Assembly (NCBI GenBank): GCA_018222865.1
Contig: JAAEZM010000008.1
Location: forward strand, 1 to 64,000
Length of the DNA: 64,000 nucleotides
Reading direction: 5' to 3'
Source: Alphaproteobacteria bacterium
GTDB taxonomy: Bacteria > Pseudomonadota > Alphaproteobacteria > Caulobacterales > Maricaulaceae
Position 1 is the stretch's first letter. Each line of letters opens with the position of its first letter. Made by a program: the position numbers and the translations under genes. This document shows, piece by piece, positions 1-64,000 of this stretch. The notes below the pieces were generated by a model. That model had not been told where the DNA came from and did not search any database. It was given only the letters and a program-made list of their open reading frames with translations.

Positions 1-1384
1 CGTGGCTGACTTCGTGAACAACACGATGATCAACAATGTCGACAGCGCGACCAACTCCATGGCTGGCGTTCTGCCTGGCCCGCAGGAGCTGGCTGTTGTT
101 GCAACGGACGTCAACGCAATCGACAACTGGTTCACGGCAACCAGCTATGCCGGTGCTTTCGCGCCGACCGACACGGAAGCCTCTAACTGGGCTGCAGGTT
201 GGACTTTCGGTGTCTTCCAGGACCAGGGCTGCCCGACCGGCACGACCGAGTCTGCTGAAGTCATCAACAACACCCGCGTCTGCCAGCTGACCGGTACGCT
301 CATCGCCGACGTTCGCCTGACCCGTGGCAATATGTACGAGCTGGTTGGCCCAGTCTTCGTCGGCCGTGACTCTGGTCCGGACCCGCTGGCGCCGATCGCA
401 GCAGCGACCCCGGTTAACCTGACGGTTGACCCGGGCGTGACCGTCTTCGGTTCTGCCGGTTCTGACTACGTCGTGGTCACCCGCGGTTCTCAGATCAACT
501 CCAACGGTACAGCGGCTTCCCCGGTTGTCTTCACCTCGCGCAGCGATGTTGAAGGTACGGCTGGTGCGAATGATCGCGGTCAGTGGGGCGGCATGGTCAT
601 CAATGGCCGCGCACCGATCAACGCTTGTATCGATGGTACGGCAACCGGCGGCACGACGGCTTGTGAGAAGTCCGGTGAAGGTTCTTCCGGTCTCTTCGGT
701 GGTGCGTCCACGGATGACGACTCCGGTTCCATCTCCTACACGCAGGTCCGCTATGCTGGCTTCCTGATCAACAATGAAGACGAGCTGAACGGCATCGCCT
801 TCCAGGGTGTTGGTGATGAAACGGACGTCAACTTCATCCAGGTCCACAACAATGCGGACGATGGCATCGAGATGTTCGGTGGTACGGTCGACGTGCGTAA
901 CGTTGTCCTGACGGGTAACGCAGACGACAGCTTCGACTACACCGATGGCTGGGTCGGCCGCGCTCAGTTCGTCATCGTCGCTCAGTCTGGTGATGATGCG
1001 GACCAGGGCTTCGAGTTCGACAACCGCTCTTCCAACAACGACCTGACGCCGCGTTCCAACCCGCGCATCTCCAACTTCACCATCATTGGTGAGCGTGGTG
1101 CTGCCGAGTCCGATGACGGCATCCTGCTGCGCGCCGGTACGGCGGGCGAGCTCTACAACGGTATCGTTGTCGACATGGGCGAGGAATGCCTGGACATTGA
1201 TGACGCAGCGACCTTCGACGGCATCACGCTGGCGAACGCTCGTCCGGCTGCTGAAGACATCATCATCCAGTCTGTCTTCTTCAACTGCCCGACCAACTTC
1301 AAGGACGATGGCGCAGACGACCTCGTTGACGTGGCTGACTTCGTGAACAACACGATGATCAACAATGTCGACAGCGCGACCAAC
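1..1384 (+). repeat. Direct repeat of about 55 bp, period 1329 bp, inside the surface protein gene
   Basis: Bases 1-55 and 1330-1384 are identical by eye, and the protein similarity continues beyond them (AVVATDVNAID and a downstream GWT motif in both). The spacing of 1329 bp is exactly 443 codons, so this marks a module boundary of an in-frame duplication. More copies may lie upstream of the window. Confidence 0.85.
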
Positions 1385-1570
1385 ACCATGACCGGCTTTG
1401 CCTTCATCTCTGGCAATACCGGTGTGGTTCCGGGTGCGTCCGAGCAGGCTGTTGTTGCAACCGACGTCAACGCGATCGACCCATGGTTCGTTGATGCTCA
1501 GTATGCAGGTGCAGTCGAAGACGCAAACGACACCTGGTACCAGGGTTGGACCTACCGTTTCGGTCAGTAA
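2..1570 (+). CDS. Modular surface beta-helix-like protein, 5' end missing
   Basis: The reading frame is open from the window edge, so the true start lies upstream and the 522 visible residues are the C-terminal part. The visible chain is rich in Asn, Asp, Gly and Thr, with motifs such as QWGGMVINGRAPIN, HNNADDGIEMFGGTVDVRN and RSNPRISNFTIIG, which is the look of a right-handed parallel beta-helix surface protein. The first residues (ADFVNNTMINNVDSATN) recur near the C-terminus exactly 443 codons later, so the protein holds at least two large modules. Such proteins are often encoded next to a TonB-dependent receptor, as here. Codon use resembles that of a highly expressed gene. Function is unknown; a secreted or surface-anchored role in nutrient capture or adhesion is inference. 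Confidence 0.75.
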   Translation: MADFVNNTMINNVDSATNSMAGVLPGPQELAVVATDVNAIDNWFTATSYAGAFAPTDTEASNWAAGWTFGVFQDQGCPTGTTESAEVINNTRVCQLTGTLIADVRLTRGNMYELVGPVFVGRDSGPDPLAPIAAATPVNLTVDPGVTVFGSAGSDYVVVTRGSQINSNGTAASPVVFTSRSDVEGTAGANDRGQWGGMVINGRAPINACIDGTATGGTTACEKSGEGSSGLFGGASTDDDSGSISYTQVRYAGFLINNEDELNGIAFQGVGDETDVNFIQVHNNADDGIEMFGGTVDVRNVVLTGNADDSFDYTDGWVGRAQFVIVAQSGDDADQGFEFDNRSSNNDLTPRSNPRISNFTIIGERGAAESDDGILLRAGTAGELYNGIVVDMGEECLDIDDAATFDGITLANARPAAEDIIIQSVFFNCPTNFKDDGADDLVDVADFVNNTMINNVDSATNTMTGFAFISGNTGVVPGASEQAVVATDVNAIDPWFVDAQYAGAVEDANDTWYQGWTYRFGQ

Positions 1571-1582
1571 CGCAATCGAGTT

Positions 1583-1606
1583 CCCGGCCGGTTCACGCCG
1601 GCCGGG
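1583..1606 (+). other. Intercistronic GC hairpin without a T run
   Basis: CCCGGCCGG, a six-base loop and CCGGCCGGG form a perfect 9-bp stem just after the stop codon of the surface protein gene. No T tract follows, so it is more likely a partial terminator or an mRNA-stabilising hairpin between the surface protein and receptor genes than a full terminator. Confidence 0.55.
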
Positions 1607-1630
1607 TGCCCACTTGTTTAATGCAGTCAC

Positions 1631-4306
1631 ATGGTGATTAAGATGAAAACCAATCGAATTGCACTTTCGGCTGCGTTGCTGGCGTCCACAACAATGGTCC
1701 CGGTTGCAGCCGTCGCTCAGGACAGCCAGATCGAAGATCGGATCACGGTTCGTTATCAGTACATTCCTGATGACCGCCGCGTGACCTCTGAGGTCTCTGC
1801 TGTTCTGTCTCTCGACGATCTTGCTCTCACCGGCGATTCTGACCTGGCAGGTGCCCTGGTCCGCATCACTGGTATCTCCACCACCGGCGGCCGTTTTGCC
1901 GTCGTTCGTGGTCTTAACGAGCGCTACTCCAACACGCTCCTGAACGGCTCTCCTATGCCGTCTCCGGAGCCTTTCCGCCGCGCCGCTCCGCTTGACATCT
2001 TCCCGACCAATGTTCTCTCGAACGTTCTGGTTCAGAAAACCTTCTCTCCGGAATACCCGGGTGAGTTCGGTGGTGGTGTCATCGGTATCGAGACCGCAAG
2101 CCTGCCGAATGAAGGCTTCTTGACGGTTTCTGTTGGCGGTTCCTTTGACACGGTGACGACCGGCAATGACGGTCTTACCTATGCAGGTTCCGACAGCGAC
2201 TGGCTCGGCTATGATGACGGCCTGCGCGACCTTCCGGACGAGCTGGCAGCTGTCTTTAATACGACACGCGTTGGTAACGCCCTGCCGGCTGCACAGCAGC
2301 AGGCGATCGGCCGCTCCCTGGTGAATTCAGAGCTCTGGGTTCTGCAGGAAGTCGACACCGATGCGAACGGCTCTATCGAAATCAGCGCGGGCGACCGTTT
2401 TGATTTCGACAACTTCTCCATCGGCCTGCTCGGTGCGTTCTCTTACTCAAATGAGTGGGAAACCCGCGAAGGTCAGCGTGGTAAAGGCTCCATCAGTTCC
2501 AACGGTCTCGTTTACGAGAACGGTCCGGTTCTCGAAGACCGTTCCGGTCTTGCGCCGCTGGGTGAGGGCATCGATAACTTCCGCTCGACTGAGAACACCA
2601 TCGACGCTTCGGCGATGATCTCTGTCGGCATCGACTGGTATAACGACCACGAGATCAATTTCCTGTCTCTGGCTCTGCGTTCCACGTCGAAAGAAGGTCG
2701 TACTGAAGAGCAGTTCAACGCTGGTTCTTCTGCCGTTCTTCGTGGCGACTACACGGAGTGGTTCGAGCGTCAGGTCATCTTCAACCAGCTGTCTGGTGAG
2801 CACGTATTTGCTGATCTCAACGATCTTGAGGTCAACTGGCGTGTCTCTGAGGCAACCGGTGAGCGTGATGCGCCATACCAGCGTTTCGTGAACTATCAGT
2901 TCGACGATGCTGCCGGTGCTTACCGCTATGAAGGCGACATCAACGACAACTTCACGCGCTTCTCCGAGATCGAAGACACGACCTCTGACTACGGCATCGA
3001 CTTCACTTTGCCGGTGACATTGTTCGGTTTGGACTCTGAGCTGAAGGCGGGTTACTCCAACGTTTCTCGCGAGCGTGAAGCCTTTAACCGCCGCTTCTCC
3101 TTCGAGCAGGGTTCTGTCGGTCTGCCGGCTGACCTGCTGTTCTCCCGCATCGACTACATCTTTGCGGAACAGAACATCACCGATACCCGTCTTCGTCTCG
3201 TCGAAACGGGTGGCTTGACCTTCCCGGAAGCCTATATCGGTGAGCTTGACGTCGAAGCTTTCTACGCCGGTGCTGACGTCGCTCTGACCGACTTCATCCG
3301 CATCGCTGTGGGTGCTCGCTTCGAAGATGGCGAGCAGAGCGTTGATACGTTCTCATTCCCGCCGGGAACGCCGAACGGTGCCGATACGGCTCCGATTGAA
3401 GAAGACTATGTCCTGCCAGCACTGACGCTGACCTGGACGCTTGCGGATAACCTCCAGTTCCGTACCGGTTACTCGCAGACGATCGCTCGTCCGCAGTTCC
3501 GTGAGCTGGCGTTCGCAGAATTCTTCAATACGGACACCGATCAGCGTTTCCAGGGTAACCCGTATCTCGTGAACACCGAGATCGAGAGCTATGATGCACG
3601 TCTGGAATATTATTTCGGCCGTGATCAGTTCGCGACGATCGGTGTGTTCCACAAGATCATGGAAAACCCGATCGAGGAATTCATCATCCCGATCGGTGAT
3701 GGTCTGAACACCTCCTTCATCAACGCTCCGGAAGCGACGCTGACGGGTGCCGAATTCGAGTTCGAGAAGACCTTCGACTTCTCCAGCCGTTTCGACCATT
3801 CGTTCTTTGCGGATCGTGAGTTCTTCTTCAAGACGAACTACACCTACATCGAATCCGAAGTGTCTGCTGACGGTACGGTGACGATTGCTCAGGGTGCTTT
3901 CGGGCAGCCGCTGGAATTGGTCCTCAACGCTGCTGGCTTCGTCGAAGACGGTCGCGCCCTGCAGGGTCAGTCCGAGCACTTGTTCAACCTTCAGGTGGGT
4001 TACGAAACCTTCGACGGTCGCGCCCGCGCTGCTCTGCTGTATAACTACACAGGTGAGCGTACGCGTGCTGTGGCAAACCTTTCCGACAATCTGCCGGAAA
4101 TCGTCGAGCAGGTGCCGTCTTCCCTCGACTTCGTTTACAGCCGCACGGTTGAGATTGCTGACAATGACTGGGACTTCGGTTTCTCCGTCCGCAATATCCT
4201 CGGTGACGACTACGAAGCCACACAAACGGCTGGCGATGTGACGCTGCCTGTGGATACCTATGAAGTGGGTACCACGTTCAGCCTCTCCGTCTCCCGTTCG
4301 TTCTAA
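1631..4306 (+). CDS. TonB-dependent outer-membrane receptor
   Basis: The 891-residue product has a signal peptide (KTNRIALSAALLASTTMVPV... ending AVAQ), then a plug domain with the typical run VRGLNERYSNTLLNG, NVLVQKTFSPEYPGEFGGG and a plug-to-barrel transition near residue 160. A long beta-barrel follows and ends in SLSVSRSF, with the terminal Phe expected for BAM-dependent insertion. Family knowledge says it imports a bound ligand using TonB-ExbBD energy; the substrate cannot be read from sequence. Two in-frame starts exist, 1631 and 1643, neither with a good ribosome site; 1643 gives a slightly more typical signal peptide. It lies 60 bases after the surface protein gene and probably shares its transcript. 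A strong terminator follows. Confidence 0.93.
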   Translation: MVIKMKTNRIALSAALLASTTMVPVAAVAQDSQIEDRITVRYQYIPDDRRVTSEVSAVLSLDDLALTGDSDLAGALVRITGISTTGGRFAVVRGLNERYSNTLLNGSPMPSPEPFRRAAPLDIFPTNVLSNVLVQKTFSPEYPGEFGGGVIGIETASLPNEGFLTVSVGGSFDTVTTGNDGLTYAGSDSDWLGYDDGLRDLPDELAAVFNTTRVGNALPAAQQQAIGRSLVNSELWVLQEVDTDANGSIEISAGDRFDFDNFSIGLLGAFSYSNEWETREGQRGKGSISSNGLVYENGPVLEDRSGLAPLGEGIDNFRSTENTIDASAMISVGIDWYNDHEINFLSLALRSTSKEGRTEEQFNAGSSAVLRGDYTEWFERQVIFNQLSGEHVFADLNDLEVNWRVSEATGERDAPYQRFVNYQFDDAAGAYRYEGDINDNFTRFSEIEDTTSDYGIDFTLPVTLFGLDSELKAGYSNVSREREAFNRRFSFEQGSVGLPADLLFSRIDYIFAEQNITDTRLRLVETGGLTFPEAYIGELDVEAFYAGADVALTDFIRIAVGARFEDGEQSVDTFSFPPGTPNGADTAPIEEDYVLPALTLTWTLADNLQFRTGYSQTIARPQFRELAFAEFFNTDTDQRFQGNPYLVNTEIESYDARLEYYFGRDQFATIGVFHKIMENPIEEFIIPIGDGLNTSFINAPEATLTGAEFEFEKTFDFSSRFDHSFFADREFFFKTNYTYIESEVSADGTVTIAQGAFGQPLELVLNAAGFVEDGRALQGQSEHLFNLQVGYETFDGRARAALLYNYTGERTRAVANLSDNLPEIVEQVPSSLDFVYSRTVEIADNDWDFGFSVRNILGDDYEATQTAGDVTLPVDTYEVGTTFSLSVSRSF

Positions 4307-4320
4307 GACGATTAGCAATA

Positions 4321-4346
4321 GGGGCAGGTTTCGACCTGCCCCTTTT
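4321..4346 (+). terminator. Rho-independent terminator after the TonB receptor
   Basis: GGGGCAGGT, loop TTCG and ACCTGCCCC form a perfect 9-bp stem followed directly by TTTT. It separates the receptor transcript from the type II secretion operon. Confidence 0.93.
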
Positions 4347-4479
4347 CGCTATGCATGGGGTCTACCCGGCTAGTTGGGCATTTGACGGGCACGCCAATGG
4401 TCGTATACCCCGTCTGATGCCCGATTTAGTTTGTATCGCCGAGAGTTGAGCGGGCTCGGCGCAAGCAGGATAAGTTTCG

Positions 4480-5385
4480 TTGAGCACTTTGCCGATGTTC
4501 AAGAGCGGATCGAGATTCCGCCTGACAGATCGACGCCTGATCACTTCGGCTGTCGAGATCGTGCTTCTTTTTGCTCTGGCTTACCTGATCGCTCGTCTGG
4601 TTTTCTTTATCGGTTTTGGCGCCAGCAGTGGCGATTATCAGATTGACAGCGCTGGCTCCGCTGCACGCAGCGCCCAGTCCGGTGCGCTAAGCCCGCAAAT
4701 CGCTCAAGCGGATTTTTCGACCTTGTTCGCCGACCGCCGGGTCGAGGTGCAGGATGAAGCCCCCGTCGCGGCTCTGCCTGACACTCAATTGGAACTGGTT
4801 CTGCGCGGAATTCGCCGCGGAACCGAGCCAACCAATGGCGCAGCGCTTATTCAGGGCGCCAGCGCGCAGCAAGTTTTTGTCTCCGTGGGTGAAGAGATTT
4901 CGGACGGCGTCGAGCTGCGCGAAGTCCATGTCGACTACGTGATAATCTCCCGCCGCGGTATCCGCGAAGTCCTGCGTATTCGTGAGGCGAGCGAGCGTCA
5001 GGCGACCGATGATGCTGCCGGGGCAGAAGTTTCCGGCGCGCCAAGCGCTCAGCTGAGTGCCGCGCCGGCGGTCTATAGTGCTTCACAGATCGCACGCGCC
5101 AGTGCCCGCCCGGGTGAACGCTTTGATGTCGCGGGCATGTTCGTGGTGGAGCCGCGCTATATTGATGGTGCGCTGGTCGGCATGGCTTTCATTGATGGCA
5201 ATACAGCCCTGCTTCAGTCCATCGGCCTGAGAATGAATGATATTTTGATCGAGATTGACGGGCGATCCGTTGGTAGTGTCGATCAGATAGAAGCCCTCTT
5301 AGATGATCTGAGAGGCAATGATACAGTCGATGTTTCGATTGTTCGTTCCGGTTTTGGTTTAACTTTCAGCGTGGATCTCCCCTGA
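4480..5385 (+). CDS. gspC: Type II secretion inner-membrane protein GspC
   Basis: First gene of the T2SS operon. The 301-residue product has a short cytoplasmic N-terminus, one membrane helix (about residues 22-44), a periplasmic homology region (TQLELVLRGIRRG..., then QGASAQQVFVSVGEEI) and a C-terminal PDZ domain (about 215-300, with GLRMNDILIEIDGRSV). By family knowledge GspC links the inner-membrane platform to the secretin GspD and takes part in substrate recruitment. The chosen start is TTG at 4480, preceded by AGGA at 4467-4470; an ATG at 4495 is possible. Its stop overlaps the gspD start as TGATG. Confidence 0.9.
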   Translation: MSTLPMFKSGSRFRLTDRRLITSAVEIVLLFALAYLIARLVFFIGFGASSGDYQIDSAGSAARSAQSGALSPQIAQADFSTLFADRRVEVQDEAPVAALPDTQLELVLRGIRRGTEPTNGAALIQGASAQQVFVSVGEEISDGVELREVHVDYVIISRRGIREVLRIREASERQATDDAAGAEVSGAPSAQLSAAPAVYSASQIARASARPGERFDVAGMFVVEPRYIDGALVGMAFIDGNTALLQSIGLRMNDILIEIDGRSVGSVDQIEALLDDLRGNDTVDVSIVRSGFGLTFSVDLP

Positions 5386-7322
5386 TGTTCCAGTTCGCCA
5401 AACGCGCGCTTGCGCCTGCTCTTGCTCTGGCTTTGCTTCTTGCACCGGGTGTGCGTGCCCAGGAGCACCTGGTCAATTTCAACCAGGCCGAGATCCAGGC
5501 GGTGATCGATGATGTCTCCGTCGTCACCGGCAATATGTTCATTGTCGATCCCAATGTGCGTGGCCGGGTCACGATCACATCCCAGGCTCCGCTGACGGCG
5601 GATCAATACTTCCAGGTCTTCCTGTCGACCATGCGGGTACACGGTTTTGCAGTTGTACCCACCGCGTCCGGCGCCTATCAGATCGTTCCGGATGTGGCCG
5701 GCGCGCGCAGTGTCAGCCCGGTCAATGCGGATATCCGTGGTGACCGCTATGTCACCCAGGTCCTGCGTTTGCACTATGTCGGCCATCGCGACGCGCTCAA
5801 CGTGCTGCGTCCCATGATCAGTGCGCAGGGCTCGATCAATGCAACCGAGTCCGGCAATACGCTGGTGATTGTCGATACGGCAGAAAATGTGAACCGTCTG
5901 CGCGATGTGGTCCGCGAGCTCGATCGTGACACATCTGTGTTCGATATGGTCGAGCTGCAAAACGTCTCGGCTTCCGAGATGGTGCGTATCATCCAGACCG
6001 TGCGCGATCGCGACACGGTGGGTGAGGACGACCAGATTTTCAATGTGACCGTTGCCTCTATCCCGTCTTCAAACACGGTCTTGCTGCGTGGCAGCTCGCG
6101 CGCCGTTGCTGAGATGGCGCGTCTGGTGCGACAGGTCGACAGTGTCAGCCAGTCCAATCAGAGCTTCCGGGTTATTGCGCTTGATCACGCCGATGGCGAG
6201 GCGCTTCTGCCGATCCTGCAGGAAGTTGTGGAGACCTTCTCCAGCGATGAAGATGGCGGCCGCCGCGCCTCTGTCTCTCATCATGCGCCGACCAATTCCA
6301 TGGTCATCAATGCCAATCCGGACATCCAGCGTGAACTCGAGCGTGTCGTTGATCAGCTTGATGTGCGTCGCCCGCAAGTCCTGGTCGAAGGCATTATCGT
6401 CGAGATTTCCGACACGACGGCGGAGGAGCTGGGTGTCCAGCTTTTGCTGACCGGCGGGGAAGGGTCTGACAGCCCGCTGCTTATGACGCGCTATTCGACC
6501 AGCTCGCCTGATCTTCTGGCTTTGAGCGGTGCTATTGCCTCGCCGCTGAGCACGAGCTCGAACGAGACGCTTGAAACCGCTGCCCTGAACTCGCTTCTGG
6601 GCGTCAGTGGTGCGGCTGTCGGCTTTGGTGGCCAGAACTCTGATGGCACGCTTTTCGGGCTTGTTCTCAATGCGGTTGAGGCCGATGCGGACTCCAACGT
6701 CCTGGCCACCCCGTCCATCCTGGCGATGGATAATGAGGATGCCTCTTTCATCTCCGGCCAGGAAATTCCGATCACTACGGGTGAAGTCCTGGGCAATGAT
6801 AACTCCAACCCGTTCCGGACCGTGGAGCGTGAGGAGGTGGGTGTGAAATTGATGGTGCGCCCGCAGATCACAGATGGCGATACCGTGCGTCTCTACATTG
6901 AGCAGGAAGTGTCCAGCGTTGCCGGCACGGTCACTACCGAGTCCACAGATCTGATCACCAATCTGAGATCTATCCAGACGACGGTCCTGGCCGATAATGG
7001 CGAGATCATCGTGCTTGGCGGTCTCATCGAGCAGGACGAGCAGGACACGGTGACAGGCGTGCCAGGCCTGGCGAACGTACCTGGTGTTGGTCGCTTATTC
7101 CGGTCTGAGAGCGAGAATACGACCCGCCGCAATCTCATGGTTTTCATCCGTCCGACCATCATTCGCAGCGAAGCGGATATGCGCGCGGTGACCGAAAACC
7201 GTTATGATTATATCCGCGGCGAACAGCGCGCTGCCGACCCGAATGGCGTTTCCAGCCTGGAGACGGTTGTCGACATGCTGATGGTGGACTTGCCGCGTGG
7301 CGAGGCTGGTGATGAGCGCTAA
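5385..7322 (+). CDS. gspD: Type II secretion outer-membrane secretin GspD
   Basis: The 645-residue product has a signal peptide (about residues 1-25, ending VRAQ), an N0 domain (NFNQAEIQAVIDDVSVVTG), N1-N3 ring domains to about residue 320, and a C-terminal secretin channel with LATPSILAMDNEDASFISG, VGVKLMVRPQI and VPGLANVPGVGRLFRS. It forms the multimeric outer-membrane pore of the T2SS. The C-terminus after the secretin core is about 45 residues long, the place where an S-domain would bind a pilotin. The ATG start overlaps the gspC stop, which implies translational coupling. Confidence 0.96.
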   Translation: MFQFAKRALAPALALALLLAPGVRAQEHLVNFNQAEIQAVIDDVSVVTGNMFIVDPNVRGRVTITSQAPLTADQYFQVFLSTMRVHGFAVVPTASGAYQIVPDVAGARSVSPVNADIRGDRYVTQVLRLHYVGHRDALNVLRPMISAQGSINATESGNTLVIVDTAENVNRLRDVVRELDRDTSVFDMVELQNVSASEMVRIIQTVRDRDTVGEDDQIFNVTVASIPSSNTVLLRGSSRAVAEMARLVRQVDSVSQSNQSFRVIALDHADGEALLPILQEVVETFSSDEDGGRRASVSHHAPTNSMVINANPDIQRELERVVDQLDVRRPQVLVEGIIVEISDTTAEELGVQLLLTGGEGSDSPLLMTRYSTSSPDLLALSGAIASPLSTSSNETLETAALNSLLGVSGAAVGFGGQNSDGTLFGLVLNAVEADADSNVLATPSILAMDNEDASFISGQEIPITTGEVLGNDNSNPFRTVEREEVGVKLMVRPQITDGDTVRLYIEQEVSSVAGTVTTESTDLITNLRSIQTTVLADNGEIIVLGGLIEQDEQDTVTGVPGLANVPGVGRLFRSESENTTRRNLMVFIRPTIIRSEADMRAVTENRYDYIRGEQRAADPNGVSSLETVVDMLMVDLPRGEAGDER

Positions 7323-8835
7323 CGCCCAGGACGCAAGCGATCAGCAGGCCCGCACCGAGCCTCTCATCACCTATTCCTTTGCCCGGCAAAAAGGCGTGGC
7401 CTTCCAGCCGCTGGAAGGCGGAGCGTTCTTGCTGCGGAAGGGAGCGGATCGTCGCGCGCTGCTCGAACTTCGTCGTGTCACCGGCGCAAGCTATCCGGTA
7501 CGTGAATGCGAGACGGCTGATTTCGACAAGGCTCTGTCAGACATTTACGCTTTCGACGCGATTGGTGCGGAAGCCATTGACGAGCATGAGGCCGATGAGA
7601 GCCTGACCCGTCTCGTTGATGAAATTCCCAAAACCGAAGACCTGCTCGACAGTGCGTCAGATGCGCCGATCATCCGCCTGATCAACGGCATGATTGCGGA
7701 GGCCGTCCGCACGTCAGCTTCGGACGTTCATGTCGAGCCCTATGAAGACCGGGTTTCCATCCGCTATCGCATTGATGGCGTGTTGGGTGAGACGGTGGCT
7801 GTTTCACCAAAACTCGCATCACCGCTTGTGTCGCGTATCAAAGTCATGGCGCGGCTCGATATCTCCGAAAAGCGCATTCCCCAGGATGGACGTCTGACCA
7901 TTACTCTGGGGGGCAAGGCGGTGGATGTCCGGGTCTCCACCCTGCCATCGCGCTATGGCGAGCGGGTTGTTCTGCGTCTCCTCGATAATAGCCAGGCCCG
8001 CTATAGCCTCGATGATCTGGGCATGCCGGGCGACATGCTGACGGACTTCCGCCGCGCCCTGGGTCAGCCCAATGGCATTATTCTGGTCACCGGCCCGACC
8101 GGTGCTGGTAAGACAACCACGCTCTATGCAGGCCTCAACCTGCTCAATGACGCGACGCGGAATGTCCTGACCGTTGAGGACCCGGTCGAGTATGCCATTG
8201 ACGGGATTGGTCAGACCCAGGTGAATGCCAAGGTAGGGATGACGTTTGCGGCCGGTCTTCGCGCAATTCTACGTCAGGATCCGGATATCGTCATGGTCGG
8301 CGAGATCCGCGATGTGGAAACCGCGCAAATCGCTGTCCAGGCCAGTCTGACCGGGCACCTGGTCCTGTCGACCGTGCACACCAATTCGGCGATCGCGGCT
8401 ATTGCCCGCCTGCGGGATATGGGCGTTGAGTCCTATCTTCTGGCTTCCACGCTAACGGCGATTGTGGCGCAGCGCCTGGTGCGCCGCCTGTGTCCGCACT
8501 GCCGCGAAGCGTATGATCCCGATGCGGCAGAGCTCGAACTGCTCGGCCTGCCTGCCAATACCGATGCCAAACTCTATCGGCCCAAAGGGTGTTCGCAATG
8601 CAAACAGCTGGGCTATGAAGGCCGGACCGGTATTTATGAGCTGGTCATGGTCGATGATACGCTGCGTCGTCTGATCCATGATGATGCGCGTGAATCCGAT
8701 ATGGCCGGTCATGCCTTTGATCAGCGCAAGACCCTGTTCGAAAACGGCGTTGACCTTGTCCTGAATGGGACCACATCGCTCTCGGAAGTGCTGCGCGTTT
8801 GCCGGGATGACGGAGAGCGTAATGCCGGCGTTTGA
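7312..8835 (+). CDS. gspE: Type II secretion ATPase GspE
   Basis: Hexameric cytoplasmic ATPase that powers pseudopilus assembly. The 507-residue product shows Walker A GPTGAGKTT (261-269), an Asp box, a Walker B region with RQDPDIVMVGEIRD (321-334), a His box near TVHTNSA and a tetracysteine zinc site (Cys394, 397, 427, 430). The N-terminal region that docks on GspL precedes it. I chose ATG 7312 over an upstream GTG at 7297 because GAGG lies six bases before it. It overlaps the end of gspD by 11 bases and gspF by 14. Confidence 0.96.
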   Translation: MSANAQDASDQQARTEPLITYSFARQKGVAFQPLEGGAFLLRKGADRRALLELRRVTGASYPVRECETADFDKALSDIYAFDAIGAEAIDEHEADESLTRLVDEIPKTEDLLDSASDAPIIRLINGMIAEAVRTSASDVHVEPYEDRVSIRYRIDGVLGETVAVSPKLASPLVSRIKVMARLDISEKRIPQDGRLTITLGGKAVDVRVSTLPSRYGERVVLRLLDNSQARYSLDDLGMPGDMLTDFRRALGQPNGIILVTGPTGAGKTTTLYAGLNLLNDATRNVLTVEDPVEYAIDGIGQTQVNAKVGMTFAAGLRAILRQDPDIVMVGEIRDVETAQIAVQASLTGHLVLSTVHTNSAIAAIARLRDMGVESYLLASTLTAIVAQRLVRRLCPHCREAYDPDAAELELLGLPANTDAKLYRPKGCSQCKQLGYEGRTGIYELVMVDDTLRRLIHDDARESDMAGHAFDQRKTLFENGVDLVLNGTTSLSEVLRVCRDDGERNAGV

Positions 8836-10072
8836 GTATGAAGCGCTCGACACCAGGGGAAAGAAGTCCAAGGGCGTGATCACCGCGGATAGTGAGGTTG
8901 CCGCTCGACGTGAACTGCGTGGCCGCTCCCTGGCCCCACTGAGTATTCGTGATGCAGACCGCGGCGCCGGAAGAGCCTCCGCTCCGCTCGATGGTGAAGG
9001 TTTCTCCCTCGACAAGTTGCGGCTGGGGCAGGCTCAGCTCTCTTCTCGTGAGCTTATGCTCTTCACCCGGCAGATGGCGAGCCTAATCGGGGCGGGTATG
9101 CCCTTGGCTGAAACATTGGGGCTGATCGCGGAGCAGGGTTCGAAACATCATGTCCGCAAAATCCTCATGGCGGTGCGTGTGCGCGTCACGGAGGGGGAGC
9201 GCTTCTCGACAGCGCTGGATGGATTTCCCGGCTCATTCCCCGCGGTCTATCGTGCCATGATTGCTGCCGGCGAGAGTGCAGGCGGTTTGCCGGAAGTGCT
9301 TGAACGTCTGGCGGAGTATCTCGAGAAGGACCAGGCTGTCCGAAACCGCATCACCGGCGCAATGATCTATCCAGCGGTTCTGACCGTTGTGGCGCTTGGG
9401 GTGATCACCTTGCTGATGACGTTCGTGGTGCCGCGCATTGCCGAGCAATTCACCGGTATGGGGATGGACTTGCCGATGCTGACCCGGGTGATGATCGCAA
9501 CATCGGGCTTTCTGCAGAGCTTCTGGCCGTTCCTGCTGGCCGGTTTGATGGCGCTGGTGATCGCCTCAACGGTTTTGATCCAGCAAAAACCGGTACGCGC
9601 GATTGTCGATGCGGCGCTGGTCCGCCTTCCCTTGCTGGGGGGCTTTTTGCGTCAGGTCGAAGCGGCGCGGTTTTCCCGTACGATGGGCATCCTCATTGAA
9701 TCGGGAAGTGTCCTTCCGGATGCGCTCCGCGCTGCGCAACGCGCTGCGGGCAATATGGCCTTTCAGACGCGCCTGGGCGATGTGATCCGGGATGTCGAAA
9801 CTGGCAAGGGACTGTCCGATGCCATGCGCGCGCGGGGCTGGTTTCCGCCCTTGGTGCTGTTCATGATCGCCGCGGGCGAGCGTTCCGGTGCATTGGGTGA
9901 TATGTTTCGACGTGCAGCAGACCAGTTGGAGCAAGACATCGATACCTCCGTCTCCATCGGGCTGAACCTGTTGGAGCCGGGTATTATTCTCATTCTCGGG
10001 GTAGCGGTTGCGCTGATCGTCTTGTCCATCCTGCTCCCCATGCTGCAACTCAATACCATGGCGTTCGGATAG
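8822..10072 (+). CDS. gspF: Type II secretion inner-membrane platform protein GspF
   Basis: The 416-residue product begins MPAFEYEALDTRGK, the standard GspF/PilC opening, and has two T2SSF domains (about 85-205 and 290-410) with three predicted membrane segments (about 178-200, 228-250, 385-410). GESAGGLPEVLERLAEYLE and GERSGALGDMF are the paired family motifs. It is the platform protein coupled to GspE during pseudopilus assembly. ATG 8822 has GGAG six bases upstream and overlaps the gspE end; the frame is open farther upstream, but that stretch is only gspE in another frame. Confidence 0.96.
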   Translation: MPAFEYEALDTRGKKSKGVITADSEVAARRELRGRSLAPLSIRDADRGAGRASAPLDGEGFSLDKLRLGQAQLSSRELMLFTRQMASLIGAGMPLAETLGLIAEQGSKHHVRKILMAVRVRVTEGERFSTALDGFPGSFPAVYRAMIAAGESAGGLPEVLERLAEYLEKDQAVRNRITGAMIYPAVLTVVALGVITLLMTFVVPRIAEQFTGMGMDLPMLTRVMIATSGFLQSFWPFLLAGLMALVIASTVLIQQKPVRAIVDAALVRLPLLGGFLRQVEAARFSRTMGILIESGSVLPDALRAAQRAAGNMAFQTRLGDVIRDVETGKGLSDAMRARGWFPPLVLFMIAAGERSGALGDMFRRAADQLEQDIDTSVSIGLNLLEPGIILILGVAVALIVLSILLPMLQLNTMAFG

Positions 10073-10096
10073 AGCGTCGGTTTCAGGAGTTTTGAT

Positions 10097-10561
10097 ATGA
10101 CAACATCAACGCCGCAGAAGACGGATATGGCACCGCGTGAGGATGAAGATCGCGAAGCGGGCTTCTCCCTGACCGAGATCATGATTTCCGTATTTATCAT
10201 TGGGCTGATGGGAACGATCGTTGTGCTCAATGTTCTGCCCATGGGCGATCAGGCCATGGTTCAAAAGGCGCGGGCTGATATCGCGACGTTTGAGCAGGCG
10301 CTGCAGGCCTATCGTCTGGATATGCGCGCCTATCCCACCTCTGAACAAGGGCTCGAGGCTCTGGTGACCGCGCCGCGTGATGCCGAGAATTATCGCACTG
10401 GCGGATATATTGATCGCTTGCGCGATGACCCGTGGGGCAATCCGTACCAATACGTCTATCCGGGCCGCGATGGCGCCTTGTTCGATATCTACTCTCTTGG
10501 CGCAGATGGCCGTGAGGGCGGTGAAGAGCTCGATGCTGATATCGGCAACTGGGAGGGCTGA
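10097..10561 (+). CDS. gspG: Major pseudopilin GspG
   Basis: Main subunit of the T2SS pseudopilus. The 154-residue precursor has an unusually long charged leader (about 22 residues) ending EAG, then FSLTEIMISVFIIGLMG: cleavage after Gly with Glu at +5, followed by the hydrophobic assembly helix. The globular part carries the GspG signature YPTSEQGLEALV and a C-terminal DPWGNPYQY with an acidic loop, probably the calcium site. A good ribosome site (CAGGAG) precedes ATG 10097. It begins 24 bases after gspF, the largest gap in the operon, which fits a more highly translated gene. Confidence 0.96.
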   Translation: MTTSTPQKTDMAPREDEDREAGFSLTEIMISVFIIGLMGTIVVLNVLPMGDQAMVQKARADIATFEQALQAYRLDMRAYPTSEQGLEALVTAPRDAENYRTGGYIDRLRDDPWGNPYQYVYPGRDGALFDIYSLGADGREGGEELDADIGNWEG

Positions 10562-11070
10562 TGCCCGCGCGTTTGCCAAAGGATGCCGGGGTTTCGCTGA
10601 TCGAGATCCTGGTCGCGGTGATGGTGATCGGTGTGGTTTCCTCAGCCATTGTTCTGTCCCTACAATTGGGCGATAGCGCGATTGAAGAAGAGGCGGATCG
10701 CCTGAGTGCCCGTCTGATTTTTGCACGCGATGAAGCGATCACGACCGGCCAGCCCGTCGGATTGATCCTCGAGGAGTTCGGGACGCGCTACAGTTTCGAG
10801 CGCTATGTCGATGGCCGGTGGTGGCCCTTGGCAGAAAATCCGGCTTTTGCGCGCCACGACCTGGCCGAGGATGTCGAGCTGGAAGTCGTTGATGCCGCAC
10901 TCGCGCAGGCGGGTCAAAGCGAAGAGGGCGCGCCGCGTTATCCGCTTTTCTGGTTCGACCCTGCCGGCCTGACCGAACCCTTCACCTTGCGCCTTCGCGA
11001 TGCGGAGCAGACGCTGGAACTGCGCTGGACGGCGCGCGGCAGTGAGGGCTGGGAGCGCGTGGCGGGATGA
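10561..11070 (+). CDS. gspH: Minor pseudopilin GspH
   Basis: The 169-residue precursor has the prepilin site DAG then VSLIEILVAVMVIGVVSSA, with Glu at +5 and Val rather than Phe at +1. The body (SARLIFARDEAITTGQPVGL) matches GspH minor pseudopilins, which help form the pseudopilus tip. It starts inside the gspG stop (TGATG) and ends in an ATGA overlap with gspI. Confidence 0.9.
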   Translation: MPARLPKDAGVSLIEILVAVMVIGVVSSAIVLSLQLGDSAIEEEADRLSARLIFARDEAITTGQPVGLILEEFGTRYSFERYVDGRWWPLAENPAFARHDLAEDVELEVVDAALAQAGQSEEGAPRYPLFWFDPAGLTEPFTLRLRDAEQTLELRWTARGSEGWERVAG

Positions 11071-11426
11071 GACGCGACGACGGATTCACCCTCATCGAAA
11101 TGATGGTTGCGCTGGCCATTCTGGCGCTCGCCGGCCTCGCCGTGCTCAATATGATGCAGGCCTCGACGCGTAATGCTGCTGCCGTCGAGACACGCTCCCT
11201 GGCCATGCTCGCGGCCGAAAACCTCCTGAACGAGCAAGTCCTGTCTCCGCAAACACCACAGGGCGGCAATGGTCTCTACGAGCTCGCCGGTATCGCCTAT
11301 GCCTGGGACTTCAGGGTTGAAGACACGACGGATCAAGATCTATTGCGTTTGGTGATCGTGGTCCGTGGACCTGATAGCGACCAGATCCTGGCGGAGGTGG
11401 AAACCTATCGCCGCAGGGGGCGCTGA
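11067..11426 (+). CDS. gspI: Minor pseudopilin GspI
   Basis: The 119-residue precursor has a very short leader MRRDDG, then FTLIEMMVALAILALAGLA with Glu at +5. The segment LAMLAAENLLNEQ is typical of GspI. With GspJ and GspK it forms the tip complex that starts pseudopilus assembly. Overlaps: ATGA with gspH and TGATG with gspJ. Confidence 0.92.
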   Translation: MRRDDGFTLIEMMVALAILALAGLAVLNMMQASTRNAAAVETRSLAMLAAENLLNEQVLSPQTPQGGNGLYELAGIAYAWDFRVEDTTDQDLLRLVIVVRGPDSDQILAEVETYRRRGR

Positions 11427-12067
11427 TGTCCAAACAGGCCGGTTTCTCCCTGCTCGAAATCCTCGTTGCGACCTTTGTCTTTTCTCTGGTCACGGCGATT
11501 GCGGTCAGCCTGATGGTGGCCACGATGACCGCCCAGGAGGTCAATGAGGACGCGCTTGAGCGCTCTGCCGGGCTGGATCGGTTGCGAGTGGTTTTGCGCG
11601 AGGACTTTGGACAGATCGCGAACCGAAGCCTGCGCGATGAAGGCGGCTATACGCGGCGCTACAGTTTTGCAGGAGATAGTGACGGTCTGGTGCTGCCGGG
11701 AGGAGGAGAGACTGATGAATTGCTCCTGTCCTTTGCGCGACACGGCCGGGCCAATCCGGGGCAGATCCGTCCGCGCAGCTCCCTGATTTATGTCGAATAC
11801 TTTTTGGACGATGGCGCGCTTATCCGACGGACCCGGGACTATCCCGATCTGGCGGACACCACGCTCACCAGCGAAGAGACCCTGTTTGACAGGTTAGAGG
11901 ATGTCGAGCTGGCCTTTCTCATCGGTTCGATCTGGGTCGCGAGTTATCAGGCGGTGGCTGAGGCTGGTGGCGCCAATCAACCGCTCGCTGTGCGCCTGCG
12001 CTATACCCATCCCGCCTTCGGTGAAATGGAACACATTGTGGCGACCGGGGAAGGGCTGAACCGATGA
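11426..12067 (+). CDS. gspJ: Minor pseudopilin GspJ
   Basis: The 213-residue precursor has the site QAG then FSLLEILVATFVFSLVTA with Glu at +5. The body includes the GspJ-type stretch LRVVLREDFGQIANR and a late VAVRLRYTHPAFGEMEHI-like region before the C-terminus. It partners GspI and GspK at the pseudopilus tip. It overlaps gspI by one base and gspK by four. Confidence 0.92.
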   Translation: MSKQAGFSLLEILVATFVFSLVTAIAVSLMVATMTAQEVNEDALERSAGLDRLRVVLREDFGQIANRSLRDEGGYTRRYSFAGDSDGLVLPGGGETDELLLSFARHGRANPGQIRPRSSLIYVEYFLDDGALIRRTRDYPDLADTTLTSEETLFDRLEDVELAFLIGSIWVASYQAVAEAGGANQPLAVRLRYTHPAFGEMEHIVATGEGLNR

Positions 12068-13050
12068 GCACCAAGCCCGATAAAGAGGCAGGCGCGGCGC
12101 TGATCAGTGCCTTGCTCCTGGTCGCGCTCATGACCTCCATCGCGCTCGCACTGGCAAGTGACATGCGTTACGCGATGCGGCGATCCGCCAATCTCGATAT
12201 TCGTGATCAGGCCTATTGGTATGGGCTGGGTGCCCGCGATTATGCCGAGGCGTTGCTCGGGCGTGCCCTGGATGAGCCGGATACGGCTTTCCGGCCCGAT
12301 GCCAGCTGGCTGACGGGATCACAAGTTTTCCCGATCGAAGATGGTCAATTGGTCGGTCAAATCCGTGATGGAAACAACTGCTTTAATATCAACAGCGTAG
12401 TCGTTCGTGGAGAGAATAATCTTCTGGTCGAAGATCCGCGTCAGCGGCGACGTTTTGAAATGCTGATGCAAGCGCTTGGCGTGCCGCTGCAGGATGCCAG
12501 CCTGATCGCAGCACAGGCAATTGACTGGATCGACAGCGATACTCGCCCCGTGCTCGGCGGCGCTGAGGATGATGCCTATGACGCGCCGGTGCGCGGGTAT
12601 CGTACAGGCAATACGCTGATGGCAGAGCGCGAGGAATTGCTGAGTCTGGCGGCTATGACGCCGGCGATCTATCAGGCGCTCGAACCTCTGGTCTGTGCTC
12701 GGCCGGTCGCCGAGCATTTGCCAACAAACATCAATACGCTGACCCTCGACCAGACGCCTTTGCTCATGGCCATGTTCGAAGGGGAGCTGAGCCGGAGCGA
12801 TGCGGAAGGCGTGCTGATCCGCAGGCCACAGGCCGGCTATGCTGCGATCACGGAATTCTGGAGCGATCCGGTCATGGTGGCGCTGGAGCCGGACATGTCT
12901 GTGCAATCGATATTCGGACTGACGACGAATTACTTTGAGATTGAAATCAATGTGCTTTATGCGGGCATGCGGTTTGAACTCTTCGAGATTGTCGAGTGGC
13001 GTGGCGAAAACCTTCGTCGATTGTCCCAACGATATGGAAGCTTTTCATGA
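12064..13050 (+). CDS. gspK: Minor pseudopilin GspK, tip subunit
   Basis: The 328-residue product is the largest pseudopilin, as expected for GspK. After the leader ending EAG the mature part starts AALISALLLVALMTSIALA; position +5 is Ser, not Glu, in keeping with GspK, which characteristically lacks Glu5. The body has DGNNCFNINSV and AQAIDWIDSD, family motifs of the inserted alpha domain. It caps the pseudopilus tip. The ATGA overlap with gspL implies coupled translation. Confidence 0.93.
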   Translation: MSTKPDKEAGAALISALLLVALMTSIALALASDMRYAMRRSANLDIRDQAYWYGLGARDYAEALLGRALDEPDTAFRPDASWLTGSQVFPIEDGQLVGQIRDGNNCFNINSVVVRGENNLLVEDPRQRRRFEMLMQALGVPLQDASLIAAQAIDWIDSDTRPVLGGAEDDAYDAPVRGYRTGNTLMAEREELLSLAAMTPAIYQALEPLVCARPVAEHLPTNINTLTLDQTPLLMAMFEGELSRSDAEGVLIRRPQAGYAAITEFWSDPVMVALEPDMSVQSIFGLTTNYFEIEINVLYAGMRFELFEIVEWRGENLRRLSQRYGSFS

Positions 13051-14264
13051 GTCAGGATCTGGTGATCCATCTGCGCGATGACGGCCGAGTGAATTGGTCC
13101 ATTCTGGCGCGCGAAAACGGCGAACGCCTGACTGCTGGTGCTGCGCATCTTGATGCGCTGCCGGAGCTTCCCGCCGTCGAGATCTCTCGCACAATCTTGC
13201 TGCTTCCGGCTGAGCGGGTCTTTGCCTCTCAGATCGAAGTACCCGCACGCAGTGAGCGTGAGGCCCGTCAGGCCGCGCCTTTCCTGATCGAGGATGAGCT
13301 GGCGTCCAGCCTGGACAGCACGCGCATTGTGACAGGCGCCAAGAATGCAGATGGCCGCCGCTGGGTATTCGCTGTTGAAGACAGCTGGATTGAGGCGATT
13401 ATCCACCAACTCGCGCCCTTGATTTCGCGCCCGCTTCACATTCTGCCAGATGCATTGGCTGCGGCGGACGAAGATGCCGCGCTCACGCTTTTTGACCGCG
13501 ATGGTCATGTTCTCTTCTGGTATGGCGAAAGCGCGCGCGAACTGGCCCAGCAGGCCGGCGGAGCGGTCGATCCCGTTCTCTTCAACCACATCGCCCACGC
13601 ATTGGTGGGGGGAGCCGCAGGCGGACAGATAAAGGTCTCACCGACCTTGGGGCTGACAGGTCCGGGCTTTGTCGCGGCGGCGCGCGAGGATCTTGATCTG
13701 CGCACGCGTCGCTTTGAGGACGGCTTCCTGGCGAGTTTGCCGGCGCTCGCTGGTGAGGGCTGGCTATCCACCTTGGACTGGGGGGCATGGCTCAAGCCCT
13801 TGCGCCGCGCCGGCATGGCTGCGGCCGCCTTGGCGTTTGGCTTCGCGGCGCTCTTTATTGGTGAGGGTGTCTATTATCGCATACAGGCTGATCGCTTTGA
13901 TACGGCAAGTGTCGAGGTCTTCCGCCAGGCCGTGCCGGAGGTAACACGCCGCGTTATCCCGGCGGAAGCGGAACGCCTTTTGCGGGACCGGATCACGGCT
14001 TTGGGCGGGGGCGAGAGCTCATCCTTCCTGCAGCTCACCTCCGCGCTCGCGCAATTGATCGAAGGTAATGAGCGCGTCCGTGTCGAGCATATCCGGTTTG
14101 ACCAGTCACGCGGCGAGCTTCGGGTCTCTGCGGTCTATACAGATTTCGCCGACTTCGATGCGCTCAGCGCTGCCGGCGAGGCGATGGGGATTAGTCTGCA
14201 GGATGAAGGTGCCCGTGAGGGGACAGATGGCCTGCAGGGCGAATTTGTGGTGAGGCTGCAATGA
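13047..14264 (+). CDS. gspL: Type II secretion platform protein GspL
   Basis: The 405-residue product has an N-terminal cytoplasmic actin-like domain (to about residue 245) that binds GspE, one membrane helix (about 255-275, LAFGFAALFIGEGVYY), and a periplasmic ferredoxin-like domain for GspM contact. The motif LLLPAERVFASQIEVP is typical of GspL. ATG 13047 overlaps the gspK stop; an open frame farther upstream belongs to gspK sequence. Confidence 0.92.
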   Translation: MSQDLVIHLRDDGRVNWSILARENGERLTAGAAHLDALPELPAVEISRTILLLPAERVFASQIEVPARSEREARQAAPFLIEDELASSLDSTRIVTGAKNADGRRWVFAVEDSWIEAIIHQLAPLISRPLHILPDALAAADEDAALTLFDRDGHVLFWYGESARELAQQAGGAVDPVLFNHIAHALVGGAAGGQIKVSPTLGLTGPGFVAAAREDLDLRTRRFEDGFLASLPALAGEGWLSTLDWGAWLKPLRRAGMAAAALAFGFAALFIGEGVYYRIQADRFDTASVEVFRQAVPEVTRRVIPAEAERLLRDRITALGGGESSSFLQLTSALAQLIEGNERVRVEHIRFDQSRGELRVSAVYTDFADFDALSAAGEAMGISLQDEGAREGTDGLQGEFVVRLQ

Positions 14265-14767
14265 ACGCGCTATTCGCACAGCTGAAAGAATACTGGCAGG
14301 GGCGCACGGATCGCGAACAGATCCTCTATGCAGTGATGGGCGTTCTGACGGCCTATCTCCTTGCCCATTTCGCCATCATCCAGCCCCTGGCAAACTTCCA
14401 CGACCGCTCGCGTGCCAGTTATGCGGCATCGATGGAGCTCTTCCGTGCGATTGAGGCGGATGCGATCAGCTATCGTGAATTGAGTGCCGGTGCGGCGCAG
14501 ACCTCGACCACCACTCAGCAATCCATGCGCTCGATTGTCGGATCATTGGCTCTAACCCATTCGATCTCCATTGCTCGCCTTATTCCTGGGGAGGATGGCT
14601 CGCTGACCGTGAATATCGAGCGCGCTGAAACCGCGGCGGTGATGCAGTGGCTGATCGATCTGGAAGAGCGGTTTGGCATTCGCGTGACCAGTAGTTCCAT
14701 GGATGCGGCGGGCGGAACCTTCGTTCAGGCCAACTTTGTCCTGCGCCGGTCCGGGGGGGCGTCATGA
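14261..14767 (+). CDS. gspM: Type II secretion platform protein GspM
   Basis: The 168-residue product has a short cytoplasmic N-terminus with WQGRTDREQILYAVMG, one membrane helix (about 22-42) and a small periplasmic ferredoxin-like domain ending in ANFVLRRSGG. It pairs with GspL in the inner-membrane platform. Weak sequence conservation is normal for this family, so order between gspL and gspN is part of the evidence. ATGA overlaps lie at both ends. Confidence 0.88.
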   Translation: MNALFAQLKEYWQGRTDREQILYAVMGVLTAYLLAHFAIIQPLANFHDRSRASYAASMELFRAIEADAISYRELSAGAAQTSTTTQQSMRSIVGSLALTHSISIARLIPGEDGSLTVNIERAETAAVMQWLIDLEERFGIRVTSSSMDAAGGTFVQANFVLRRSGGAS

Positions 14768-15492
14768 TCCTGCGTGGTGGATTATTCCTGGTCTTCATAC
14801 TCGGCTGGCTTCTGGCGCTGATGCCCCTCAAGGGCGTGATGCTCGCCGCCGGTGGCGCATCGGCTTTCGGCTATCAGGATGTCTTCGGGACGATCTGGTC
14901 CGGTCGGATTTACGGGCTCAATCTGAATGGTGAGCGCGTCGACGAAATCACGGTTTCACTTGAACCTTTGCCGCTGGTGACGGGACAGCTGAGCGCGGAC
15001 TGGCGGATCTCCGATTCGAGCCTGCGGGGCTCAGGTCATGCCTCCTGGGCAGGTGACCGGGTCACCGCGCGCGATACCGCGCTGGATGTGTCGGTTTATC
15101 GTTTCGGTTTTGGCGATATTCCCGGGCTGACCGGCGATGAAAGTGTGCGGATATCCCTGCTTGAGCTGGATATGCGTGGCGATGTCTGTCATCGCGCGGT
15201 TGGAGATGTGCGCAGCGATGTGCTGGCCCAGCTCGCCGAGAGCTATGGCTTTACCGGTCCGGTGCTTGAGGGCATGCTGACGTGCATTGATGAGCGATTG
15301 GCGCTCGATCTGTCTGGTCAGTCCGATGCGCTGGACCTTACGGGGCGAGTTTATTTCACCCGGCAAGGCTATGAGTGGGATCTTCAGGCCGAGACAAGCC
15401 AGGGCGAGCTTGCCGACGTCCTTTCCCTGATGGGATTGGAGCGGGATGGAGCGGTCTGGCGGCACACAGGGAGTGCCCAATATGCGCGCTAA
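14764..15492 (+). CDS. gspN: Type II secretion protein GspN
   Basis: The 242-residue product has an N-terminal membrane anchor (ILRGGLFLVFILGWLLALMP) and a periplasmic beta-rich domain beginning GVMLAAGGASAFGYQDVFGTIWSG, typical of GspN. Two cysteines (in DVCHRAV and MLTCIDE) could form a disulfide. GspN is present in only some T2SS and its exact role is not settled. Its last codons overlap the start of the downstream lipoprotein gene by 11 bases. Confidence 0.87.
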   Translation: MILRGGLFLVFILGWLLALMPLKGVMLAAGGASAFGYQDVFGTIWSGRIYGLNLNGERVDEITVSLEPLPLVTGQLSADWRISDSSLRGSGHASWAGDRVTARDTALDVSVYRFGFGDIPGLTGDESVRISLLELDMRGDVCHRAVGDVRSDVLAQLAESYGFTGPVLEGMLTCIDERLALDLSGQSDALDLTGRVYFTRQGYEWDLQAETSQGELADVLSLMGLERDGAVWRHTGSAQYAR

Positions 15493-16015
15493 AATCTCTA
15501 TGATTTTAATGGCGGTCGTCACCGGATGGGGCCTGGCCGGGTGCGTGACATCGGGCGATGCTCGCGAATCCGGTGCGCAAATGCCGGTCTTTGGCAATGC
15601 GCGCCCGGGAGAGCCGGCGCCGCAAGTGCCGGGGCTGGATGAATTGCCGCCACAAAACCTGGAAGCCGGGACGTGTGCGACTTTCTTCTGGTCCGCGGAT
15701 GATGCCCACCGCTTCCTGGCATTTGAGAATGAGACGGAAGGCTTTGCCAATATTTTCGTCAATGGCAGCGCGCAAGGTTTCTACAACCCGCCTCGCGAGC
15801 GCAATTACGTGGCCGGCGATTCATTCCGTCGCAGCTATGTCGATCCCGGACGCGACCTGAATATCCAGATTTCCGGCCAGATCGGTGATCCGCTGCCAAC
15901 GGGCCAGCGCATTGAGCGGGTGGTCATGCGGGTCAACCAGCCCAATGGCCAGATCCTGGTGATCCCGATGATCGGTCACTATGCCTGCCGGACGCGGTCT
16001 CAGGCCACAGGATAA
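15482..16015 (+). CDS. Lipoprotein at the end of the T2SS operon, candidate pilotin or accessory
   Basis: The 177-residue product starts MRAKISMILMAVVTGWG followed by the lipobox LAGC, so it should be an acylated envelope lipoprotein. The residues after Cys (VTSGD) include no obvious inner-membrane retention signal. The mature part has a Pro-rich spacer, then a compact domain with two cysteines (AGTCATFFW and HYACRTR) that may pair. I do not recognise the family. Start overlap with gspN and a nearby AGGGAG show it is translated with the T2SS genes. Since no GspS-type pilotin is seen here, a role in GspD targeting is a reasonable inference from place and lipidation only. Its 3' end overlaps that of the prepilin peptidase gene. 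Confidence 0.8.
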   Translation: MRAKISMILMAVVTGWGLAGCVTSGDARESGAQMPVFGNARPGEPAPQVPGLDELPPQNLEAGTCATFFWSADDAHRFLAFENETEGFANIFVNGSAQGFYNPPRERNYVAGDSFRRSYVDPGRDLNIQISGQIGDPLPTGQRIERVVMRVNQPNGQILVIPMIGHYACRTRSQATG

Positions 16016-16482
16016 AGGCCCGGGCCGTAGGCGCGGAAGATCCAGCACACCGCAAACCCAAGGGCCAGCCATGGGCCCAGTGCTATTCGCGTCATTGCAG
16101 AGGGCATCTGGCCGCGTATGGCGCCAAGCGTGATGATGTAGAGCAGGGCCGAGGCTGAGGCGATCAAGAGAATAAGCGGGAGTAGATAAGGACCGCACCA
16201 GGCTCCACCGGCAGCGAGGAGTTTGGCATCTCCGCGCCCCAGTGCATGCAGGCCGCGCACACGCAGGTAAAACTGCTCCATCGCAAAGAAGAATCCATAG
16301 CCGATCAGGGCTGCCACAAGATGCAGGAGCAGCGTTCCTAGAATAAGGCTGACACCAAGCCCTGCAGCAATCAGGGGCAGGGTGAAGATGTCCGGCAGGC
16401 GGAAACTCTTCAGATCAATCCACGACAGAACCGAAAGCACGCCGATAAGGCACAGAGTGGCGAGATGCAGAAGAAAATCCAT
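16000..16482 (-). CDS. Short prepilin peptidase of the T2SS (GspO/CpaA type)
   Basis: The 160-residue integral membrane protein has the two aspartate motifs of A24 prepilin peptidases, SWIDLKSFRLPD and GRGDAKLLAAGGAW, in a core of about five to six helices. It lacks the N-terminal cysteine-containing cytoplasmic/methyltransferase part of the full-length PilD/GspO enzymes, so it should cleave but perhaps not N-methylate. Position beside the T2SS operon suggests it processes GspG-K; a second short peptidase (cpaA) sits in the pilus locus. It starts 14 bases after the glycosyltransferase gene on the same strand and converges with the lipoprotein gene. Confidence 0.87.
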   Translation of the reverse strand: MDFLLHLATLCLIGVLSVLSWIDLKSFRLPDIFTLPLIAAGLGVSLILGTLLLHLVAALIGYGFFFAMEQFYLRVRGLHALGRGDAKLLAAGGAWCGPYLLPLILLIASASALLYIITLGAIRGQMPSAMTRIALGPWLALGFAVCWIFRAYGPGLYPVA

Positions 16483-16496
16483 CTCGCGGGCTCATC

Positions 16497-17654
16497 CTAG
16501 TCCAGTTGGGCTTTGCGCAGGCGCAGGCGGCGCCAGAAGCGACGGCGTTCCGGTTTGGGATGCGGCTTCAGGTTTTCCAGGAAATCCAGAGCGCATTGAT
16601 ACCAGGAGTGTTTCTCCGCATGCGCGCGCGGCGCCGAGCGGTCGATCTCCAGACAATCCAGACAGGCCTGGCGCAGGTCTTCATTGATGAAGCCTCCGCC
16701 TGATCCGGGGATGATATCCTTGGGGCCATGTGCCGGATACGCCGCGACGGGCGTCCCGGTGGCCATCGCCTCCAAATTCACCAGGCCGAACGTGTCTGTC
16801 CAGCTGGGGAAGACGAAAACATCGGCATCCGCAAAATGGCGCGCCAGCTCATCACCGAACTTCGCCCCGGTGAATACAGCCTTGGGATATTTCCCCTTGA
16901 GTTCTTCCAGCTGCGGTCCATCGCCGACCACGACCTTCGTGCCGGGCAGATCAAGTTCAAGGAAGGACTCGATATTCTTCTCGACTGCGACACGGCCAAC
17001 ATTCACCCAGACCGGGCGTTCCAGGCCCGCGAAGACATCCTCGCCCCCCATCATCCGCTTGGCCGGATTGAAAAGCTCGATATCGACGCCACGAGCCCAA
17101 GGGGTCAGGTTTTTAAAGCCACGCTTGGTCAGATCGTCGCGCATGGATGGGGTCGTGACCATCATCCGGCCGCCCGCATTGTGGAACCAGCGCATGAAGG
17201 CATAGCCCGCGGCCAGCGGGATGAGCGGCATGCGAGCATTCACATATTCGGGGAATTTGGTGTGATAGCTGGTCGTGAAGGGAAGTTTCCACTTCACACA
17301 GATCCGACGCGCTGCGAGCCCGAGTGGGCCTTCGGTTGCGATATGGATGGCTTCCGGTTCGAACTCGGTAAAACGACGCGCGATATCCTTGCGGGCATTC
17401 ATCGCCAGCTTGATTTCAGGATAGGTCGGCATGGGCATTGTCTTATAGCCGAGGCCGGGGTGGATCACTTCAACCTCTCGGCCCATGCCGCGAAGTTCAG
17501 CGACCGTACGTGAAAGAGTCCGCACGACACCGTTCATCTGCGGTTCCCAGGCGTCCGTCACCAGCATGATACGCTGCGGGCGCTCATCGGTATCAGCGCT
17601 ATCCGGGCCGTTCGTGGTCACAATATTATCCGCGAGGCTTGAGTTTTTAGCCAT
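16497..17654 (-). CDS. GT4-family glycosyltransferase
   Basis: The 385-residue product has a GT-B fold pattern: N-terminal VTDAWEPQMNGVVRTL, the linker segment VWVNVGRVAVEKNIESFLELD, and a donor-site EX7E-like stretch FVFPSWTDTFGLVNLEAMATG. Close relatives transfer mannose or other hexoses to lipids or polysaccharides (MgtA/SqdX-like); the substrate here is not predictable. I chose ATG 17654; an upstream in-frame TTG at 17708 would add 18 residues and lacks a clear ribosome site. It likely forms a two-gene transcript with the prepilin peptidase, though a functional link is doubtful. Confidence 0.88.
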   Translation of the reverse strand: MAKNSSLADNIVTTNGPDSADTDERPQRIMLVTDAWEPQMNGVVRTLSRTVAELRGMGREVEVIHPGLGYKTMPMPTYPEIKLAMNARKDIARRFTEFEPEAIHIATEGPLGLAARRICVKWKLPFTTSYHTKFPEYVNARMPLIPLAAGYAFMRWFHNAGGRMMVTTPSMRDDLTKRGFKNLTPWARGVDIELFNPAKRMMGGEDVFAGLERPVWVNVGRVAVEKNIESFLELDLPGTKVVVGDGPQLEELKGKYPKAVFTGAKFGDELARHFADADVFVFPSWTDTFGLVNLEAMATGTPVAAYPAHGPKDIIPGSGGGFINEDLRQACLDCLEIDRSAPRAHAEKHSWYQCALDFLENLKPHPKPERRRFWRRLRLRKAQLD

Positions 17655-17820
17655 CAAATCAAATGTCTCCGCCAGGGTCGTTGAGGCGGGTCTCCATACT
17701 GCTTTCAACGGTCTTAGCCTATTCGACGTTTAAGGATAAGCCTTACCGCACACTGGACTTGCCGTAGGCGTAATTTGGATCCAATGTCCGCGGCAAATTC
17801 TGGCCCAGAGGAGATGCGCC
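17655..17820. promoter_or_regulatory. Divergent intergenic region between glycosyltransferase and putA
   Basis: This 166-base stretch must hold promoters for both genes. It contains the 10-bp palindrome TTGGATCCAA (17775-17784), about 36 bases before the putA start, and AGAGGAG as the putA ribosome site. The palindrome is a possible operator, for example for an Lrp-type proline regulator, but no specific consensus was matched. Confidence 0.4.
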
Positions 17821-20800
17821 GTGAATGTTCAAACCCGCAGTGCGATCAATTGGGATGAAATCGACCTGTATAAGTTCGCAGATGAAACGGAACTTGTTCA
17901 GGGCCTGACGACAGCCATTGGATTTTCCAAGCAAGATCAAGATCGTGTCAGTGAAGACGCGATTGATCTGGTTGAGCGCGCCCGTGCCGGGACGCGTCAT
18001 CGCGGCCTGATGGAGAGCTTTCTGCAGGAATTCGGGCTCTCGAATAAGGAAGGTCTGGCGCTAATGTGTCTGGCGGAGGCTTTATTGCGCGTTCCCGATG
18101 GAGAGACGCGCGACAAGCTGATTGCCGAGAAGATCTCGTCAGGCGCCTGGGCGGAGCATGCGGGCAAGTCTGAACACTGGCTGGTCAATGCCTCGACTCT
18201 GGGGCTGATGCTCACCGGCAAGATTGTTGATGTCGATCCGGAAGCGCGCTCTAACCCGGGCGGCTATCTTAAAAAGGTGACGCAACGCGTCGGTGAACCG
18301 GTTATCCGGGCTGCGACCATGCAGGCAATGCGGATTATGGGCGAGCAATTCGTCCTGGGTCGCACGATTGAAGCGGCCCTCAAACGCGCCGCCAAGCATG
18401 AGGAGATTGGCTCCTTTGATATGCTTGGCGAGGGTGCACGTACGGCCTCGGACGCGGCGCGCTATCATCAACGCTATCTCGACGCCATCGCAGCGGTCGG
18501 CAAGGCACGCGGCGAGGGCGCGATCGAGGCTGTGCACGGTGTCTCCGTGAAACTGTCTGCCCTGCATGCGCGTTATGAGGCGGTCAAGGAAGAGCGCGTC
18601 ATGGACGAGCTCTACCCTATGGTGCTTGAGCAGGCTCAGGCCGCGAAGGCACATGATATCGGCTTTTGCATTGATGCTGAGGAATCCGACCGGCTGGTGA
18701 TTTCGCTCAAAATTCTCGAGCGTCTCGCGAGAGATCCGGCGCTTGGGGGCTGGAATGGGCTCGGGCTGGCCGTGCAGGCTTATCAAAAGCGCGCGCCGCA
18801 CGTGATTTCCAATCTGGTCGAGCTGGCGCGCCAGACCGGGCGTCGCTTCCTGGTTCGACTGGTGAAAGGGGCCTATTGGGATACGGAAATCAAATTCGCG
18901 CACCAGAATGGCTGGCCAGATTTCCCGGTCTGGACGACCAAGACGGCGACGGATTTGAACTATCTCGCGTGCGCGAAACGCATGCTGGCGGCGCCGGAGC
19001 AGATCTTCAGCCAGTTCGCCACGCATAATGCGCATACGCTTGCCTCTGTCCGGCTGCTGGCGGAAAAGGCGGGCGTGGAGGCCTATGAATTCCAGCGCCT
19101 GCATGGGATGGGCGAGCCGCTTTATCGGGCCGCGCACGAAGCCCATGGCGAACGAGTTGTGCGCGTCTATGCGCCGGTTGGCAGTCACGAAGACCTCTTG
19201 CCGTATCTCGTGCGCCGCCTTCTGGAAAACGGCGCCAATACCTCCTTTGTGCACTCCTTCCTTGATGATGCAGTCGCGGTTGAAGATGTGGCGCGCGGGC
19301 CGTTTGAAAAAGCCGCGGATCTTGATCGTCACGCCCTGATCCCGACCCCGCCAGCGCTGTATGGTGAGGGGCGGGTGAATTCTGCAGGCATGGATTTATC
19401 GCAGACCGGGACGCGGCAGCGCCTGGCGCAATCTTTCACCGCGTTCGATCAGAACGAGCTGATCGCTGCGGGGCCGTTGGTCTCTGGTACAACACGCGAT
19501 GGCGACAGCCAGGACGTCCGCAGCCCGGTTGATACCAGCCGGGTACTCGGCAGTGTCCGAGAAGCGAGCGCTGAGGACATCGAAGCCGCCTTCGCGGCTG
19601 CCAAGGCCGCTCAGCCTGGCTGGGATGCGCGCGGCGGTGCAGCGCGAGCGGAGATTCTGCGTGCGATGGCGGACGCCATGGAAGCGAATACGAATCGTTT
19701 GATCGCGCTAATGGCCCGCGAAGCCGGAAAAACACTTCAGGACGGAATTGATGAAGTGCGTGAGGCGGTCGACTTCTGCCGCTATTACGGGGCCCAAGCC
19801 GAGCGTGAATTCTCTGGCGCCGAGCGCATGCCCGGTCCGGCCGGGGAGACGAATCATCTCGGTCTGTGTGGTCGCGGCGTATTCGTTTGCATCAGTCCGT
19901 GGAATTTCCCCCTGGCGATTTTTACCGGTCAGATCGCTGCGGCACTGGCCGCCGGCAATACTGTACTGGCCAAGCCTGCTGAGCAGACGCCGCTGATTGC
20001 CTTTGAGACTGTAAAACTCTTCCAGGAGGCCGGCCTTCCCGCCGATGTCCTGCATCTCGTGCCGGGGCGCGGGGAGACTGTCGGGGCCGCCTTGACCTCG
20101 GATGTGCGCACAGCCGGTGTTGCCTTTACCGGCTCGACCGAGGTGGCCCGCCTGATCAACCGCGCCCTGGCTGCGCGCGATTGCGCTATTGCTCCGCTGA
20201 TTGCCGAGACAGGTGGGCTTAATGGCATGTTCGTCGATACATCTGCTCTCAAGGAGCAGGTTGTCGATGATGCGATCCTCTCAGCCTTTGGGTCGGCGGG
20301 GCAGCGGTGTTCGGCGCTGCGCATTATCTTCCTGCCTGAAGACACCGCGGATGAGTTCGTCGAGGCCCTAAAGGGGGCGATGGATGAATTGGCGATGGGG
20401 GATCCGGCTCTGCCGACAACGGATGTCGGTCCGGTCATCGATGAAGAAGCACGCGGGATCCTGATCAGTCATATGGAGCGGATGTCCCGAGAAGCGGTGA
20501 TTCTCAAACAGCTCGATCCGGGGCATCTCGAATCAGACGGGACCTTCTTTGGTCCAGCTCTTGTGGAATTGCCTTCACTGGACCTTCTGGAGCGTGAAGT
20601 CTTTGGCCCAGTACTACATGTTGTGCGTTACAAGCGGAAAGACATCGGGGCGATTGCGGACCAGCTCGCGGCAAAAGGTTATGGTCTGACCTTGGGCATC
20701 CACTCCCGTTTGGAAACTTTCCACAACGAAGTTCAGTCGCATGTGCCCGCGGGCAATGTGTATGTGAATCGCAACATGACCGGAGCGGTCGTCGGGGTTC

Positions 20801-20943
20801 AGCCATTCGGTGGAGAAGGCTTGTCTGGCACGGGTCCTAAGGCGGGTGGCCCGCATTATCTGCATCGATTTGCCGGTGAAAAAACCGTGACGATCAACAT
20901 TTCAGCGCAGGGTGGCGACCCTGAACTCCTGAACCTCGGCTAA
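17821..20943 (+). CDS. putA: Bifunctional proline dehydrogenase / P5C dehydrogenase PutA
   Basis: Oxidises proline to pyrroline-5-carboxylate with FAD and quinone, then to glutamate with NAD. The 1040-residue product has the PRODH barrel (about 170-480, with VKLSALHARYE, GFCIDAEESDRL, RFLVRLVKGAYWDTEIK and YEFQRLHGMGEPLY) and the aldehyde dehydrogenase domain (about 545-1010, with ISPWNFPLAIFTGQIAAALA, IAETGG and catalytic Cys830 in GSAGQRCSALR). It has no N-terminal ribbon-helix-helix domain, so it should not repress its own gene. The GTG start at 17821 has AGAGGAG upstream. It is a single-gene unit. Confidence 0.96.
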   Translation: MNVQTRSAINWDEIDLYKFADETELVQGLTTAIGFSKQDQDRVSEDAIDLVERARAGTRHRGLMESFLQEFGLSNKEGLALMCLAEALLRVPDGETRDKLIAEKISSGAWAEHAGKSEHWLVNASTLGLMLTGKIVDVDPEARSNPGGYLKKVTQRVGEPVIRAATMQAMRIMGEQFVLGRTIEAALKRAAKHEEIGSFDMLGEGARTASDAARYHQRYLDAIAAVGKARGEGAIEAVHGVSVKLSALHARYEAVKEERVMDELYPMVLEQAQAAKAHDIGFCIDAEESDRLVISLKILERLARDPALGGWNGLGLAVQAYQKRAPHVISNLVELARQTGRRFLVRLVKGAYWDTEIKFAHQNGWPDFPVWTTKTATDLNYLACAKRMLAAPEQIFSQFATHNAHTLASVRLLAEKAGVEAYEFQRLHGMGEPLYRAAHEAHGERVVRVYAPVGSHEDLLPYLVRRLLENGANTSFVHSFLDDAVAVEDVARGPFEKAADLDRHALIPTPPALYGEGRVNSAGMDLSQTGTRQRLAQSFTAFDQNELIAAGPLVSGTTRDGDSQDVRSPVDTSRVLGSVREASAEDIEAAFAAAKAAQPGWDARGGAARAEILRAMADAMEANTNRLIALMAREAGKTLQDGIDEVREAVDFCRYYGAQAEREFSGAERMPGPAGETNHLGLCGRGVFVCISPWNFPLAIFTGQIAAALAAGNTVLAKPAEQTPLIAFETVKLFQEAGLPADVLHLVPGRGETVGAALTSDVRTAGVAFTGSTEVARLINRALAARDCAIAPLIAETGGLNGMFVDTSALKEQVVDDAILSAFGSAGQRCSALRIIFLPEDTADEFVEALKGAMDELAMGDPALPTTDVGPVIDEEARGILISHMERMSREAVILKQLDPGHLESDGTFFGPALVELPSLDLLEREVFGPVLHVVRYKRKDIGAIADQLAAKGYGLTLGIHSRLETFHNEVQSHVPAGNVYVNRNMTGAVVGVQPFGGEGLSGTGPKAGGPHYLHRFAGEKTVTINISAQGGDPELLNLG

Positions 20944-20978
20944 GCAAAGGTAAACGCCTTTTAATCCTTGCTACACAG

Positions 20979-21011
20979 GGCTGTCACACGCCTTAACCGG
21001 CCGTGACAGCC
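20979..21011 (+). terminator. Hairpin after putA, weak terminator candidate
   Basis: GGCTGTCAC and GTGACAGCC form a 9-bp perfect stem with a 15-base loop, 36 bases after the putA stop. The T content after it is poor, so it may need Rho or act as an mRNA 3' end hairpin. Confidence 0.5.
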
Positions 21012-21045
21012 TGTCCTTGGCGTTTATGACTTGTTAACCAAAAAG

Positions 21046-21090
21046 TCAGCCCAAAGACCATTCTGACCGTTGACGGCCCATTTGGGCTGA
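21046..21090 (+). promoter_or_regulatory. 10-bp inverted repeat before the nrdA NrdR boxes
   Basis: TCAGCCCAAA (21046-21055) and TTTGGGCTGA (21081-21090) are perfect inverted repeats with a 25-base spacer, ending one base before the first NrdR-like box. It may be a regulator site or an RNA hairpin. No family was matched. Confidence 0.4.
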
Positions 21091-21091
21091 G

Positions 21092-21140
21092 CCACTATAT
21101 GTTGGGTCAGCTGGTCACAGCGGCACACTATACAGATTTT
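21092..21140 (+). promoter_or_regulatory. Pair of NrdR-like boxes upstream of nrdA
   Basis: Box 1, 21092-21107, reads ccaCTATATgTTGggt and closely fits the NrdR consensus acaCwATATwTwGtgt. Box 2, 21125-21140, reads acaCTATAcagatttt and fits mainly in its left half. Their starts are 33 bases apart, about three helical turns, as is typical for NrdR pairs. NrdR with ATP or dATP represses ribonucleotide reductase genes. Confidence 0.7.
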
Positions 21141-21227
21141 TCGACCACAATGGTTCAGGTTTGCCGCGCAAGCTTATTTTGCGTGCACAGGTAAATTTTG
21201 TCTCTGGGTTTGGGGAGCAACGCAGTC

Positions 21228-23123
21228 ATGACACCACTGGATTCGGCCACTAATCGCATGATCGACGTAGATCAGACGGCTAAGACACGGGCGCGACGGG
21301 GTAAACCCAAAGCGAACGAAGCAGCACATCTTCGTGTTGTCGAAAGCGTCAAGATCGACCGGTCTCGCGATGCCCTGCTGACCGATTTTGGTAAGAAGAC
21401 CCTGGAAGACCGCTATCTCCTGCCCGGTGAGTCCTACCAGGACATGTTTGCCCGTGTTGCAACGGCTTATGCCGACGATGCCGAGCATGCTCAGCGTCTT
21501 TACGACTATATCTCGCGCCTCTGGTTCATGCCGGCTACGCCGGTCCTGTCTAATGGCGGTGCGGATCGTGGTCTGCCGATCTCCTGCTTCCTGAACACGG
21601 TCGGTGACAGCCTCGACGATATCGTCGGCACCTGGACGGAAAATGTTTGGCTGGCATCCAATGGCGGTGGCATCGGCACATATTGGGGCGATGTCCGTTC
21701 GATCGGTGAGAAAATCGGTGAGGTTGGCCAGACCTCAGGCATTATCCCGTTCATTCGCGTTATGGACAGCCTCACCCTGGCGATCTCCCAAGGCTCCTTG
21801 CGTCGCGGATCTGCTGCGGTCTATCTCGATGTGCATCACCCGGAAATCGAGGAATTCCTTGAAATCCGTAAGCCGTCTGGCGATTTCAACCGCAAGTCCC
21901 TGAACCTGCACCATGGTCTCAACATCTCTGACGACTTCATGGAAGCCGTTCGCGATGATGGTGAGTTTGAACTGAAATCCCCGAAGACCGGTGAAGTCGT
22001 CAAAACCATCAATGCGCGCAAGCTGTGGCAGAAAATCATCGAGCTGCGTCTGCAGACCGGTGAGCCCTACATCATCTTCTCCGACACGGTGAACAACGCC
22101 ATGCCGGCGCACCAGCGCAAGCTGGGACTTAAAGTGCGCCAGTCCAATCTGTGTTCCGAGATCATGCTGCCGACCGGCTTTGATCAAACTGGTCAGGAGC
22201 GCACCGCTGTTTGCTGCCTGTCCTCTCTGAACGCTGCCAAATATCTGGAGTGGAAAGACGACCCGATCTTCGTCGAGGATATCTTCCGCTTCCTTGATAA
22301 TGTTCTGGAGGACTTCATTCAGCGTGCGCCGGAAGAAATGGATCGCGCAGTCTACTCCGCGATCCAGGAACGTTCTGTTGGCCTGGGCCTGATGGGCATG
22401 CACACCTTCCTGCAGCAGATGAATGCACCGTTTGAAAGCGCCATGGCGAAGTCATGGAATCTGAAGCTGTTCAAGCAAATCCGTCAGCAGGCCGACGCGG
22501 CGTCCGTGAAGCTCGCTGAAGAGCGCGGTGCCTGCCCGGATGCCGCACTGAGCGGCGTAAAAGCGCGCTTCTCGCACAAGCTGGCGATCGCCCCGACGGC
22601 ATCCATCTCCATTATTTGTGGTGGTGTGTCTGCCGGCATCGAGCCGATCCCGGCCAATGTTTACACCCATAAAACGCTGTCCGGTTCAACAACTGTGAAG
22701 AACCCGCAGCTTGAAGCGCTTCTCGAGGAAAAGGGTCTCAATACGCCTGGTGTTTGGGCGTCCATCCTTGAGCATGAAGGCTCTGTCCAGCATCTTGCAG
22801 AGCTCGATGAGCACGAAAAGGCGCTCTTCCGTACGGCTTTTGAAATCGACCAGCGCTGGGTGATTGAGCATGCGGCAGACCGCACGCCCTTTATCTGCCA
22901 GTCGCAGTCTCTGAACATCTTCCTGCCGGGCGATATCGATAAGTGGGATCTGCACATGCTGCATTGGACGGCATGGGAGAAGGGCGTGAAGTCTCTGTAC
23001 TACTGCCGCTCCAAATCGGTTCAGCGCGCTGCCTATGCTGGCTCGGAAAGCAAGAGCGAGGCGGAGCAGTCAATGGCGGATGCCGCGCCGACAGATTATG
23101 AGGAATGCCTCGCCTGTCAGTAG
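21228..23123 (+). CDS. nrdA: Class I ribonucleotide reductase large subunit NrdA
   Basis: Reduces ribonucleoside diphosphates to deoxyribonucleotides with NrdB. The 631-residue product has the redox-active and radical cysteines in PISCFLNTV (Cys120), SNLCSEI (Cys309, thiyl radical position) and ERTAVCC (Cys329/330), and the C-terminal swinging-arm pair ECLACQ (Cys627, Cys630). No ATP-cone is visible at the N-terminus, which instead has a basic, probably disordered stretch; activity-site dATP control may be absent. I chose ATG 21228, with GGGGAG ten bases upstream; an in-frame TTG at 21198 is less likely. Codon use is that of a highly expressed gene. It stands apart from nrdB by 1.9 kb and ends in a terminator. 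Confidence 0.95.
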   Translation: MTPLDSATNRMIDVDQTAKTRARRGKPKANEAAHLRVVESVKIDRSRDALLTDFGKKTLEDRYLLPGESYQDMFARVATAYADDAEHAQRLYDYISRLWFMPATPVLSNGGADRGLPISCFLNTVGDSLDDIVGTWTENVWLASNGGGIGTYWGDVRSIGEKIGEVGQTSGIIPFIRVMDSLTLAISQGSLRRGSAAVYLDVHHPEIEEFLEIRKPSGDFNRKSLNLHHGLNISDDFMEAVRDDGEFELKSPKTGEVVKTINARKLWQKIIELRLQTGEPYIIFSDTVNNAMPAHQRKLGLKVRQSNLCSEIMLPTGFDQTGQERTAVCCLSSLNAAKYLEWKDDPIFVEDIFRFLDNVLEDFIQRAPEEMDRAVYSAIQERSVGLGLMGMHTFLQQMNAPFESAMAKSWNLKLFKQIRQQADAASVKLAEERGACPDAALSGVKARFSHKLAIAPTASISIICGGVSAGIEPIPANVYTHKTLSGSTTVKNPQLEALLEEKGLNTPGVWASILEHEGSVQHLAELDEHEKALFRTAFEIDQRWVIEHAADRTPFICQSQSLNIFLPGDIDKWDLHMLHWTAWEKGVKSLYYCRSKSVQRAAYAGSESKSEAEQSMADAAPTDYEECLACQ

Positions 23124-23159
23124 AGACGCGTCGAGCAAGAAAATATTTCGCAACTTCAA

Positions 23160-23190
23160 GGGGCTGGCGCTAATCGCGCGAGCCCCTTTT
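23160..23190 (+). terminator. Rho-independent terminator after nrdA
   Basis: GGGGCT-g-GCGC pairs with GCGC-g-AGCCCC around the loop TAATC, with one mismatch, and is followed by TTTTGTTTT. Confidence 0.88.
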
Positions 23191-23304
23191 GTTTTGATGT
23201 AGACAAGCGCGAACAACCATCATTAACTATTTCGCGTCTTGGGTGAATCTGGATGCTTAGCCCTTGGAAATTTGCTTCTTTGCGCACGACCGGGGGAGAG
23301 TTGA

Positions 23305-24126
23305 ATGCGCTTGGGACGGAAATCTCAGATTGCATCAGCGACGCTGATTGCGTTCGCGGGTATGGGCTATGCTCTAATGGCCCCGTCCGTAGCGGTAGAG
23401 CAGTGGGCTTCCGCAGACCAGATGCTGCGCGCCGAGTTCCGCTCTGAAGGAAATGTTCGCCCCTTATCCCGGTCCGCAGCGCAGGTCGCCTTGAGCGCAT
23501 TATCGCTCGAAAGCGATGTCGCTGGCGCTCGGGCATTTGCTGCATTGAGCGAGGCACCGGTCGCAGAACTTGACCTGGGTGAAGCCGGTCGGTTGCAGGT
23601 AGCTGTGCTGGATGATCATAGCCGCGCGGCTGCGCTCCATCTCCCCTTCGCGGATGAGCATTCACCGCTCATCATGCCGGAGTATGAAGACGCGCCGATT
23701 GTCGCCGTCAATTACGAGAACAGTTTCGACGCGCCGGGCGATGCTGAGCATCTTGATGTCTCGATCACCCAGCGAGCCGGTGTCAGCTTGGGCGAAGACG
23801 GCTCTGCCGCCGGTGCTGGCGCGGAATTGCGCGTTGGCCATCACCTTCGCGAAACGTTGGAAGACGAGCCGCGCTGGTATCTTTTCGCGGGCGCTGATCG
23901 CCGGGCCCTGCTTTACAATCCTGCTGAAGGTACAGATTTCCAGGAAGCGATGGCGTTGACCCGCCGCGAAGTCGTCGGCGACGCCCAGGCGGGCATGGCG
24001 GTTCGCATCGGCGAGGTTGATCTGGCCCTGTCCTACGTCATGCGTGATTATCGGCATATTGCAGGTACCGATAATTATGACGAGGAAGAGCAATTCGCTG
24101 CGGTCACAGTTAACTGGACCTGGTAG
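23305..24126 (+). CDS. Outer-membrane beta-barrel protein, LpxR-like
   Basis: The 273-residue product has a signal-like N-terminus (IASATLIAFAGMGYALMAP). Its C-terminal half shows alternating barrel strands: LDVSITQRAGVSLG, GAGAELRVGHHL, RWYLFAGADRRALLYNPAEG and LALSYVMRDYRHI, ending AAVTVNWTW with a terminal aromatic residue. The last strands resemble the LpxR/DUF2219 lipid A deacylase-like family, but the catalytic residues cannot be confirmed and the first half is unlike it. GGGAG precedes ATG 23305 at good spacing. It lies between nrdA and nrdB with its own leader and no obvious link to nucleotide metabolism. Confidence 0.72.
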   Translation: MRLGRKSQIASATLIAFAGMGYALMAPSVAVEQWASADQMLRAEFRSEGNVRPLSRSAAQVALSALSLESDVAGARAFAALSEAPVAELDLGEAGRLQVAVLDDHSRAAALHLPFADEHSPLIMPEYEDAPIVAVNYENSFDAPGDAEHLDVSITQRAGVSLGEDGSAAGAGAELRVGHHLRETLEDEPRWYLFAGADRRALLYNPAEGTDFQEAMALTRREVVGDAQAGMAVRIGEVDLALSYVMRDYRHIAGTDNYDEEEQFAAVTVNWTW

Positions 24127-24208
24127 CGACGCCACCTTGTACACCTAGAAGTCATTCTTTCGCCGAAGTCGCCGGTTTAGATGCCGCGCCTGAGCGAGGG
24201 AGGAGGCT

Positions 24209-24862
24209 ATGCGTGCATTAGGTCCGGTGATCGTGATCTTGTCCTGTCTTGTGCTGTCAGGATGTTTGCGTAGCGGTGCGCGTGAACTTAATGCCGCGCA
24301 ATTGCGAACCTATGATGATCACGCGCTACTCTTTATCGGTGTCCGCCAAATCGGCGAGGTCGAGGGCTGGGGGCGTCATGAATTGCGGATTCAAGCCTAT
24401 AATCCTCAAACGCAATCGACTCGCGGCGATTGCTGGCGGTTCGATCGTTTAGTGGTCGAAGGCGGAACGATGGACGAGGATGTGCAATACCGCGTCTTCC
24501 GAATGCCTGCTGGAACTTACGCCTTTCCCATTGATGATGTAGGTGAGGCGCCTTGGGGAGAGCCGGATAGTGCGAACCGCACAGAGGCGTGGGCGACCAA
24601 TTTGGATGATACGCACGCCTATTTCGACCTTCGACCTGGCTCTGTCGCCTATCTTGGCGATATCTCGATGCGATTAGTGGACGCAGGAGAACGGGATCTA
24701 TGGTCTCAATACCAAAGATATCCGGTTTTCCAGAGCGAGTGGTCACTGGATTTGGTCGCGGCAAGCCAGGCGGCAGCATCTCGCGGGGTTCCGGCTCTGG
24801 AGCCTGTTGAGGTGCATCTGCGTTATGGCCGGATCATGCTTGGCTTCCTCTGCACTCCCTAG
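24209..24862 (+). CDS. Lipoprotein of unknown function
   Basis: The 217-residue product has a signal peptide and lipobox (IVILSCLVLSGC, Cys19). The mature domain appears beta-rich with a central VFRMPAGTYAFPIDDVGEAPWG, a motif-like stretch seen in extracytoplasmic proteins that take up an Ig-like fold. I do not recognise a family. A strong ribosome site (GAGGGAGGAGG) precedes ATG 24209. It follows the outer-membrane protein gene by 82 bases and may be co-transcribed with it. Confidence 0.8.
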   Translation: MRALGPVIVILSCLVLSGCLRSGARELNAAQLRTYDDHALLFIGVRQIGEVEGWGRHELRIQAYNPQTQSTRGDCWRFDRLVVEGGTMDEDVQYRVFRMPAGTYAFPIDDVGEAPWGEPDSANRTEAWATNLDDTHAYFDLRPGSVAYLGDISMRLVDAGERDLWSQYQRYPVFQSEWSLDLVAASQAAASRGVPALEPVEVHLRYGRIMLGFLCTP

Positions 24863-25007
24863 GTTTCAGCAGAATCCTGTGGAGCACCCTGTGGAAAACT
24901 GATTCCATCATACACAATCACTAGACCTTTTATTCAAATTGAGCCCTATATATTGTGTATGAGGCGCGTATGGTCGCGTCACAAGAATTTTCCGGAGTGC
25001 GCCCATT
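24863..25007 (+). promoter_or_regulatory. nrdB promoter region: NrdR-like pair, DnaA-like box, GANTC sites
   Basis: Box A (24912-24927) reads acaCAATcaCTAGacc and box B (24943-24958) reads gccCTATATATTGTGT; box B is an almost perfect NrdR site and the two starts are 31 bases apart. Upstream, TGTGGAAAA (24890-24898) fits the DnaA box TGTGNAWAA, and a partial copy CCTGTGGA is repeated at 24876 and 24888. Two GANTC sites (24872-24876, 24901-24905) could be methylated by CcrM. The ribosome site CGGAG lies about ten bases before ATG 25008. Confidence 0.65.
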
Positions 25008-26042
25008 ATGTCCACGCTCATCACCGACCGTCCGGGTCTTTTGACTTCGTCTCATTCCTATAAGCCCTTCCGCTATCCATGGGCTTATGACTTCTGGAAG
25101 AAGCAGCAACAGGTTCACTGGATGCCGGAGGAAGTGCCGCTCGGTGAAGACTGTAAAGACTGGGCGACCAAGCTGTCGGACAAAGAGCGCAATCTGTTGA
25201 CGCAGATCTTCCGTTTCTTCACCCAGTCCGACGTCGAGGTGAACGACAATTACATGGAGCGCTATTCGCGCGTCTTCCGTCCGACCGAAGTGAAGATGAT
25301 GCTGTCGGCTTTCTCCAATATGGAGACGATCCATATTGCAGCCTATGCGCTTTTGCTCGAGACGATCGGCATGCCGGACACCGAGTTTTCCGCCTTCATG
25401 GAATACGAGGCGATGGCGGACAAGCATGACTATATGCAGCGCTTCGGTGTCGAGAGCGAAGCAGACATCCTGCGTACCGTCGCCATGTTTGGCGCTTTCA
25501 CCGAAGGTCTTCAGCTGTTTGCGTCTTTCGCCATGCTGATGAACTTCCCGCGCTATAACAAGATGAAGGGGATGGGCCAGATCGTGACCTGGTCGATCCG
25601 TGATGAAAGCTTGCACTGCGAGGGCATGATCAAGCTCTTCCACGCGTTCGCAAACGAGACCGGCGCGCTTACCCAGTCCGTCAAGGACGACATTGTCGAG
25701 TGCTGCCGCACGGTCGTGGGCCTGGAAGACAAGTTCATCGAACTCGCCTTTGAAATGGGTGAAGTCGAGGGCATGACGCCGGACGATATCAAGCAATATA
25801 TCCGCTATATTGCGGACTGGCGTCTGGGTCAGCTAGACCTGCCGAAATTGTATGGCGTTAAAGAACACCCCTTGCCATGGCTGACAGAAATCCTTAACGG
25901 TGTAGAGCACGCTAATTTCTTCGAGGCGCGCGCCACGGAATATTCCAAGGGCGCAACCCAGGGCGAATGGCATGGTTCGGACGGTGTCTGGTCCATGTTC
26001 GACGATATGAAGTCGAAAACCCAGGACGAATTGGCGACATAA
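25008..26042 (+). CDS. nrdB: Class Ia ribonucleotide reductase small subunit NrdB
   Basis: Carries the diiron-tyrosyl radical cofactor that starts catalysis in NrdA. In the 344-residue product the expected ligands are visible: Asp75 region (FTQSDVEVND), Glu106 and His109 in METIHIAAY, radical Tyr113, Glu166 in GAFTEGLQLF, and Glu200/His203 in SIRDESLHCEG. Tyr at the radical position makes it a classical Ia/Ib type rather than the metal-only Ic type. No ATP-cone is fused at its N-terminus. Separate transcription from nrdA is indicated by its own NrdR-like pair. A strong bidirectional terminator follows. Confidence 0.96.
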   Translation: MSTLITDRPGLLTSSHSYKPFRYPWAYDFWKKQQQVHWMPEEVPLGEDCKDWATKLSDKERNLLTQIFRFFTQSDVEVNDNYMERYSRVFRPTEVKMMLSAFSNMETIHIAAYALLLETIGMPDTEFSAFMEYEAMADKHDYMQRFGVESEADILRTVAMFGAFTEGLQLFASFAMLMNFPRYNKMKGMGQIVTWSIRDESLHCEGMIKLFHAFANETGALTQSVKDDIVECCRTVVGLEDKFIELAFEMGEVEGMTPDDIKQYIRYIADWRLGQLDLPKLYGVKEHPLPWLTEILNGVEHANFFEARATEYSKGATQGEWHGSDGVWSMFDDMKSKTQDELAT

Positions 26043-26173
26043 GCTCGACGCGCCCCATCAGAGAGGTGCGAGGGGAGGGCCGAGCGGACGATCCCGGTAA
26101 GGTTATCTTTCGGGGAGGAGGGATGCCTGGTTGATCGTCCGCGGCCCATTTCCTTCAGGTCTCATAAACCTGA

Positions 26174-26200
26174 CAAAGCCCCGCCAAGTGCGGGGCTTTG
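26174..26200. terminator. Bidirectional terminator between nrdB and a convergent gene
   Basis: CAAAGCCCCGC, loop CAAGT and GCGGGGCTTTG form a perfect 11-bp stem. It can serve nrdB on the + strand and the membrane protein gene on the - strand. Confidence 0.9.
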
Positions 26201-26213
26201 TGTGTCTGGTCGC

Positions 26214-26729
26214 CTAATTGCGAAGCAAGGGGGCGGGCCGAGATCGACGTATCAGGCCCTCCAGTCCGGCCGGCGCACTGTTGTGGAGCACGCGCGCATT
26301 AAGCAGGACGGCCATCAGGCCGAGGGTGATCAGCGATAGAACGCCCATCAGTCCAAACCCGCCGATCTGGGCCATGACCGCCGTCCAGTCCTCGCCATTG
26401 GCGTTACGGACGGAGGCGACCGGGTTCATCGTCAGAATAACCCAGTCAATCCGGTCGAGGATGAAGGCCAGCGCGAACAGCGGAATACAGGCCACCCAGC
26501 GATACAGAATCGCGGCAAAGGCCATAACATTCAGGATCATGTGGGAGAAGAAGAGCAGTTCCTGAAACCAGGACAAGGTTGGAATGAGCTCATGATGCTC
26601 ACGCAATATGGTGTCTGGGAGAAGGCCCAGCCGGATCGCGATATTGGGCAGGCCCCAATAAAAGCCATAGAGCATTTCCATACCGATAATCAGGACGCAA
26701 ACCCAGAATAATCCCTGCTTTATTGACAT
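26214..26729 (-). CDS. Integral membrane protein of unknown function
   Basis: The 171-residue product has about four membrane helices (residues about 5-28, 55-75, 78-98, 120-142) and a basic C-terminal tail (LIRRSRPAPLLRN). Loop 30-55 has HHELIPTLSWFQELLFFSHM, whose His and Glu residues may lie near the membrane face. No family is recognised. GGAG lies seven bases before ATG 26729. It sits downstream of the lysine biosynthesis gene but is separated from it by a terminator, so it is likely its own unit. Confidence 0.75.
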   Translation of the reverse strand: MSIKQGLFWVCVLIIGMEMLYGFYWGLPNIAIRLGLLPDTILREHHELIPTLSWFQELLFFSHMILNVMAFAAILYRWVACIPLFALAFILDRIDWVILTMNPVASVRNANGEDWTAVMAQIGGFGLMGVLSLITLGLMAVLLNARVLHNSAPAGLEGLIRRSRPAPLLRN

Positions 26730-26740
26730 GGGCGTTCTCC

Positions 26741-26777
26741 AAAACCGCCCGGGACCTAAGAAGTCCCGAGCGGTTTT
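26741..26777 (-). terminator. Terminator after the aspartokinase/decarboxylase gene
   Basis: AAAACCGC-c-CGGGAC and GTCCCG-a-GCGGTTTT form a 14-pair stem with one mismatch and a 7-base loop. Read on the - strand it ends in a T run 20-57 bases past the stop codon. Confidence 0.9.
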
Positions 26778-26797
26778 AAAGAGGCCGTAGGCGAATA

Positions 26798-29365
26798 TTA
26801 AATCACCGCTTCGCCAGCGGGGTCACGCATATTGTAATTGGACGCCATCACCCGGCCATAGGCGCCGCCATTGCCGATCAGGATGACATCGCCTTCCTCG
26901 GTCTCCGGCATGAGCCGCTGGGCGCCCAGCCGGTCTGCGCTTTCGCAGATCGGCCCGACAATATCGGCTATGATTGACGCTTCCTCATCCAGTCGCGTGA
27001 GATTGACGATCTCATGGCGAGCCCCGTAGAGGGCCGGTCGGATGAGCGAGTTCATTCCCGTATTAATTCCGATGAAGCGGGCATCCGGCGTCTGTTTCAG
27101 CTGGGTCACGCGCGCGAGAAGCACGCCCGCCTCCGCCGAGATGAACCGTCCCGGTTCCAGCCAGAACTGGTAATCGGGATGTGCTGCCTTGAGCTCGCCG
27201 AGCATGATGTCCAGAGCGGCGGTATCAATACGGCGCGGTCCGGAGGCTTCATCGACGCCCAGCCCGCCGCCCAGATCGAGGACTTTTACATCCGGCAGGT
27301 CTTTGGCGGTTTCGCTGAGGAAAATCCCGACCCGGCGCCAATGCTCCGGATCGGAAATGCCGGAACCGGAATGGACGTGCAGGCCGGTAATCCTCGCGCC
27401 GGCGGACTTGGCGAGGGCGATCGCCTCATCCACCTCATCGCGGTGAAGGCCGAATTTCGCTTCCGGTCCCGCCGTGCGGACATGCTTGTGATGGCCTTCA
27501 GGACGTTGCGGATTGATCCGCAGCGTGATTTCCGCGCCCTGGAAGATGTCCGGCCAGGCTCGCAGCGGATGTAGACCATCCAGCGTCAGGTGCACACCCA
27601 TGGCGATGGCGGTTTCATATTCGCCGCGCGGGGCGAAATTCGGCGTAAACAGAATGCGATCTGCGGTCAGTTCCGGGGCCGCGGCGCGCGCCGCCTCCAC
27701 CTCGTTGATCGAGACGCATTCAATACCCAGTCCCGCCTTCACGGCGGTGCGGACCAGATCAGGGTGCCCATTGGCCTTCATCGCATAGAAACCGCGATCG
27801 AGATTCTTGAGGCCGACAATGGCATCGCAGCGGGCCCGAACGGTGTCGAGGTCATAGACATAAAGGGCGCCATCGACCGGGCAGAGGTCCAGAAGGGCCT
27901 GCCGTTTGCGCCGCCACCAGCTCGCCTCCGCGCTTGTGAGTGTCTGCGTTTCGGCCTCAACGAGTTCACGCCAGCTCGGGCCAAAGGTCGGATCAAGCGG
28001 TCTGGGCTGGATCAGCTGATCATGGAGTTTGCGGCAGAGGGCCTTGCCCTGATCACCATCGACCACAACGGTGAAGTTGAGATCATTCGCGGCCTGGGTG
28101 ATGAGCCGGATCGGATAATGAGCGAAGGCTTCCATCGCAGGAGCCAGCTGGGCGAGCAGGGCGCGTACCCCGCGCCCGACCAGGCTCACGGCGGCGCAAT
28201 CTTCAATCAGGGTCACTTGCGCAATTGACGCCAACTCATCTTGCAGAGCGCCCAGGACATCCGGCGTCAGTCCGGGATCATCATCCAGGGATACGGTGAC
28301 GCTGGTTTCCGATGTCGAGACCAGATCAATCGAGACGCCATGACGTGCGAAGGGTTCAAAAGCTCGGGCCAGAAAACCGGAAGCCCGCCACATGCCCGAC
28401 GTGTCGAGTGTGATCAGGCGGACACCTTCCTTCATGGAGATCGCCTTGAGACGCGGGGCATCCTCTGACGGTGTCTCACTGATCCGCGTACCCTCCAGCT
28501 CCGGCTGGTGGGTCGACAAAACCCGCATCTCAATCCCGGCCTGGCGCACAGGCGCGATGGACCGTGGATGCAGGACGGATGCGCCCATCGAGGCGATTTC
28601 CTGCGCTTCAGCGTAGCTCAATGCCTTGATCTGGCGCGCTGAACCGCTCAATCGTGGGTCGGCGGAGAAGAAGCCGGGCACGTCGGTCCAGACTTCCAGA
28701 CGCTCTGCGCCCAGCTTGGCCGCGAAATAAGCGGCAGAGGTATCAGAACCACCGCGGCCCAAAAGCGCTGTATCGCCATCTTCGCGGCGCGCAATAAAGC
28801 CTTGGGTGAGGACAAGCTCATGCTGCAGAGACCCCGTCCATTCAATGTCGTGATCATGGCCACAATCGACATTGAGATAGCCGGACACGCCATTGGCAGG
28901 CAGCGCGCTCAAAGCCGTGCGGGCATCCATCCAATGACAAGCATGGCCATTCGCATTGAGCCAGTGCGCACTCAGCGTGGTCGACATCAGCTCGCCCTGG
29001 GCCAGGATGCGCGCTTTCAGGCGCGCACTCGCATCTCCGGTCAGGGCCAGACCTGCGGTCAGACGGTCCAGCTCAGTAAAATAGGGGACCAGTAGCGTGT
29101 CACCGTCCAGCGCCATTTCACGCGCAAGGTCCAGGTGAATCGCTTTGATGTCATTGAGGATCGGCTCGCCATCACCCGCCAAGGCATGCTCGATCAAGGC
29201 TTCGAGCGCGTCAGACACCTTGGCCAGGGCACTATGGACGATAAAGACCCGTTTGCCCTTATCCTGGAGCGATTTGATCCGTTTAGAGATGACCTGCCAA
29301 TTATCGAGCGATTTGACGCTGGTGCCGCCGAATTTCAGGACGATCCAATTATTCGCGGTTTGCAT
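26798..29365 (-). CDS. lysAC: Fused aspartate kinase / diaminopimelate decarboxylase
   Basis: One 855-residue chain joins the first and last enzymes of lysine synthesis. The N-terminal aspartokinase has KFGGTSV (11-17), GRGGSDTSAAY and FSADPR, followed by ACT-type regulatory domains (about 310-460). The C-terminal PLP decarboxylase (about 480-855) has GFYAMKANGHPDLV (Lys530 should bind PLP), LHVHSGSGI, EPGRFISAEAG and the late ICESADRL motif. This fusion is known from Xanthomonas and relatives. ATG 29365 is preferred because AAAGGAG lies six bases before it; another ATG at 29371 overlaps that ribosome site. Feedback control by lysine through the ACT domains is expected. Confidence 0.94.
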   Translation of the reverse strand: MQTANNWIVLKFGGTSVKSLDNWQVISKRIKSLQDKGKRVFIVHSALAKVSDALEALIEHALAGDGEPILNDIKAIHLDLAREMALDGDTLLVPYFTELDRLTAGLALTGDASARLKARILAQGELMSTTLSAHWLNANGHACHWMDARTALSALPANGVSGYLNVDCGHDHDIEWTGSLQHELVLTQGFIARREDGDTALLGRGGSDTSAAYFAAKLGAERLEVWTDVPGFFSADPRLSGSARQIKALSYAEAQEIASMGASVLHPRSIAPVRQAGIEMRVLSTHQPELEGTRISETPSEDAPRLKAISMKEGVRLITLDTSGMWRASGFLARAFEPFARHGVSIDLVSTSETSVTVSLDDDPGLTPDVLGALQDELASIAQVTLIEDCAAVSLVGRGVRALLAQLAPAMEAFAHYPIRLITQAANDLNFTVVVDGDQGKALCRKLHDQLIQPRPLDPTFGPSWRELVEAETQTLTSAEASWWRRKRQALLDLCPVDGALYVYDLDTVRARCDAIVGLKNLDRGFYAMKANGHPDLVRTAVKAGLGIECVSINEVEAARAAAPELTADRILFTPNFAPRGEYETAIAMGVHLTLDGLHPLRAWPDIFQGAEITLRINPQRPEGHHKHVRTAGPEAKFGLHRDEVDEAIALAKSAGARITGLHVHSGSGISDPEHWRRVGIFLSETAKDLPDVKVLDLGGGLGVDEASGPRRIDTAALDIMLGELKAAHPDYQFWLEPGRFISAEAGVLLARVTQLKQTPDARFIGINTGMNSLIRPALYGARHEIVNLTRLDEEASIIADIVGPICESADRLGAQRLMPETEEGDVILIGNGGAYGRVMASNYNMRDPAGEAVI

Positions 29366-29414
29366 AGCCATCTCCTTTCTTTCCCTAGGCTTGGGGAGCG
29401 GCGTGCATACAGGT

Positions 29415-29486
29415 CCTGTTGCGCTGCAACAACAGGAATTTGCCAGGCGTCATGCGTTTTTATCAATATGCGCAAACAAATTGCGC
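29415..29486 (-). promoter_or_regulatory. Two inverted repeats upstream of lysAC
   Basis: GCGCAA-N5-TTGCGC (29470-29486) has operator-like symmetry about 105 bases before the lysAC start, and CCTGTTG/CAACAGG (29415-29421 and 29430-29436) could form a leader hairpin. No lysine riboswitch or known operator consensus was recognised. Confidence 0.4.
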
Positions 29487-29513
29487 CAACGCGCCTGATC
29501 CTGGCGCGAATGG

Positions 29514-30320
29514 CTAGTCGAAAACCGGTTCGCGCTTTTCCAGATTGGCCATTACGGCCTCAACCTGGTGCGGCTTGCCAATTATCGCGTCCTGCTCGCG
29601 CGATTCTGCCAGCAAAATGCTCTCACTCGTGCCGTCATCCATGGCATTGAGCAGGCGTTTCGCGCCTTGAATCGCCGACGGGCTGCGCCCCGCGATCTGC
29701 GTGGCGATTTCCATGGCGCGGGTGAAGGGATCAGCATGGCATTCTGTCACCAGTCCCAGAGATTGAGCACGTGATCCGTCAATGCGTTCAGCGGTATAGG
29801 TGAGCTGGCGCAGAATGTCATCGCGGACGAGGCGCCGCGCCAGTGCACAGCCCGACATGTCAGGCACCAGACCCCATTGGGTCTCGGCAATCGCGATTTT
29901 CGCATCGGGCGCGGCAATGCGAATGTCAGCGCCCAAGGCGATCTGCAGACCGCCACCCAAGGCGCCGCCCTGGATAACGCATATCACCGGAATGGCGAGT
30001 TCATGCCAGGTCCATGCCGCAAATTGCGGCTTGTTTGCGGGGCCGTGAGTGCGATCTTCCAGGCGCGAAAGCGTGTGGCTCTCATCTGTGGCCATTGCCG
30101 CGAAACTCATAAAATCCAGCCCGGCGCAGAACATGCGACCTTCGCCGCACAACACCGCCACGCGTGCACTCTTTTGCTCGCCGAGCCAGGCAGCCGCCTC
30201 GATCAGCGCGTCGAACATATCCGGGTCCAGCGCATTGAGCTTGTCTGCGCGGGTCAGTGTGACCTTGGCGATAAAATTCTCGATAGAAATGGTGACGCGG
30301 TCGCGGAAGGTCTTGTTCAT
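29514..30320 (-). CDS. Crotonase/enoyl-CoA hydratase family protein
   Basis: The 268-residue product has the crotonase fold: the oxyanion hole segments AGLDFMSF and GGALGGGLQIALGADIRIAA, then IAIAETQWGLVPDMSGCALARRL. The second active-site region has Asp (VPDMSG) where classic hydratases have a PGxGGT turn, as in a common proteobacterial subgroup annotated only as crotonase family. It probably acts on an acyl-CoA, but hydratase versus isomerase activity is open. A GGGGAG ribosome site precedes ATG 30320. It is upstream of lysAC on the same strand, separated by 148 bases with their own repeats. Confidence 0.88.
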   Translation of the reverse strand: MNKTFRDRVTISIENFIAKVTLTRADKLNALDPDMFDALIEAAAWLGEQKSARVAVLCGEGRMFCAGLDFMSFAAMATDESHTLSRLEDRTHGPANKPQFAAWTWHELAIPVICVIQGGALGGGLQIALGADIRIAAPDAKIAIAETQWGLVPDMSGCALARRLVRDDILRQLTYTAERIDGSRAQSLGLVTECHADPFTRAMEIATQIAGRSPSAIQGAKRLLNAMDDGTSESILLAESREQDAIIGKPHQVEAVMANLEKREPVFD

Positions 30321-30434
30321 GCGGTGTCTTCTCCCCGTTTGGGGCTAGATTGCGGTGCGACAGCGCGTCTGCCAAGCCATCTCACCCACATTCCCCCATT
30401 TACGCAGCCGCGGAATTCAGGCATGAGGTTCGCG

Positions 30435-31898
30435 ATGACAGAGTTTCAGACTGCGACTTCGCCCGAAGACGCCGTAGATCAGCTGGATGCGCTCTACCAG
30501 GCGTCTGTCAATCGTCTCCGGACGGCTTTGAAAGCCTTTCTGGATGGAGGAGCCCCGCCAAGCGCCGATGACCGCGCTGCCGGGGCTTTTGTTTATCCGG
30601 AATTGCGCGTGACCTATTTGCCGGACGGGCCTGTGCCCCCGGTGAGCCGCGCTTTTGGCAAGTTCACCGATCCGGGGGTTTATGCCTCCACAATCACCCA
30701 TCCGGAACTCTACCGGGCGTATCTGATCGAGCAGCTCACCCTGCTAAGCGAACAATACGATATCTCTATCGAGACCGGCCCGTCACAAACGGAGATCCCC
30801 TTCTCCTATGTGCTCGATGGGGCCGATGATCTTGATATGAACGCGGCCACACCGGCGGAGCTGGTACGTCATTTCCCGTATGCGGACTTGTCCAAAATCG
30901 ATGATGACCGACCCAATGGCCTCAAACCCTCTGCGCCGGGGGATGTGCGCCCCTTGAGCCTGTTCGATGCGCCGCGAACGGACTACTCCCTGCAGCGCCT
31001 GCGCCATTATACCGGCACGCCCTATGAGGATGTGCAGCAATTCATCCTCTTCACCAATTATCATCGCTATGTCGACGCCTTCACAGCCTGGGCCATTCGC
31101 CAGCTGAAGGAAGACAATGATTACGAGGCCTTTTCAGCGGCGGGCAATGTCACGGTGACGGCGGAAACGCCGAATGCACACGCCGTTGTCGAGGGGGCGC
31201 CCTGGCGGCGGTTTCAAATGCCGGCCTATCACCTCAAAGCGCCGGGCGGTCGGGGCATCACTCTGGTCAATATCGGGGTGGGGCCGTCGAATGCCAAGAA
31301 TATCACCGACCATCTCGCCGTGCTCCGACCGGCCTGCTGGCTGATGATCGGGCATTGCGGCGGGCTGCGTCATTCCCAGCGGCTTGGTGATTATGTCCTG
31401 GCACACGCCTATTTGCGCTATGATGCTGTTCTGGATGAAGATCTGCCGATTGAAGTGCCAATCCCGCCGATCGCCGAAATCCAGATTGCTCTTGAAAATG
31501 CGGTCGCCAGCGTTTCCGGTGATAGCGGTGAAGCATTGAAGTCGCGCCTGCGCACCGGCACGGTCGCAACCTATGCCGACCGGAACTGGGAGCTGCGCTA
31601 TGCGGCCCAGGCCCGCCGGATCAACCAGTCCCGCGCCATCGCTGTGGATATGGAATCGGCGACGATTGCGGCAAATGGTCTGCGTATGCGCGTACCATAC
31701 GGGACCTTGCTCTGCGTTTCGGACAAGCCGCTGCACGGTGAGCTGAAACTGCCCGGCGCGGCCAATCTCTTTTATCAGCGCTCGGTCTCGGAGCATTTGT
31801 CGGCAGGCATTGAAACGATCGAGATCCTGAAACGCGATGATGCCGCAGCGCTGCATTCACGCAAGCTGCGCAGTTTCGACGAACCGCCCTTCCGCTAA
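30435..31898 (+). CDS. amn: AMP nucleosidase
   Basis: Hydrolyses AMP to adenine and ribose 5-phosphate. The 487-residue product has the N-terminal AMP nucleosidase domain (about 1-180, FVYPELRVTY, FGKFTDPGVYASTITHP) and a C-terminal purine phosphorylase-like catalytic domain (about 250-480) with TLVNIGVGPSNAKNITDHL, WLMIGHCGGLR, ATYADRNWE, AVDMESATIAANG and LLCVSDKPLHGELK. ATG 30435 is chosen for GAGG six bases before it; ATG 30423 is also possible. The frame stays open far upstream, but that part is antisense to the crotonase gene. A short gene follows after only three bases. Confidence 0.93.
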   Translation: MTEFQTATSPEDAVDQLDALYQASVNRLRTALKAFLDGGAPPSADDRAAGAFVYPELRVTYLPDGPVPPVSRAFGKFTDPGVYASTITHPELYRAYLIEQLTLLSEQYDISIETGPSQTEIPFSYVLDGADDLDMNAATPAELVRHFPYADLSKIDDDRPNGLKPSAPGDVRPLSLFDAPRTDYSLQRLRHYTGTPYEDVQQFILFTNYHRYVDAFTAWAIRQLKEDNDYEAFSAAGNVTVTAETPNAHAVVEGAPWRRFQMPAYHLKAPGGRGITLVNIGVGPSNAKNITDHLAVLRPACWLMIGHCGGLRHSQRLGDYVLAHAYLRYDAVLDEDLPIEVPIPPIAEIQIALENAVASVSGDSGEALKSRLRTGTVATYADRNWELRYAAQARRINQSRAIAVDMESATIAANGLRMRVPYGTLLCVSDKPLHGELKLPGAANLFYQRSVSEHLSAGIETIEILKRDDAAALHSRKLRSFDEPPFR

Positions 31899-31901
31899 GC
31901 T

Positions 31902-32531
31902 ATGTCCACGCCTTCGACCTCATCTCTGCCCCCCTGGTTCGGGCGCGCCCTGGTCGAAGGCACGCTGATCGTTTTTGCTGTCGTGCTGGGCTTCATCGTC
32001 AATGAGTGGCGTGAAGATGTTGCCGACCGCCGAGCAGCGCATGAGGCGATGGGGCGTGTGGTTGCCGAGATCGAGTCGAATATTCGGCAACTCGAGTCCG
32101 TCGTGGTCTATCACGAGGACGTAGTGCAGCTGATCGGCGAACGAATCGCGGAGCTGGAGGCGGTTGATGAACCGGTTATGGGGACGATTTTTAGCGAGAC
32201 GGACAGGGTGATGCCGCGCGGTATCAATGCCCCAGGCCTGTCGAGCTTCGCCTGGAGCCACGCTCAGCAGCATGGTCAACTTGATATTCTGCCTTATGAA
32301 GTCGTAGCTGAGACCGCACGTGTTTATGACATGCAGGCCAATGGCGTGGATTCGACTTGGAGACAGATTGTGGACCTCCTGTTCGACGGCCCGGAGGTGA
32401 TGGTGGAAAAGGATCTCAAGCCACCACTTGAATTCACCCAAATAGGATTTGCGGAACTGGCTGCACAAGAGCGCTATTTGATCAGGCAGCTAGAGCACCT
32501 ACTCGAGAGGTTGCGTGAAGAGGGCTTCTAG
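31902..32531 (+). CDS. Membrane-anchored coiled-coil protein of unknown function
   Basis: The 209-residue product has an N-terminal membrane helix (about 14-36, VEGTLIVFAVVLGFIVNEW), then charged residues (REDVADRRAAHEAMGRVVAE) and a helical region ending LIRQLEHLLERLREEGF. This layout is common in small proteins of marine alphaproteobacteria with no assigned role. It starts three bases after the amn stop and is likely read with it. Confidence 0.78.
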   Translation: MSTPSTSSLPPWFGRALVEGTLIVFAVVLGFIVNEWREDVADRRAAHEAMGRVVAEIESNIRQLESVVVYHEDVVQLIGERIAELEAVDEPVMGTIFSETDRVMPRGINAPGLSSFAWSHAQQHGQLDILPYEVVAETARVYDMQANGVDSTWRQIVDLLFDGPEVMVEKDLKPPLEFTQIGFAELAAQERYLIRQLEHLLERLREEGF

Positions 32532-32600
32532 GCGGCAACGCCCCAACTTTCCCGACCCCAGCTCTTGCCCCGGCCGCACCAAGCGCGTACCTCCGGTTCT

Positions 32601-33374
32601 ATGAAAGATCGAGTCACACCGCTTGAAGGCGTCCATAATTTCCGTCACTTTCATGGCTATCAAGGCTTGGAAGGTGCCCGGGTTCGCGAAGGACTTTTCC
32701 GTTCTGGTCATTTCAGCCGGTCCAGCGAAGCCGATCGCGGCTTTTTCAAGGATCTTGGGATTTCGGTTGTGGCGGATTTGCGCCGCCCGCGCGAACGCAC
32801 GCTGGAACCATCAAACTGGCCAGAGCATTTCGCCTTGCGGGTGATTGAGAGCGATGATGATGATCATCATGAGCCGCCGCATTTGCAGTTTTTGCGTAAG
32901 GGCGATCTGTCTCCGGAGGCGGTCCATAATTACATGCTGAGCGCTTATCGCCGTATCCCCCGGGAAACGGGCAATCAGATTGTCTTTCGCGAAGGTTTCA
33001 AGGCGCTCGCCTCCGGTGAAGCGGATGCCGGATTTCTCGTTCATTGCGCTGCGGGGAAGGACCGTACCGGGATTTTCTGCGCCCTGGTGCTGGGCGAGCT
33101 CGGGGTCGATGAGGAGACCATCGTCGAGGATTATCTGCTGACCAATCATGCTGTGGATTTCGACGCGCTTGTGCCGCTGGTCATGGAGCGCATGGTCGGG
33201 CAGACAGAAAAGCCGATGAGTGAACAGGCGATCCGGACCTTCCTGGGTGTTCATGCGGATCTGCTGACCCAAGCTTTCGAGACCATGGGTGGCCGTGAGG
33301 CCTATCTGCGGGATGTGCTTGGAATTACGGATGAGGAGCGCGACGCTCTGCGTCAGCGCTGGCTGGTCGGGTGA
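32601..33374 (+). CDS. Protein tyrosine/serine phosphatase
   Basis: The 257-residue product has the cysteine phosphatase P-loop HCAAGKDRTG (Cys about 149), with general features of the bacterial tyrosine phosphatase family Y_phosphatase3: RSGHFSRSSEADRGFFKDLGI, DLRRPRERTLEPSNWP and a helical C-terminal part. Possible substrates are phosphoproteins, phosphoinositides or nucleotide phosphates; none can be chosen from sequence. ATG 32601 has a weak ribosome site. Its stop overlaps the pabB GTG as GTGA, which couples it to folate synthesis genes. Confidence 0.85.
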   Translation: MKDRVTPLEGVHNFRHFHGYQGLEGARVREGLFRSGHFSRSSEADRGFFKDLGISVVADLRRPRERTLEPSNWPEHFALRVIESDDDDHHEPPHLQFLRKGDLSPEAVHNYMLSAYRRIPRETGNQIVFREGFKALASGEADAGFLVHCAAGKDRTGIFCALVLGELGVDEETIVEDYLLTNHAVDFDALVPLVMERMVGQTEKPMSEQAIRTFLGVHADLLTQAFETMGGREAYLRDVLGITDEERDALRQRWLVG

Positions 33375-34663
33375 CACCGCCACTCGCGCGCCGGGCAAGC
33401 TGCCGGCTGAGTTTGCCGTGGCGTGACCCGGTGACCGCGTTCGCGCCGCTGGAAGCGCAGGCTTATTCTCTTCTCTTGCATGATGGCCGTTCCGGCCGCG
33501 CGCGGCTTTTTGCTACTCCCAGTGACGTGTTTGAGGGGGCAAGCCGTGCCGCCTTCGATGTCTTTGCCAAGGCTTTCCGTCAGGCACCAGAGGTGATGTG
33601 GGCCGGCTTGTTTGGCTATGATCTCGCCGGAGCGTTTGAAAGCTTGCCAAGCTGGTCGGACAAGCCCGTTGCCCTCAACATGGCCGCTTACTCGTGCTGG
33701 GCGGAGTTTGATCACGATCGCGGTGAGATTTTCATTCACGCCCGGAACGATAGCGAAGCACGCGCCTTTGCCGATCGGTTGGGGCAGGACGCGCTCGCCG
33801 CTGCGCGACCAGCCGCAAGAGCGGAGTGGCGCAATAATTGGAGCGCCGAAACCTATCTGAAGGCCGCCCAGAGCGCTCGTGATTACGTGCATGCGGGCGA
33901 TGTGTTCCAGGTGAATCTCTCGCAGCGCTTCAATTGCACGCTGGGGCAGAGCGATACGCCCTTTGAGGTGTTCCGACGCTTGTGCGAAGGCTCGCCAGCC
34001 CCGCACGCCGCATATCTTCGGCTCAGCGACGACAAGGTCGTGATGACGAATTCGCCAGAGCGCTTCATCGCTGTGCGCAATGGACAAATCGAGGCGCGCC
34101 CCATCAAGGGTACACGCAAGCGCGATGCTGATCCTGGGCGGGATAATACCTTGAAGGCCGAACTTGCAGCTTCCCTGAAGGACCGCGCCGAGAATTTGAT
34201 GATCGTTGATCTGATGCGCAATGATCTGGCACGGGTCTGTGCTGCGGGTTCGGTGGAGGTGCCGCTGCTCTGCGAAATCGAGACCTATGCCAATGTGCAT
34301 CATCTGGTGTCACAAGTTCTGGGGCAGTTGGGACCGGGCCATGACCTGGTGGATCTGCTGGAGGCGAGTTTCCCGCCCGGATCCATTACCGGCGCGCCCA
34401 AAGTGCGTGCCATGGAGATTATTTCCGAACTGGAGGCCGAACCGCGCGGTGCCTATTGCGGTGCTTTGGGCTGGATGAGTGATCAGGCGATGGATCTTAA
34501 TGTGATGATCCGGACAGCGACCTTGCGCCGTGTGGACGGGTGTTGGGAGGCTGAGGTGAGGTCCGGCGGCGGAATTGTCGCGGATAGTGACCCACAAGCG
34601 GAGTATGAGGAGACCTTGACCAAAGCCTCCGCCCTCCGTGCGGCACTGGGAGGTGCTCAATGA
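33371..34663 (+). CDS. pabB: Aminodeoxychorismate synthase component I PabB
   Basis: Converts chorismate and ammonia to 4-amino-4-deoxychorismate for folate synthesis. The 430-residue product has the chorismate-binding domain with NLSQRFNCTL, SPERFIAVRNGQIEARPIKGTRKR in two parts (the PIKGT lysine distinguishes PabB from TrpE, which has PIAGT), NLMIVDLMRNDLAR, SFPPGSITGAPKVRAMEII and VRSGGGIVADSDP. No PabA glutaminase is encoded next to it. The GTG start is fused to the phosphatase stop, and an ATGA overlap leads to pabC. Confidence 0.93.
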   Translation: MTPPLARRASCRLSLPWRDPVTAFAPLEAQAYSLLLHDGRSGRARLFATPSDVFEGASRAAFDVFAKAFRQAPEVMWAGLFGYDLAGAFESLPSWSDKPVALNMAAYSCWAEFDHDRGEIFIHARNDSEARAFADRLGQDALAAARPAARAEWRNNWSAETYLKAAQSARDYVHAGDVFQVNLSQRFNCTLGQSDTPFEVFRRLCEGSPAPHAAYLRLSDDKVVMTNSPERFIAVRNGQIEARPIKGTRKRDADPGRDNTLKAELAASLKDRAENLMIVDLMRNDLARVCAAGSVEVPLLCEIETYANVHHLVSQVLGQLGPGHDLVDLLEASFPPGSITGAPKVRAMEIISELEAEPRGAYCGALGWMSDQAMDLNVMIRTATLRRVDGCWEAEVRSGGGIVADSDPQAEYEETLTKASALRAALGGAQ

Positions 34664-35448
34664 TCTGGCTCAACGGGCAATGGCAGGGTGAGGCGCAGGT
34701 CGCCGTTTCAGACCGCGGTTTTACGCTCGGAGACGGCCTGTTTGAGACCATGAAAACATCACAGGGTCGGATTCTTCGGCGCGAACGCCATGAAACGCGT
34801 CTGCGGGCCAGTGCTCAGGCCTTGGGGCTGCCCGACCCGCTGGCAGGCGTAAAGCTGGATGATCTGGCGCGCGAGATGACTGAGCGCCTTGAGCAAGATG
34901 CCTTGATCTTGCGCTTTAGTGTCAGTGCGGGCGAGGGTGTGCGGGGTCTGGTTCGGCCGAGCGAACCATGTCTCACGCGCTGTCTCACGGGGGCGCCAGC
35001 CGGAGACGCCCCAGATCACCTAACGCTTGCGCTCAGCAATATTCGTCGTTCCGGGTCGAGCCTGTCGGCTCGGCACAAGACGCTGAGCTATGTCGATAAT
35101 CTTTCGGCGCGCCGTCAGGCCCGGCTCGAGGGGGCTGATATGGGCCTTTTGCTGGACACGCGCGGCTATCTGTCCGGAGGTGATAGCGCCAATCTTTTCT
35201 GGTTTGCCGACGGGCGATGGTACACGCCCGCCCTTGATTGCGGTGTTCTTGCGGGGACGGTTCGTGCTGAGCTCTTGGAACAGGTCGATATCCAGGAGGG
35301 GCGCTATGCCCCCAGCGAACTTTTGCGAGCGGATGTTGTGGTGATGAGCAATGCCGCTTTCGGGCTGGTGCCCGTGCGAAAGCTGGGCGGGCATGATCTT
35401 ACTGAGGACACAGCCCGTCTGGATCAGCTCAAGGCGCTTTTGGACTAG
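34660..35448 (+). CDS. pabC: Aminodeoxychorismate lyase PabC
   Basis: PLP enzyme that splits aminodeoxychorismate to p-aminobenzoate and pyruvate. The 262-residue class IV aminotransferase-fold protein has SDRGFTLGDGLFET, the PLP lysine in ARHKTLSYVDN (about residue 140), and the late DCGVLAGTVRAELLE. D-amino acid or branched-chain transaminase activity cannot be fully excluded by fold alone, but the pabB coupling makes PabC very likely. Its stop overlaps by four bases the end of a TadE-like gene on the other strand. Confidence 0.92.
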   Translation: MIWLNGQWQGEAQVAVSDRGFTLGDGLFETMKTSQGRILRRERHETRLRASAQALGLPDPLAGVKLDDLAREMTERLEQDALILRFSVSAGEGVRGLVRPSEPCLTRCLTGAPAGDAPDHLTLALSNIRRSGSSLSARHKTLSYVDNLSARRQARLEGADMGLLLDTRGYLSGGDSANLFWFADGRWYTPALDCGVLAGTVRAELLEQVDIQEGRYAPSELLRADVVVMSNAAFGLVPVRKLGGHDLTEDTARLDQLKALLD

Positions 35449-35987
35449 CTGCGGGCCACCACGATCGAGCGACGCGGCCGCAGGTAGAAAGTCTCGGTGA
35501 TATTGAAGTTATTGACGCCCAGCTGGCTGAAGATCGGTCTGTGGCGGTAGGTGACTTCCACCATGATCACCGAGGTGTTGGCGTTGAGCACGCCTTGTGG
35601 GACGTCCACCGTGCTGCCCTCCGGCAGAGGCGCGCGCCCATCGGCGTCACTCCATTGCACTTCGATATCGCCATTTCCATCAGCCAGCAGGCTGGTAATG
35701 CGTACAGTCAGCGGCGCGGCCGGGAAGGGGGCGAGGATGGCTTGCCCGGCTGAGAGAATATCCGCGATTTCACTATCGGTAATCACATCGTCCTGCGCGA
35801 CCAGATCCGCCAGCGCGCTTGCCGCGCTAGTGGCTTTGCGGTCAATGGAAAAGGCGAGGCTGAGATCGACCGAGCCGAGATAAAGCAGGATCATCAAGGG
35901 GGCGATGATCGCGAACTCAATCGCTGAAACGCCTTTGTCATCGCGCTTGAAGCGGGAGAGGTGTCGATGGAGCGCCTTAATCATCAA
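35445..35987 (-). CDS. TadE/TadF-type minor pseudopilin of the Tad pilus
   Basis: The 180-residue product has the Tad prepilin-like site DDKG then VSAIEFAIIAPLMILLYLG, with Glu at +5 and a membrane helix, followed by an extracytoplasmic beta-rich domain ending TETFYLRPRRS. TadE/F proteins are minor subunits of Flp pili processed by CpaA/TadV. It overlaps the upstream gene by 11 bases. It is read away from the flp promoter region, as part of a leftward three-gene group. Confidence 0.88.
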   Translation of the reverse strand: MMIKALHRHLSRFKRDDKGVSAIEFAIIAPLMILLYLGSVDLSLAFSIDRKATSAASALADLVAQDDVITDSEIADILSAGQAILAPFPAAPLTVRITSLLADGNGDIEVQWSDADGRAPLPEGSTVDVPQGVLNANTSVIMVEVTYRHRPIFSQLGVNNFNITETFYLRPRRSIVVARS

Positions 35988-36516
35988 AGGGCTCGTTTCT
36001 GAAAACAGTCGCCGCGGTCAATAGGCGCTGATTATCTTTGAGATTGGCGAAGCCGGACGAGAAGGTGGGCAGAATGAGCGGCCATTTATAGAACAGGCGC
36101 ACAAGCACAATATCGCCCGCATCACCGGCGTCGAAACCGAAACCGGACGTGTCCAAATCATTGTCGTCGGTCAAAGGCGTGGAGTAATCCAGCCCGATGA
36201 AGCCATCAAACACCTGGACATCGATTTCCAGACGGTCGCAATCGGCCATCAGATTAATGTCATCGCAAACCGCCGCGCGGAATTGCTCCAGTGTCAGACC
36301 ACTTTCCTGAGCGGCGCCAGTACGGATCTGACGTGAATTTTCAAGAACCGCATTCTCCATAAGCGTATTGGTGAAGAGGACAGAGCCGACTTCGATGATG
36401 GAGAAAACCAGATAGAAGAAAGGAACGGCGATCATCGCAAACTCAACCGCTGTCGCGCCGGATTCATCCTTGCGCCAATTGCGGGCCTTGCGCTTTAGAA
36501 AGCCTGTCCAGGACAT
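35977..36516 (-). CDS. TadE-type minor pseudopilin of the Tad pilus
   Basis: The 179-residue product has the leader KDESG then ATAVEFAMIAVPFFYLVFSIIE, the TadE processing motif with Glu at +5. The N-terminal part before the helix is basic. The domain after the helix has two cysteines (AVCDDINLMADC) likely to pair. It precedes and overlaps the second pseudopilin gene and follows the small pilus N-domain protein by 38 bases. Confidence 0.88.
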   Translation of the reverse strand: MSWTGFLKRKARNWRKDESGATAVEFAMIAVPFFYLVFSIIEVGSVLFTNTLMENAVLENSRQIRTGAAQESGLTLEQFRAAVCDDINLMADCDRLEIDVQVFDGFIGLDYSTPLTDDNDLDTSGFGFDAGDAGDIVLVRLFYKWPLILPTFSSGFANLKDNQRLLTAATVFRNEPFDD

Positions 36517-36554
36517 GGGTCTCTACCTCGGTTCGCGGGTGCGAGCGCGTTAGA

Positions 36555-37007
36555 TCAATTGCCGCCGGCAGCCGTGTCGGCTGTCGCCAGACGTTGTTGC
36601 TGTTGCGTGTTAAGGGCGCCAGAGCGGTCAAAATCATCGCCCACGCGCGGAACTTCATCGCAAGTCGTATCGCCACATGCCAGCGAGGTGCGATTGCTTC
36701 CCCGGAACAAGGCGACTTGCCCGGCCTCCGGATTGTTCACGATGATATCGCTTTGATAGATAATCCGCCCGATCCGATCGACGGCGATCACATTGGTGCG
36801 GCCGGGAAGGCGTCCCGTGATAACAAGTGTGCGCAGGTCGTGGACCATGGCATCTGCCACGGACGGGTTGCCGATGACGACAGCCGAGGCGTCGGCGGGC
36901 AGGCGTACGAGGGTCGCGTGGTCTGCGGCGATCTCGACATCGCTGGCCTGGGCCGGAAGCGTAACGGCCAGAGCCAAGGTAAAGACTGCAAGGGCATAGC
37001 GAAACAT
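36555..37007 (-). CDS. Stand-alone pilus-assembly N-domain protein (CpaC N-terminal-like)
   Basis: The 150-residue product has a signal peptide (FRYALAVFTLALAVTLPAQA), then DHATLVRLPADASAVVIGNPSVADAMV and TLVITGRLPGRTNVIAVDR. This closely parallels residues about 55-105 of CpaC in this window (AAVVHLPVDATDVLVTNPEVVDAVI, GQGIGQTNAFFFD), so it is the pilus-formation N-terminal domain without the secretin. Two cysteines (LACGDTTCD) may form a disulfide. It could be a periplasmic partner of the CpaC ring. GGAG lies seven bases before ATG 37007; an upstream frame extension is less likely. Confidence 0.85.
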   Translation of the reverse strand: MFRYALAVFTLALAVTLPAQASDVEIAADHATLVRLPADASAVVIGNPSVADAMVHDLRTLVITGRLPGRTNVIAVDRIGRIIYQSDIIVNNPEAGQVALFRGSNRTSLACGDTTCDEVPRVGDDFDRSGALNTQQQQRLATADTAAGGN

Positions 37008-37043
37008 GGTCGCGCTCCAATTGCGAACGGGGGTCGAATTCAA

Positions 37044-37283
37044 GCACTAGTCTCGCGTGTGCGCGTAAATCTTTCATAAACAGGGCTGTTTCGAATTTAC
37101 TTCGAATCTCGAGACTTGGTTATGCGTTTGTTAACTATAGCGCACGTTCCCAAAAATATAGAATTTGTTAAGTACGTGTTTTTACTGAATTGAAACGCCT
37201 CTCGTGTTTGATGGGCATCGTTCAGGAGGGGTCGGGACGGATCGACTCCTGATGGTGAGGTACCAACACGGGAGTACAAAAAA
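37044..37283 (+). promoter_or_regulatory. flp pilin promoter and leader with CtrA-like and GANTC sites
   Basis: TTAT-N7-TTAAC (37120-37135) is one base off the full CtrA site TTAA-N7-TTAAC, and a second site TTAA-N7-TTTT (37168-37182) fits less well. GANTC sites occur at 37104-37108 and 37244-37248. A leader hairpin TCAGGAG/CTCCTGA (37222-37228 and 37245-37251) precedes the ribosome site GGGAG. In Caulobacter pilA is a CtrA target; regulation here is inferred from that and these sites. Confidence 0.55.
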
Positions 37284-37490
37284 ATGAAATTCGTTTCTCG
37301 CTTCTTTAAAGATGAATCCGGCGCAACCGCTATTGAATACGGCCTGATCGCAGCTCTTATCGCTGTTGTCATCATCGGCGCCGTGACCACGCTCGGCGGC
37401 AGCGTCAATGGCGCGTTCACGTCTGCCAACGGCGCCTTCTCTTCCGGCACGTCCGGCTCCGGCTCTTCCGGCTCCGGTTCTGGCGGCTAA
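37284..37490 (+). CDS. Flp/Fap-type major pilin
   Basis: The 68-residue precursor has the short leader MKFVSRFFKDESG, then ATAIEYGLIAALIAVVIIGA: the Flp motif with Glu +5 and Tyr +6, cleaved by CpaA. The mature pilin is about 55 residues and ends in a flexible Gly/Ser tail (SGTSGSGSSGSGSGG). It polymerises into the Tad adhesive pilus, equivalent to Caulobacter PilA. It has its own promoter region and a strong terminator, as expected for a subunit needed in excess over the assembly machine. Confidence 0.95.
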   Translation: MKFVSRFFKDESGATAIEYGLIAALIAVVIIGAVTTLGGSVNGAFTSANGAFSSGTSGSGSSGSGSGG

Positions 37491-37515
37491 TACAGATTTA
37501 AAAGTCTGAAGCGAG

Positions 37516-37549
37516 TGGGCTGCCCAAACGGGTGGCCCATTTGTTTTTG
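37516..37549 (+). terminator. Rho-independent terminator after flp pilin
   Basis: TGGGCTGCCC, loop AAAC and GGGTGGCCCA form a 10-pair stem (two G-T pairs) followed by TTTGTTTTT. It isolates pilin transcription from the cpa genes. Confidence 0.9.
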
Positions 37550-37642
37550 ATATGTATGAAAAAATGACCGAATGACCGCGCCGCTCAACCGGACGTTAAG
37601 CCTCTTCGGTTAGCCTCAGTGATTAAGTATTCGAGGTGGTCT

Positions 37643-38140
37643 ATGTTAGTTCAGATCCTGGTATTGGCATTTCTTGGCTTGGTAATCTTTGCGGCACTGC
37701 ATGATATTGCGAGCTTCAAAATTCCCAATTGGGTGTGCCTGGCAATCATTGGTCTCTTCCCGGTCTACGGGATTGTGGCCGGTCTGGATTTGAACGCCTG
37801 GGGCGGACACATGCTCGGTGGTGCCTTGGGTCTGCTTCTCGGAATGGCCCTGTTCGCGACCGGTGGATTGGGCGGCGGAGACGGAAAGCTATTTGCGGCC
37901 GCAGCCTTATGGTTCGGCTGGTCTGATTTCTTCAGCTTCCTCTTCCTGACCATGCTTGCAGGCGGCGGTTTGGCTGTGATCCTTCTGATGATCCGCCGCA
38001 CATTGACAGAGAATATCGCGCTGGGTGGCATCTTGACTCACCGCGCCTTCGCCATGGGAGAACCTGTGCCCTATGGTGTCGCGATTGCCGCGGGTGCACT
38101 GTGGTGTCTGCCGTTTGCGAGCATTCTGCCGGCAGGCTGA
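37643..38140 (+). CDS. cpaA: Tad pilus prepilin peptidase CpaA
   Basis: The 165-residue membrane protein has the A24 aspartate motifs ALHDIASFKIPNW and GGLGGGDGKLFAAAALW across about five to six helices. It processes the Flp pilin and TadE-type pseudopilins. Start ATG 37643 has GAGG at good spacing; a GTG at 37619 is possible. It is a second short prepilin peptidase besides that at 16000-16482. Confidence 0.92.
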   Translation: MLVQILVLAFLGLVIFAALHDIASFKIPNWVCLAIIGLFPVYGIVAGLDLNAWGGHMLGGALGLLLGMALFATGGLGGGDGKLFAAAALWFGWSDFFSFLFLTMLAGGGLAVILLMIRRTLTENIALGGILTHRAFAMGEPVPYGVAIAAGALWCLPFASILPAG

Positions 38141-38297
38141 AAAGTGGCGTTGGCGAACTATATGTTGGCCCATTAACGCTTGAAGCCGGAATTTTTCCAG
38201 TAATACCGCCAATTGCAACGCTAGCATTAACGCAGCTTTGAGGAATTAAGCGTCTCATCGCAATCGTATCTTTGCGTCCGAGAGGTCTGACATTCCC
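38141..38297 (+). promoter_or_regulatory. Intergenic region before cpaB
   Basis: 157 bases with AT-rich stretches, probably the cpaB promoter. No full CtrA site was found. The string CTATATGTTG (38158-38167) matches an NrdR box core but has no partner box, so it is likely chance. Confidence 0.35.
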
Positions 38298-39128
38298 ATG
38301 AATGCGGTTCGTATTGCCATTCTCGCTGCAGCAGCCATTGCCGCCGTTGCCGTGGCTTTCTTTGTGCGACAGGCGATGACGGTCGAACCTGTGCAGACGG
38401 TGCAGGTGCAAGAGCGCCCCTCGGTTCGTATCCTGGCAGCCCGCAGTGATCTGGGTGTTGGCCAACATGTCGACGCCTCGGATTTTTACTGGCAGGCTTG
38501 GCCAGAAGAGGCCATCACCCGCGACTATATTGTTGAAGGGCAGGGGCGCGATGCTGGTGATTTCGCCGGATCTGTCGTTCGCGCGCCTATCGGACAGGGT
38601 GAGCCGGTAACTGGCCGCCGTCTGGTTCAACAGGGCGATGCAGGTTTTATGTCCGCTGTTCTCACGCCGGGCATGCGCGCCTTGGCTGTGCCGATCTCAC
38701 CGGAGACAGGGGCTGGCGGGTTTATTCTTCCTAATAACCGCGTCGATGTGATCGTCACCTATGTGCGCGAGAGTGAAGAGACCGGAGCGCGCAACTTCAT
38801 CGCTGAAGCCGTCGTGGAGAATGTCCGCGTTCTGGCCATCGATCAGATCTATGCCGAAGACGAGGATGGTGAGGGCGCTCTGCTGGGCGAAACCGCAACA
38901 CTTGAGCTGACGCCGGATCAATCGCGAGCGGTCATGCTCGCCGTCGCACGCGGCAATATTGCGCTGGTTCTGCGCTCGCTGTCAGAGACACAGGGCGGTC
39001 CGACACTGGCCGGTGGTGCAGGTTATGGCCAGGCCATGCCGACCACGCCTCCGGAAGATGAAGAGCGCAGCGTGACGCTTATCCGTTATGGCCGGGCCCA
39101 GACCGTGGCCTTGGCGGCAGACCAGTGA
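38298..39128 (+). CDS. cpaB: Tad pilus assembly protein CpaB
   Basis: The 276-residue product has an N-terminal membrane anchor (IAILAAAAIAAVAVAFFV), a SAF domain (about 40-110, VRILAARSDLGVGQHVDASDF and VVRAPIGQGEPVTGRRL) and the CpaB/RcpC core with PGMRALAVPISPETGAGGFILPNNRVDV split around residue 130. It stabilises or assembles the CpaC secretin in the periplasm. Its stop overlaps a possible GTG start of cpaC. Confidence 0.94.
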   Translation: MNAVRIAILAAAAIAAVAVAFFVRQAMTVEPVQTVQVQERPSVRILAARSDLGVGQHVDASDFYWQAWPEEAITRDYIVEGQGRDAGDFAGSVVRAPIGQGEPVTGRRLVQQGDAGFMSAVLTPGMRALAVPISPETGAGGFILPNNRVDVIVTYVRESEETGARNFIAEAVVENVRVLAIDQIYAEDEDGEGALLGETATLELTPDQSRAVMLAVARGNIALVLRSLSETQGGPTLAGGAGYGQAMPTTPPEDEERSVTLIRYGRAQTVALAADQ

Positions 39129-39130
39129 GG

Positions 39131-40600
39131 ATGAAAGAGATGCTTCGTTCGATCCTTCTGTTTGCAACCCTCGCTCTGGCGACGCCGGCCCTGGCACAGC
39201 CGGCTGGGACTGAGCGCGGAAATACGCTGCAGGTCTATATTCGCGAGCCGGGCAATGGCCCTGTCTCTGAACATCTCGACCTGCCGCTCGACAAGGCCGC
39301 CGTCGTGCACCTGCCGGTCGATGCCACAGATGTCCTGGTGACCAATCCGGAAGTCGTTGATGCCGTTATCCGCACACCGCGCCGGGCTTACTTGCTGGGG
39401 CAGGGTATCGGTCAGACCAATGCCTTCTTCTTCGATGCCCAGGGCCAGCTGATCCTGGATCTGGATATGCGCGTCGAGCGTGATCTGACGCCGCTGCAGG
39501 AAAGCCTGGAGCGATTTCTTCCCAATGCTCGCGTCAATGCAGAAGCGATGAATGATCACATTGTCCTGTCGGGCATGGTTCCAAGTGCGTCCGATGCCGA
39601 CACGGCGCTGCGTATCGCCCAGCGCTGGGTGGATGATCCAGAACGCATTCTCTCCATGGTCGAGATTGAAGCGCGCGAGCAGGTCATGCTGTCGGTCCGG
39701 ATCGTGGAAATGCGTCGGACGATTGCGCGTCAGCTGGGTGTGAACCTCTCTACAGCTGGCAGTTCCGGTGAATTCAATTTCGCGGTTGCGACCAATAACG
39801 AGTTCTCCCTGGTTGGACGTTTCCTCAATGGTCTCAATGCGGGCATTGACTGGACCAGCGGCAATAGCGGCGGCATCACGGGTGTCAGCTCGCTCCTGCA
39901 AGCGATGGAACGGGTCGGGCTGGTGCGCACACTGGCTGAGCCGAATCTGACGGCGATCTCCGGAGAGAGCGCCAACTTCCTCGCGGGTGGTGAATTCCCG
40001 GTACCGGTCGGGCGTGATCGCGACGGCAATATCATTATCGAGTTCAAGCCTTTCGGTGTTGGTCTCGGCTTTACGCCAATGGTTTTGTCGGAAGGCCGCA
40101 TTTCGATGCGCATCTCCACGGAAGTGTCTGAGCTGACCACGGATGGCGCGCTGACCTATGATGAAAGCCCGGTTGTCGATGATGATGGCAATGTCATCGG
40201 GACGGTTCCCGGCCTGACCATTCCGGCTCTGACGGTGAACCGTGCAGAGACCACGGTCGAACTGCCCTCTGGGGGCAGCCTGGTCCTGGCCGGTTTGATC
40301 CAGGAGGAAACCCGTCAAAATCTCGACGGCATCCCCGGGGTTCAGGATATTCCGGTCCTGGGTGCTTTGTTCCGCTCGCGCGACTTCGAAAATGAAGAAA
40401 CCGAGCTGGTGGTGCTGGTAACGCCTTACCTGGTTGATCCGACCAACCCCAATAATCTGGAAACACCGACGGATGGTTTCGAGACCGCGTCTCAGGCGTC
40501 GGGTCTTCTGTTTGGCCGTCTCAACCGCGTTTATTCCGTGCCGGGCTCGGACACGGAAGGTCAGGGTTGGTCCGGACCCGTCGGCTTCCTGTTTGATTAA
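39131..40600 (+). CDS. cpaC: Tad pilus secretin CpaC
   Basis: The 489-residue product has a signal peptide (LRSILLFATLALATPALAQ), the pilus N-domain (about 50-110), a BON-like domain (ARVNAEAMNDHIVLSGMVPS) and a C-terminal secretin domain with LAEPNLTAISGESANFLAGGE, VGLGFTPMVL and LVLAGLIQEETRQNLDGIPG. It forms the outer-membrane pore for the Flp pilus. Three starts, 39125 GTG, 39131 ATG and 39140 ATG, are possible; GAGGA at 39127-39131 is best spaced for 39140. Confidence 0.94.
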   Translation: MKEMLRSILLFATLALATPALAQPAGTERGNTLQVYIREPGNGPVSEHLDLPLDKAAVVHLPVDATDVLVTNPEVVDAVIRTPRRAYLLGQGIGQTNAFFFDAQGQLILDLDMRVERDLTPLQESLERFLPNARVNAEAMNDHIVLSGMVPSASDADTALRIAQRWVDDPERILSMVEIEAREQVMLSVRIVEMRRTIARQLGVNLSTAGSSGEFNFAVATNNEFSLVGRFLNGLNAGIDWTSGNSGGITGVSSLLQAMERVGLVRTLAEPNLTAISGESANFLAGGEFPVPVGRDRDGNIIIEFKPFGVGLGFTPMVLSEGRISMRISTEVSELTTDGALTYDESPVVDDDGNVIGTVPGLTIPALTVNRAETTVELPSGGSLVLAGLIQEETRQNLDGIPGVQDIPVLGALFRSRDFENEETELVVLVTPYLVDPTNPNNLETPTDGFETASQASGLLFGRLNRVYSVPGSDTEGQGWSGPVGFLFD

Positions 40601-40616
40601 GTGTGGAGTTGATGTG

Positions 40617-41279
40617 ATGAAAATGACGACAAAAGCTGCACTTATCGCCCTCGGGCTCGCCCTTGCCGGATGCGCGACGCCGCCATCAGGGCAAGGCCTG
40701 CCGCAGGCGAGCGCCGAAGCCGAGCTTTTCCGCTCTGAAATGGTGATTGATCCGCGTGATAATGGCCTGACCTATTCCCAACTCGCCCAACTCGATGCGA
40801 TCGCGACCGAGTACAAGGCACGCGGCCACGGTCCGCTCGTGATCAGCTATCCTCAGGGTGCCAACAATGAACAGGCCGCCATGCATGCTGTCGCCAATGC
40901 GCGCAATGTACTGTTTGAAGCCGGGTTGAACTGGCAGCAAATCTCCGGTGGCGCCTATCAGGCCTATGGCGACGGCAATGGCGCGCTGGTCTTCTCATTC
41001 ACCCGTTATCGCGCGATTGCTCCGGACTGTCCGGATGGCTGGGATGATTTGACCCCGTCCATAAATGCGAACCAGCGCTATCAGCGCTTCGGTTGCTCAA
41101 TGGCAGCCAATATCGCGGCCATGGTCGCGGATCCGCGTGATCTGATCACGCCTCGTACAATGGAGCCGGGTGATACCGGTCGCCGGCAGACCGTTATTGA
41201 TGCCTATCGTCAGGGACAGGCAACGGCCAGCCAATCCAGTGGTCAGGACAGCGGTGCTGTCTCCAGTGTTGGTAATTAA
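40617..41279 (+). CDS. cpaD: Tad pilus lipoprotein CpaD
   Basis: The 220-residue product has a lipobox (ALIALGLALAGCATPP) and the CpaD domain with DNGLTYSQLAQLDAIATEYKARG and NARNVLFEAGL, plus two cysteines (DCPDGWDDLTP and GCSMAANI), the second in the family-typical run before MVADPRDLI. It acts with CpaC at the outer membrane. GGAG lies eight bases before ATG 40617. An open frame extends upstream into cpaC but is not coding. Confidence 0.93.
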   Translation: MKMTTKAALIALGLALAGCATPPSGQGLPQASAEAELFRSEMVIDPRDNGLTYSQLAQLDAIATEYKARGHGPLVISYPQGANNEQAAMHAVANARNVLFEAGLNWQQISGGAYQAYGDGNGALVFSFTRYRAIAPDCPDGWDDLTPSINANQRYQRFGCSMAANIAAMVADPRDLITPRTMEPGDTGRRQTVIDAYRQGQATASQSSGQDSGAVSSVGN

Positions 41280-41299
41280 GGGGGCGAAAGGAGCTGAAC

Positions 41300-42853
41300 A
41301 TGTCTAAGGCTAACCGTGCCCTGCAAGACGAATTCAATGACGAGGATCCGTTCCTGGATGCCGATGATGTCGAACGCATGATGCTGGGCGAAGCCAGCTA
41401 TGACGATGTTGTCGCCGAGCCGCGTGATGAAGATGGCTTTGCCCAGGCTGATTTGAGTGCTGCAGACGATCGCCCATTCGGCGCCTCCGCTCAGTTCGAG
41501 TCCAGCGTAGAGGACGATCCATTCCTGGACGCGGAGGCCCTGGAGCCTGCTCCGGTCGCGCCCGCCAGCAATCCGCTGTTTGATGGGCTGGAAGATGAGC
41601 TGAGCGATATGCTCCCGGCCTCCTCTGAACCGCTTTATGGCGAGGTGGATGACGATATCCCGTCTCAGCCTGTACCAAGGATTACGATTGCGGCCTTCTG
41701 CGAGCGCGCGGAAACAGGTGCACTGATCCAGCATGCTGCTGAAGATCGCCGTCTGGCCAAGGCGCATGTCAATGTCGCTATGGGCGGTTTGCCGGCCGCG
41801 ATCGAGACCTTCCATGATGAAACCACCCCCAACCTGCTCATCGTCGAAAGCGGGATGCGCGGTCGTGGCCTGTTCGATCAGCTCGAAGAATTGGCGGGTG
41901 TGTGTGATCCCGACACCAAGGTTGTCATCATTGGTGCGACCAATGACATCGTCCTTTATCGTGAGCTGATCAAACGTGGTGTGAGCGAATATCTTGTTCC
42001 GCCCATGTCACCGCTACACCTGATCCGCACGGTATCCGAGCTCTTCCTGGACCCCGAACAGCCATTCGCCGGTCGCTCGATTGCCTTCATCGGTTCGAAA
42101 GGCGGGGTCGGGTCTTCCACGATTGCGCATAATTGCGCCTGGGCCCTCACGGAGAACCAGTCTCAAGATGCTGTCTTGATGGATATGGACTTGTCCTGGG
42201 GAACGGCGGGCCTCGACTTCAATCAGGATCCCGCCCAAACCTTGGGGGATGCCCTGTCCGAGCCTGATCGTCTTGATGATGCCTTGCTCGACCGTCTTCT
42301 TGTGCGCTGCACGGAAAGACTGAGTCTGTTTTCCGCTCCGGCGACGCTGGACCGGGACTGGGAATTCTCGCCTCATGATTATGAGCTGGTCATCGACAAG
42401 GTCCGCCGTCAGGCCCCGGTCGTGGCGCTCGACCTGCCGCACCTCTGGATGCCCTGGGTCAAGCAGACGCTCCTGTCTGCTGATGATGTGGTCGTCACAG
42501 TCACGCCGGATCTGGCATCCCTGCGGAATGCAAAGAATCTCTTCGACCTCGTGACAGGCGCGCGTCCCAATGATGATCCGCCGAAAGTCGTGGTGAACAT
42601 GTCCGGCATGCCAAAGCGTCCGGAAATTCCGGTCAAGGATTTTGCTGAAGCGCTGGGGCAGCCGCCGGTACTGGTTCTGCCCTTCGAGCCGCAACTCTTC
42701 GGCAAGGCCGCCAATAACGGCCAGATGATTTCTGAACTGGATCCGAAGTCCAAGGCCGCAGATGGCTTCTCCCATCTGGCCCGTATCGTGACGGGCCGCG
42801 CTGCAGCAGCGCCACAGAAAAAGTCCCTCGTCGCCAAACTGTTCGGAGGCTAA
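41300..42853 (+). CDS. cpaE: Tad pilus localisation ATPase CpaE
   Basis: The 517-residue product has a long acidic, probably disordered N-terminus (1-125), a receiver-like domain (about 127-255, without a clear phosphorylation set) and a MinD/ParA-type ATPase with deviant Walker A GSKGGVGSST (265-274) and VLMDMDLSWGTAGLDFNQD. In Caulobacter CpaE localises the pilus machine at the pole. The disordered part has two copies of a short motif, EDPFLDADD (15-23) and DDPFLDAEA (72-80). A strong ribosome site (AAAGGAG) precedes it. Confidence 0.93.
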   Translation: MSKANRALQDEFNDEDPFLDADDVERMMLGEASYDDVVAEPRDEDGFAQADLSAADDRPFGASAQFESSVEDDPFLDAEALEPAPVAPASNPLFDGLEDELSDMLPASSEPLYGEVDDDIPSQPVPRITIAAFCERAETGALIQHAAEDRRLAKAHVNVAMGGLPAAIETFHDETTPNLLIVESGMRGRGLFDQLEELAGVCDPDTKVVIIGATNDIVLYRELIKRGVSEYLVPPMSPLHLIRTVSELFLDPEQPFAGRSIAFIGSKGGVGSSTIAHNCAWALTENQSQDAVLMDMDLSWGTAGLDFNQDPAQTLGDALSEPDRLDDALLDRLLVRCTERLSLFSAPATLDRDWEFSPHDYELVIDKVRRQAPVVALDLPHLWMPWVKQTLLSADDVVVTVTPDLASLRNAKNLFDLVTGARPNDDPPKVVVNMSGMPKRPEIPVKDFAEALGQPPVLVLPFEPQLFGKAANNGQMISELDPKSKAADGFSHLARIVTGRAAAAPQKKSLVAKLFGG

Positions 42854-42859
42854 TCGGGA

Positions 42860-44332
42860 ATGTTCGGCAAAAGGGCCGGAGGGCCCGCACCAGCACCGCG
42901 AAAGGCGCCTGTCGCGCCAGCGCCAGAACCCGACGCCCGCCCGGCTCCCGCGGCGGGCGCGGAACGTCGTGGCGAAACGCGGCCTGCCAAGCCGGCGCCG
43001 ACCCCGCCGGCCCGTCCCAAGCCAAAGCCGAAACCGGCCGTTGATACGGGTAGCCGCTCTGAAGAATATTATGCGATCAAGACGACGATCTTTAATGCCC
43101 TGATCGATACGATCGATCTGGGGCAATTGGCGCGTCTCGATCAGGACACGGCCGCGGAAGAGATCCGCGATATCGTGACCGAGATCATCTCGATCAAAAA
43201 TGTTGCGATGTCGATCGCCGAGCAGGAGCAATTGCTCCAGGACATCTGTAATGATGTTCTCGGCTATGGTCCGCTTGAGCCACTTCTGGCTCGTGATGAT
43301 ATCGCCGACATCATGGTCAACGGCGCGGACAGCGTCTTTATCGAGGTCAATGGCAAGGTCGAAAAGACCAATATCCGTTTCCGCGATAACGGCCAGCTGA
43401 TGAATATCTGTCAGCGCATCGTGAGTCAGGTGGGTCGACGCGTTGATGAAAGCTCGCCCATTTGTGATGCCCGTCTTGCAGACGGCTCGCGTGTCAATGT
43501 TATCGCCCCGCCTCTGGCGCTCGATGGCCCAACTCTCACCATTCGTAAGTTCAAGAAAGACAAGCTTACGATGGATAATCTGGTCAATTTCGGATCCGTG
43601 ACACCGGAAGGCGCGAAGGTTCTCGGTGTTATCGGGGCCAGCCGTTGTAACGTGCTGATTTCCGGCGGTACGGGTTCCGGTAAAACCACGCTTCTCAATT
43701 GCATGACCGGTTTCATCGAGGAAGATGAGCGCGTCATCACTTGCGAGGACGCCGCGGAGCTGCAATTGCAACAGCCCCATGTTGTTCGCCTGGAGACACG
43801 CCCGCCGAACCTGGAAGGCCAGGGGCAGGTCACGATGCGCGATCTGGTGAAGAACTGTCTGCGTATGCGCCCTGAACGCATCATCGTGGGTGAGGTGCGT
43901 GGGCCGGAGGCGTTTGACCTCTTGCAGGCTATGAATACCGGCCATGACGGATCAATGGGCACGCTGCACGCGAACTCGCCGCGCGAGGCCATGTCCCGGA
44001 TTGAATCCATGATCACTATGGGCGGATATAATCTGCCCGCCAAAACCATTCGCGAAATGATCGTTGGCTCTATCGATGTGATCATTCAGGCGGCGCGCCT
44101 GCGTGATGGTTCACGGAAGATCACTCATATCACCGAGGTTGTCGGGATGGAGGGCGATGTCATCGTGACCCAGGACCTCTTCGTTTATGAGATTCAGGGT
44201 GAGGATGAAGCCGGTGACATTGCCGGGCGCCATATCTCGACCGGTATCGCACGTCCGAAATTCTGGGATCGCGCGCGCTATTTCGGCTTGGAACGCGAAC
44301 TCGCCAACGCTTTGGACGCATCGGAGGCCTAG
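42860..44332 (+). CDS. cpaF: Tad pilus ATPase CpaF
   Basis: The 490-residue product opens with a Pro/Ala-rich basic tail (about 1-60), then an N-terminal three-helix domain and the VirB11-like secretion ATPase: Walker A GGTGSGKTTLLN, an Asp-box region ITCEDAAELQL, Walker B MRPERIIVGEVRGPEAFD and the His box GTLHANSPREA. It powers both extension and retraction of the Flp pilus in known systems. It starts six bases after cpaE and is followed at two bases by tadB. Confidence 0.95.
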   Translation: MFGKRAGGPAPAPRKAPVAPAPEPDARPAPAAGAERRGETRPAKPAPTPPARPKPKPKPAVDTGSRSEEYYAIKTTIFNALIDTIDLGQLARLDQDTAAEEIRDIVTEIISIKNVAMSIAEQEQLLQDICNDVLGYGPLEPLLARDDIADIMVNGADSVFIEVNGKVEKTNIRFRDNGQLMNICQRIVSQVGRRVDESSPICDARLADGSRVNVIAPPLALDGPTLTIRKFKKDKLTMDNLVNFGSVTPEGAKVLGVIGASRCNVLISGGTGSGKTTLLNCMTGFIEEDERVITCEDAAELQLQQPHVVRLETRPPNLEGQGQVTMRDLVKNCLRMRPERIIVGEVRGPEAFDLLQAMNTGHDGSMGTLHANSPREAMSRIESMITMGGYNLPAKTIREMIVGSIDVIIQAARLRDGSRKITHITEVVGMEGDVIVTQDLFVYEIQGEDEAGDIAGRHISTGIARPKFWDRARYFGLERELANALDASEA

Positions 44333-44334
44333 GG

Positions 44335-45333
44335 ATGAGCGGTGATCTGATGTTTATCCTCGCCGCGATTGCGGCCTTTGTGGCGATCGCAGGTGTCGGC
44401 TGGGTCTTTGCGGGCTCGTCCGACGAAGCGCAAGCCAAACAACGCATGAGCCGGGCTGTTGGAACTAAGGGCCTGCAGCGTGGACGACGCCAGACCGCGG
44501 CGCTCGACCAGGGCGCCCAGCGCCGCAAGCAAATTCAGGAATCCCTCAAGCAGATGGAAGAGCGCCAGAAGGACCGGCGCCAGAAAACCCTCTCGCTCAA
44601 GGCCCGGATCCGTCAGGCAGGGCTGGAAACAACCACCCTCACGACCTTCTGGATGATGTCTGCGGGCATGGCCGTGCTCGGAGCGCTTCTGGCCCTGTTT
44701 ACCGGTCAGACCATTCTGGTGATCATTGGCGCGGCAGTGATCTTCGGTCTCGGCATGCCGCGCTGGTATCTCGGCCTTCTGCGCGGTCGCCGACAAAAGA
44801 AATTCACCCTGGAATTCGCCAATGCGCTCGATGTCATCGTGCGTGGCATCAAGTCCGGCCTGCCGCTCAATGAGTGTTTGAAAATCATTTCAGAGGAATC
44901 ACCGGAACCTGTCCGTGGCGAGTTCCAGCACCTCGTTGAAGGTATTGCTGTCGGTGTGACGCTGGAAGATGGTCTGGACAAGATGTGCGAGCGCATGCCG
45001 CTGGCGGAGCTGAATTTCTTCCGGACCGTCCTTGTGATCCAGCAAAAAACCGGTGGCAATCTCGCTGAAACGCTCAGCAATCTCGCGACCGTTTTGCGCG
45101 CGCGCAGGATGATGCGCGAAAAGGTCAGTGCCCTGTCGTCGGAGGCGAAGTCTTCGGCCGGTATTATCGGATCATTGCCGCCGGGCGTTCTGGCCATCGT
45201 TTACGGCACGACGCCAGATTACATGACCCAGATGTTCGTTCATCCGACCGGTCAGCTCATGCTGTTGGGCGGGGCGACCTGGATGTTCATCGGTATCATG
45301 GTCATGCGCGGCATGATCAACTTCAAGATCTAG
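44335..45333 (+). CDS. tadB: Tad pilus inner-membrane platform protein TadB
   Basis: The 332-residue product has an N-terminal membrane helix, a charged cytoplasmic stretch (about 45-90), two central helices (about 105-140) and a T2SSF domain with FANALDVIVRGIKSGLPLNECL, PVRGEFQHLVEGIAVGVTLEDGLDKM and LNFFRTVLVIQQKTGGNLAETLSNL in separate blocks. It forms the pilus platform with TadC over CpaF. Confidence 0.94.
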   Translation: MSGDLMFILAAIAAFVAIAGVGWVFAGSSDEAQAKQRMSRAVGTKGLQRGRRQTAALDQGAQRRKQIQESLKQMEERQKDRRQKTLSLKARIRQAGLETTTLTTFWMMSAGMAVLGALLALFTGQTILVIIGAAVIFGLGMPRWYLGLLRGRRQKKFTLEFANALDVIVRGIKSGLPLNECLKIISEESPEPVRGEFQHLVEGIAVGVTLEDGLDKMCERMPLAELNFFRTVLVIQQKTGGNLAETLSNLATVLRARRMMREKVSALSSEAKSSAGIIGSLPPGVLAIVYGTTPDYMTQMFVHPTGQLMLLGGATWMFIGIMVMRGMINFKI

Positions 45334-45340
45334 GCGCGTC

Positions 45341-46339
45341 ATGTTCGGCATCGGCTTTGAAGAGATACGCGAATTCCTGGTTACGCCGGAAACCCTGATC
45401 ATGCTCATTGCGGGGATTGCGGTCTTCGCGACGATCATCACCCTGACCTCTCCGCTTATGGGCGGCGGAGATCTCGATAAGCGGATCAAGTCTGTACAAA
45501 ACCGGCGCGAGGAATTGCGGCGGCGCTCTCGTGAGGCCCTGGAGGCAGAGGCCAACGGCTCCAATCGCTCGTCTATTCGCGGCGAAGAAGCACGCGGTAT
45601 GATGCGCAAAGTCGTGGATTCGCTGAATCTGCAAAAGGCGTTCGAAGATCCCGCGCTTCAGGACAAGCTCGGGCAGGCTGGCCTGCGGGGCAATCGACCG
45701 GCGGTAGCTTTCTATTTTGCGCGCCTGGCATCACCTATCGTCCTGCTGGCTGGCGCGCTCTTCTACTTTTTCATGGTCAATGATCATGGCCTGCCGACCA
45801 TTACGCGGTATTGCTTCTCGCTGGCTTTGGGAATTCTCGGCTATTACGCCCCGAATGTGTACATTTCCAACATCGCGCAAAAGCGTCAGCAATCCATCAT
45901 GCTGGCCTTCCCTGACTCGCTTGATCTTCTGCTGATCTGTGTCGAGGCCGGCATGTCGATCGAGGCGGCCTTCCACAAGGTCTCTACCGAGATTGGCAGC
46001 CAATCAATCGAACTGGCAGAGGAATTATCCCTGACGACGGCTGAACTGGCCTATCTCCAGGATCGCCGCATCGCCTATGAGAATCTCGCCAAGCGCGCCA
46101 ATCATCCCGGTGTAAAGGCTGTGTGTACCTCTTTGATCCAGGCCGAACGCTATGGTACGCCCCTGGGGCAGGCTTTGCGCGTTATGGCTAAGGAAAACAG
46201 GGATATGCGTCTCGCGGCGGCAGAGAAGAAAGCGGCAGCCCTGCCGGCTCAGCTGACCGTTCCGATGATCGTGTTTTTCTTGCCGGTCTTGTTCGTGGTT
46301 ATCCTTGGACCCGCCATAATTCGCTTCAATAGTCTGTGA
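45341..46339 (+). CDS. tadC: Tad pilus inner-membrane platform protein TadC
   Basis: The 332-residue product has an N-terminal helix, a basic loop (DKRIKSVQNRREELRRRSRE), paired central helices and a T2SSF domain with FPDSLDLLLICVEAGMSIEAAF, LVQ-like coupling segment ALRVMAKENRDMRLAAAEKK and a C-terminal helix pair. It starts seven bases after tadB. Paralogous to TadB, as usual in Tad loci. Confidence 0.94.
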   Translation: MFGIGFEEIREFLVTPETLIMLIAGIAVFATIITLTSPLMGGGDLDKRIKSVQNRREELRRRSREALEAEANGSNRSSIRGEEARGMMRKVVDSLNLQKAFEDPALQDKLGQAGLRGNRPAVAFYFARLASPIVLLAGALFYFFMVNDHGLPTITRYCFSLALGILGYYAPNVYISNIAQKRQQSIMLAFPDSLDLLLICVEAGMSIEAAFHKVSTEIGSQSIELAEELSLTTAELAYLQDRRIAYENLAKRANHPGVKAVCTSLIQAERYGTPLGQALRVMAKENRDMRLAAAEKKAAALPAQLTVPMIVFFLPVLFVVILGPAIIRFNSL

Positions 46340-46401
46340 CGAAAATGGTTTGGCGCGCTATTTGAATAGTCGTCAGCATGTTGCACAGGTGGACACAGCC
46401 C

Positions 46402-46887
46402 ATGTTTTCCGGGCGCAAGTCGGCGGAGAAGCGTCGCGAGCAGATTGAAACGGCAGATGCTGCCGTTGCCGACGCCATGCAGGCGTTGAACGTCGACGAT
46501 GTCGACGCTGCGCGTCAACATCTCGCTGAAGCTCCGAAAACGCATTACGCGGATGTCGGTTGGAAGGTCGGTCTGGCGGGCGCCATGATCGATCTCAAAA
46601 TGGGCCGCAAACGCTCAGGCCTCAACAAGCTGGTCGCGGTCTGTAGCCGACTGGACGAGACATCGCTGAGCAAGGACGACAAGAATTATCTGCGCCTGTA
46701 TGCGCTTTACCGCTCCAGCGAGGTCACCAAGGACCGCAAAGCGCCGATGGAGTTGCGGATGCTGGTTGAGGATTTCCGTTTCGATCACACGCTTGTCGAC
46801 CCGATCCTGCGCCGCGATTTCGTGCTGCGCAAAGCCGATGAGCTGGCAGAGACACCGCCTCCGCCTCCACCGCCTGCAGTCGCTTAA
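46402..46887 (+). CDS. Small helical protein after tadC, unknown
   Basis: The 161-residue product is rich in charged and alanine residues and looks all-helical, with a repeat-like part (ADAAVADAMQALNVDDVDAA) and a C-terminal proline run (TPPPPPPPAVA). There is no signal peptide, so it is probably cytoplasmic. It may be TPR-like, but no clear TPR signature is present. ATG 46402 has GGTGGA upstream; an in-frame TTG/ATG extension from 46378 is possible. Position in the Tad locus suggests but does not prove a pilus role. Confidence 0.72.
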   Translation: MFSGRKSAEKRREQIETADAAVADAMQALNVDDVDAARQHLAEAPKTHYADVGWKVGLAGAMIDLKMGRKRSGLNKLVAVCSRLDETSLSKDDKNYLRLYALYRSSEVTKDRKAPMELRMLVEDFRFDHTLVDPILRRDFVLRKADELAETPPPPPPPAVA

Positions 46888-46901
46888 AGCTTTTGCGATA
46901 A

Positions 46902-47699
46902 CTAGTCCTGGGGGAGCGCATCCCAGCGGCGCTGCGTCGTCAGCATGGCGCGCACATAGGCCATATTGGCCTCTGCCATTTGCGGGCTGACATCCACGCG
47001 GGCCATTTCCTCCGCCTCTTCAAACCGTCCCTGTAAAGCCATGACCAAGGCCAGGTTCTGCCGAACGGTGGAATCCGCGCCAGGGCGGATTATGGCTTCC
47101 CGCAGCAGGCGTTCAGCCGTGTCCGCTTCGCCGTTCAGCGCATAGGAGAGGGCGAGGTTGGAGAGGATGGAGGGTTCTTGCGGCGCCAGGGTCTGAGCCT
47201 GGCGGAAGCGGGTCTGGGCGGCCTCGCTCTGACCGGATTGCTCCAGTGCGACGCCCAGGGCATTGAGCGGGCGCCAATTCATCGGGTCGAGCTGATGGGC
47301 GCGGGTGAGGGGTTCAATCGCCGCAGCCCCGCGGCCAAAAGCGGCCAGGGCGGCGCCGTAATTCATCAACAGAGCCGGATCATCGGGATAGAGCGCCAGG
47401 GATTGCTGGGCAATTTCCGCTGCGCGCGGCGCATTCCCGAGCTGGCGCAAAATGCCGGAGAGCTCGGTGGCGGCCTCCTGGTCGCCCGGATTGAGATCCA
47501 GCGCTTCGGCCCAGAAAGTGGCCTGGGTCAGCAAGTCCTGGCTTCGAATGGCATCGCGCTCAGCCACGGAGGCGGGAACAATGCTCGCCGCGTCGAGCGA
47601 CGCAGCCAGCGCATCCTCATCCGCCGTGCGCGCCGTGGTAGTGGCACAAGCAGAAAGCAGAGCTGCAGACAGGCTTAGAGAGAGGGCGAGCGAGCGCAT
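46902..47699 (-). CDS. TPR lipoprotein, TadD-like
   Basis: The 265-residue product has a lipobox (LSLSAALLSAC) and about five TPR units (for example QATFWAEALDLNPGDQEAAT, AQQSLALYPDDPALLMNYGAAL, LTRAHQLDPMNWRPLNALGVAL). TadD lipoproteins assist secretin assembly in Tad systems, and its position at the end of the locus fits. It converges with the small helical gene, 14 bases apart, and is divergent from the aminopeptidase gene. Confidence 0.88.
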   Translation of the reverse strand: MRSLALSLSLSAALLSACATTTARTADEDALAASLDAASIVPASVAERDAIRSQDLLTQATFWAEALDLNPGDQEAATELSGILRQLGNAPRAAEIAQQSLALYPDDPALLMNYGAALAAFGRGAAAIEPLTRAHQLDPMNWRPLNALGVALEQSGQSEAAQTRFRQAQTLAPQEPSILSNLALSYALNGEADTAERLLREAIIRPGADSTVRQNLALVMALQGRFEEAEEMARVDVSPQMAEANMAYVRAMLTTQRRWDALPQD

Positions 47700-47794
47700 T
47701 GAGCACCTATGGCTGTAAAATCCTGCTGAATCTGGGTTGAGCCGGTCAAAAATACGTTAATGCTGTCGATCTCGCCCAGCCTGAGGAGATCCCG

Positions 47795-49153
47795 ATGAGT
47801 GTTTTCGCGACAAAGACTGATCAAGCCCTGCGACTACGCCTGGTAACCACCGATGCCTTGGACGCTGTCCTTTCAGGATTGAGCGAGGCGGTGCGTCCTC
47901 TCGCGGCGAACTTCAAGGCCAAGCCGGGTGATATGGCACTTTTGCCCGCCGATGGTGATGTCGATGCGCTTCTGGGCCTGGGGGCGGGCGATGATGTGTT
48001 CGCCCTGGGAGCGGCAGCCATGCGCCTCCCGGAGGGGGATTGGGCGATTGAGGCCCTGCCGGCGGGCTTTGATCCGACACTCACTGCCATCGCCTGGGGC
48101 ATGGGGGCGTATCAGTTTACGCGTTACAAATCCGCCAGTCGCGCACCGGCGCGCCTCGTATTGCCGGACGGTGCAGATGCGGGGGAAGCCGAGCGCGTCG
48201 TAGACGCAGCCGTTCTGACGCGGGATCTGGTCAATACGCCCGCCGATGCCATGGGGCCGGAGGGGCTGGAGGCCGCTTTTCGCGCTTTGGCTGAACGTCA
48301 TGGCGCTGATGTCCGCGTTACCGCCGGCGAGGCGCTGATTGAAGAGAATTATCCCATGATCCATGCGGTCGGCCGGGCTGCAGGCGAGGCGCCGCGCCTG
48401 CTGGAGCTGGAATGGGGTGATCAGAAACATCCGCGCATTGCGCTTGTGGGCAAGGGTGTCTGTTTTGATAGCGGCGGGCTGGATCTCAAGGCGGCGCAAT
48501 TCATGCGGCTGATGAAGAAGGATATGGGCGGGGCGGCCAATGCGATGGGGCTCGCCCATATGATCATGGATGCAAAACTGCCTGTGCGTCTGCATCTTCT
48601 GATTCCCGCGGTCGAGAATGCGGTCTCTGCCGGTGCCTTCCGTCCCGGTGATATTTTATCCTCCCGTCAAGGCCTGACAGTCGAGATCGATAATACGGAT
48701 GCGGAAGGGCGTCTGGTCCTGGGCGATGCCCTGACGCGGGCCTGCGAAGACGCGCCGGAACTCCTCCTCGACTTCGCAACCCTGACCGGGGCAGCGCGCG
48801 TTGCGCTGGGGCCGGAAGTCATGCCCTTCTATACCGATGATGATGCCCTGGCTGAGGCAATTTCTGAAGGTGCTCAGAAGGTTAAGGATCCTGTTTGGCG
48901 CATGCCGCTCTGGGATAACTACGCCAAAATGCTCGACAGCAAGGTGGCGGACATCGTCAATGGCGCCGCCTCACCCTTTGCCGGTTCCATTACCGCGGCA
49001 CTCTTCCTCAAACGCTTTGCTGGCGAGACGCGCTGGGCGCATTTCGATATCTTCGCGTGGAATCCATCGGCCCGGCCGGGACATCCGGAGGGCGGCGAGA
49101 TCCAGGCGGTCCGCGGCGTTTACCAATTCATCAGGGACGCCTACCCACACTGA
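47795..49153 (+). CDS. Leucyl aminopeptidase family protein (M17)
   Basis: The 452-residue product has the dizinc M17 motifs: LVGKGVCFDSGGLDLK (Lys and Asp ligands), MKKDMGGAANAMG and NTDAEGRLVLGDAL. The N-terminal domain is divergent and shorter than PepA. It releases N-terminal residues from peptides. A strong ribosome site (GAGGAGATC) precedes ATG 47795. The MarR and NlpC/P60 genes follow on the same strand; this peptidase plus NlpC/P60 arrangement is seen in other alphaproteobacteria, with a possible role in peptide or cell-wall turnover. Confidence 0.92.
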   Translation: MSVFATKTDQALRLRLVTTDALDAVLSGLSEAVRPLAANFKAKPGDMALLPADGDVDALLGLGAGDDVFALGAAAMRLPEGDWAIEALPAGFDPTLTAIAWGMGAYQFTRYKSASRAPARLVLPDGADAGEAERVVDAAVLTRDLVNTPADAMGPEGLEAAFRALAERHGADVRVTAGEALIEENYPMIHAVGRAAGEAPRLLELEWGDQKHPRIALVGKGVCFDSGGLDLKAAQFMRLMKKDMGGAANAMGLAHMIMDAKLPVRLHLLIPAVENAVSAGAFRPGDILSSRQGLTVEIDNTDAEGRLVLGDALTRACEDAPELLLDFATLTGAARVALGPEVMPFYTDDDALAEAISEGAQKVKDPVWRMPLWDNYAKMLDSKVADIVNGAASPFAGSITAALFLKRFAGETRWAHFDIFAWNPSARPGHPEGGEIQAVRGVYQFIRDAYPH

Positions 49154-49190
49154 GTCCCTGACGGAGTGATTCCCTCAAGGAGATTCGGCT

Positions 49191-49592
49191 ATGGCCTCCC
49201 AGACGATGCGCTCGCTGGAGATGCTTCATCGAGTGTCGACAGACACGGTTAAGTCAGCAGATGTCGATCTGACATCGCGCCAATTCGCAGTGCTTCTGGC
49301 GATTTTCATGCGTCCGGGACCCCATGCTGTGCGCGAGCTCGCCAAGCATCTCGACCTGCCCAAACCGGCCGTAACCCGCGCGCTGGACACGCTGGAGCGC
49401 ATGGGCTTCATCCGCCGCAAGCGCGACCGTGCCGACAAGCGCGATGTTTCAGTACATCGCACTGTAAAAGGGGCTGTGTTTCTGTACGATTATGGCGAGA
49501 ACGTCGTTCATCGTGCCGAGGAAACCGAGCAATGCCCCAAATGGATCCCCGCCTCACACCCGCCCGGCCCGATCTTGCAGCAAGCTTCCTGA
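49191..49592 (+). CDS. MarR-family transcriptional regulator
   Basis: The 133-residue product has a winged helix-turn-helix: SRQFAVLLAIFMRPGPHAVRELAKHLDLPKPAVTRALDTLERMGFIRRKRDRADKRDV read as consecutive blocks. The C-terminal dimerisation helix is short, and the last 20 codons (about 114-133, Pro-rich CPKWIPASHPPGP) overlap the start of the NlpC/P60 gene in another frame. It may use the shorter dimer helix EETEQ or be partly degraded at its end. An AAGGAG-like site precedes ATG 49191. Confidence 0.86.
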   Translation: MASQTMRSLEMLHRVSTDTVKSADVDLTSRQFAVLLAIFMRPGPHAVRELAKHLDLPKPAVTRALDTLERMGFIRRKRDRADKRDVSVHRTVKGAVFLYDYGENVVHRAEETEQCPKWIPASHPPGPILQQAS

Positions 49593-50398
49593 AAGGCGAG
49601 GTCGAAGCGGAGCGTTTTGTCGATCCGATCGATCATGTGACCATTGATCCCGCCGTGCCGATCCGGCGCGCGCCAGACCGTTTGGCGGGTATGGATGATC
49701 AGCTTCTTTTCGGAGATGGGTTTGGTGTTCTCGAAGAAGTTGACGGTTGGGCCTGGGGCTATTCCCATCGTGATGGATATGTGGGCTGGGTTGAACGTTC
49801 AGGCTTGAGCGATCAGCTCTGGGCGCCGACCCATCGCATCGCTGTTTTGCGGACCTATGCTTTCATTGAGCCTGATTTCAAAACCGCACCGACCGCTTTA
49901 TTGAGCCTGAATAGTCGGGTGAAAGTGCTGGAGCGTGAGGGCCGCTTCGTTCGGGCCGAAGATCTGGGTTGGCTGGTCGAGGCGCATCTGGGTGCGCTTG
50001 ATGACTTTGCTGGCGACTTTGTCGGTGTGGCAGAGGGTTTCCTCGCAGCGCCCTATCTTTGGGGCGGCAAAGAAAGCCTGGGCCTGGATTGTTCTGGATT
50101 GACCCAGATGGCCCTTGTGGCGGCAGGTGTGGAGATGCTGCGCGATACTGATCAGCAGGAAATGCTGCTCAAGGCGCAATGGACTGATGTTACGGCCAAT
50201 CCGGAGCGCCAGCGCGGCGATATCGTCTTCTGGCCGGGTCATGTCGGCATCATGACAGATAGCGACCACCTTCTGCATGCCAACGCGCATACAATGGATG
50301 TGACGCAGGAGCTCTTTGCCGAGGCAGAGGAGCGTATTCGTCTGAAGGAAAACCCGGTGCGGACCATTGTTCGTCCGCCGGCCAATCTTATTCCCTGA
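49532..50398 (+). CDS. NlpC/P60 family cysteine peptidase
   Basis: The 288-residue product has an SH3-like N-terminal half (GFGVLEEVDGWAWGYSHRDGYVGWVERSGL) and a C-terminal NlpC/P60 domain with catalytic Cys in GLDCSGLTQMAL (about 188) and His in WPGHVGIM (about 233). Such enzymes cut peptide bonds in murein peptides, often D-Glu-diamino acid links. There is no signal peptide, so it may act on recycled cytoplasmic muropeptides. It overlaps the MarR gene by 61 bases; an alternative ATG is at 49541. Confidence 0.9.
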   Translation: MPQMDPRLTPARPDLAASFLKGEVEAERFVDPIDHVTIDPAVPIRRAPDRLAGMDDQLLFGDGFGVLEEVDGWAWGYSHRDGYVGWVERSGLSDQLWAPTHRIAVLRTYAFIEPDFKTAPTALLSLNSRVKVLEREGRFVRAEDLGWLVEAHLGALDDFAGDFVGVAEGFLAAPYLWGGKESLGLDCSGLTQMALVAAGVEMLRDTDQQEMLLKAQWTDVTANPERQRGDIVFWPGHVGIMTDSDHLLHANAHTMDVTQELFAEAEERIRLKENPVRTIVRPPANLIP

Positions 50399-50424
50399 TC
50401 TGCGGGCAGAATTCGTACAAAGAA

Positions 50425-50451
50425 AAACCCCGGTGCGAAACACCGGGGTTT
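50425..50451. terminator. Bidirectional terminator between NlpC/P60 and cytochrome genes
   Basis: AAACCCCGGTG, loop CGAAA and CACCGGGGTTT form a perfect 11-bp stem with A and T flanks on both sides, serving the two convergent genes. Confidence 0.93.
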
Positions 50452-50473
50452 AAATCTTCAGGAGATGAGCGGC

Positions 50474-51139
50474 TTAGGGCTGCTCTTCTTCCGCAATCTC
50501 TTCCGCTGCGATTTCCTCGCCAGCGATTTCTTCAGCGATCTCGCCAGCGGCTTCTTCGACAACCTCTTCGACGACGGCCGGAAGCGGGTCCGGGATCGGA
50601 AGCGGGTTATCGGACAGCGTGCGCAAATAGGCGATCAGATTGATACGATCCGTCTGATTGGCGAGGCCACGGAAGCTCATTGAGGTGCCTGGTGCGTAAG
50701 CGCTCGGACGCTCGAGGAACGCGTACAGGGCTTCATAGGTCCAATCGCCATCCGGAAGCGCGCCGGAATAACCAAAGCCGTCGATCGCGTTTTTGGCGCG
50801 ACCAACAACATCCCACATCGCCGGGCCGACACCATTGCCGCCACCCTGCTCAAAGGAGTGACATGCGGCGCAGCGGCGCACGACGCGCTCGCCCGCAGAA
50901 ACGTCAGCAGCGGCGAGAAGCAGGCCGAAATCTACCGGACCCGTATCTTCAGGCTCGGCGGCCGCAGTCGCGGTGGAGCCCAGCGCTTCCCAGTTCACGG
51001 GGTAAGAGGTGTTTTCTGCCGTCAACTCGTACTCGGCATGGCTTGGGACCAGAAGATGGCCCAGCTCCATAACCAGCATGACGAAAAGAACGCCGCCGAT
51101 GATAACGCCAGCGATTTTGTTCCAGAAGAGATCGCCCAT
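50474..51139 (-). CDS. Membrane-anchored c-type cytochrome with acidic repeat tail
   Basis: The 221-residue product has an uncleaved N-terminal membrane anchor (about 8-32), an Ala/Pro linker, one class I cytochrome c domain with CAACH (90-94), Met in APGTSMSF (about 154) as sixth ligand, and a distinctive C-terminal tail (about 185-221) made of repeated EEVVEE, EEIAGEE and EEIAEEE blocks. It resembles the CycM/cytochrome c552 type that carries electrons between bc1 complex and oxidases. GGGGG precedes ATG 51139. The acidic tail is beyond the normal fold. Confidence 0.91.
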   Translation of the reverse strand: MGDLFWNKIAGVIIGGVLFVMLVMELGHLLVPSHAEYELTAENTSYPVNWEALGSTATAAAEPEDTGPVDFGLLLAAADVSAGERVVRRCAACHSFEQGGGNGVGPAMWDVVGRAKNAIDGFGYSGALPDGDWTYEALYAFLERPSAYAPGTSMSFRGLANQTDRINLIAYLRTLSDNPLPIPDPLPAVVEEVVEEAAGEIAEEIAGEEIAAEEIAEEEQP

Positions 51140-51537
51140 GGACGCCCCCAAAGCTAAATTCGGTCGAAATTTGCCCGTGTTTCGCATGCGCCGGGCCTGC
51201 AGGCAACCGCCTAAGGCCGTCATCAGGCTGCGATATCTGGACGCGGTGCAGTGAAGCACAGCTTTTATGGGCAAATCACGAAGTCTGCCGGGTCGCTTTG
51301 CGGGGCACTTTGCCGGTCGCTTCGAATGTGGCCAAATAGTGGCAAGTCTTGCCTGTGCAGCCATGAATTGTGGCTTTTGTGCCACGCGATTCTCTCTCTC
51401 GCACAGAATCCCGCCTTTTCAATGCAAAAGCCTTGGACAGAAGGACAGCGTCGGAGCATGTGTCCCGCCCCCCCCAACGGCGACGCGTCTCAGTCGTCGT
51501 TTCAAATAAGAACTCAAATAAGAACAAGGTGTTTCAC
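51140..51537. promoter_or_regulatory. 398-base divergent region with small repeats before the first barrel gene
   Basis: This region separates the cytochrome gene from the barrel gene and has no convincing coding frame. It holds GGTCGCTT twice (51291-51298, 51315-51322), the palindromes GGCAA-gtc-TTGCC (51341-51353) and GTGGC-N6-GCCAC (51370-51385), two GANTC sites (51388-51392, 51406-51410), a C8 run (51468-51475) and a perfect 12-bp tandem repeat TCAAATAAGAAC (51502-51525) just before the ribosome site. Confidence 0.6.
51502..51525 (+). repeat. 12-bp perfect tandem repeat in the barrel gene leader
   Basis: TCAAATAAGAAC occurs twice head to tail, ending 12 bases before the start codon; the ribosome site AAGGTG follows it. 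A third shorter copy is not seen. Confidence 0.9.
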
Positions 51538-52050
51538 ATGATCCGTTCCATCCTTTCTGCTTCCATTGCTGCAATCGCTATGGCAGGTGCCGCTCAGGCC
51601 CAGGACATGACTTTCTCTGCCGGTTGGGAGCGCGCTGACTTCGACGGTGCTGACTTCGACACGGCTGTTGTTCGTGGCGCTTACTTCTTCAACGAAAACT
51701 TCGGCGTTGAAGGTCAGCTGAACATTGGCGTTGGCGATGAAGAGTTTGATCTCGGCGTCACCACGGTCGACGTTTCCATGGACTACGGCGTTGGCGCATT
51801 CGCTGTTGGCCGTATCGCCAGCTCCGAGAACTTCAACCTGCTCGGCCGTCTCGGCTACGTCCATGCGGAACTGGAAGCGGATGCTGCCAATATCACCGTT
51901 TCTGAAGATGATGGTGCGTTCGCTGTTGGCGTCGCTGCCGAGTGGTTCTTCGACGCCTCCAACGGTGTGCGCTTTGACTACACCCACGCTGACTTCGATG
52001 ATTCCGTCAGCTTCTACGGCATCTCCTATGTTCGTCGCTTCGGCGGTTAA
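51538..52050 (+). CDS. Small outer-membrane beta-barrel protein, copy 1
   Basis: The 170-residue product has a signal peptide (SILSASIAAIAMAGAAQAQ), then eight predicted amphipathic strands of an OmpA-like small barrel: MTFSAGWERADFDG, TAVVRGAYFFNENFGVEGQ, NLLGRLGYVHAELE and VRFDYTHADFDDS, ending YGISYVRRFGG. This is the OmpA-like/opacity-type membrane barrel family. AAGGTG precedes ATG 51538. Codon use is that of a highly expressed gene. A closely similar gene lies 228 bases downstream. Confidence 0.92.
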   Translation: MIRSILSASIAAIAMAGAAQAQDMTFSAGWERADFDGADFDTAVVRGAYFFNENFGVEGQLNIGVGDEEFDLGVTTVDVSMDYGVGAFAVGRIASSENFNLLGRLGYVHAELEADAANITVSEDDGAFAVGVAAEWFFDASNGVRFDYTHADFDDSVSFYGISYVRRFGG

Positions 52051-52087
52051 GGCACTAATCGCCTGAAACAGGATGACTGTTTGCCTG

Positions 52088-52120
52088 AAAAGGGCCGCCT
52101 CAGACGAGGCGGCCCTTTTT
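52088..52120 (+). terminator. Terminator after barrel copy 1
   Basis: AAAAGGGCCGCCTC, loop AGAC and GAGGCGGCCCTTTT form a 14-pair stem with a T run. It closely resembles the terminator of copy 2, suggesting duplication of the whole unit. Confidence 0.93.
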
Positions 52121-52277
52121 GTTCATGTAAACCCCCGGATTTGTTCATCTCACACTCATGTGACTGACCATCTCATGAAACTTCAGAAAGGGGGGCTTGC
52201 GCTCGCAGATCGGAATGCTCACATGGCGCCACGGCTGGGGGCAGTCTTCTACCCACTCCCCGATCACAAGGTGTATT

Positions 52278-52793
52278 ATGAAACGTTTCGTACTCGCAGC
52301 ATCTGCTGCTGTAGCTGTTCTGGCGACCGCTGGTGCCCAGGCCCAGGATTTCACATTCTCCGGCGGTTATGAGCGTGCTGATTTCGACGGTGTCGAGCTC
52401 GATACGGTCGTCCTGCGCGGCTCATATTTCTTCAATGAGAATTTCGGTGTCGAAGGTCAGCTGAATTTCGGCGTCAATGATGAGAGCGTGACCGTCGGTA
52501 CTGTGACCGCTGATGTCGACATGGACTATGGTTTCGGCGCTTTTGGTGTCTATCGCTTCCCGGCGTCGGACAATTTCAACTTCTTCGCGCGTGCCGGCTA
52601 TCTCCACGCCGAGCTGGAAGCATCCGTAGCGAATTTCAGCGTGTCCGATGATGATGGTGCATTCGCAGCCGGCATCGGCGCTGAGTGGATGTTCGATGAT
52701 CGCAATGGTGTGCGCTTTGACTACACCTATGCGGACTATGACAATGAGGCCAATTTCTACGGCATCTCTTACGTCCGCCGCTTTGGTGGCTAA
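52278..52793 (+). CDS. Small outer-membrane beta-barrel protein, copy 2
   Basis: The 171-residue product has a signal peptide (KRFVLAASAAVAVLATAGAQAQ) and the same barrel as copy 1, with FTFSGGYERADFDGVELDT, GSYFFNENFGVEGQLNFGV and the identical ending YGISYVRRFGG. The leader CACAAGGTGTATT matches that of copy 1 around its ribosome site. Differences are spread evenly over loops and strands, so the duplication is not very recent. The upstream 157 bases hold no other gene. Confidence 0.92.
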   Translation: MKRFVLAASAAVAVLATAGAQAQDFTFSGGYERADFDGVELDTVVLRGSYFFNENFGVEGQLNFGVNDESVTVGTVTADVDMDYGFGAFGVYRFPASDNFNFFARAGYLHAELEASVANFSVSDDDGAFAAGIGAEWMFDDRNGVRFDYTYADYDNEANFYGISYVRRFGG

Positions 52794-52816
52794 GCCTGCC
52801 TGGGCGTCCAAATGCG

Positions 52817-52844
52817 AAGGCCGCCTCGACGAGGCGGCCTTTTC
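52817..52844 (+). terminator. Terminator after barrel copy 2
   Basis: AAGGCCGCCTC, loop GAC and GAGGCGGCCTT form an 11-pair stem followed by TTCTTTT. The convergent nudC gene ends 14 bases away and may share it. Confidence 0.92.
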
Positions 52845-52857
52845 TTTTGCGCCTATA

Positions 52858-53769
52858 TTAGATCTTCTCTGCGGCCCATAGCTCGGTCAGTCGCCTTGCC
52901 ACTGCGATACTCGGCGGCAGCTCGGCTTCAGCATGGCGCCCCTCCAGCATTGCGCGCACCTCCTCGCGGCTGAACCAGCGCGCCTGCTCCAGCTCTTGCT
53001 TGTCGACTTTGACCTCGGTCTTTGTCGCTTTGGCGACCAACCCGACCATGATGGAGGAGGGGAAAGGCCAGGGCTGGGTGAAGACATATCGGATGCTGGC
53101 AATATCCACGACCACACCTGTTTCCTCACGGACTTCCCGTGCGCACGCCTCCTCCAGCGTCTCAGCGGGTTCCACAAAACCGGCGAGGGCGGACCACATG
53201 CCTTCTGGCCATTCGGCTTGTCGGCCAAGCAGGCAGCGCTCGCCATCGATGACGAGCATGATCACCACAGGATCAACACGGGGGAAGTGCTCGGCGCCGC
53301 AAGAGGGGCAGACACGCTTGGCGCCGCCGGCCGCCACATCGCTGCGATGGCCGCAGACTGCGCAAAACTGATGGCGTTCATGCCAGGCCAGAAGCGATTT
53401 CGCCTGGGCATAGATCGCGCTGTCTTCGTGCGGCATGGTCATGCCGGCCTGGCGCGCTGGCACAGCCGGCGCATCAAACACCGCTGTATCCGCTTCGGCG
53501 GCGAAGAGCGGACCGGTTTCATCCTTGCCGAGAAACACGATTGAATGCGGCCGCGCATGCCATTGCGCTTCAGCGAAGGCGGACTTGGCCAGTTGATTGC
53601 CGGGGGTGAGGATCGGATCGCCCTGCACCAAAAGGATCAGGCGAGCCTTGGGATGCTCGCGAAATCCGGCGATGAGTTCGGGATCGCGTCGCTCAACCTC
53701 ACACCGGTCCAGGGGTGAACCGGCAAAGACGAGTGGGGCCTCATCGGCCAAGAGCGATCTGTCATTCAT
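52858..53769 (-). CDS. nudC: NAD(+) diphosphatase NudC
   Basis: Hydrolyses NAD(H) and can remove NAD caps from RNA in characterised relatives. The 303-residue product has a zinc ribbon (CAVCGHRS and CPSCGAEHFPR), the Nudix box in GFVEPAETLEEACAREVREETG (Gly to the REXXEEXG core) and the family-typical FTQPWPFPSSIMVG, a variant of SQPWPFPxS. GGAG lies six bases before ATG 53769, which excludes an upstream in-frame ATG at 53781. Confidence 0.94.
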   Translation of the reverse strand: MNDRSLLADEAPLVFAGSPLDRCEVERRDPELIAGFREHPKARLILLVQGDPILTPGNQLAKSAFAEAQWHARPHSIVFLGKDETGPLFAAEADTAVFDAPAVPARQAGMTMPHEDSAIYAQAKSLLAWHERHQFCAVCGHRSDVAAGGAKRVCPSCGAEHFPRVDPVVIMLVIDGERCLLGRQAEWPEGMWSALAGFVEPAETLEEACAREVREETGVVVDIASIRYVFTQPWPFPSSIMVGLVAKATKTEVKVDKQELEQARWFSREEVRAMLEGRHAEAELPPSIAVARRLTELWAAEKI

Positions 53770-53900
53770 TCCGCACTCCAATCATGCTGATACGCCCCGA
53801 AATTGGGGGCTGCGCCATTTCGTCCGGATTCTTCTCTGGACGGTGGCATCAAAGCAGGCCTATTCTGCACATGAGAATAATTCGCAAAAAGGAAGAGCCC

Positions 53901-54119
53901 ATGGCAGTCGAAACCTTCTCTAACGCGCCCGCCCCGCATCTGGCCAGCCGTGCGGTCCGTGACTGGCTGGAGACACAGGCACATGTCCTGGCCTATTGGC
54001 GCGAAGTTCTGATCTCGACCAATGAAAGCGACGGTCTGATCGAAGTGCTCGATGATCATGCGCGTTTTCTTCAACAGGCTGCGCGCGTGGGCGAGGGGCA
54101 TTTTCCCAGCTGTCAGTGA
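53901..54119 (+). CDS. Small protein of unknown function before the SRP RNA
   Basis: The 72-residue product MAVETFSNAPAPHLASRAVR... is amphipathic and likely helical, without a signal or membrane segment. It has a good ribosome site (AAAAAGGAAGAG) before ATG 53901. It ends about 40 bases before the SRP RNA. No family recognised, but the spacing, ribosome site and codon pattern support a real gene. Confidence 0.7.
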   Translation: MAVETFSNAPAPHLASRAVRDWLETQAHVLAYWREVLISTNESDGLIEVLDDHARFLQQAARVGEGHFPSCQ

Positions 54120-54159
54120 GGCGCTTACTTGAACTGCCGGCCCGGGCGCGCGATATAGA

Positions 54160-54264
54160 GGGTGGAAGATCGGCGGTGGACGGACTCCTCGCCAACCCGG
54201 TCAGGTCCGGAAGGAAGCAGCCGTAACGAGTTTTTGGTTCGGGTCGCTGTCCGGTCTTCCACTG
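54160..54264 (+). ncRNA. ffs: Signal recognition particle RNA (4.5S type)
   Basis: The sequence has the conserved SRP RNA apical loop CCGGAAGGAAGCAG (GGAA tetraloop at about 54209-54212) with symmetric and asymmetric internal loops, and its ends pair as GTGGAAGA (54162-54169) with TCTTCCAC (54255-54262). Length of about 100 bases fits the small bacterial form without the Alu domain. It binds Ffh and targets membrane proteins. Position just before dnaX is common in alphaproteobacteria. Confidence 0.93.
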
Positions 54265-54298
54265 CATCTTTCCGCTCGAGCCACACGCATGAGACCGC

Positions 54299-56158
54299 AT
54301 GGACGATACGCCGCTCACCAATGACGATGCCGGCGCGCTCATGCCAGGCCTCGACCTGCCCGAAGACACCAACGCGGCGGGGTATCAGGTCCTTGCGCGG
54401 AAATATCGTCCCGACACGTTTGAAGACCTGATCGGTCAGGATGCAATGGTGCGCACACTGACCAATGCCTTTGCGGCGGGTCGGATTGCTCATGCCTATA
54501 TGCTCACCGGCGTTCGCGGGGTTGGCAAAACAACCACCGCCCGCTTGATCGCCAGGGCATTGAACTACCGTTCTGACACAATTGATGCTCCGCATATGGC
54601 ATTGGGTGAAGCCGGTGTGCATTGCGATTCAATCGCCCGTTCTGCTCATGTCGATGTGATGGAGATGGATGCCGCCTCTCGAACCGGCGTGAACGATATC
54701 CGCGAGATCCTCGAAGGTGTCCGCTATGCGCCGGTCTCCGGCCGCTACAAGGTCTATATCATTGACGAGGTCCACATGCTGTCGACCTCAGCCTTCAATG
54801 CGCTCTTGAAAACTCTTGAGGAGCCTCCCGAGCACGCGAAATTCATCTTTGCGACGACCGAGATCCGCAAAGTGCCGGTGACCGTGCTTTCGCGCTGTCA
54901 GCGTTTTGATCTCAAACGGATCGACCGCGAGGTGTTGACCGACCATCTCGAGCGGATTTGCGGGCTGGAAAAGGCCCAGGTTGAACGCGACGGACTGTCC
55001 CTGATTGCCCGCGCCGCAGAAGGGTCCGTGCGCGATGCGCTGTCCCTGCTCGATCAGGCCATTGTCCAGAATGATGATCGTGATCACGCGGTCACCGCGC
55101 CGGAGATCCGCGATATGCTGGGTTTGGCGGACCGGGCCCGCGTTCTGGATCTGCTTGAACATGCGCTGGCGGGGCGGACCGGTGAGGCGCTCAATGAATT
55201 GAGCGCGCTTTATGATGCCGGTGGGGATCCGGTCGTCATCACTCGCGACCTGCTCGACTTCATTCATGCCACGTCACGCGTCAAGGCCGTCGGGAATGGC
55301 GCCGATCTGGGCGAGGCCGCCGAAACTGTCGCTCGTCTGGAAACGCTGGCTGGCGGGCTCAGCCTGGGGCAATTGACCCGACTGTGGAAAATCCTGCTCA
55401 CCGGGCTGGATGATGTCCGGCTTGCACCGGATGCGATTTCAGCGGCCGAGATGACGGTGCTGCGTCTGATTTCCGCGGCCATGCTGCCGCCTCCGGAAGA
55501 TGCCGCGCGTCTGCTTGCTTCGACCCTGCCGGCGCCCGCTTCTGATGCGCCCAGGGAGGCGCCGGGAAAGCCTGAGCCGGCCTCCGCGCCGGCCTCGACC
55601 CCGGTGCCCACAGCCATGACAGCGCCCGCGACGCCAATGGCCGTCCCGCAGGTGCCAGACGCTATGCCGCACGGCGAGCCGGCAGGCATTCGCAACGAAC
55701 CTCCCGTGGAGGTTCAGGCAGAGGTTCAAGAGGGCGTTCAGGGCGAAGAGGGGCGGATTGCCAGTTTCGAAGCGCTAATTGATCTGCTGAAGCAAAAGCG
55801 CGATATCGCCCTGCAATCGGATGTGGAGCGCTTTGCGCGTCCGGTCTCAATCAAGGCCTGCGCGCTGACCTTCCAGCCGATCGAGGACGCGCCGCAGGAC
55901 CTGGCCCAGCGCCTGGCTCGCCGGCTCTTGGAATGGACTGGTGATCGCTGGGCGGTTCTCGCCGACCCGCAGGCTCAGGGTGGCGAGACCTGGTATGAAA
56001 AACGCCAGCGGGAAAAGCGCGAGCGCATGGAGGCCATTCGGCGGGATCCGGCTGTGGTCAAGGCGCTCGAACTCTTCCCGGGGGCAGAGATAATCAAAGT
56101 CAATGATCCCAAGCCGGATGATGAGGATGGGGTCACCAATGCGGAGAGCGGCGGATGA
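54299..56158 (+). CDS. dnaX: DNA polymerase III subunit tau DnaX
   Basis: Clamp-loader ATPase and replisome organiser. The 619-residue product has Walker A GVRGVGKTTT (71-80), Walker B IIDEVHM (154-160), arginine-finger SRC (198-200), and a C-terminal Pro/Ala-rich linker before the tau-specific domain binding the polymerase core (about 500-600). Only one of the cysteines of the usual zinc module is present (GVHCDSI), as is common in alphaproteobacterial DnaX. No clear slippery sequence for a gamma form was found. The ATGA overlap with ybaB implies an operon. Confidence 0.96.
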   Translation: MDDTPLTNDDAGALMPGLDLPEDTNAAGYQVLARKYRPDTFEDLIGQDAMVRTLTNAFAAGRIAHAYMLTGVRGVGKTTTARLIARALNYRSDTIDAPHMALGEAGVHCDSIARSAHVDVMEMDAASRTGVNDIREILEGVRYAPVSGRYKVYIIDEVHMLSTSAFNALLKTLEEPPEHAKFIFATTEIRKVPVTVLSRCQRFDLKRIDREVLTDHLERICGLEKAQVERDGLSLIARAAEGSVRDALSLLDQAIVQNDDRDHAVTAPEIRDMLGLADRARVLDLLEHALAGRTGEALNELSALYDAGGDPVVITRDLLDFIHATSRVKAVGNGADLGEAAETVARLETLAGGLSLGQLTRLWKILLTGLDDVRLAPDAISAAEMTVLRLISAAMLPPPEDAARLLASTLPAPASDAPREAPGKPEPASAPASTPVPTAMTAPATPMAVPQVPDAMPHGEPAGIRNEPPVEVQAEVQEGVQGEEGRIASFEALIDLLKQKRDIALQSDVERFARPVSIKACALTFQPIEDAPQDLAQRLARRLLEWTGDRWAVLADPQAQGGETWYEKRQREKRERMEAIRRDPAVVKALELFPGAEIIKVNDPKPDDEDGVTNAESGG

Positions 56159-56478
56159 AAGATCTGATGGGCATTATGCAGAAGGCCCAGGAAATGCAGC
56201 AGAAAATGGCTGAAGCACAGGAACGCCTGGCTGAGGCCAAAGTCACAGGCGAATCCGGTGGCGGCATGGTTGCTGTGACGCTGAACGGCAAGGGCGATCT
56301 TACCGGATTGAGGATCGACAAAACCATGATCGACCCGGAAGAGCCGGAGATTCTGGAAGACCTGATTGTGGCGGCTCATGCAGAGGCCAAGCGCAAGGTC
56401 GAGGAAAAGCAAAAAGAATTGATGCAGGACGCGACCGCCGGGCTGCAATTACCGCCAGGCGTTGGCCTGCCCTTCTAG
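56155..56478 (+). CDS. ybaB: Nucleoid-associated protein, YbaB/EbfC family
   Basis: The 107-residue product has [23 protein letters not shown], a central [20 protein letters not shown] and [19 protein letters not shown], all canonical YbaB. It forms a DNA-binding dimer. It sits between dnaX and recR as in most bacteria, overlapping the dnaX stop. Confidence 0.95.
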
Positions 56479-56491
56479 AGGCGAGACTTCC

Positions 56492-57097
56492 ATGCGTTCA
56501 GCCTCTGCAGGTCCTGAAATCGAGCGTTTGATCACGCTTTTGGCGAAATTGCCGGGGCTGGGCCCGCGCTCCGCCCGCCGTGCGGCCCTGCATCTTCTGG
56601 GACGGCGCGATGCGCTGATGCGTCCTTTGGCGCAGGCCCTTGGTGAAGCCGCCGATAAAATCGCGGAATGTTCAGTCTGCGGCAATCTCGATGTGTCGGA
56701 CCCGTGTTCTGTCTGCACCGCACCGAACCGCGCGGAAAATGCGATCTGCGTGGTGGAGACGGTTGGCGATTTGTGGGCGCTTGAACGTGCCGGCGCTTTC
56801 AGAGGGCGCTATCACGTGCTCGGCGGTGTCCTCTCGGCGCTGGATGGCGTACGTCCTGAAGATCTCAACATCTCCAAGCTGATCGAACGCGCGCGCGCTG
56901 ATGCGGTCGAAGAGATAGTCCTGGCACTCAATGCGACAGTGGATGGCCAGACAACGGCGCATTATCTCGCCGACCGGCTGGAGGGATGCGGGGTCAGTGT
57001 GACGTCCCTGGCGCGCGGAGTGCCCGTTGGCGGTGAGCTTGATTACCTCGATGACGGGACGTTGGCCGCGGCGTTTAAATCACGTTCCAACGTTTAG
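56492..57097 (+). CDS. recR: Recombination mediator RecR
   Basis: The 201-residue product has the helix-hairpin-helix [20 protein letters not shown], the four-cysteine zinc finger ([16 protein letters not shown]), a Toprim domain ([31 protein letters not shown]) and a C-terminal Walker-like [15 protein letters not shown]. It acts with RecO and RecF to load RecA on gapped DNA. ATG 56492 lies 13 bases after the ybaB stop. Confidence 0.95.
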
Positions 57098-57156
57098 GCG
57101 TGACACTGCGATATTTCGATCTATGTTGAAGTTTAAGGGCTTTGGCGGAGAGGGGT

Positions 57157-57876
57157 ATGTCGCAGCAACCATCAGACTTGCTTGGGTCCCCCCGGATTAA
57201 CCGCCGGGACTTCGTCCTCTTCTTTACAGTCGGCCTGTTTATGGTCTCGCTGGTCGTTGCCGCGGTAACGGCGGTGAAGATCCAGTCGATTGATATTTTC
57301 GGATTTGTCCTGCTAGTCCCGGCCGGCTCCCTGGCCTTTGGGCTGACCTATCTCGCGACTGATGTGATCTCGGAAGTATGGGGGCGGGCGAGCGCTTTGA
57401 TGGTGCTGTTAGCCGGGCTCGCCTTGCGTTTTGTGATGCTGTTGCTCTTCCTCTACGCCATGTACGGGGAATACGTGTTCGGCTTTATTGGTGTGGCCGA
57501 GAGCTGGTCACCAGAGCGCCAGGATGCATTCCTCTCAATCCTTGGATCGAGTAATCGCATCAATATTGCCGGGATGATTGCGTTTGCGATCAGTGCTTTG
57601 ACGGATATCTACATTTTCGATCGCTTGCGTCGACTTCAGGCGGGCAAGAACCGTCTTTGGCTCCGCAACAACATATCCACCATGGTGTCGCAGATACTCA
57701 ATTCCACGGTGTTCGTGATCGCCGCATTCGGCTGGACGATGGGCTGGGGCGCGATCGGCTCGCTCATACTGGGGCAGATCGTGATCAAACTGGCCGTTGC
57801 GGCGATTGATACGCCGCTGATTTACTTCCTGAGGAATCTGGCGCTCGGCCGGAAGCTCTTCGATTTTCGCGGTTAG
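57157..57876 (+). CDS. Queuosine precursor transporter (YhhQ/VUT family)
   Basis: The 239-residue membrane protein has about six helices and family motifs VPAGSLAFGLTYLATDVISEVWG and RINIAGMIAFAISALTDIYIFDRLR, then STMVSQILNSTVFVIAAF. VUT/YhhQ carriers import queuosine precursors such as preQ0 or preQ1. GAGAGGGG precedes ATG 57157. It is a stand-alone gene; no queuosine genes lie in the window. Confidence 0.9.
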   Translation: MSQQPSDLLGSPRINRRDFVLFFTVGLFMVSLVVAAVTAVKIQSIDIFGFVLLVPAGSLAFGLTYLATDVISEVWGRASALMVLLAGLALRFVMLLLFLYAMYGEYVFGFIGVAESWSPERQDAFLSILGSSNRINIAGMIAFAISALTDIYIFDRLRRLQAGKNRLWLRNNISTMVSQILNSTVFVIAAFGWTMGWGAIGSLILGQIVIKLAVAAIDTPLIYFLRNLALGRKLFDFRG

Positions 57877-57900
57877 AGCTTCCGGCCGGTCGCGTCCGGC

Positions 57901-59031
57901 TTAGTTGATGACCGGTGTCAGGCGCAGAAGGCGATCTTCCGCATCATCGGTCAGGATGTAGATCAGACCGTCCGGACCGGTCTGCACATCGCGGATACGA
58001 TGGCCCAGATCGGTCAGCAATTCCTCTTCGGAAATGAAAGCGCCATTGTGCATTTCATAGCGCAGCAGCATGGCGCCTGCGAGCGCGCCGACGAACATAT
58101 CGCCCTGCCATTGCGGGAAGGCATCACCTTCATAGATCGTCAGGCCGGAGGGCGCGATGGACGGCGTCCAATACCAGTTCGGCTCTTCATAGCCTTCCCC
58201 TTCCGTCGCGTCGGTCACCGGTGTGCCATCATAATTGATGCCATAGGTCACTTGCGGCCAGCCATAATTGAGACCGGGTTCGATACGGTTGATCTCATCA
58301 CCGCCGCGCGCGCCGTGTTCATGCGTCCAGATTTCGCCCGTCTCCGGATGGATGTCGAGGCCCTGAACATTGCGGTGGCCATAGGAATAGATCTCCGGCT
58401 GGGCGCCGCGGGTGGAGACGAACGGGTTATCAAACGGGACGCTGCCATCATCATTCAGGCGCACCATCGTGCCGATATGGTTGTCCAGGTTCTGGGATTC
58501 ATTGCGGTGCATACCGCCATCACCCAGGCTCAGCAGAACTGTGCCATCACCCAGGAAGTGGACCCGGCCGCCAAAGTGGAAGCCGCGCTCCTTGTCGAAA
58601 TTGACGCGGAAGATGGTCTCGACATTCTCCAGCGCTGTCAGGTCTTCATTGATGCGACCGCGAGCGAGGGCGGTGTGATTGGCGCTTTCCGTGCCGGCAG
58701 CATAAGCGAAATAGACCAGTCGATTGCTTTCAAACTGCGGGTGGAGTTCCAGACCCAGCAAACCGCCCTGGCGTACAGAGACAAGATCATCCGGCAGGCC
58801 CGTGACCTCGGCTTCGCGCAGACCCGCTTCGGTCACGACGCGCAAACGGCCGTCGCGCTCGCTGACCAGCACTTCGCCGCTGGGCAGAAACGCCATGGAC
58901 CACGGAAATTCCAGACCCGTCGCCACGGTTTCAATGGTGAAGTCCGCCTGCTCGCTTTCCACCAGAACGTCTTGAGCCAAAGCCGCGGTGGAGCTCATCA
59001 GAATCGCAGCCAGTGCCAATCCCGTACGCAT
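57901..59031 (-). CDS. PQQ-dependent sugar dehydrogenase family protein
   Basis: The 376-residue secreted product has a signal peptide (TGLALAAILMSSTAALAQ) and a six-bladed propeller of the YliI/soluble aldose dehydrogenase family: LEFPWSMAFLPSGEVLVSER, GLEFHPQ-like LGLELHPQFESN, RVHFLGDGTVLLSLGDGG, HRNVQGLDIHPETGEIW and EHGARGGDEINRIEPGLNYGWP. It oxidises aldose sugars in the periplasm with PQQ bound. ATG 59031 has GGGAGG six bases before it. It may be connected to carbohydrate uptake by the TonB receptor class, but no operon links them. Confidence 0.9.
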   Translation of the reverse strand: MRTGLALAAILMSSTAALAQDVLVESEQADFTIETVATGLEFPWSMAFLPSGEVLVSERDGRLRVVTEAGLREAEVTGLPDDLVSVRQGGLLGLELHPQFESNRLVYFAYAAGTESANHTALARGRINEDLTALENVETIFRVNFDKERGFHFGGRVHFLGDGTVLLSLGDGGMHRNESQNLDNHIGTMVRLNDDGSVPFDNPFVSTRGAQPEIYSYGHRNVQGLDIHPETGEIWTHEHGARGGDEINRIEPGLNYGWPQVTYGINYDGTPVTDATEGEGYEEPNWYWTPSIAPSGLTIYEGDAFPQWQGDMFVGALAGAMLLRYEMHNGAFISEEELLTDLGHRIRDVQTGPDGLIYILTDDAEDRLLRLTPVIN

Positions 59032-59108
59032 CATAAACCTCCCATAATGCTGTTGCGGGGGAATTTAGGGCGCGAAGCGGGCCTAGGAAAGCACTCTCGT
59101 GCGTTTGC

Positions 59109-60227
59109 TTAAGCGGTGATGGATGAGGCCAGGCTGACCATGCGCTGCGGGAATTGCGGCTGGAAAGCGCTGACCTGGGCCCAGCGACGACGTACCCGGC
59201 CGGGCAAGGCCGCCAGGCGCGGAGGCAGGACCTCGGCGAGTTTCTCGGCGCCTTCCCAGCTATAAATGCCCATGGCGGCGAGCCCGGGTTGCAGGAAGCG
59301 GCCCTGGTCAAGCGGGATTTCATAGCTGGTATAGTATTTCTTGTACTGCGCGCCGGTGCGGCCAAGATCGATACGCGACACGCCATGCGCCTCAGCCTGT
59401 TCGAAAATCCCGTGCAGCAGCAAAAGGCCAGGCGAATATTTCGCCAGTTCCGGATCATAGGCCGGGAACCAGGAATGATAGATGTCCGCGCCTTTCAGGC
59501 CGAACTCGACGGCGGCCAGGCGGTCACCGAACCAAAGGGAGGCTGTCAGGCCGCAAAACTCCTGGCCCTCACGGCGACGCAGATCGCTGAGTACATTCTG
59601 GACCCAGTCAATGCCCAGCACATCAAGCTTGCCGGTTTCGCGATATTGACGGCGTTTCCAGGCCATGAGCTGGCTGAAGGCGACGCCACTCGCATCGCCC
59701 AGCTCGACGCGTACTGGACCAAGATCGCGTTCAGCCGCGCGCAGGCGGCGGGCAGATTTCTTGAAATGATCCTTGAAGCTGGATTTCCGGGCCTGGAAAT
59801 AGGCATCGGCCCCGGCGCTCAGATCAACCATGACAGAGCCTTCGCGGGAGCGACGGCTGGGCTTGTGACCGCCCGCCGGGCAGTACCAGTTATCAAAGAC
59901 CAGCGCTGAAGCGCCTGCGGCCCGGAGCAGGTGTTGCGGGGTGAATTTGGAGTAATCGCGCGCAATCACACCCTGATAATCGCTCATCGGTGCCCCGATG
60001 GGACGGATCACGCCCTCCCGCTTGGTGTGATGCGGGAAGAAGCCGAGTACGCCGTTTTCATCTTCAAAGACAGCCACACGCACATCGCTGCGGGCGCGCG
60101 AGACACATTCAGCGAACTCGAAGCGCAAATAAGGTGAGAGGAGTGTGCCAGACGGGGCCGCCCAATTATTCCACTGGACGATCTCAGATGCAGAAATGTC
60201 TTCGATTGGAACGATGCGTGCGCGCAC
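59109..60227 (-). CDS. CelD/BcsL-like GNAT acyltransferase
   Basis: The 372-residue product has two related GNAT-like halves: the N-terminal half with FAECVSRARSDVRVAVFEDENG and a C-terminal half with FCGLTASLWFGDRLAAVEFGL, SWFPAYDPELAKYSPGLLLLHGIFEQA and RIDLGRTGAQYKKYYTSYE. This is the Acetyltransf_6 (CelD/FemAB-like) family, linked in other bacteria to exopolysaccharide or cell envelope modification. The GTG start at 60227 has AAGGAGG six bases upstream. It is divergent from rmuC. Confidence 0.88.
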   Translation of the reverse strand: MRARIVPIEDISASEIVQWNNWAAPSGTLLSPYLRFEFAECVSRARSDVRVAVFEDENGVLGFFPHHTKREGVIRPIGAPMSDYQGVIARDYSKFTPQHLLRAAGASALVFDNWYCPAGGHKPSRRSREGSVMVDLSAGADAYFQARKSSFKDHFKKSARRLRAAERDLGPVRVELGDASGVAFSQLMAWKRRQYRETGKLDVLGIDWVQNVLSDLRRREGQEFCGLTASLWFGDRLAAVEFGLKGADIYHSWFPAYDPELAKYSPGLLLLHGIFEQAEAHGVSRIDLGRTGAQYKKYYTSYEIPLDQGRFLQPGLAAMGIYSWEGAEKLAEVLPPRLAALPGRVRRRWAQVSAFQPQFPQRMVSLASSITA

Positions 60228-60367
60228 AATACGCCTCCTTAAGTCTCCTGACAGGGGAAATGCAAACACCGGGCCGGTTCTGAGCGGTGCATTCGCTCTT
60301 GGGGTGACCGTTTTTGTCCAGGCTGCCGTGCTAGACTGTGTCCAGGTATTCGATTCGGGAGTTCGAC

Positions 60368-61825
60368 ATGGATCCGGTCCTTGTTTTGGGTTCAGTCGCC
60401 GCGGCGGCATTGCTTTTGGGTGCAGGCTTGGGCGCTTTTTTGGCGCGCCGCGGCCCCGTTGCGCGTCTGGCAGCGAGTGAGGCCGAGATGGAGGCACAGC
60501 GCAGCCGGCTCCATGAGGCCGATACTGCCCGGGTCGCCGCGCAGACAAGAAGTGAGGAGCAGGGCAGCCGGATTGCTGATCTGGAAAGCCGCATGACCAA
60601 GGAGCGCGATGCGGCAGCCGAGCGTCTCGTTGCGGTTCAGGAGGAAAAGGCGCGCCTGTCGGAGGCGTTGGCCGCGCTGCAGGCTGAACACAAGGCGGAA
60701 CGGGAAAATCATGCGGCGAGGATGGAAGACCTCAAAGCGGCGCGCGAGCAGCTCAATCAGGCCTTCAAGCTAACGGCGAACGAGATTCTCAATACGTCCG
60801 GCCAGGAGCTGAACAAGCAGGGTGCGGAAGGTTTGCAGCGTCTTTTGACGCCCTTGCGCGAGCAATTGGGCAAGCTGGAGAGCCAGGTCAACAAGGATGC
60901 CGAAACCCGCAGCGGCCAGACGAGCAAGATCGAAGCGGTGATGCAGACGCTGCACAGCGATGCCAAGCGCATGTCGCAAGAGGCCCACAATCTGACCAAG
61001 GCGCTGAGCTCTTCCTCCAAAGTGCAGGGTGATTGGGGCGAGCTGGTGCTGTCGCGCATCCTCGAACAGGCGGGGCTGCGCGAAGGCAGTGAATTCTTTA
61101 CCCAGGAGACCAAGTCCAATGATGATGGCCGGCTCCTGCGCCCCGATGTGGTGGTGGAAATGCCTGGCCAGCAACGCCTGGTGATCGATTCCAAGGTTTC
61201 GCTCAAGGATTTTGAGCGCGCTGTGAATGCCGATGACGAGGCGGAGCGCGGGATTGCGTTGAAAGCGCATATCAATTCTGTGCGAACCCATATCAAATCC
61301 CTGGGCGAGAAGAATTATGATGCGCTCTATGAGGGCGTGAACTTCACCGTAATGTTCATCCCGCTTGAGGGCGCGGCATCGCTGGCCTTGCAGAATGACA
61401 CGGATCTTTCCAGTGATGCCTTCGAGCGAGGCGTGATGATCGCCACGCCGACTACTTTGATGATGGCGATGCGGACCGTTCAAAATCTCTGGACGATTGA
61501 TCGTCAGAACCAGAATGCGCGGGCCATCGCGGAGCGGGCCGGTGCGCTTTATGACAAATTCCATGGTTTTGTGGACGATCTGGAGAAGGTCGGGGTCCAG
61601 ATTGACCGGGCGCATCAAACCTGGGGCGAGGCGCGCTCGAAGCTGGTGTCCGGCCGCGGAAACGTTATTCGCCAGACCGAAATGCTCAAGGAATTGGGGG
61701 CGCAGACCAAGAAATCCCTGCCCGAGGAATTGCTGATTGCGTCTGATGCGGGCGATAGCGGTCCCGAGCTTGAAGCGCCGGAGGAAGCGCCCGGTCTGAA
61801 GACTGCGCCAGACGCGGCCGAGTGA
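60368..61825 (+). CDS. rmuC: DNA recombination/anti-inversion protein RmuC
   Basis: The 485-residue product has an N-terminal membrane anchor (LGSVAAAALLLGAGLGAFLA), a long coiled coil (about 35-150), and the RmuC nuclease-like domain with GDWGELVLSRILEQAGLREG, LVIDSKVSLKDFE and PLEGAASLALQND. RmuC limits DNA inversions and may be a membrane-bound nuclease. GGGAG precedes ATG 60368. A short Pro/Ala/Glu C-terminal tail follows the domain. Confidence 0.93.
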   Translation: MDPVLVLGSVAAAALLLGAGLGAFLARRGPVARLAASEAEMEAQRSRLHEADTARVAAQTRSEEQGSRIADLESRMTKERDAAAERLVAVQEEKARLSEALAALQAEHKAERENHAARMEDLKAAREQLNQAFKLTANEILNTSGQELNKQGAEGLQRLLTPLREQLGKLESQVNKDAETRSGQTSKIEAVMQTLHSDAKRMSQEAHNLTKALSSSSKVQGDWGELVLSRILEQAGLREGSEFFTQETKSNDDGRLLRPDVVVEMPGQQRLVIDSKVSLKDFERAVNADDEAERGIALKAHINSVRTHIKSLGEKNYDALYEGVNFTVMFIPLEGAASLALQNDTDLSSDAFERGVMIATPTTLMMAMRTVQNLWTIDRQNQNARAIAERAGALYDKFHGFVDDLEKVGVQIDRAHQTWGEARSKLVSGRGNVIRQTEMLKELGAQTKKSLPEELLIASDAGDSGPELEAPEEAPGLKTAPDAAE

Positions 61826-61872
61826 GTGTCATCTTCTTGATCGTTTAACGCCTCCTCCTTACATTAGGCAGC

Positions 61873-62397
61873 ATGGCTATTCGCGAAATCATCACCGTCC
61901 CGGACCCGCGTCTGAAGGAAATTTCCAAACCCGTCGAGGCTGTGACTGACGAGACCCGTCAGCTCATGGATGACATGCTGGAGACCATGTATGAGGCGGA
62001 TGGTATTGGTCTGGCCGCCATTCAGGTCGGTGTGCCGCAGCGCATTATCGTGATGGACCTGTCCGGACCGGAAGAGCGGGCCGAACCGCGCTTTTTCGTC
62101 AATCCGGTCCTCTCTGACCCGTCAGAGGGCAAAACACCCTATGATGAGGGCTGTTTGTCCGTGCCGGGGTATTACGAGACGATTGAGCGCCCCTCGACGA
62201 TCAAGCTGACCTATCTCGACTATGACGGGAATGAAGTGGAAGAGATCGCAGAGGGCATGTTCGCCACCTGTATCCAGCACGAGATGGACCATCTCGAAGG
62301 TGTCCTCTTCATCGACTACCTTTCGCGCCTGAAGCGTCAGCGCGCGGTGCAGAAGGTGAAGAAGCTGGAAAAAGACAAGGCCCGCGACGCCGCCTAG
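61873..62397 (+). CDS. def: Peptide deformylase
   Basis: Removes formyl groups from new proteins. The 174-residue product has all three metal motifs: [18 protein letters not shown] and QHEMDHLEG, at the expected order and spacing, and a C-terminal helix rich in Lys/Arg. ATG 61873 has a weak AGGC site. No formyltransferase gene follows in the window. Confidence 0.96.
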
Positions 62398-62455
62398 CGC
62401 GCTTGCTGCTTTTGAGAAGCCGTGAAATCCTGCCTTCAAACTCAAGGGGGATGAA

Positions 62456-63025
62456 ATGCGTGCATTCTGGCTTATTCCGGCTCTGGCTCTGACCGCCTGT
62501 TCACAGCCAAACACCAGCGTTGAAGCAGATTTGTTTGACCAGCTGAGCGCTTATTGCGGTCAGGCCTTTGAAGGCCGTGTGGTCAGCGAGGACCCGCGCG
62601 ATGCCGATTGGGCCGCACAGGTGCTGACCATGCATGTGCGCGAATGCTCGGACGAGGTGATCCGCATCCCGCTGCATGTCGGTGAGGACCGCTCGCGCAC
62701 CTGGGTCATTTCGCGCATCGAGACCGGGCTGCGTCTCAAGCATGATCATCGCCATGAAGATGGCAGTGAGGATGTTCTCACCCAGTATGGCGGCGATACC
62801 GTGTCCGCGCCTTCCGCCAATCAGGCGGATTTCCCTGCAGACCAATTCTCCCGGGACCTTTTCGAGCGTGAAAACATTCCCGCCTCCATGGCCAATATCT
62901 GGTCGATCACACTGGGCGAGGAGAGTTTCACCTATGCCCTTAATCGCCCCGACCGCAATTTCGAGGCGGTCTTCGACCTGACCCAGCCAGTGGACGCACC
63001 GCCGCCGCCCTGGGGATTTGAATAG
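62456..63025 (+). CDS. Lipoprotein of unknown function
   Basis: The 189-residue product has a lipobox (LIPALALTAC, Cys15) and a small extracytoplasmic domain with two cysteines (SAYCGQAF and VRECSDEV), and ends APPPPWGFE. The central VGEDRSRTWVISRIETGLRLKHDHR is well ordered but no family is recognised. AGGGGG precedes ATG 62456. The next gene begins 11 bases after its stop. Confidence 0.82.
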   Translation: MRAFWLIPALALTACSQPNTSVEADLFDQLSAYCGQAFEGRVVSEDPRDADWAAQVLTMHVRECSDEVIRIPLHVGEDRSRTWVISRIETGLRLKHDHRHEDGSEDVLTQYGGDTVSAPSANQADFPADQFSRDLFERENIPASMANIWSITLGEESFTYALNRPDRNFEAVFDLTQPVDAPPPPWGFE

Positions 63026-63036
63026 GGTGCGCCGAT

Positions 63037-63813
63037 ATGCGCAGCCAGCAACGCCTTTTTGAGTTCCATGAATTGCCCGCCTCTGTTCAGGAGGTGTTTG
63101 CGCCTTTGGCCGCGCTTGAGCGCATAGAGGGAGAGGACAAGAGCAAGTGGTACCGGCGCTCTGAGTTTCGTGATGACAGACCTCCGGTCGTCGCTTTTCG
63201 CGAGCAGGACTTTGTCCGAATAAGATCTGCGATCAATTGGGACCGGATGCCGAGCCAGGCCGAGTATCCTCTGTGGGTCAGAGAGTTTCGCTTTAAGCCG
63301 AACTGGCAGCCTTCGTTTGATGACTTGAATATGGGCGCAGGGTTTTCCGACTACGACTCGACGGTGAAGCCGATCAATTACAATCCCTTGGAGTTCACCA
63401 AGGCGAGCATGTTCCCGCTCAGCGATATGTGGCTGGTTACCCAAGAGATCAAAGACTTCTTCGAAGCGGAGGCTCCCGATGAGGTCTTCTTCATGAAAGC
63501 ACCTTTTGTCGAGGATCGAGCGGAGCGGGGTGTCTGCTATCTGATGGATGCAGTCATCCGCGAGGATATGGTGGACTTTGATCGTTCGCGGATTCGCTGG
63601 CAGCGAGATTATGACTCGGATTTGTACCGCCCGGTGATGGGAGGGCTTCCCGTTTTGCGGGACGATATCGCTGACGCAGTCAATGTCTTCCGAACCATTG
63701 AAGAGCCTAAGCACTTCACACTTCGCCGGTCGATTTTCGAGCAAGCCAATGCACTTGGCGGAATGCTTGAGCCTCACGAGTACGGCGCGCCGCCAAGTCT
63801 TATTTCAGCTTAG
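63037..63813 (+). CDS. Hypothetical protein, possibly Imm11/DUF1629-like
   Basis: The 258-residue product is cytoplasmic in look, rich in aromatic and acidic residues, with DFNP-like segments KPINYNPLEFTKASMFPLSDMWLVTQE and a helix EIKDFFEAEAPDEVFFMKA. The late part (FTLRRSIFEQANALGGMLEP) resembles MXAN_0049-type immunity domain proteins in layout, but similarity is too weak to claim. It is not evidently linked to the upstream lipoprotein beyond the short gap. Confidence 0.65.
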   Translation: MRSQQRLFEFHELPASVQEVFAPLAALERIEGEDKSKWYRRSEFRDDRPPVVAFREQDFVRIRSAINWDRMPSQAEYPLWVREFRFKPNWQPSFDDLNMGAGFSDYDSTVKPINYNPLEFTKASMFPLSDMWLVTQEIKDFFEAEAPDEVFFMKAPFVEDRAERGVCYLMDAVIREDMVDFDRSRIRWQRDYDSDLYRPVMGGLPVLRDDIADAVNVFRTIEEPKHFTLRRSIFEQANALGGMLEPHEYGAPPSLISA

Positions 63814-63840
63814 CTTTGTCGCGATAACAACCACGCCCGC

Positions 63841-63966
63841 TATCCATTACCCCCTCACCCCCGCTTCGCGGCACCTCTCCCGCAAAAAAACTCTAGGGGG
63901 GAGAGGGATGGGCGTGGTGTATTATCCTTCTCCCCCAAGGGGAGAAGTGGGACGGACGTCAGTCCG
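63841..63966. repeat. Palindrome-rich intergenic repeat near the window end
   Basis: The stretch contains CCTCTCCC/GGGAGAGG arms (63874-63881 and 63899-63906), a strong hairpin CTTCTCCCC-caa-GGGGAGAAG (63927-63947) and CGGAC-gtca-GTCCG (63953-63966). G- and C-tracts alternate around them. This is the look of a dispersed intergenic element found in many alphaproteobacterial genomes; the first hairpin group may also end the preceding transcript. Confidence 0.6.
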
Positions 63967-64000
63967 GGGGGAAGCGGCTTTTGCCCACATTGCAAAACTG

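Follow-up and report, generated by a model that had tools for sequence, protein, structure and literature searches.

The lipoprotein gene and its operon

In the window, by which we denote the entire analysed stretch of 64,000 nucleotides from a Maricaulis genome, a gene encoding a predicted lipoprotein of 177 amino acids (15482–16015, forward strand) is located at the end of an operon for a type II secretion system (T2SS). On the same strand, this operon extends from gspC (4480–5385; PF11356, E 9.5e-21) via the gene of the secretin GspD (5385–7322), whose product carries a signal peptide without a lipobox and a C-terminal tail without an Ala-Phe motif, and the block gspE to gspL (7297–14264), to gspM (14261–14767; PF04612, E 7.9e-33) and gspN (14764–15492; PF01203, E 1.3e-26). 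Within the central block, gspE, F, K and L were assigned from Pfam or NCBIfam matches, and gspG to J were named by operon order and by their matches to the annotated gspG-J of Indioceanicola. With starts as called, adjacent genes overlap at 11 of 12 junctions between gspC and the lipoprotein gene. An A24 prepilin peptidase gene (gspO; 16000–16482, reverse strand; PF01478, E 1.6e-17) follows in convergent orientation.

The open reading frame that an earlier note on this DNA had described as overlapping gspN is confirmed: it runs from an ATG to a TAA codon, its 5' end overlapping the stop of gspN by 11 nucleotides. A putative ribosome-binding site (AGGGAG; 15468–15473, forward strand) is found inside gspN, 8 nucleotides upstream of this ATG. 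An alternative, longer start exists at 15446; we have taken 15482 as the start since it is preceded by AGGGAG and since the starts of relatives fall into the same register.

At the other end of the operon, the region 2–4306 encodes a truncated ElpS-like protein, which matches no Pfam or NCBIfam model, and a TonB-dependent receptor directly 5' of gspC. Of 18 stretches fetched, 17 have the same pair in front of gspC, while in the remaining one, G072, no gspC was seen; the ElpS-like protein has a plausible lipobox in 15 of the 17. Elsewhere in the window, a Tad pilus cluster (37619–46339) encodes an A24 peptidase, CpaB/RcpC, a secretin, CpaD, an AAA/ParA-type ATPase, a T2SSE ATPase and two T2SSF proteins.

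As read from its sequence, the lipoprotein starts with a signal peptide ending in the lipobox LAGC (15482–15544), whose cysteine (Cys21, 15542–15544) is followed by V-T-S. A linker comprising residues 22–54 (15545–15643) leads to a domain that begins around residue 55, the AlphaFold2 confidence being below 50 at residues 12–33. In the AlphaFold2 model, which was built with 12 sequences, residues 65–169 (15674–15988) are predicted as an all-beta domain of eight strands, with pLDDT values of 92–96 in blocks of ten residues except for one block at 79; helices of four residues or longer are absent from this prediction. Besides Cys21, the protein contains two further cysteines, Cys65 (15674–15676) and Cys169 (15986–15988), which in the model are placed at the termini of the first and the last strand of the well-predicted domain and which may thus form a disulfide. 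Fold searches with the model returned no significant match: the best Foldseek E value was 0.046, and the best Z score of 7.3 (3ew2_C, an avidin/calycin-like barrel, rmsd 4.1 over 95 aligned residues) falls into a range that may reflect only a common arrangement of strands.

Conservation of the family and its association with the T2SS

Searches of 61 relatives yielded a match at E values up to 1 in 46 genomes. In a comparison of 41 selected rows, from which three second matches of comparable E values (G019, G050, G026) as well as weaker matches were omitted, the gene is located 13–310 nucleotides past the end of the gspN profile on the same strand in 35 cases. An alignment of 39 rows was assembled from 43 matches after omission of one truncated sequence, one duplicate and two sequences without a start under the rule applied (L048, L049); the seemingly invariant Cys21 of this alignment includes L033, whose cysteine is situated outside a lipobox. 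Scores against Pfam families are not meaningful for either the window protein or the 39 relatives in the alignment, and the single match of the window protein to an NCBIfam model has an E value of 0.14. DUF6491, which was weakly recognized in 4 of the 39 members (best E 0.011), was rejected; in the two rows inspected, the match covers the N-terminal signal-peptide end, or this region together with the linker. Similarly, a PDB sequence search with the family profile yielded four matches with E values of 0.42 or worse, each of them falling into the N-terminal portion of the profile.

Among 96 distinct members, 95 are full-length, the remaining one being truncated at the end of a contig. All 95 full-length proteins contain the cysteine pair at a spacing of 88–107 residues (92 scored by script and three, with a shorter spacing, by eye), and since the pair is kept at the expected distance throughout, neither the open reading frame nor the pair can be attributed to chance. 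The cysteines of the disulfide that the earlier note had considered possible are thus conserved, the bond as such being a feature suggested by the model. Lipidation, also claimed there, is predicted from the LAGC sequence of the window protein and from a lipobox in 86 of the 95 full-length members, as judged by a permissive pattern with four rows settled by eye (the three of shorter spacing and one with a missed lipobox), whereas the remaining 9 have a signal peptide without a lipobox, so that lipid anchoring is not universal in the family. The window protein hence belongs to an alphaproteobacterial family without annotation, which is defined by a signal peptide, a loose linker, an all-beta domain and a pair of cysteines.

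We then used the family profile to survey 200 genomes of the order, where 124 match at E values up to 0.001; two of these (G559, G510) were excluded since their matches are weak, partial and not located at the T2SS, leaving 122 carriers. For each genome, the profile searches scored between 8 and 18 first-look candidates, and absences are consequently soft. All 122 carriers contain a T2SS marker (gspM, gspN or gspD): gspM or gspN was found in 121, and the last, the fragmented genome G571, encodes a T2SS GspD over the cut-off. In 107 carriers, the gene lies directly behind gspN with a gap between profile ends of 13–208 nucleotides (median 50), and a closer search places it behind gspN in three more (G019, G026, G516).

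The association is retained where the operon is split. In eight genomes (seven of the genus g9 and G029), the lipoprotein gene is part of a gspD-gspN cluster apart from gspM, an arrangement that groups it with the secretin side of the system. The respective stretches (L085–L090, L041, L053) end just 5' of gspD, with a piece of gspC visible in one (G561), and in all eight a convergent gspO is found behind the lipoprotein gene. Outside the order, the gene terminates an operon of a TonB receptor and gspC-N in G209, G862 and G880 and on a plasmid of 454 kb from Indioceanicola profundi, no other plasmid record having matched. On this plasmid, the operon (L201, 2964–15101) is complete and of the same type, with gspL annotated as two open reading frames. 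An exception is provided by G790, a genome of the same class outside the order without a T2SS-type secretin over the cut-off, which encodes a homologue (L204, 12876–13382). This stand-alone protein has no lipobox, and its gene is located near a tryptophan halogenase gene and adjoins an aldehyde dehydrogenase gene. In a sample of the class, 4 of 385 genomes match, one of them weakly (G419, E 4.9e-4). In a sample of the phylum, where 8 or 9 candidates were scored per genome, all 9 matches among 369 genomes are in Alphaproteobacteria, which softly favours the alphaproteobacterial type of factor envisaged in the earlier note, the class make-up of the 369 genomes not being shown.

The gene of the lipoprotein thus accompanies the T2SS genes and travels together with them, and its product contains an exported beta domain that is conserved in the family. 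The description as a T2SS accessory is well supported: homologues that are common without a T2SS, which according to the earlier note would have spoken against it, were not what we found, as all carriers in the order are T2SS-marked. Equally well supported is the assignment as a T2SS-linked exported family, consisting mostly of lipoproteins, that is part of the alphaproteobacterial gspC-N operon.

Independent losses of gspN and of the lipoprotein gene

The two neighbouring genes can be lost separately. In eight genomes, the lipoprotein gene is found 11–97 nucleotides behind gspM with no gspN detected between them, indicating that its product does not serve solely as partner of GspN. In G044, gspN is located elsewhere, and in G035 (L047, 1698–2403) it is disrupted, with two fragments in different frames next to an intact lipoprotein gene. 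Conversely, 25 gspM-positive genomes do not contain the lipoprotein gene, including G559 and G510 with their discarded off-locus matches, and 16 genomes contain gspN but not the lipoprotein gene (for G046, the gspN match is below the Pfam cut-off). The comparison of gspM positions is based on the 146 genomes with listed gspM places, with a 147th match (G501, E 9e-4) outside this set. A gspN-like match in G072 was not counted. Losses of either gene alone argue that the lipoprotein is neither a strict partner of GspN nor essential to every T2SS. In G024, no gspM, gspN or lipoprotein gene was found, yet GspD is over the cut-off, and T2SS-positive genomes lacking the lipoprotein are therefore under-counted.

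Four Maricaulis genomes among the 25 that are gspM-positive without the lipoprotein gene illustrate this loss: all genes from gspC to gspN were found, and the convergent peptidase gene directly follows gspN. The lipoprotein-positive M. maris (G018) is nested among these lipoprotein-negative relatives, which implies that the gene was lost at least twice or was regained. In G585 (L083, 1899–3209), gspN and the lipoprotein share a continuous open frame uninterrupted by a stop codon, in which the hydrophobic lipobox segment is kept. We have not counted this frame as proof of a fusion because translation of the second part could begin at an internal ATG.

Possible roles and relation to known systems

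We consider it most plausible, at somewhat less than an even chance, that the lipoprotein serves one alphaproteobacterial T2SS lineage as a dedicated auxiliary component. In such a role, it would dock at the outer-membrane end of the system beside the secretin GspD and GspN, where it could aid assembly or the passage of cargo, being helpful without being essential and distinct from a classical Lol-dependent pilotin. Judged by the sorting rules of other bacteria, the lipidated members would most likely reside in the outer membrane, and from this placement and the neighbouring genes we infer an action close to GspD and GspN.

The earlier note had also named a pilotin as a candidate role. In this reading, the lipid of the protein would carry GspD to the outer membrane via the Lol pathway, while its domain would bind the C-terminal tail of the secretin. 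There is room for a new protein of this kind, as PulS/OutS (PF09691) and AspS (PF16549) were found in none of the 31 genomes formed by that of the window and 30 relatives, which bears out the statement in the same note that no GspS/AspS-type pilotin is visible. Also compatible with a pilotin are the clustering with gspD in split systems, the retention of the gene where gspN is lost, and a GspD with a signal peptide in which no lipobox was recognized by eye in the window and in relatives with a readable N-terminus (several of 40 being unreadable). The proposal is weakened by the secretin itself. Secretins that depend on a pilotin and whose structures are solved have been described to carry Ala-Phe in their tails (PMC6532946), whereas such a motif is present in the last 55 residues of only 1 of 40 GspD proteins and absent from that of the window. 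Moreover, the GspD tails of Maricaulis look alike with and without the lipoprotein gene, and the distance of GspD to its relatives is not raised in gene-negative Maricaulis (0.35–0.41 compared to 0.40). On the side of the lipoprotein, neither the four-helix fold of PulS/OutS nor the alpha/beta fold of AspS is found in the AlphaFold2 prediction. PF09691 does not match the window protein, and the 7 families to which at least one of 39 members shows a match do not include it; PF16549 likewise matches neither the window protein nor any of these members. The members without lipobox and the 25 gspM-positive genomes without the gene add to this disagreement. We thus regard a pilotin as unlikely, and the classical form as less likely than an auxiliary role in light of the GspD tails, the all-beta model and the members without a lipid anchor. 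The beta-rich proteins MxiM and YscW act as pilotins in type III secretion systems; neither is among the fold-search matches listed, and going by the predicted fold the protein may still be a beta-rich pilotin.

The second neighbour of the auxiliary component proposed here, GspN, was linked to lipoprotein export in December 2025. It is described as an AsmA-like protein with a beta-groove that is required for the T2SS-dependent surface transport of lipoproteins such as InvL in A. baumannii and of PulA in K. pneumoniae, and the authors suggest, and call for, further factors involved in the hand-off (PMC12802150). In our model of GspN, an N-terminal helix is followed by many beta strands, and its best fold matches are ApoB, BamA and porins with Z scores of 8.0 or less; as these did not confirm the groove, this feature rests on the cited report. 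The lipoprotein could accordingly receive surface-bound lipoproteins from GspN or connect GspN to the secretin, similar to YnbE, which works with YdbH (PMC11784454). The overlap and joint movement of the two genes and the presence of both domains in one open reading frame of G585 are in favour of this partnership, but eight operons keep the lipoprotein gene without gspN and 16 genomes show the inverse pattern. A distance comparison on the operon tree, which covers nine of the twelve Gsp proteins (D, E, F, H and J to N) and four lipoprotein-negative tips, shows a GspN distance to lipoprotein-positive relatives of 1.36–1.58 in the four lipoprotein-negative Maricaulis compared to 1.23 in M. maris. 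This effect is unspecific, as GspH rises as much (0.98–1.25 compared to 0.90), with the same contrast between G014 and G018 as GspN, and GspM rises in three of the four tips. It is consequently a hint of a link to GspN at most. Mirror-tree correlations in 27 genomes (gspF 0.52, gspH 0.44, gspD 0.40, gspN 0.19) singled out neither GspD nor GspN as partner. Furthermore, ElpS is reported to reach the surface of Caulobacter without gspC-N (PMC2996285). Taken together, we find a partnership with GspN rather unlikely, and a GspN-linked role in lipoprotein export unlikely.

Conversely, the protein might be cargo of the system, a surface lipoprotein whose gene resides in the operon by happenstance. 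In favour of this, it is encoded with a T2SS that has GspN, and the same cluster carries the ElpS-like gene with its frequent lipobox. T2SS lipoprotein substrates of A. baumannii exhibit a GGG or ND(N/D) motif after the lipidated cysteine (PMC12802150). In contrast, among 82 members scored none has ND(N/D) and one is G/S-rich, this being a rule of A. baumannii and sorting differing between species; the residues following the cysteine are often A, then S or T. As far as this rule carries over, the protein would be a part of the machine rather than cargo. The single fixed position of the gene across families is equally at odds with a substrate, and we judge this possibility very improbable.

The family has escaped description: the protein of Indioceanicola is labelled 'hypothetical protein' in RefSeq, no Pfam or NCBIfam model exists, and parts lists of the T2SS in these Alphaproteobacteria consequently miss the gene. 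A literature search, mostly at the level of titles and the start of abstracts, found no description of a lipoprotein beside gspN. With this gene, environmental bacteria offer a concrete candidate for a further factor in GspN-related lipoprotein export, and the natural losses of gspN alone or of the lipoprotein gene alone could be used to separate the two roles.

Among known systems, the T2SS pilotins PulS/OutS and AspS/GspS-beta/EpsS are likewise small lipoproteins linked to the T2SS, and AspS shares a conserved disulfide (PMC3542185), whereas the present family differs by its all-beta model, the lack of a sequence match, the members without lipobox and the rarity of Ala-Phe in GspD tails. ElpS (CC0170) of Caulobacter crescentus resembles it as a lipoprotein encoded at the same T2SS cluster, and in Maricaulis an ElpS homologue with its TonB receptor precedes gspC; ElpS is, however, a released surface protein of about 50 kDa encoded 5' of gspC (PMC2996285), while the lipoprotein behind gspN is small and located at the opposite end. 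In YnbE-YdbH of E. coli, an outer-membrane lipoprotein is paired with an AsmA-like inner-membrane protein, but this pair is described to act in phospholipid transport with no T2SS involved (PMC11784454). Finally, the system exporting InvL and PulA shares with the window a clear gspN (PF01203), which here adjoins the lipoprotein gene. No dedicated lipoprotein partner is named in the available text of that report (PMC12802150), whereas in the operons described here one is conserved, and it also persists without gspN.
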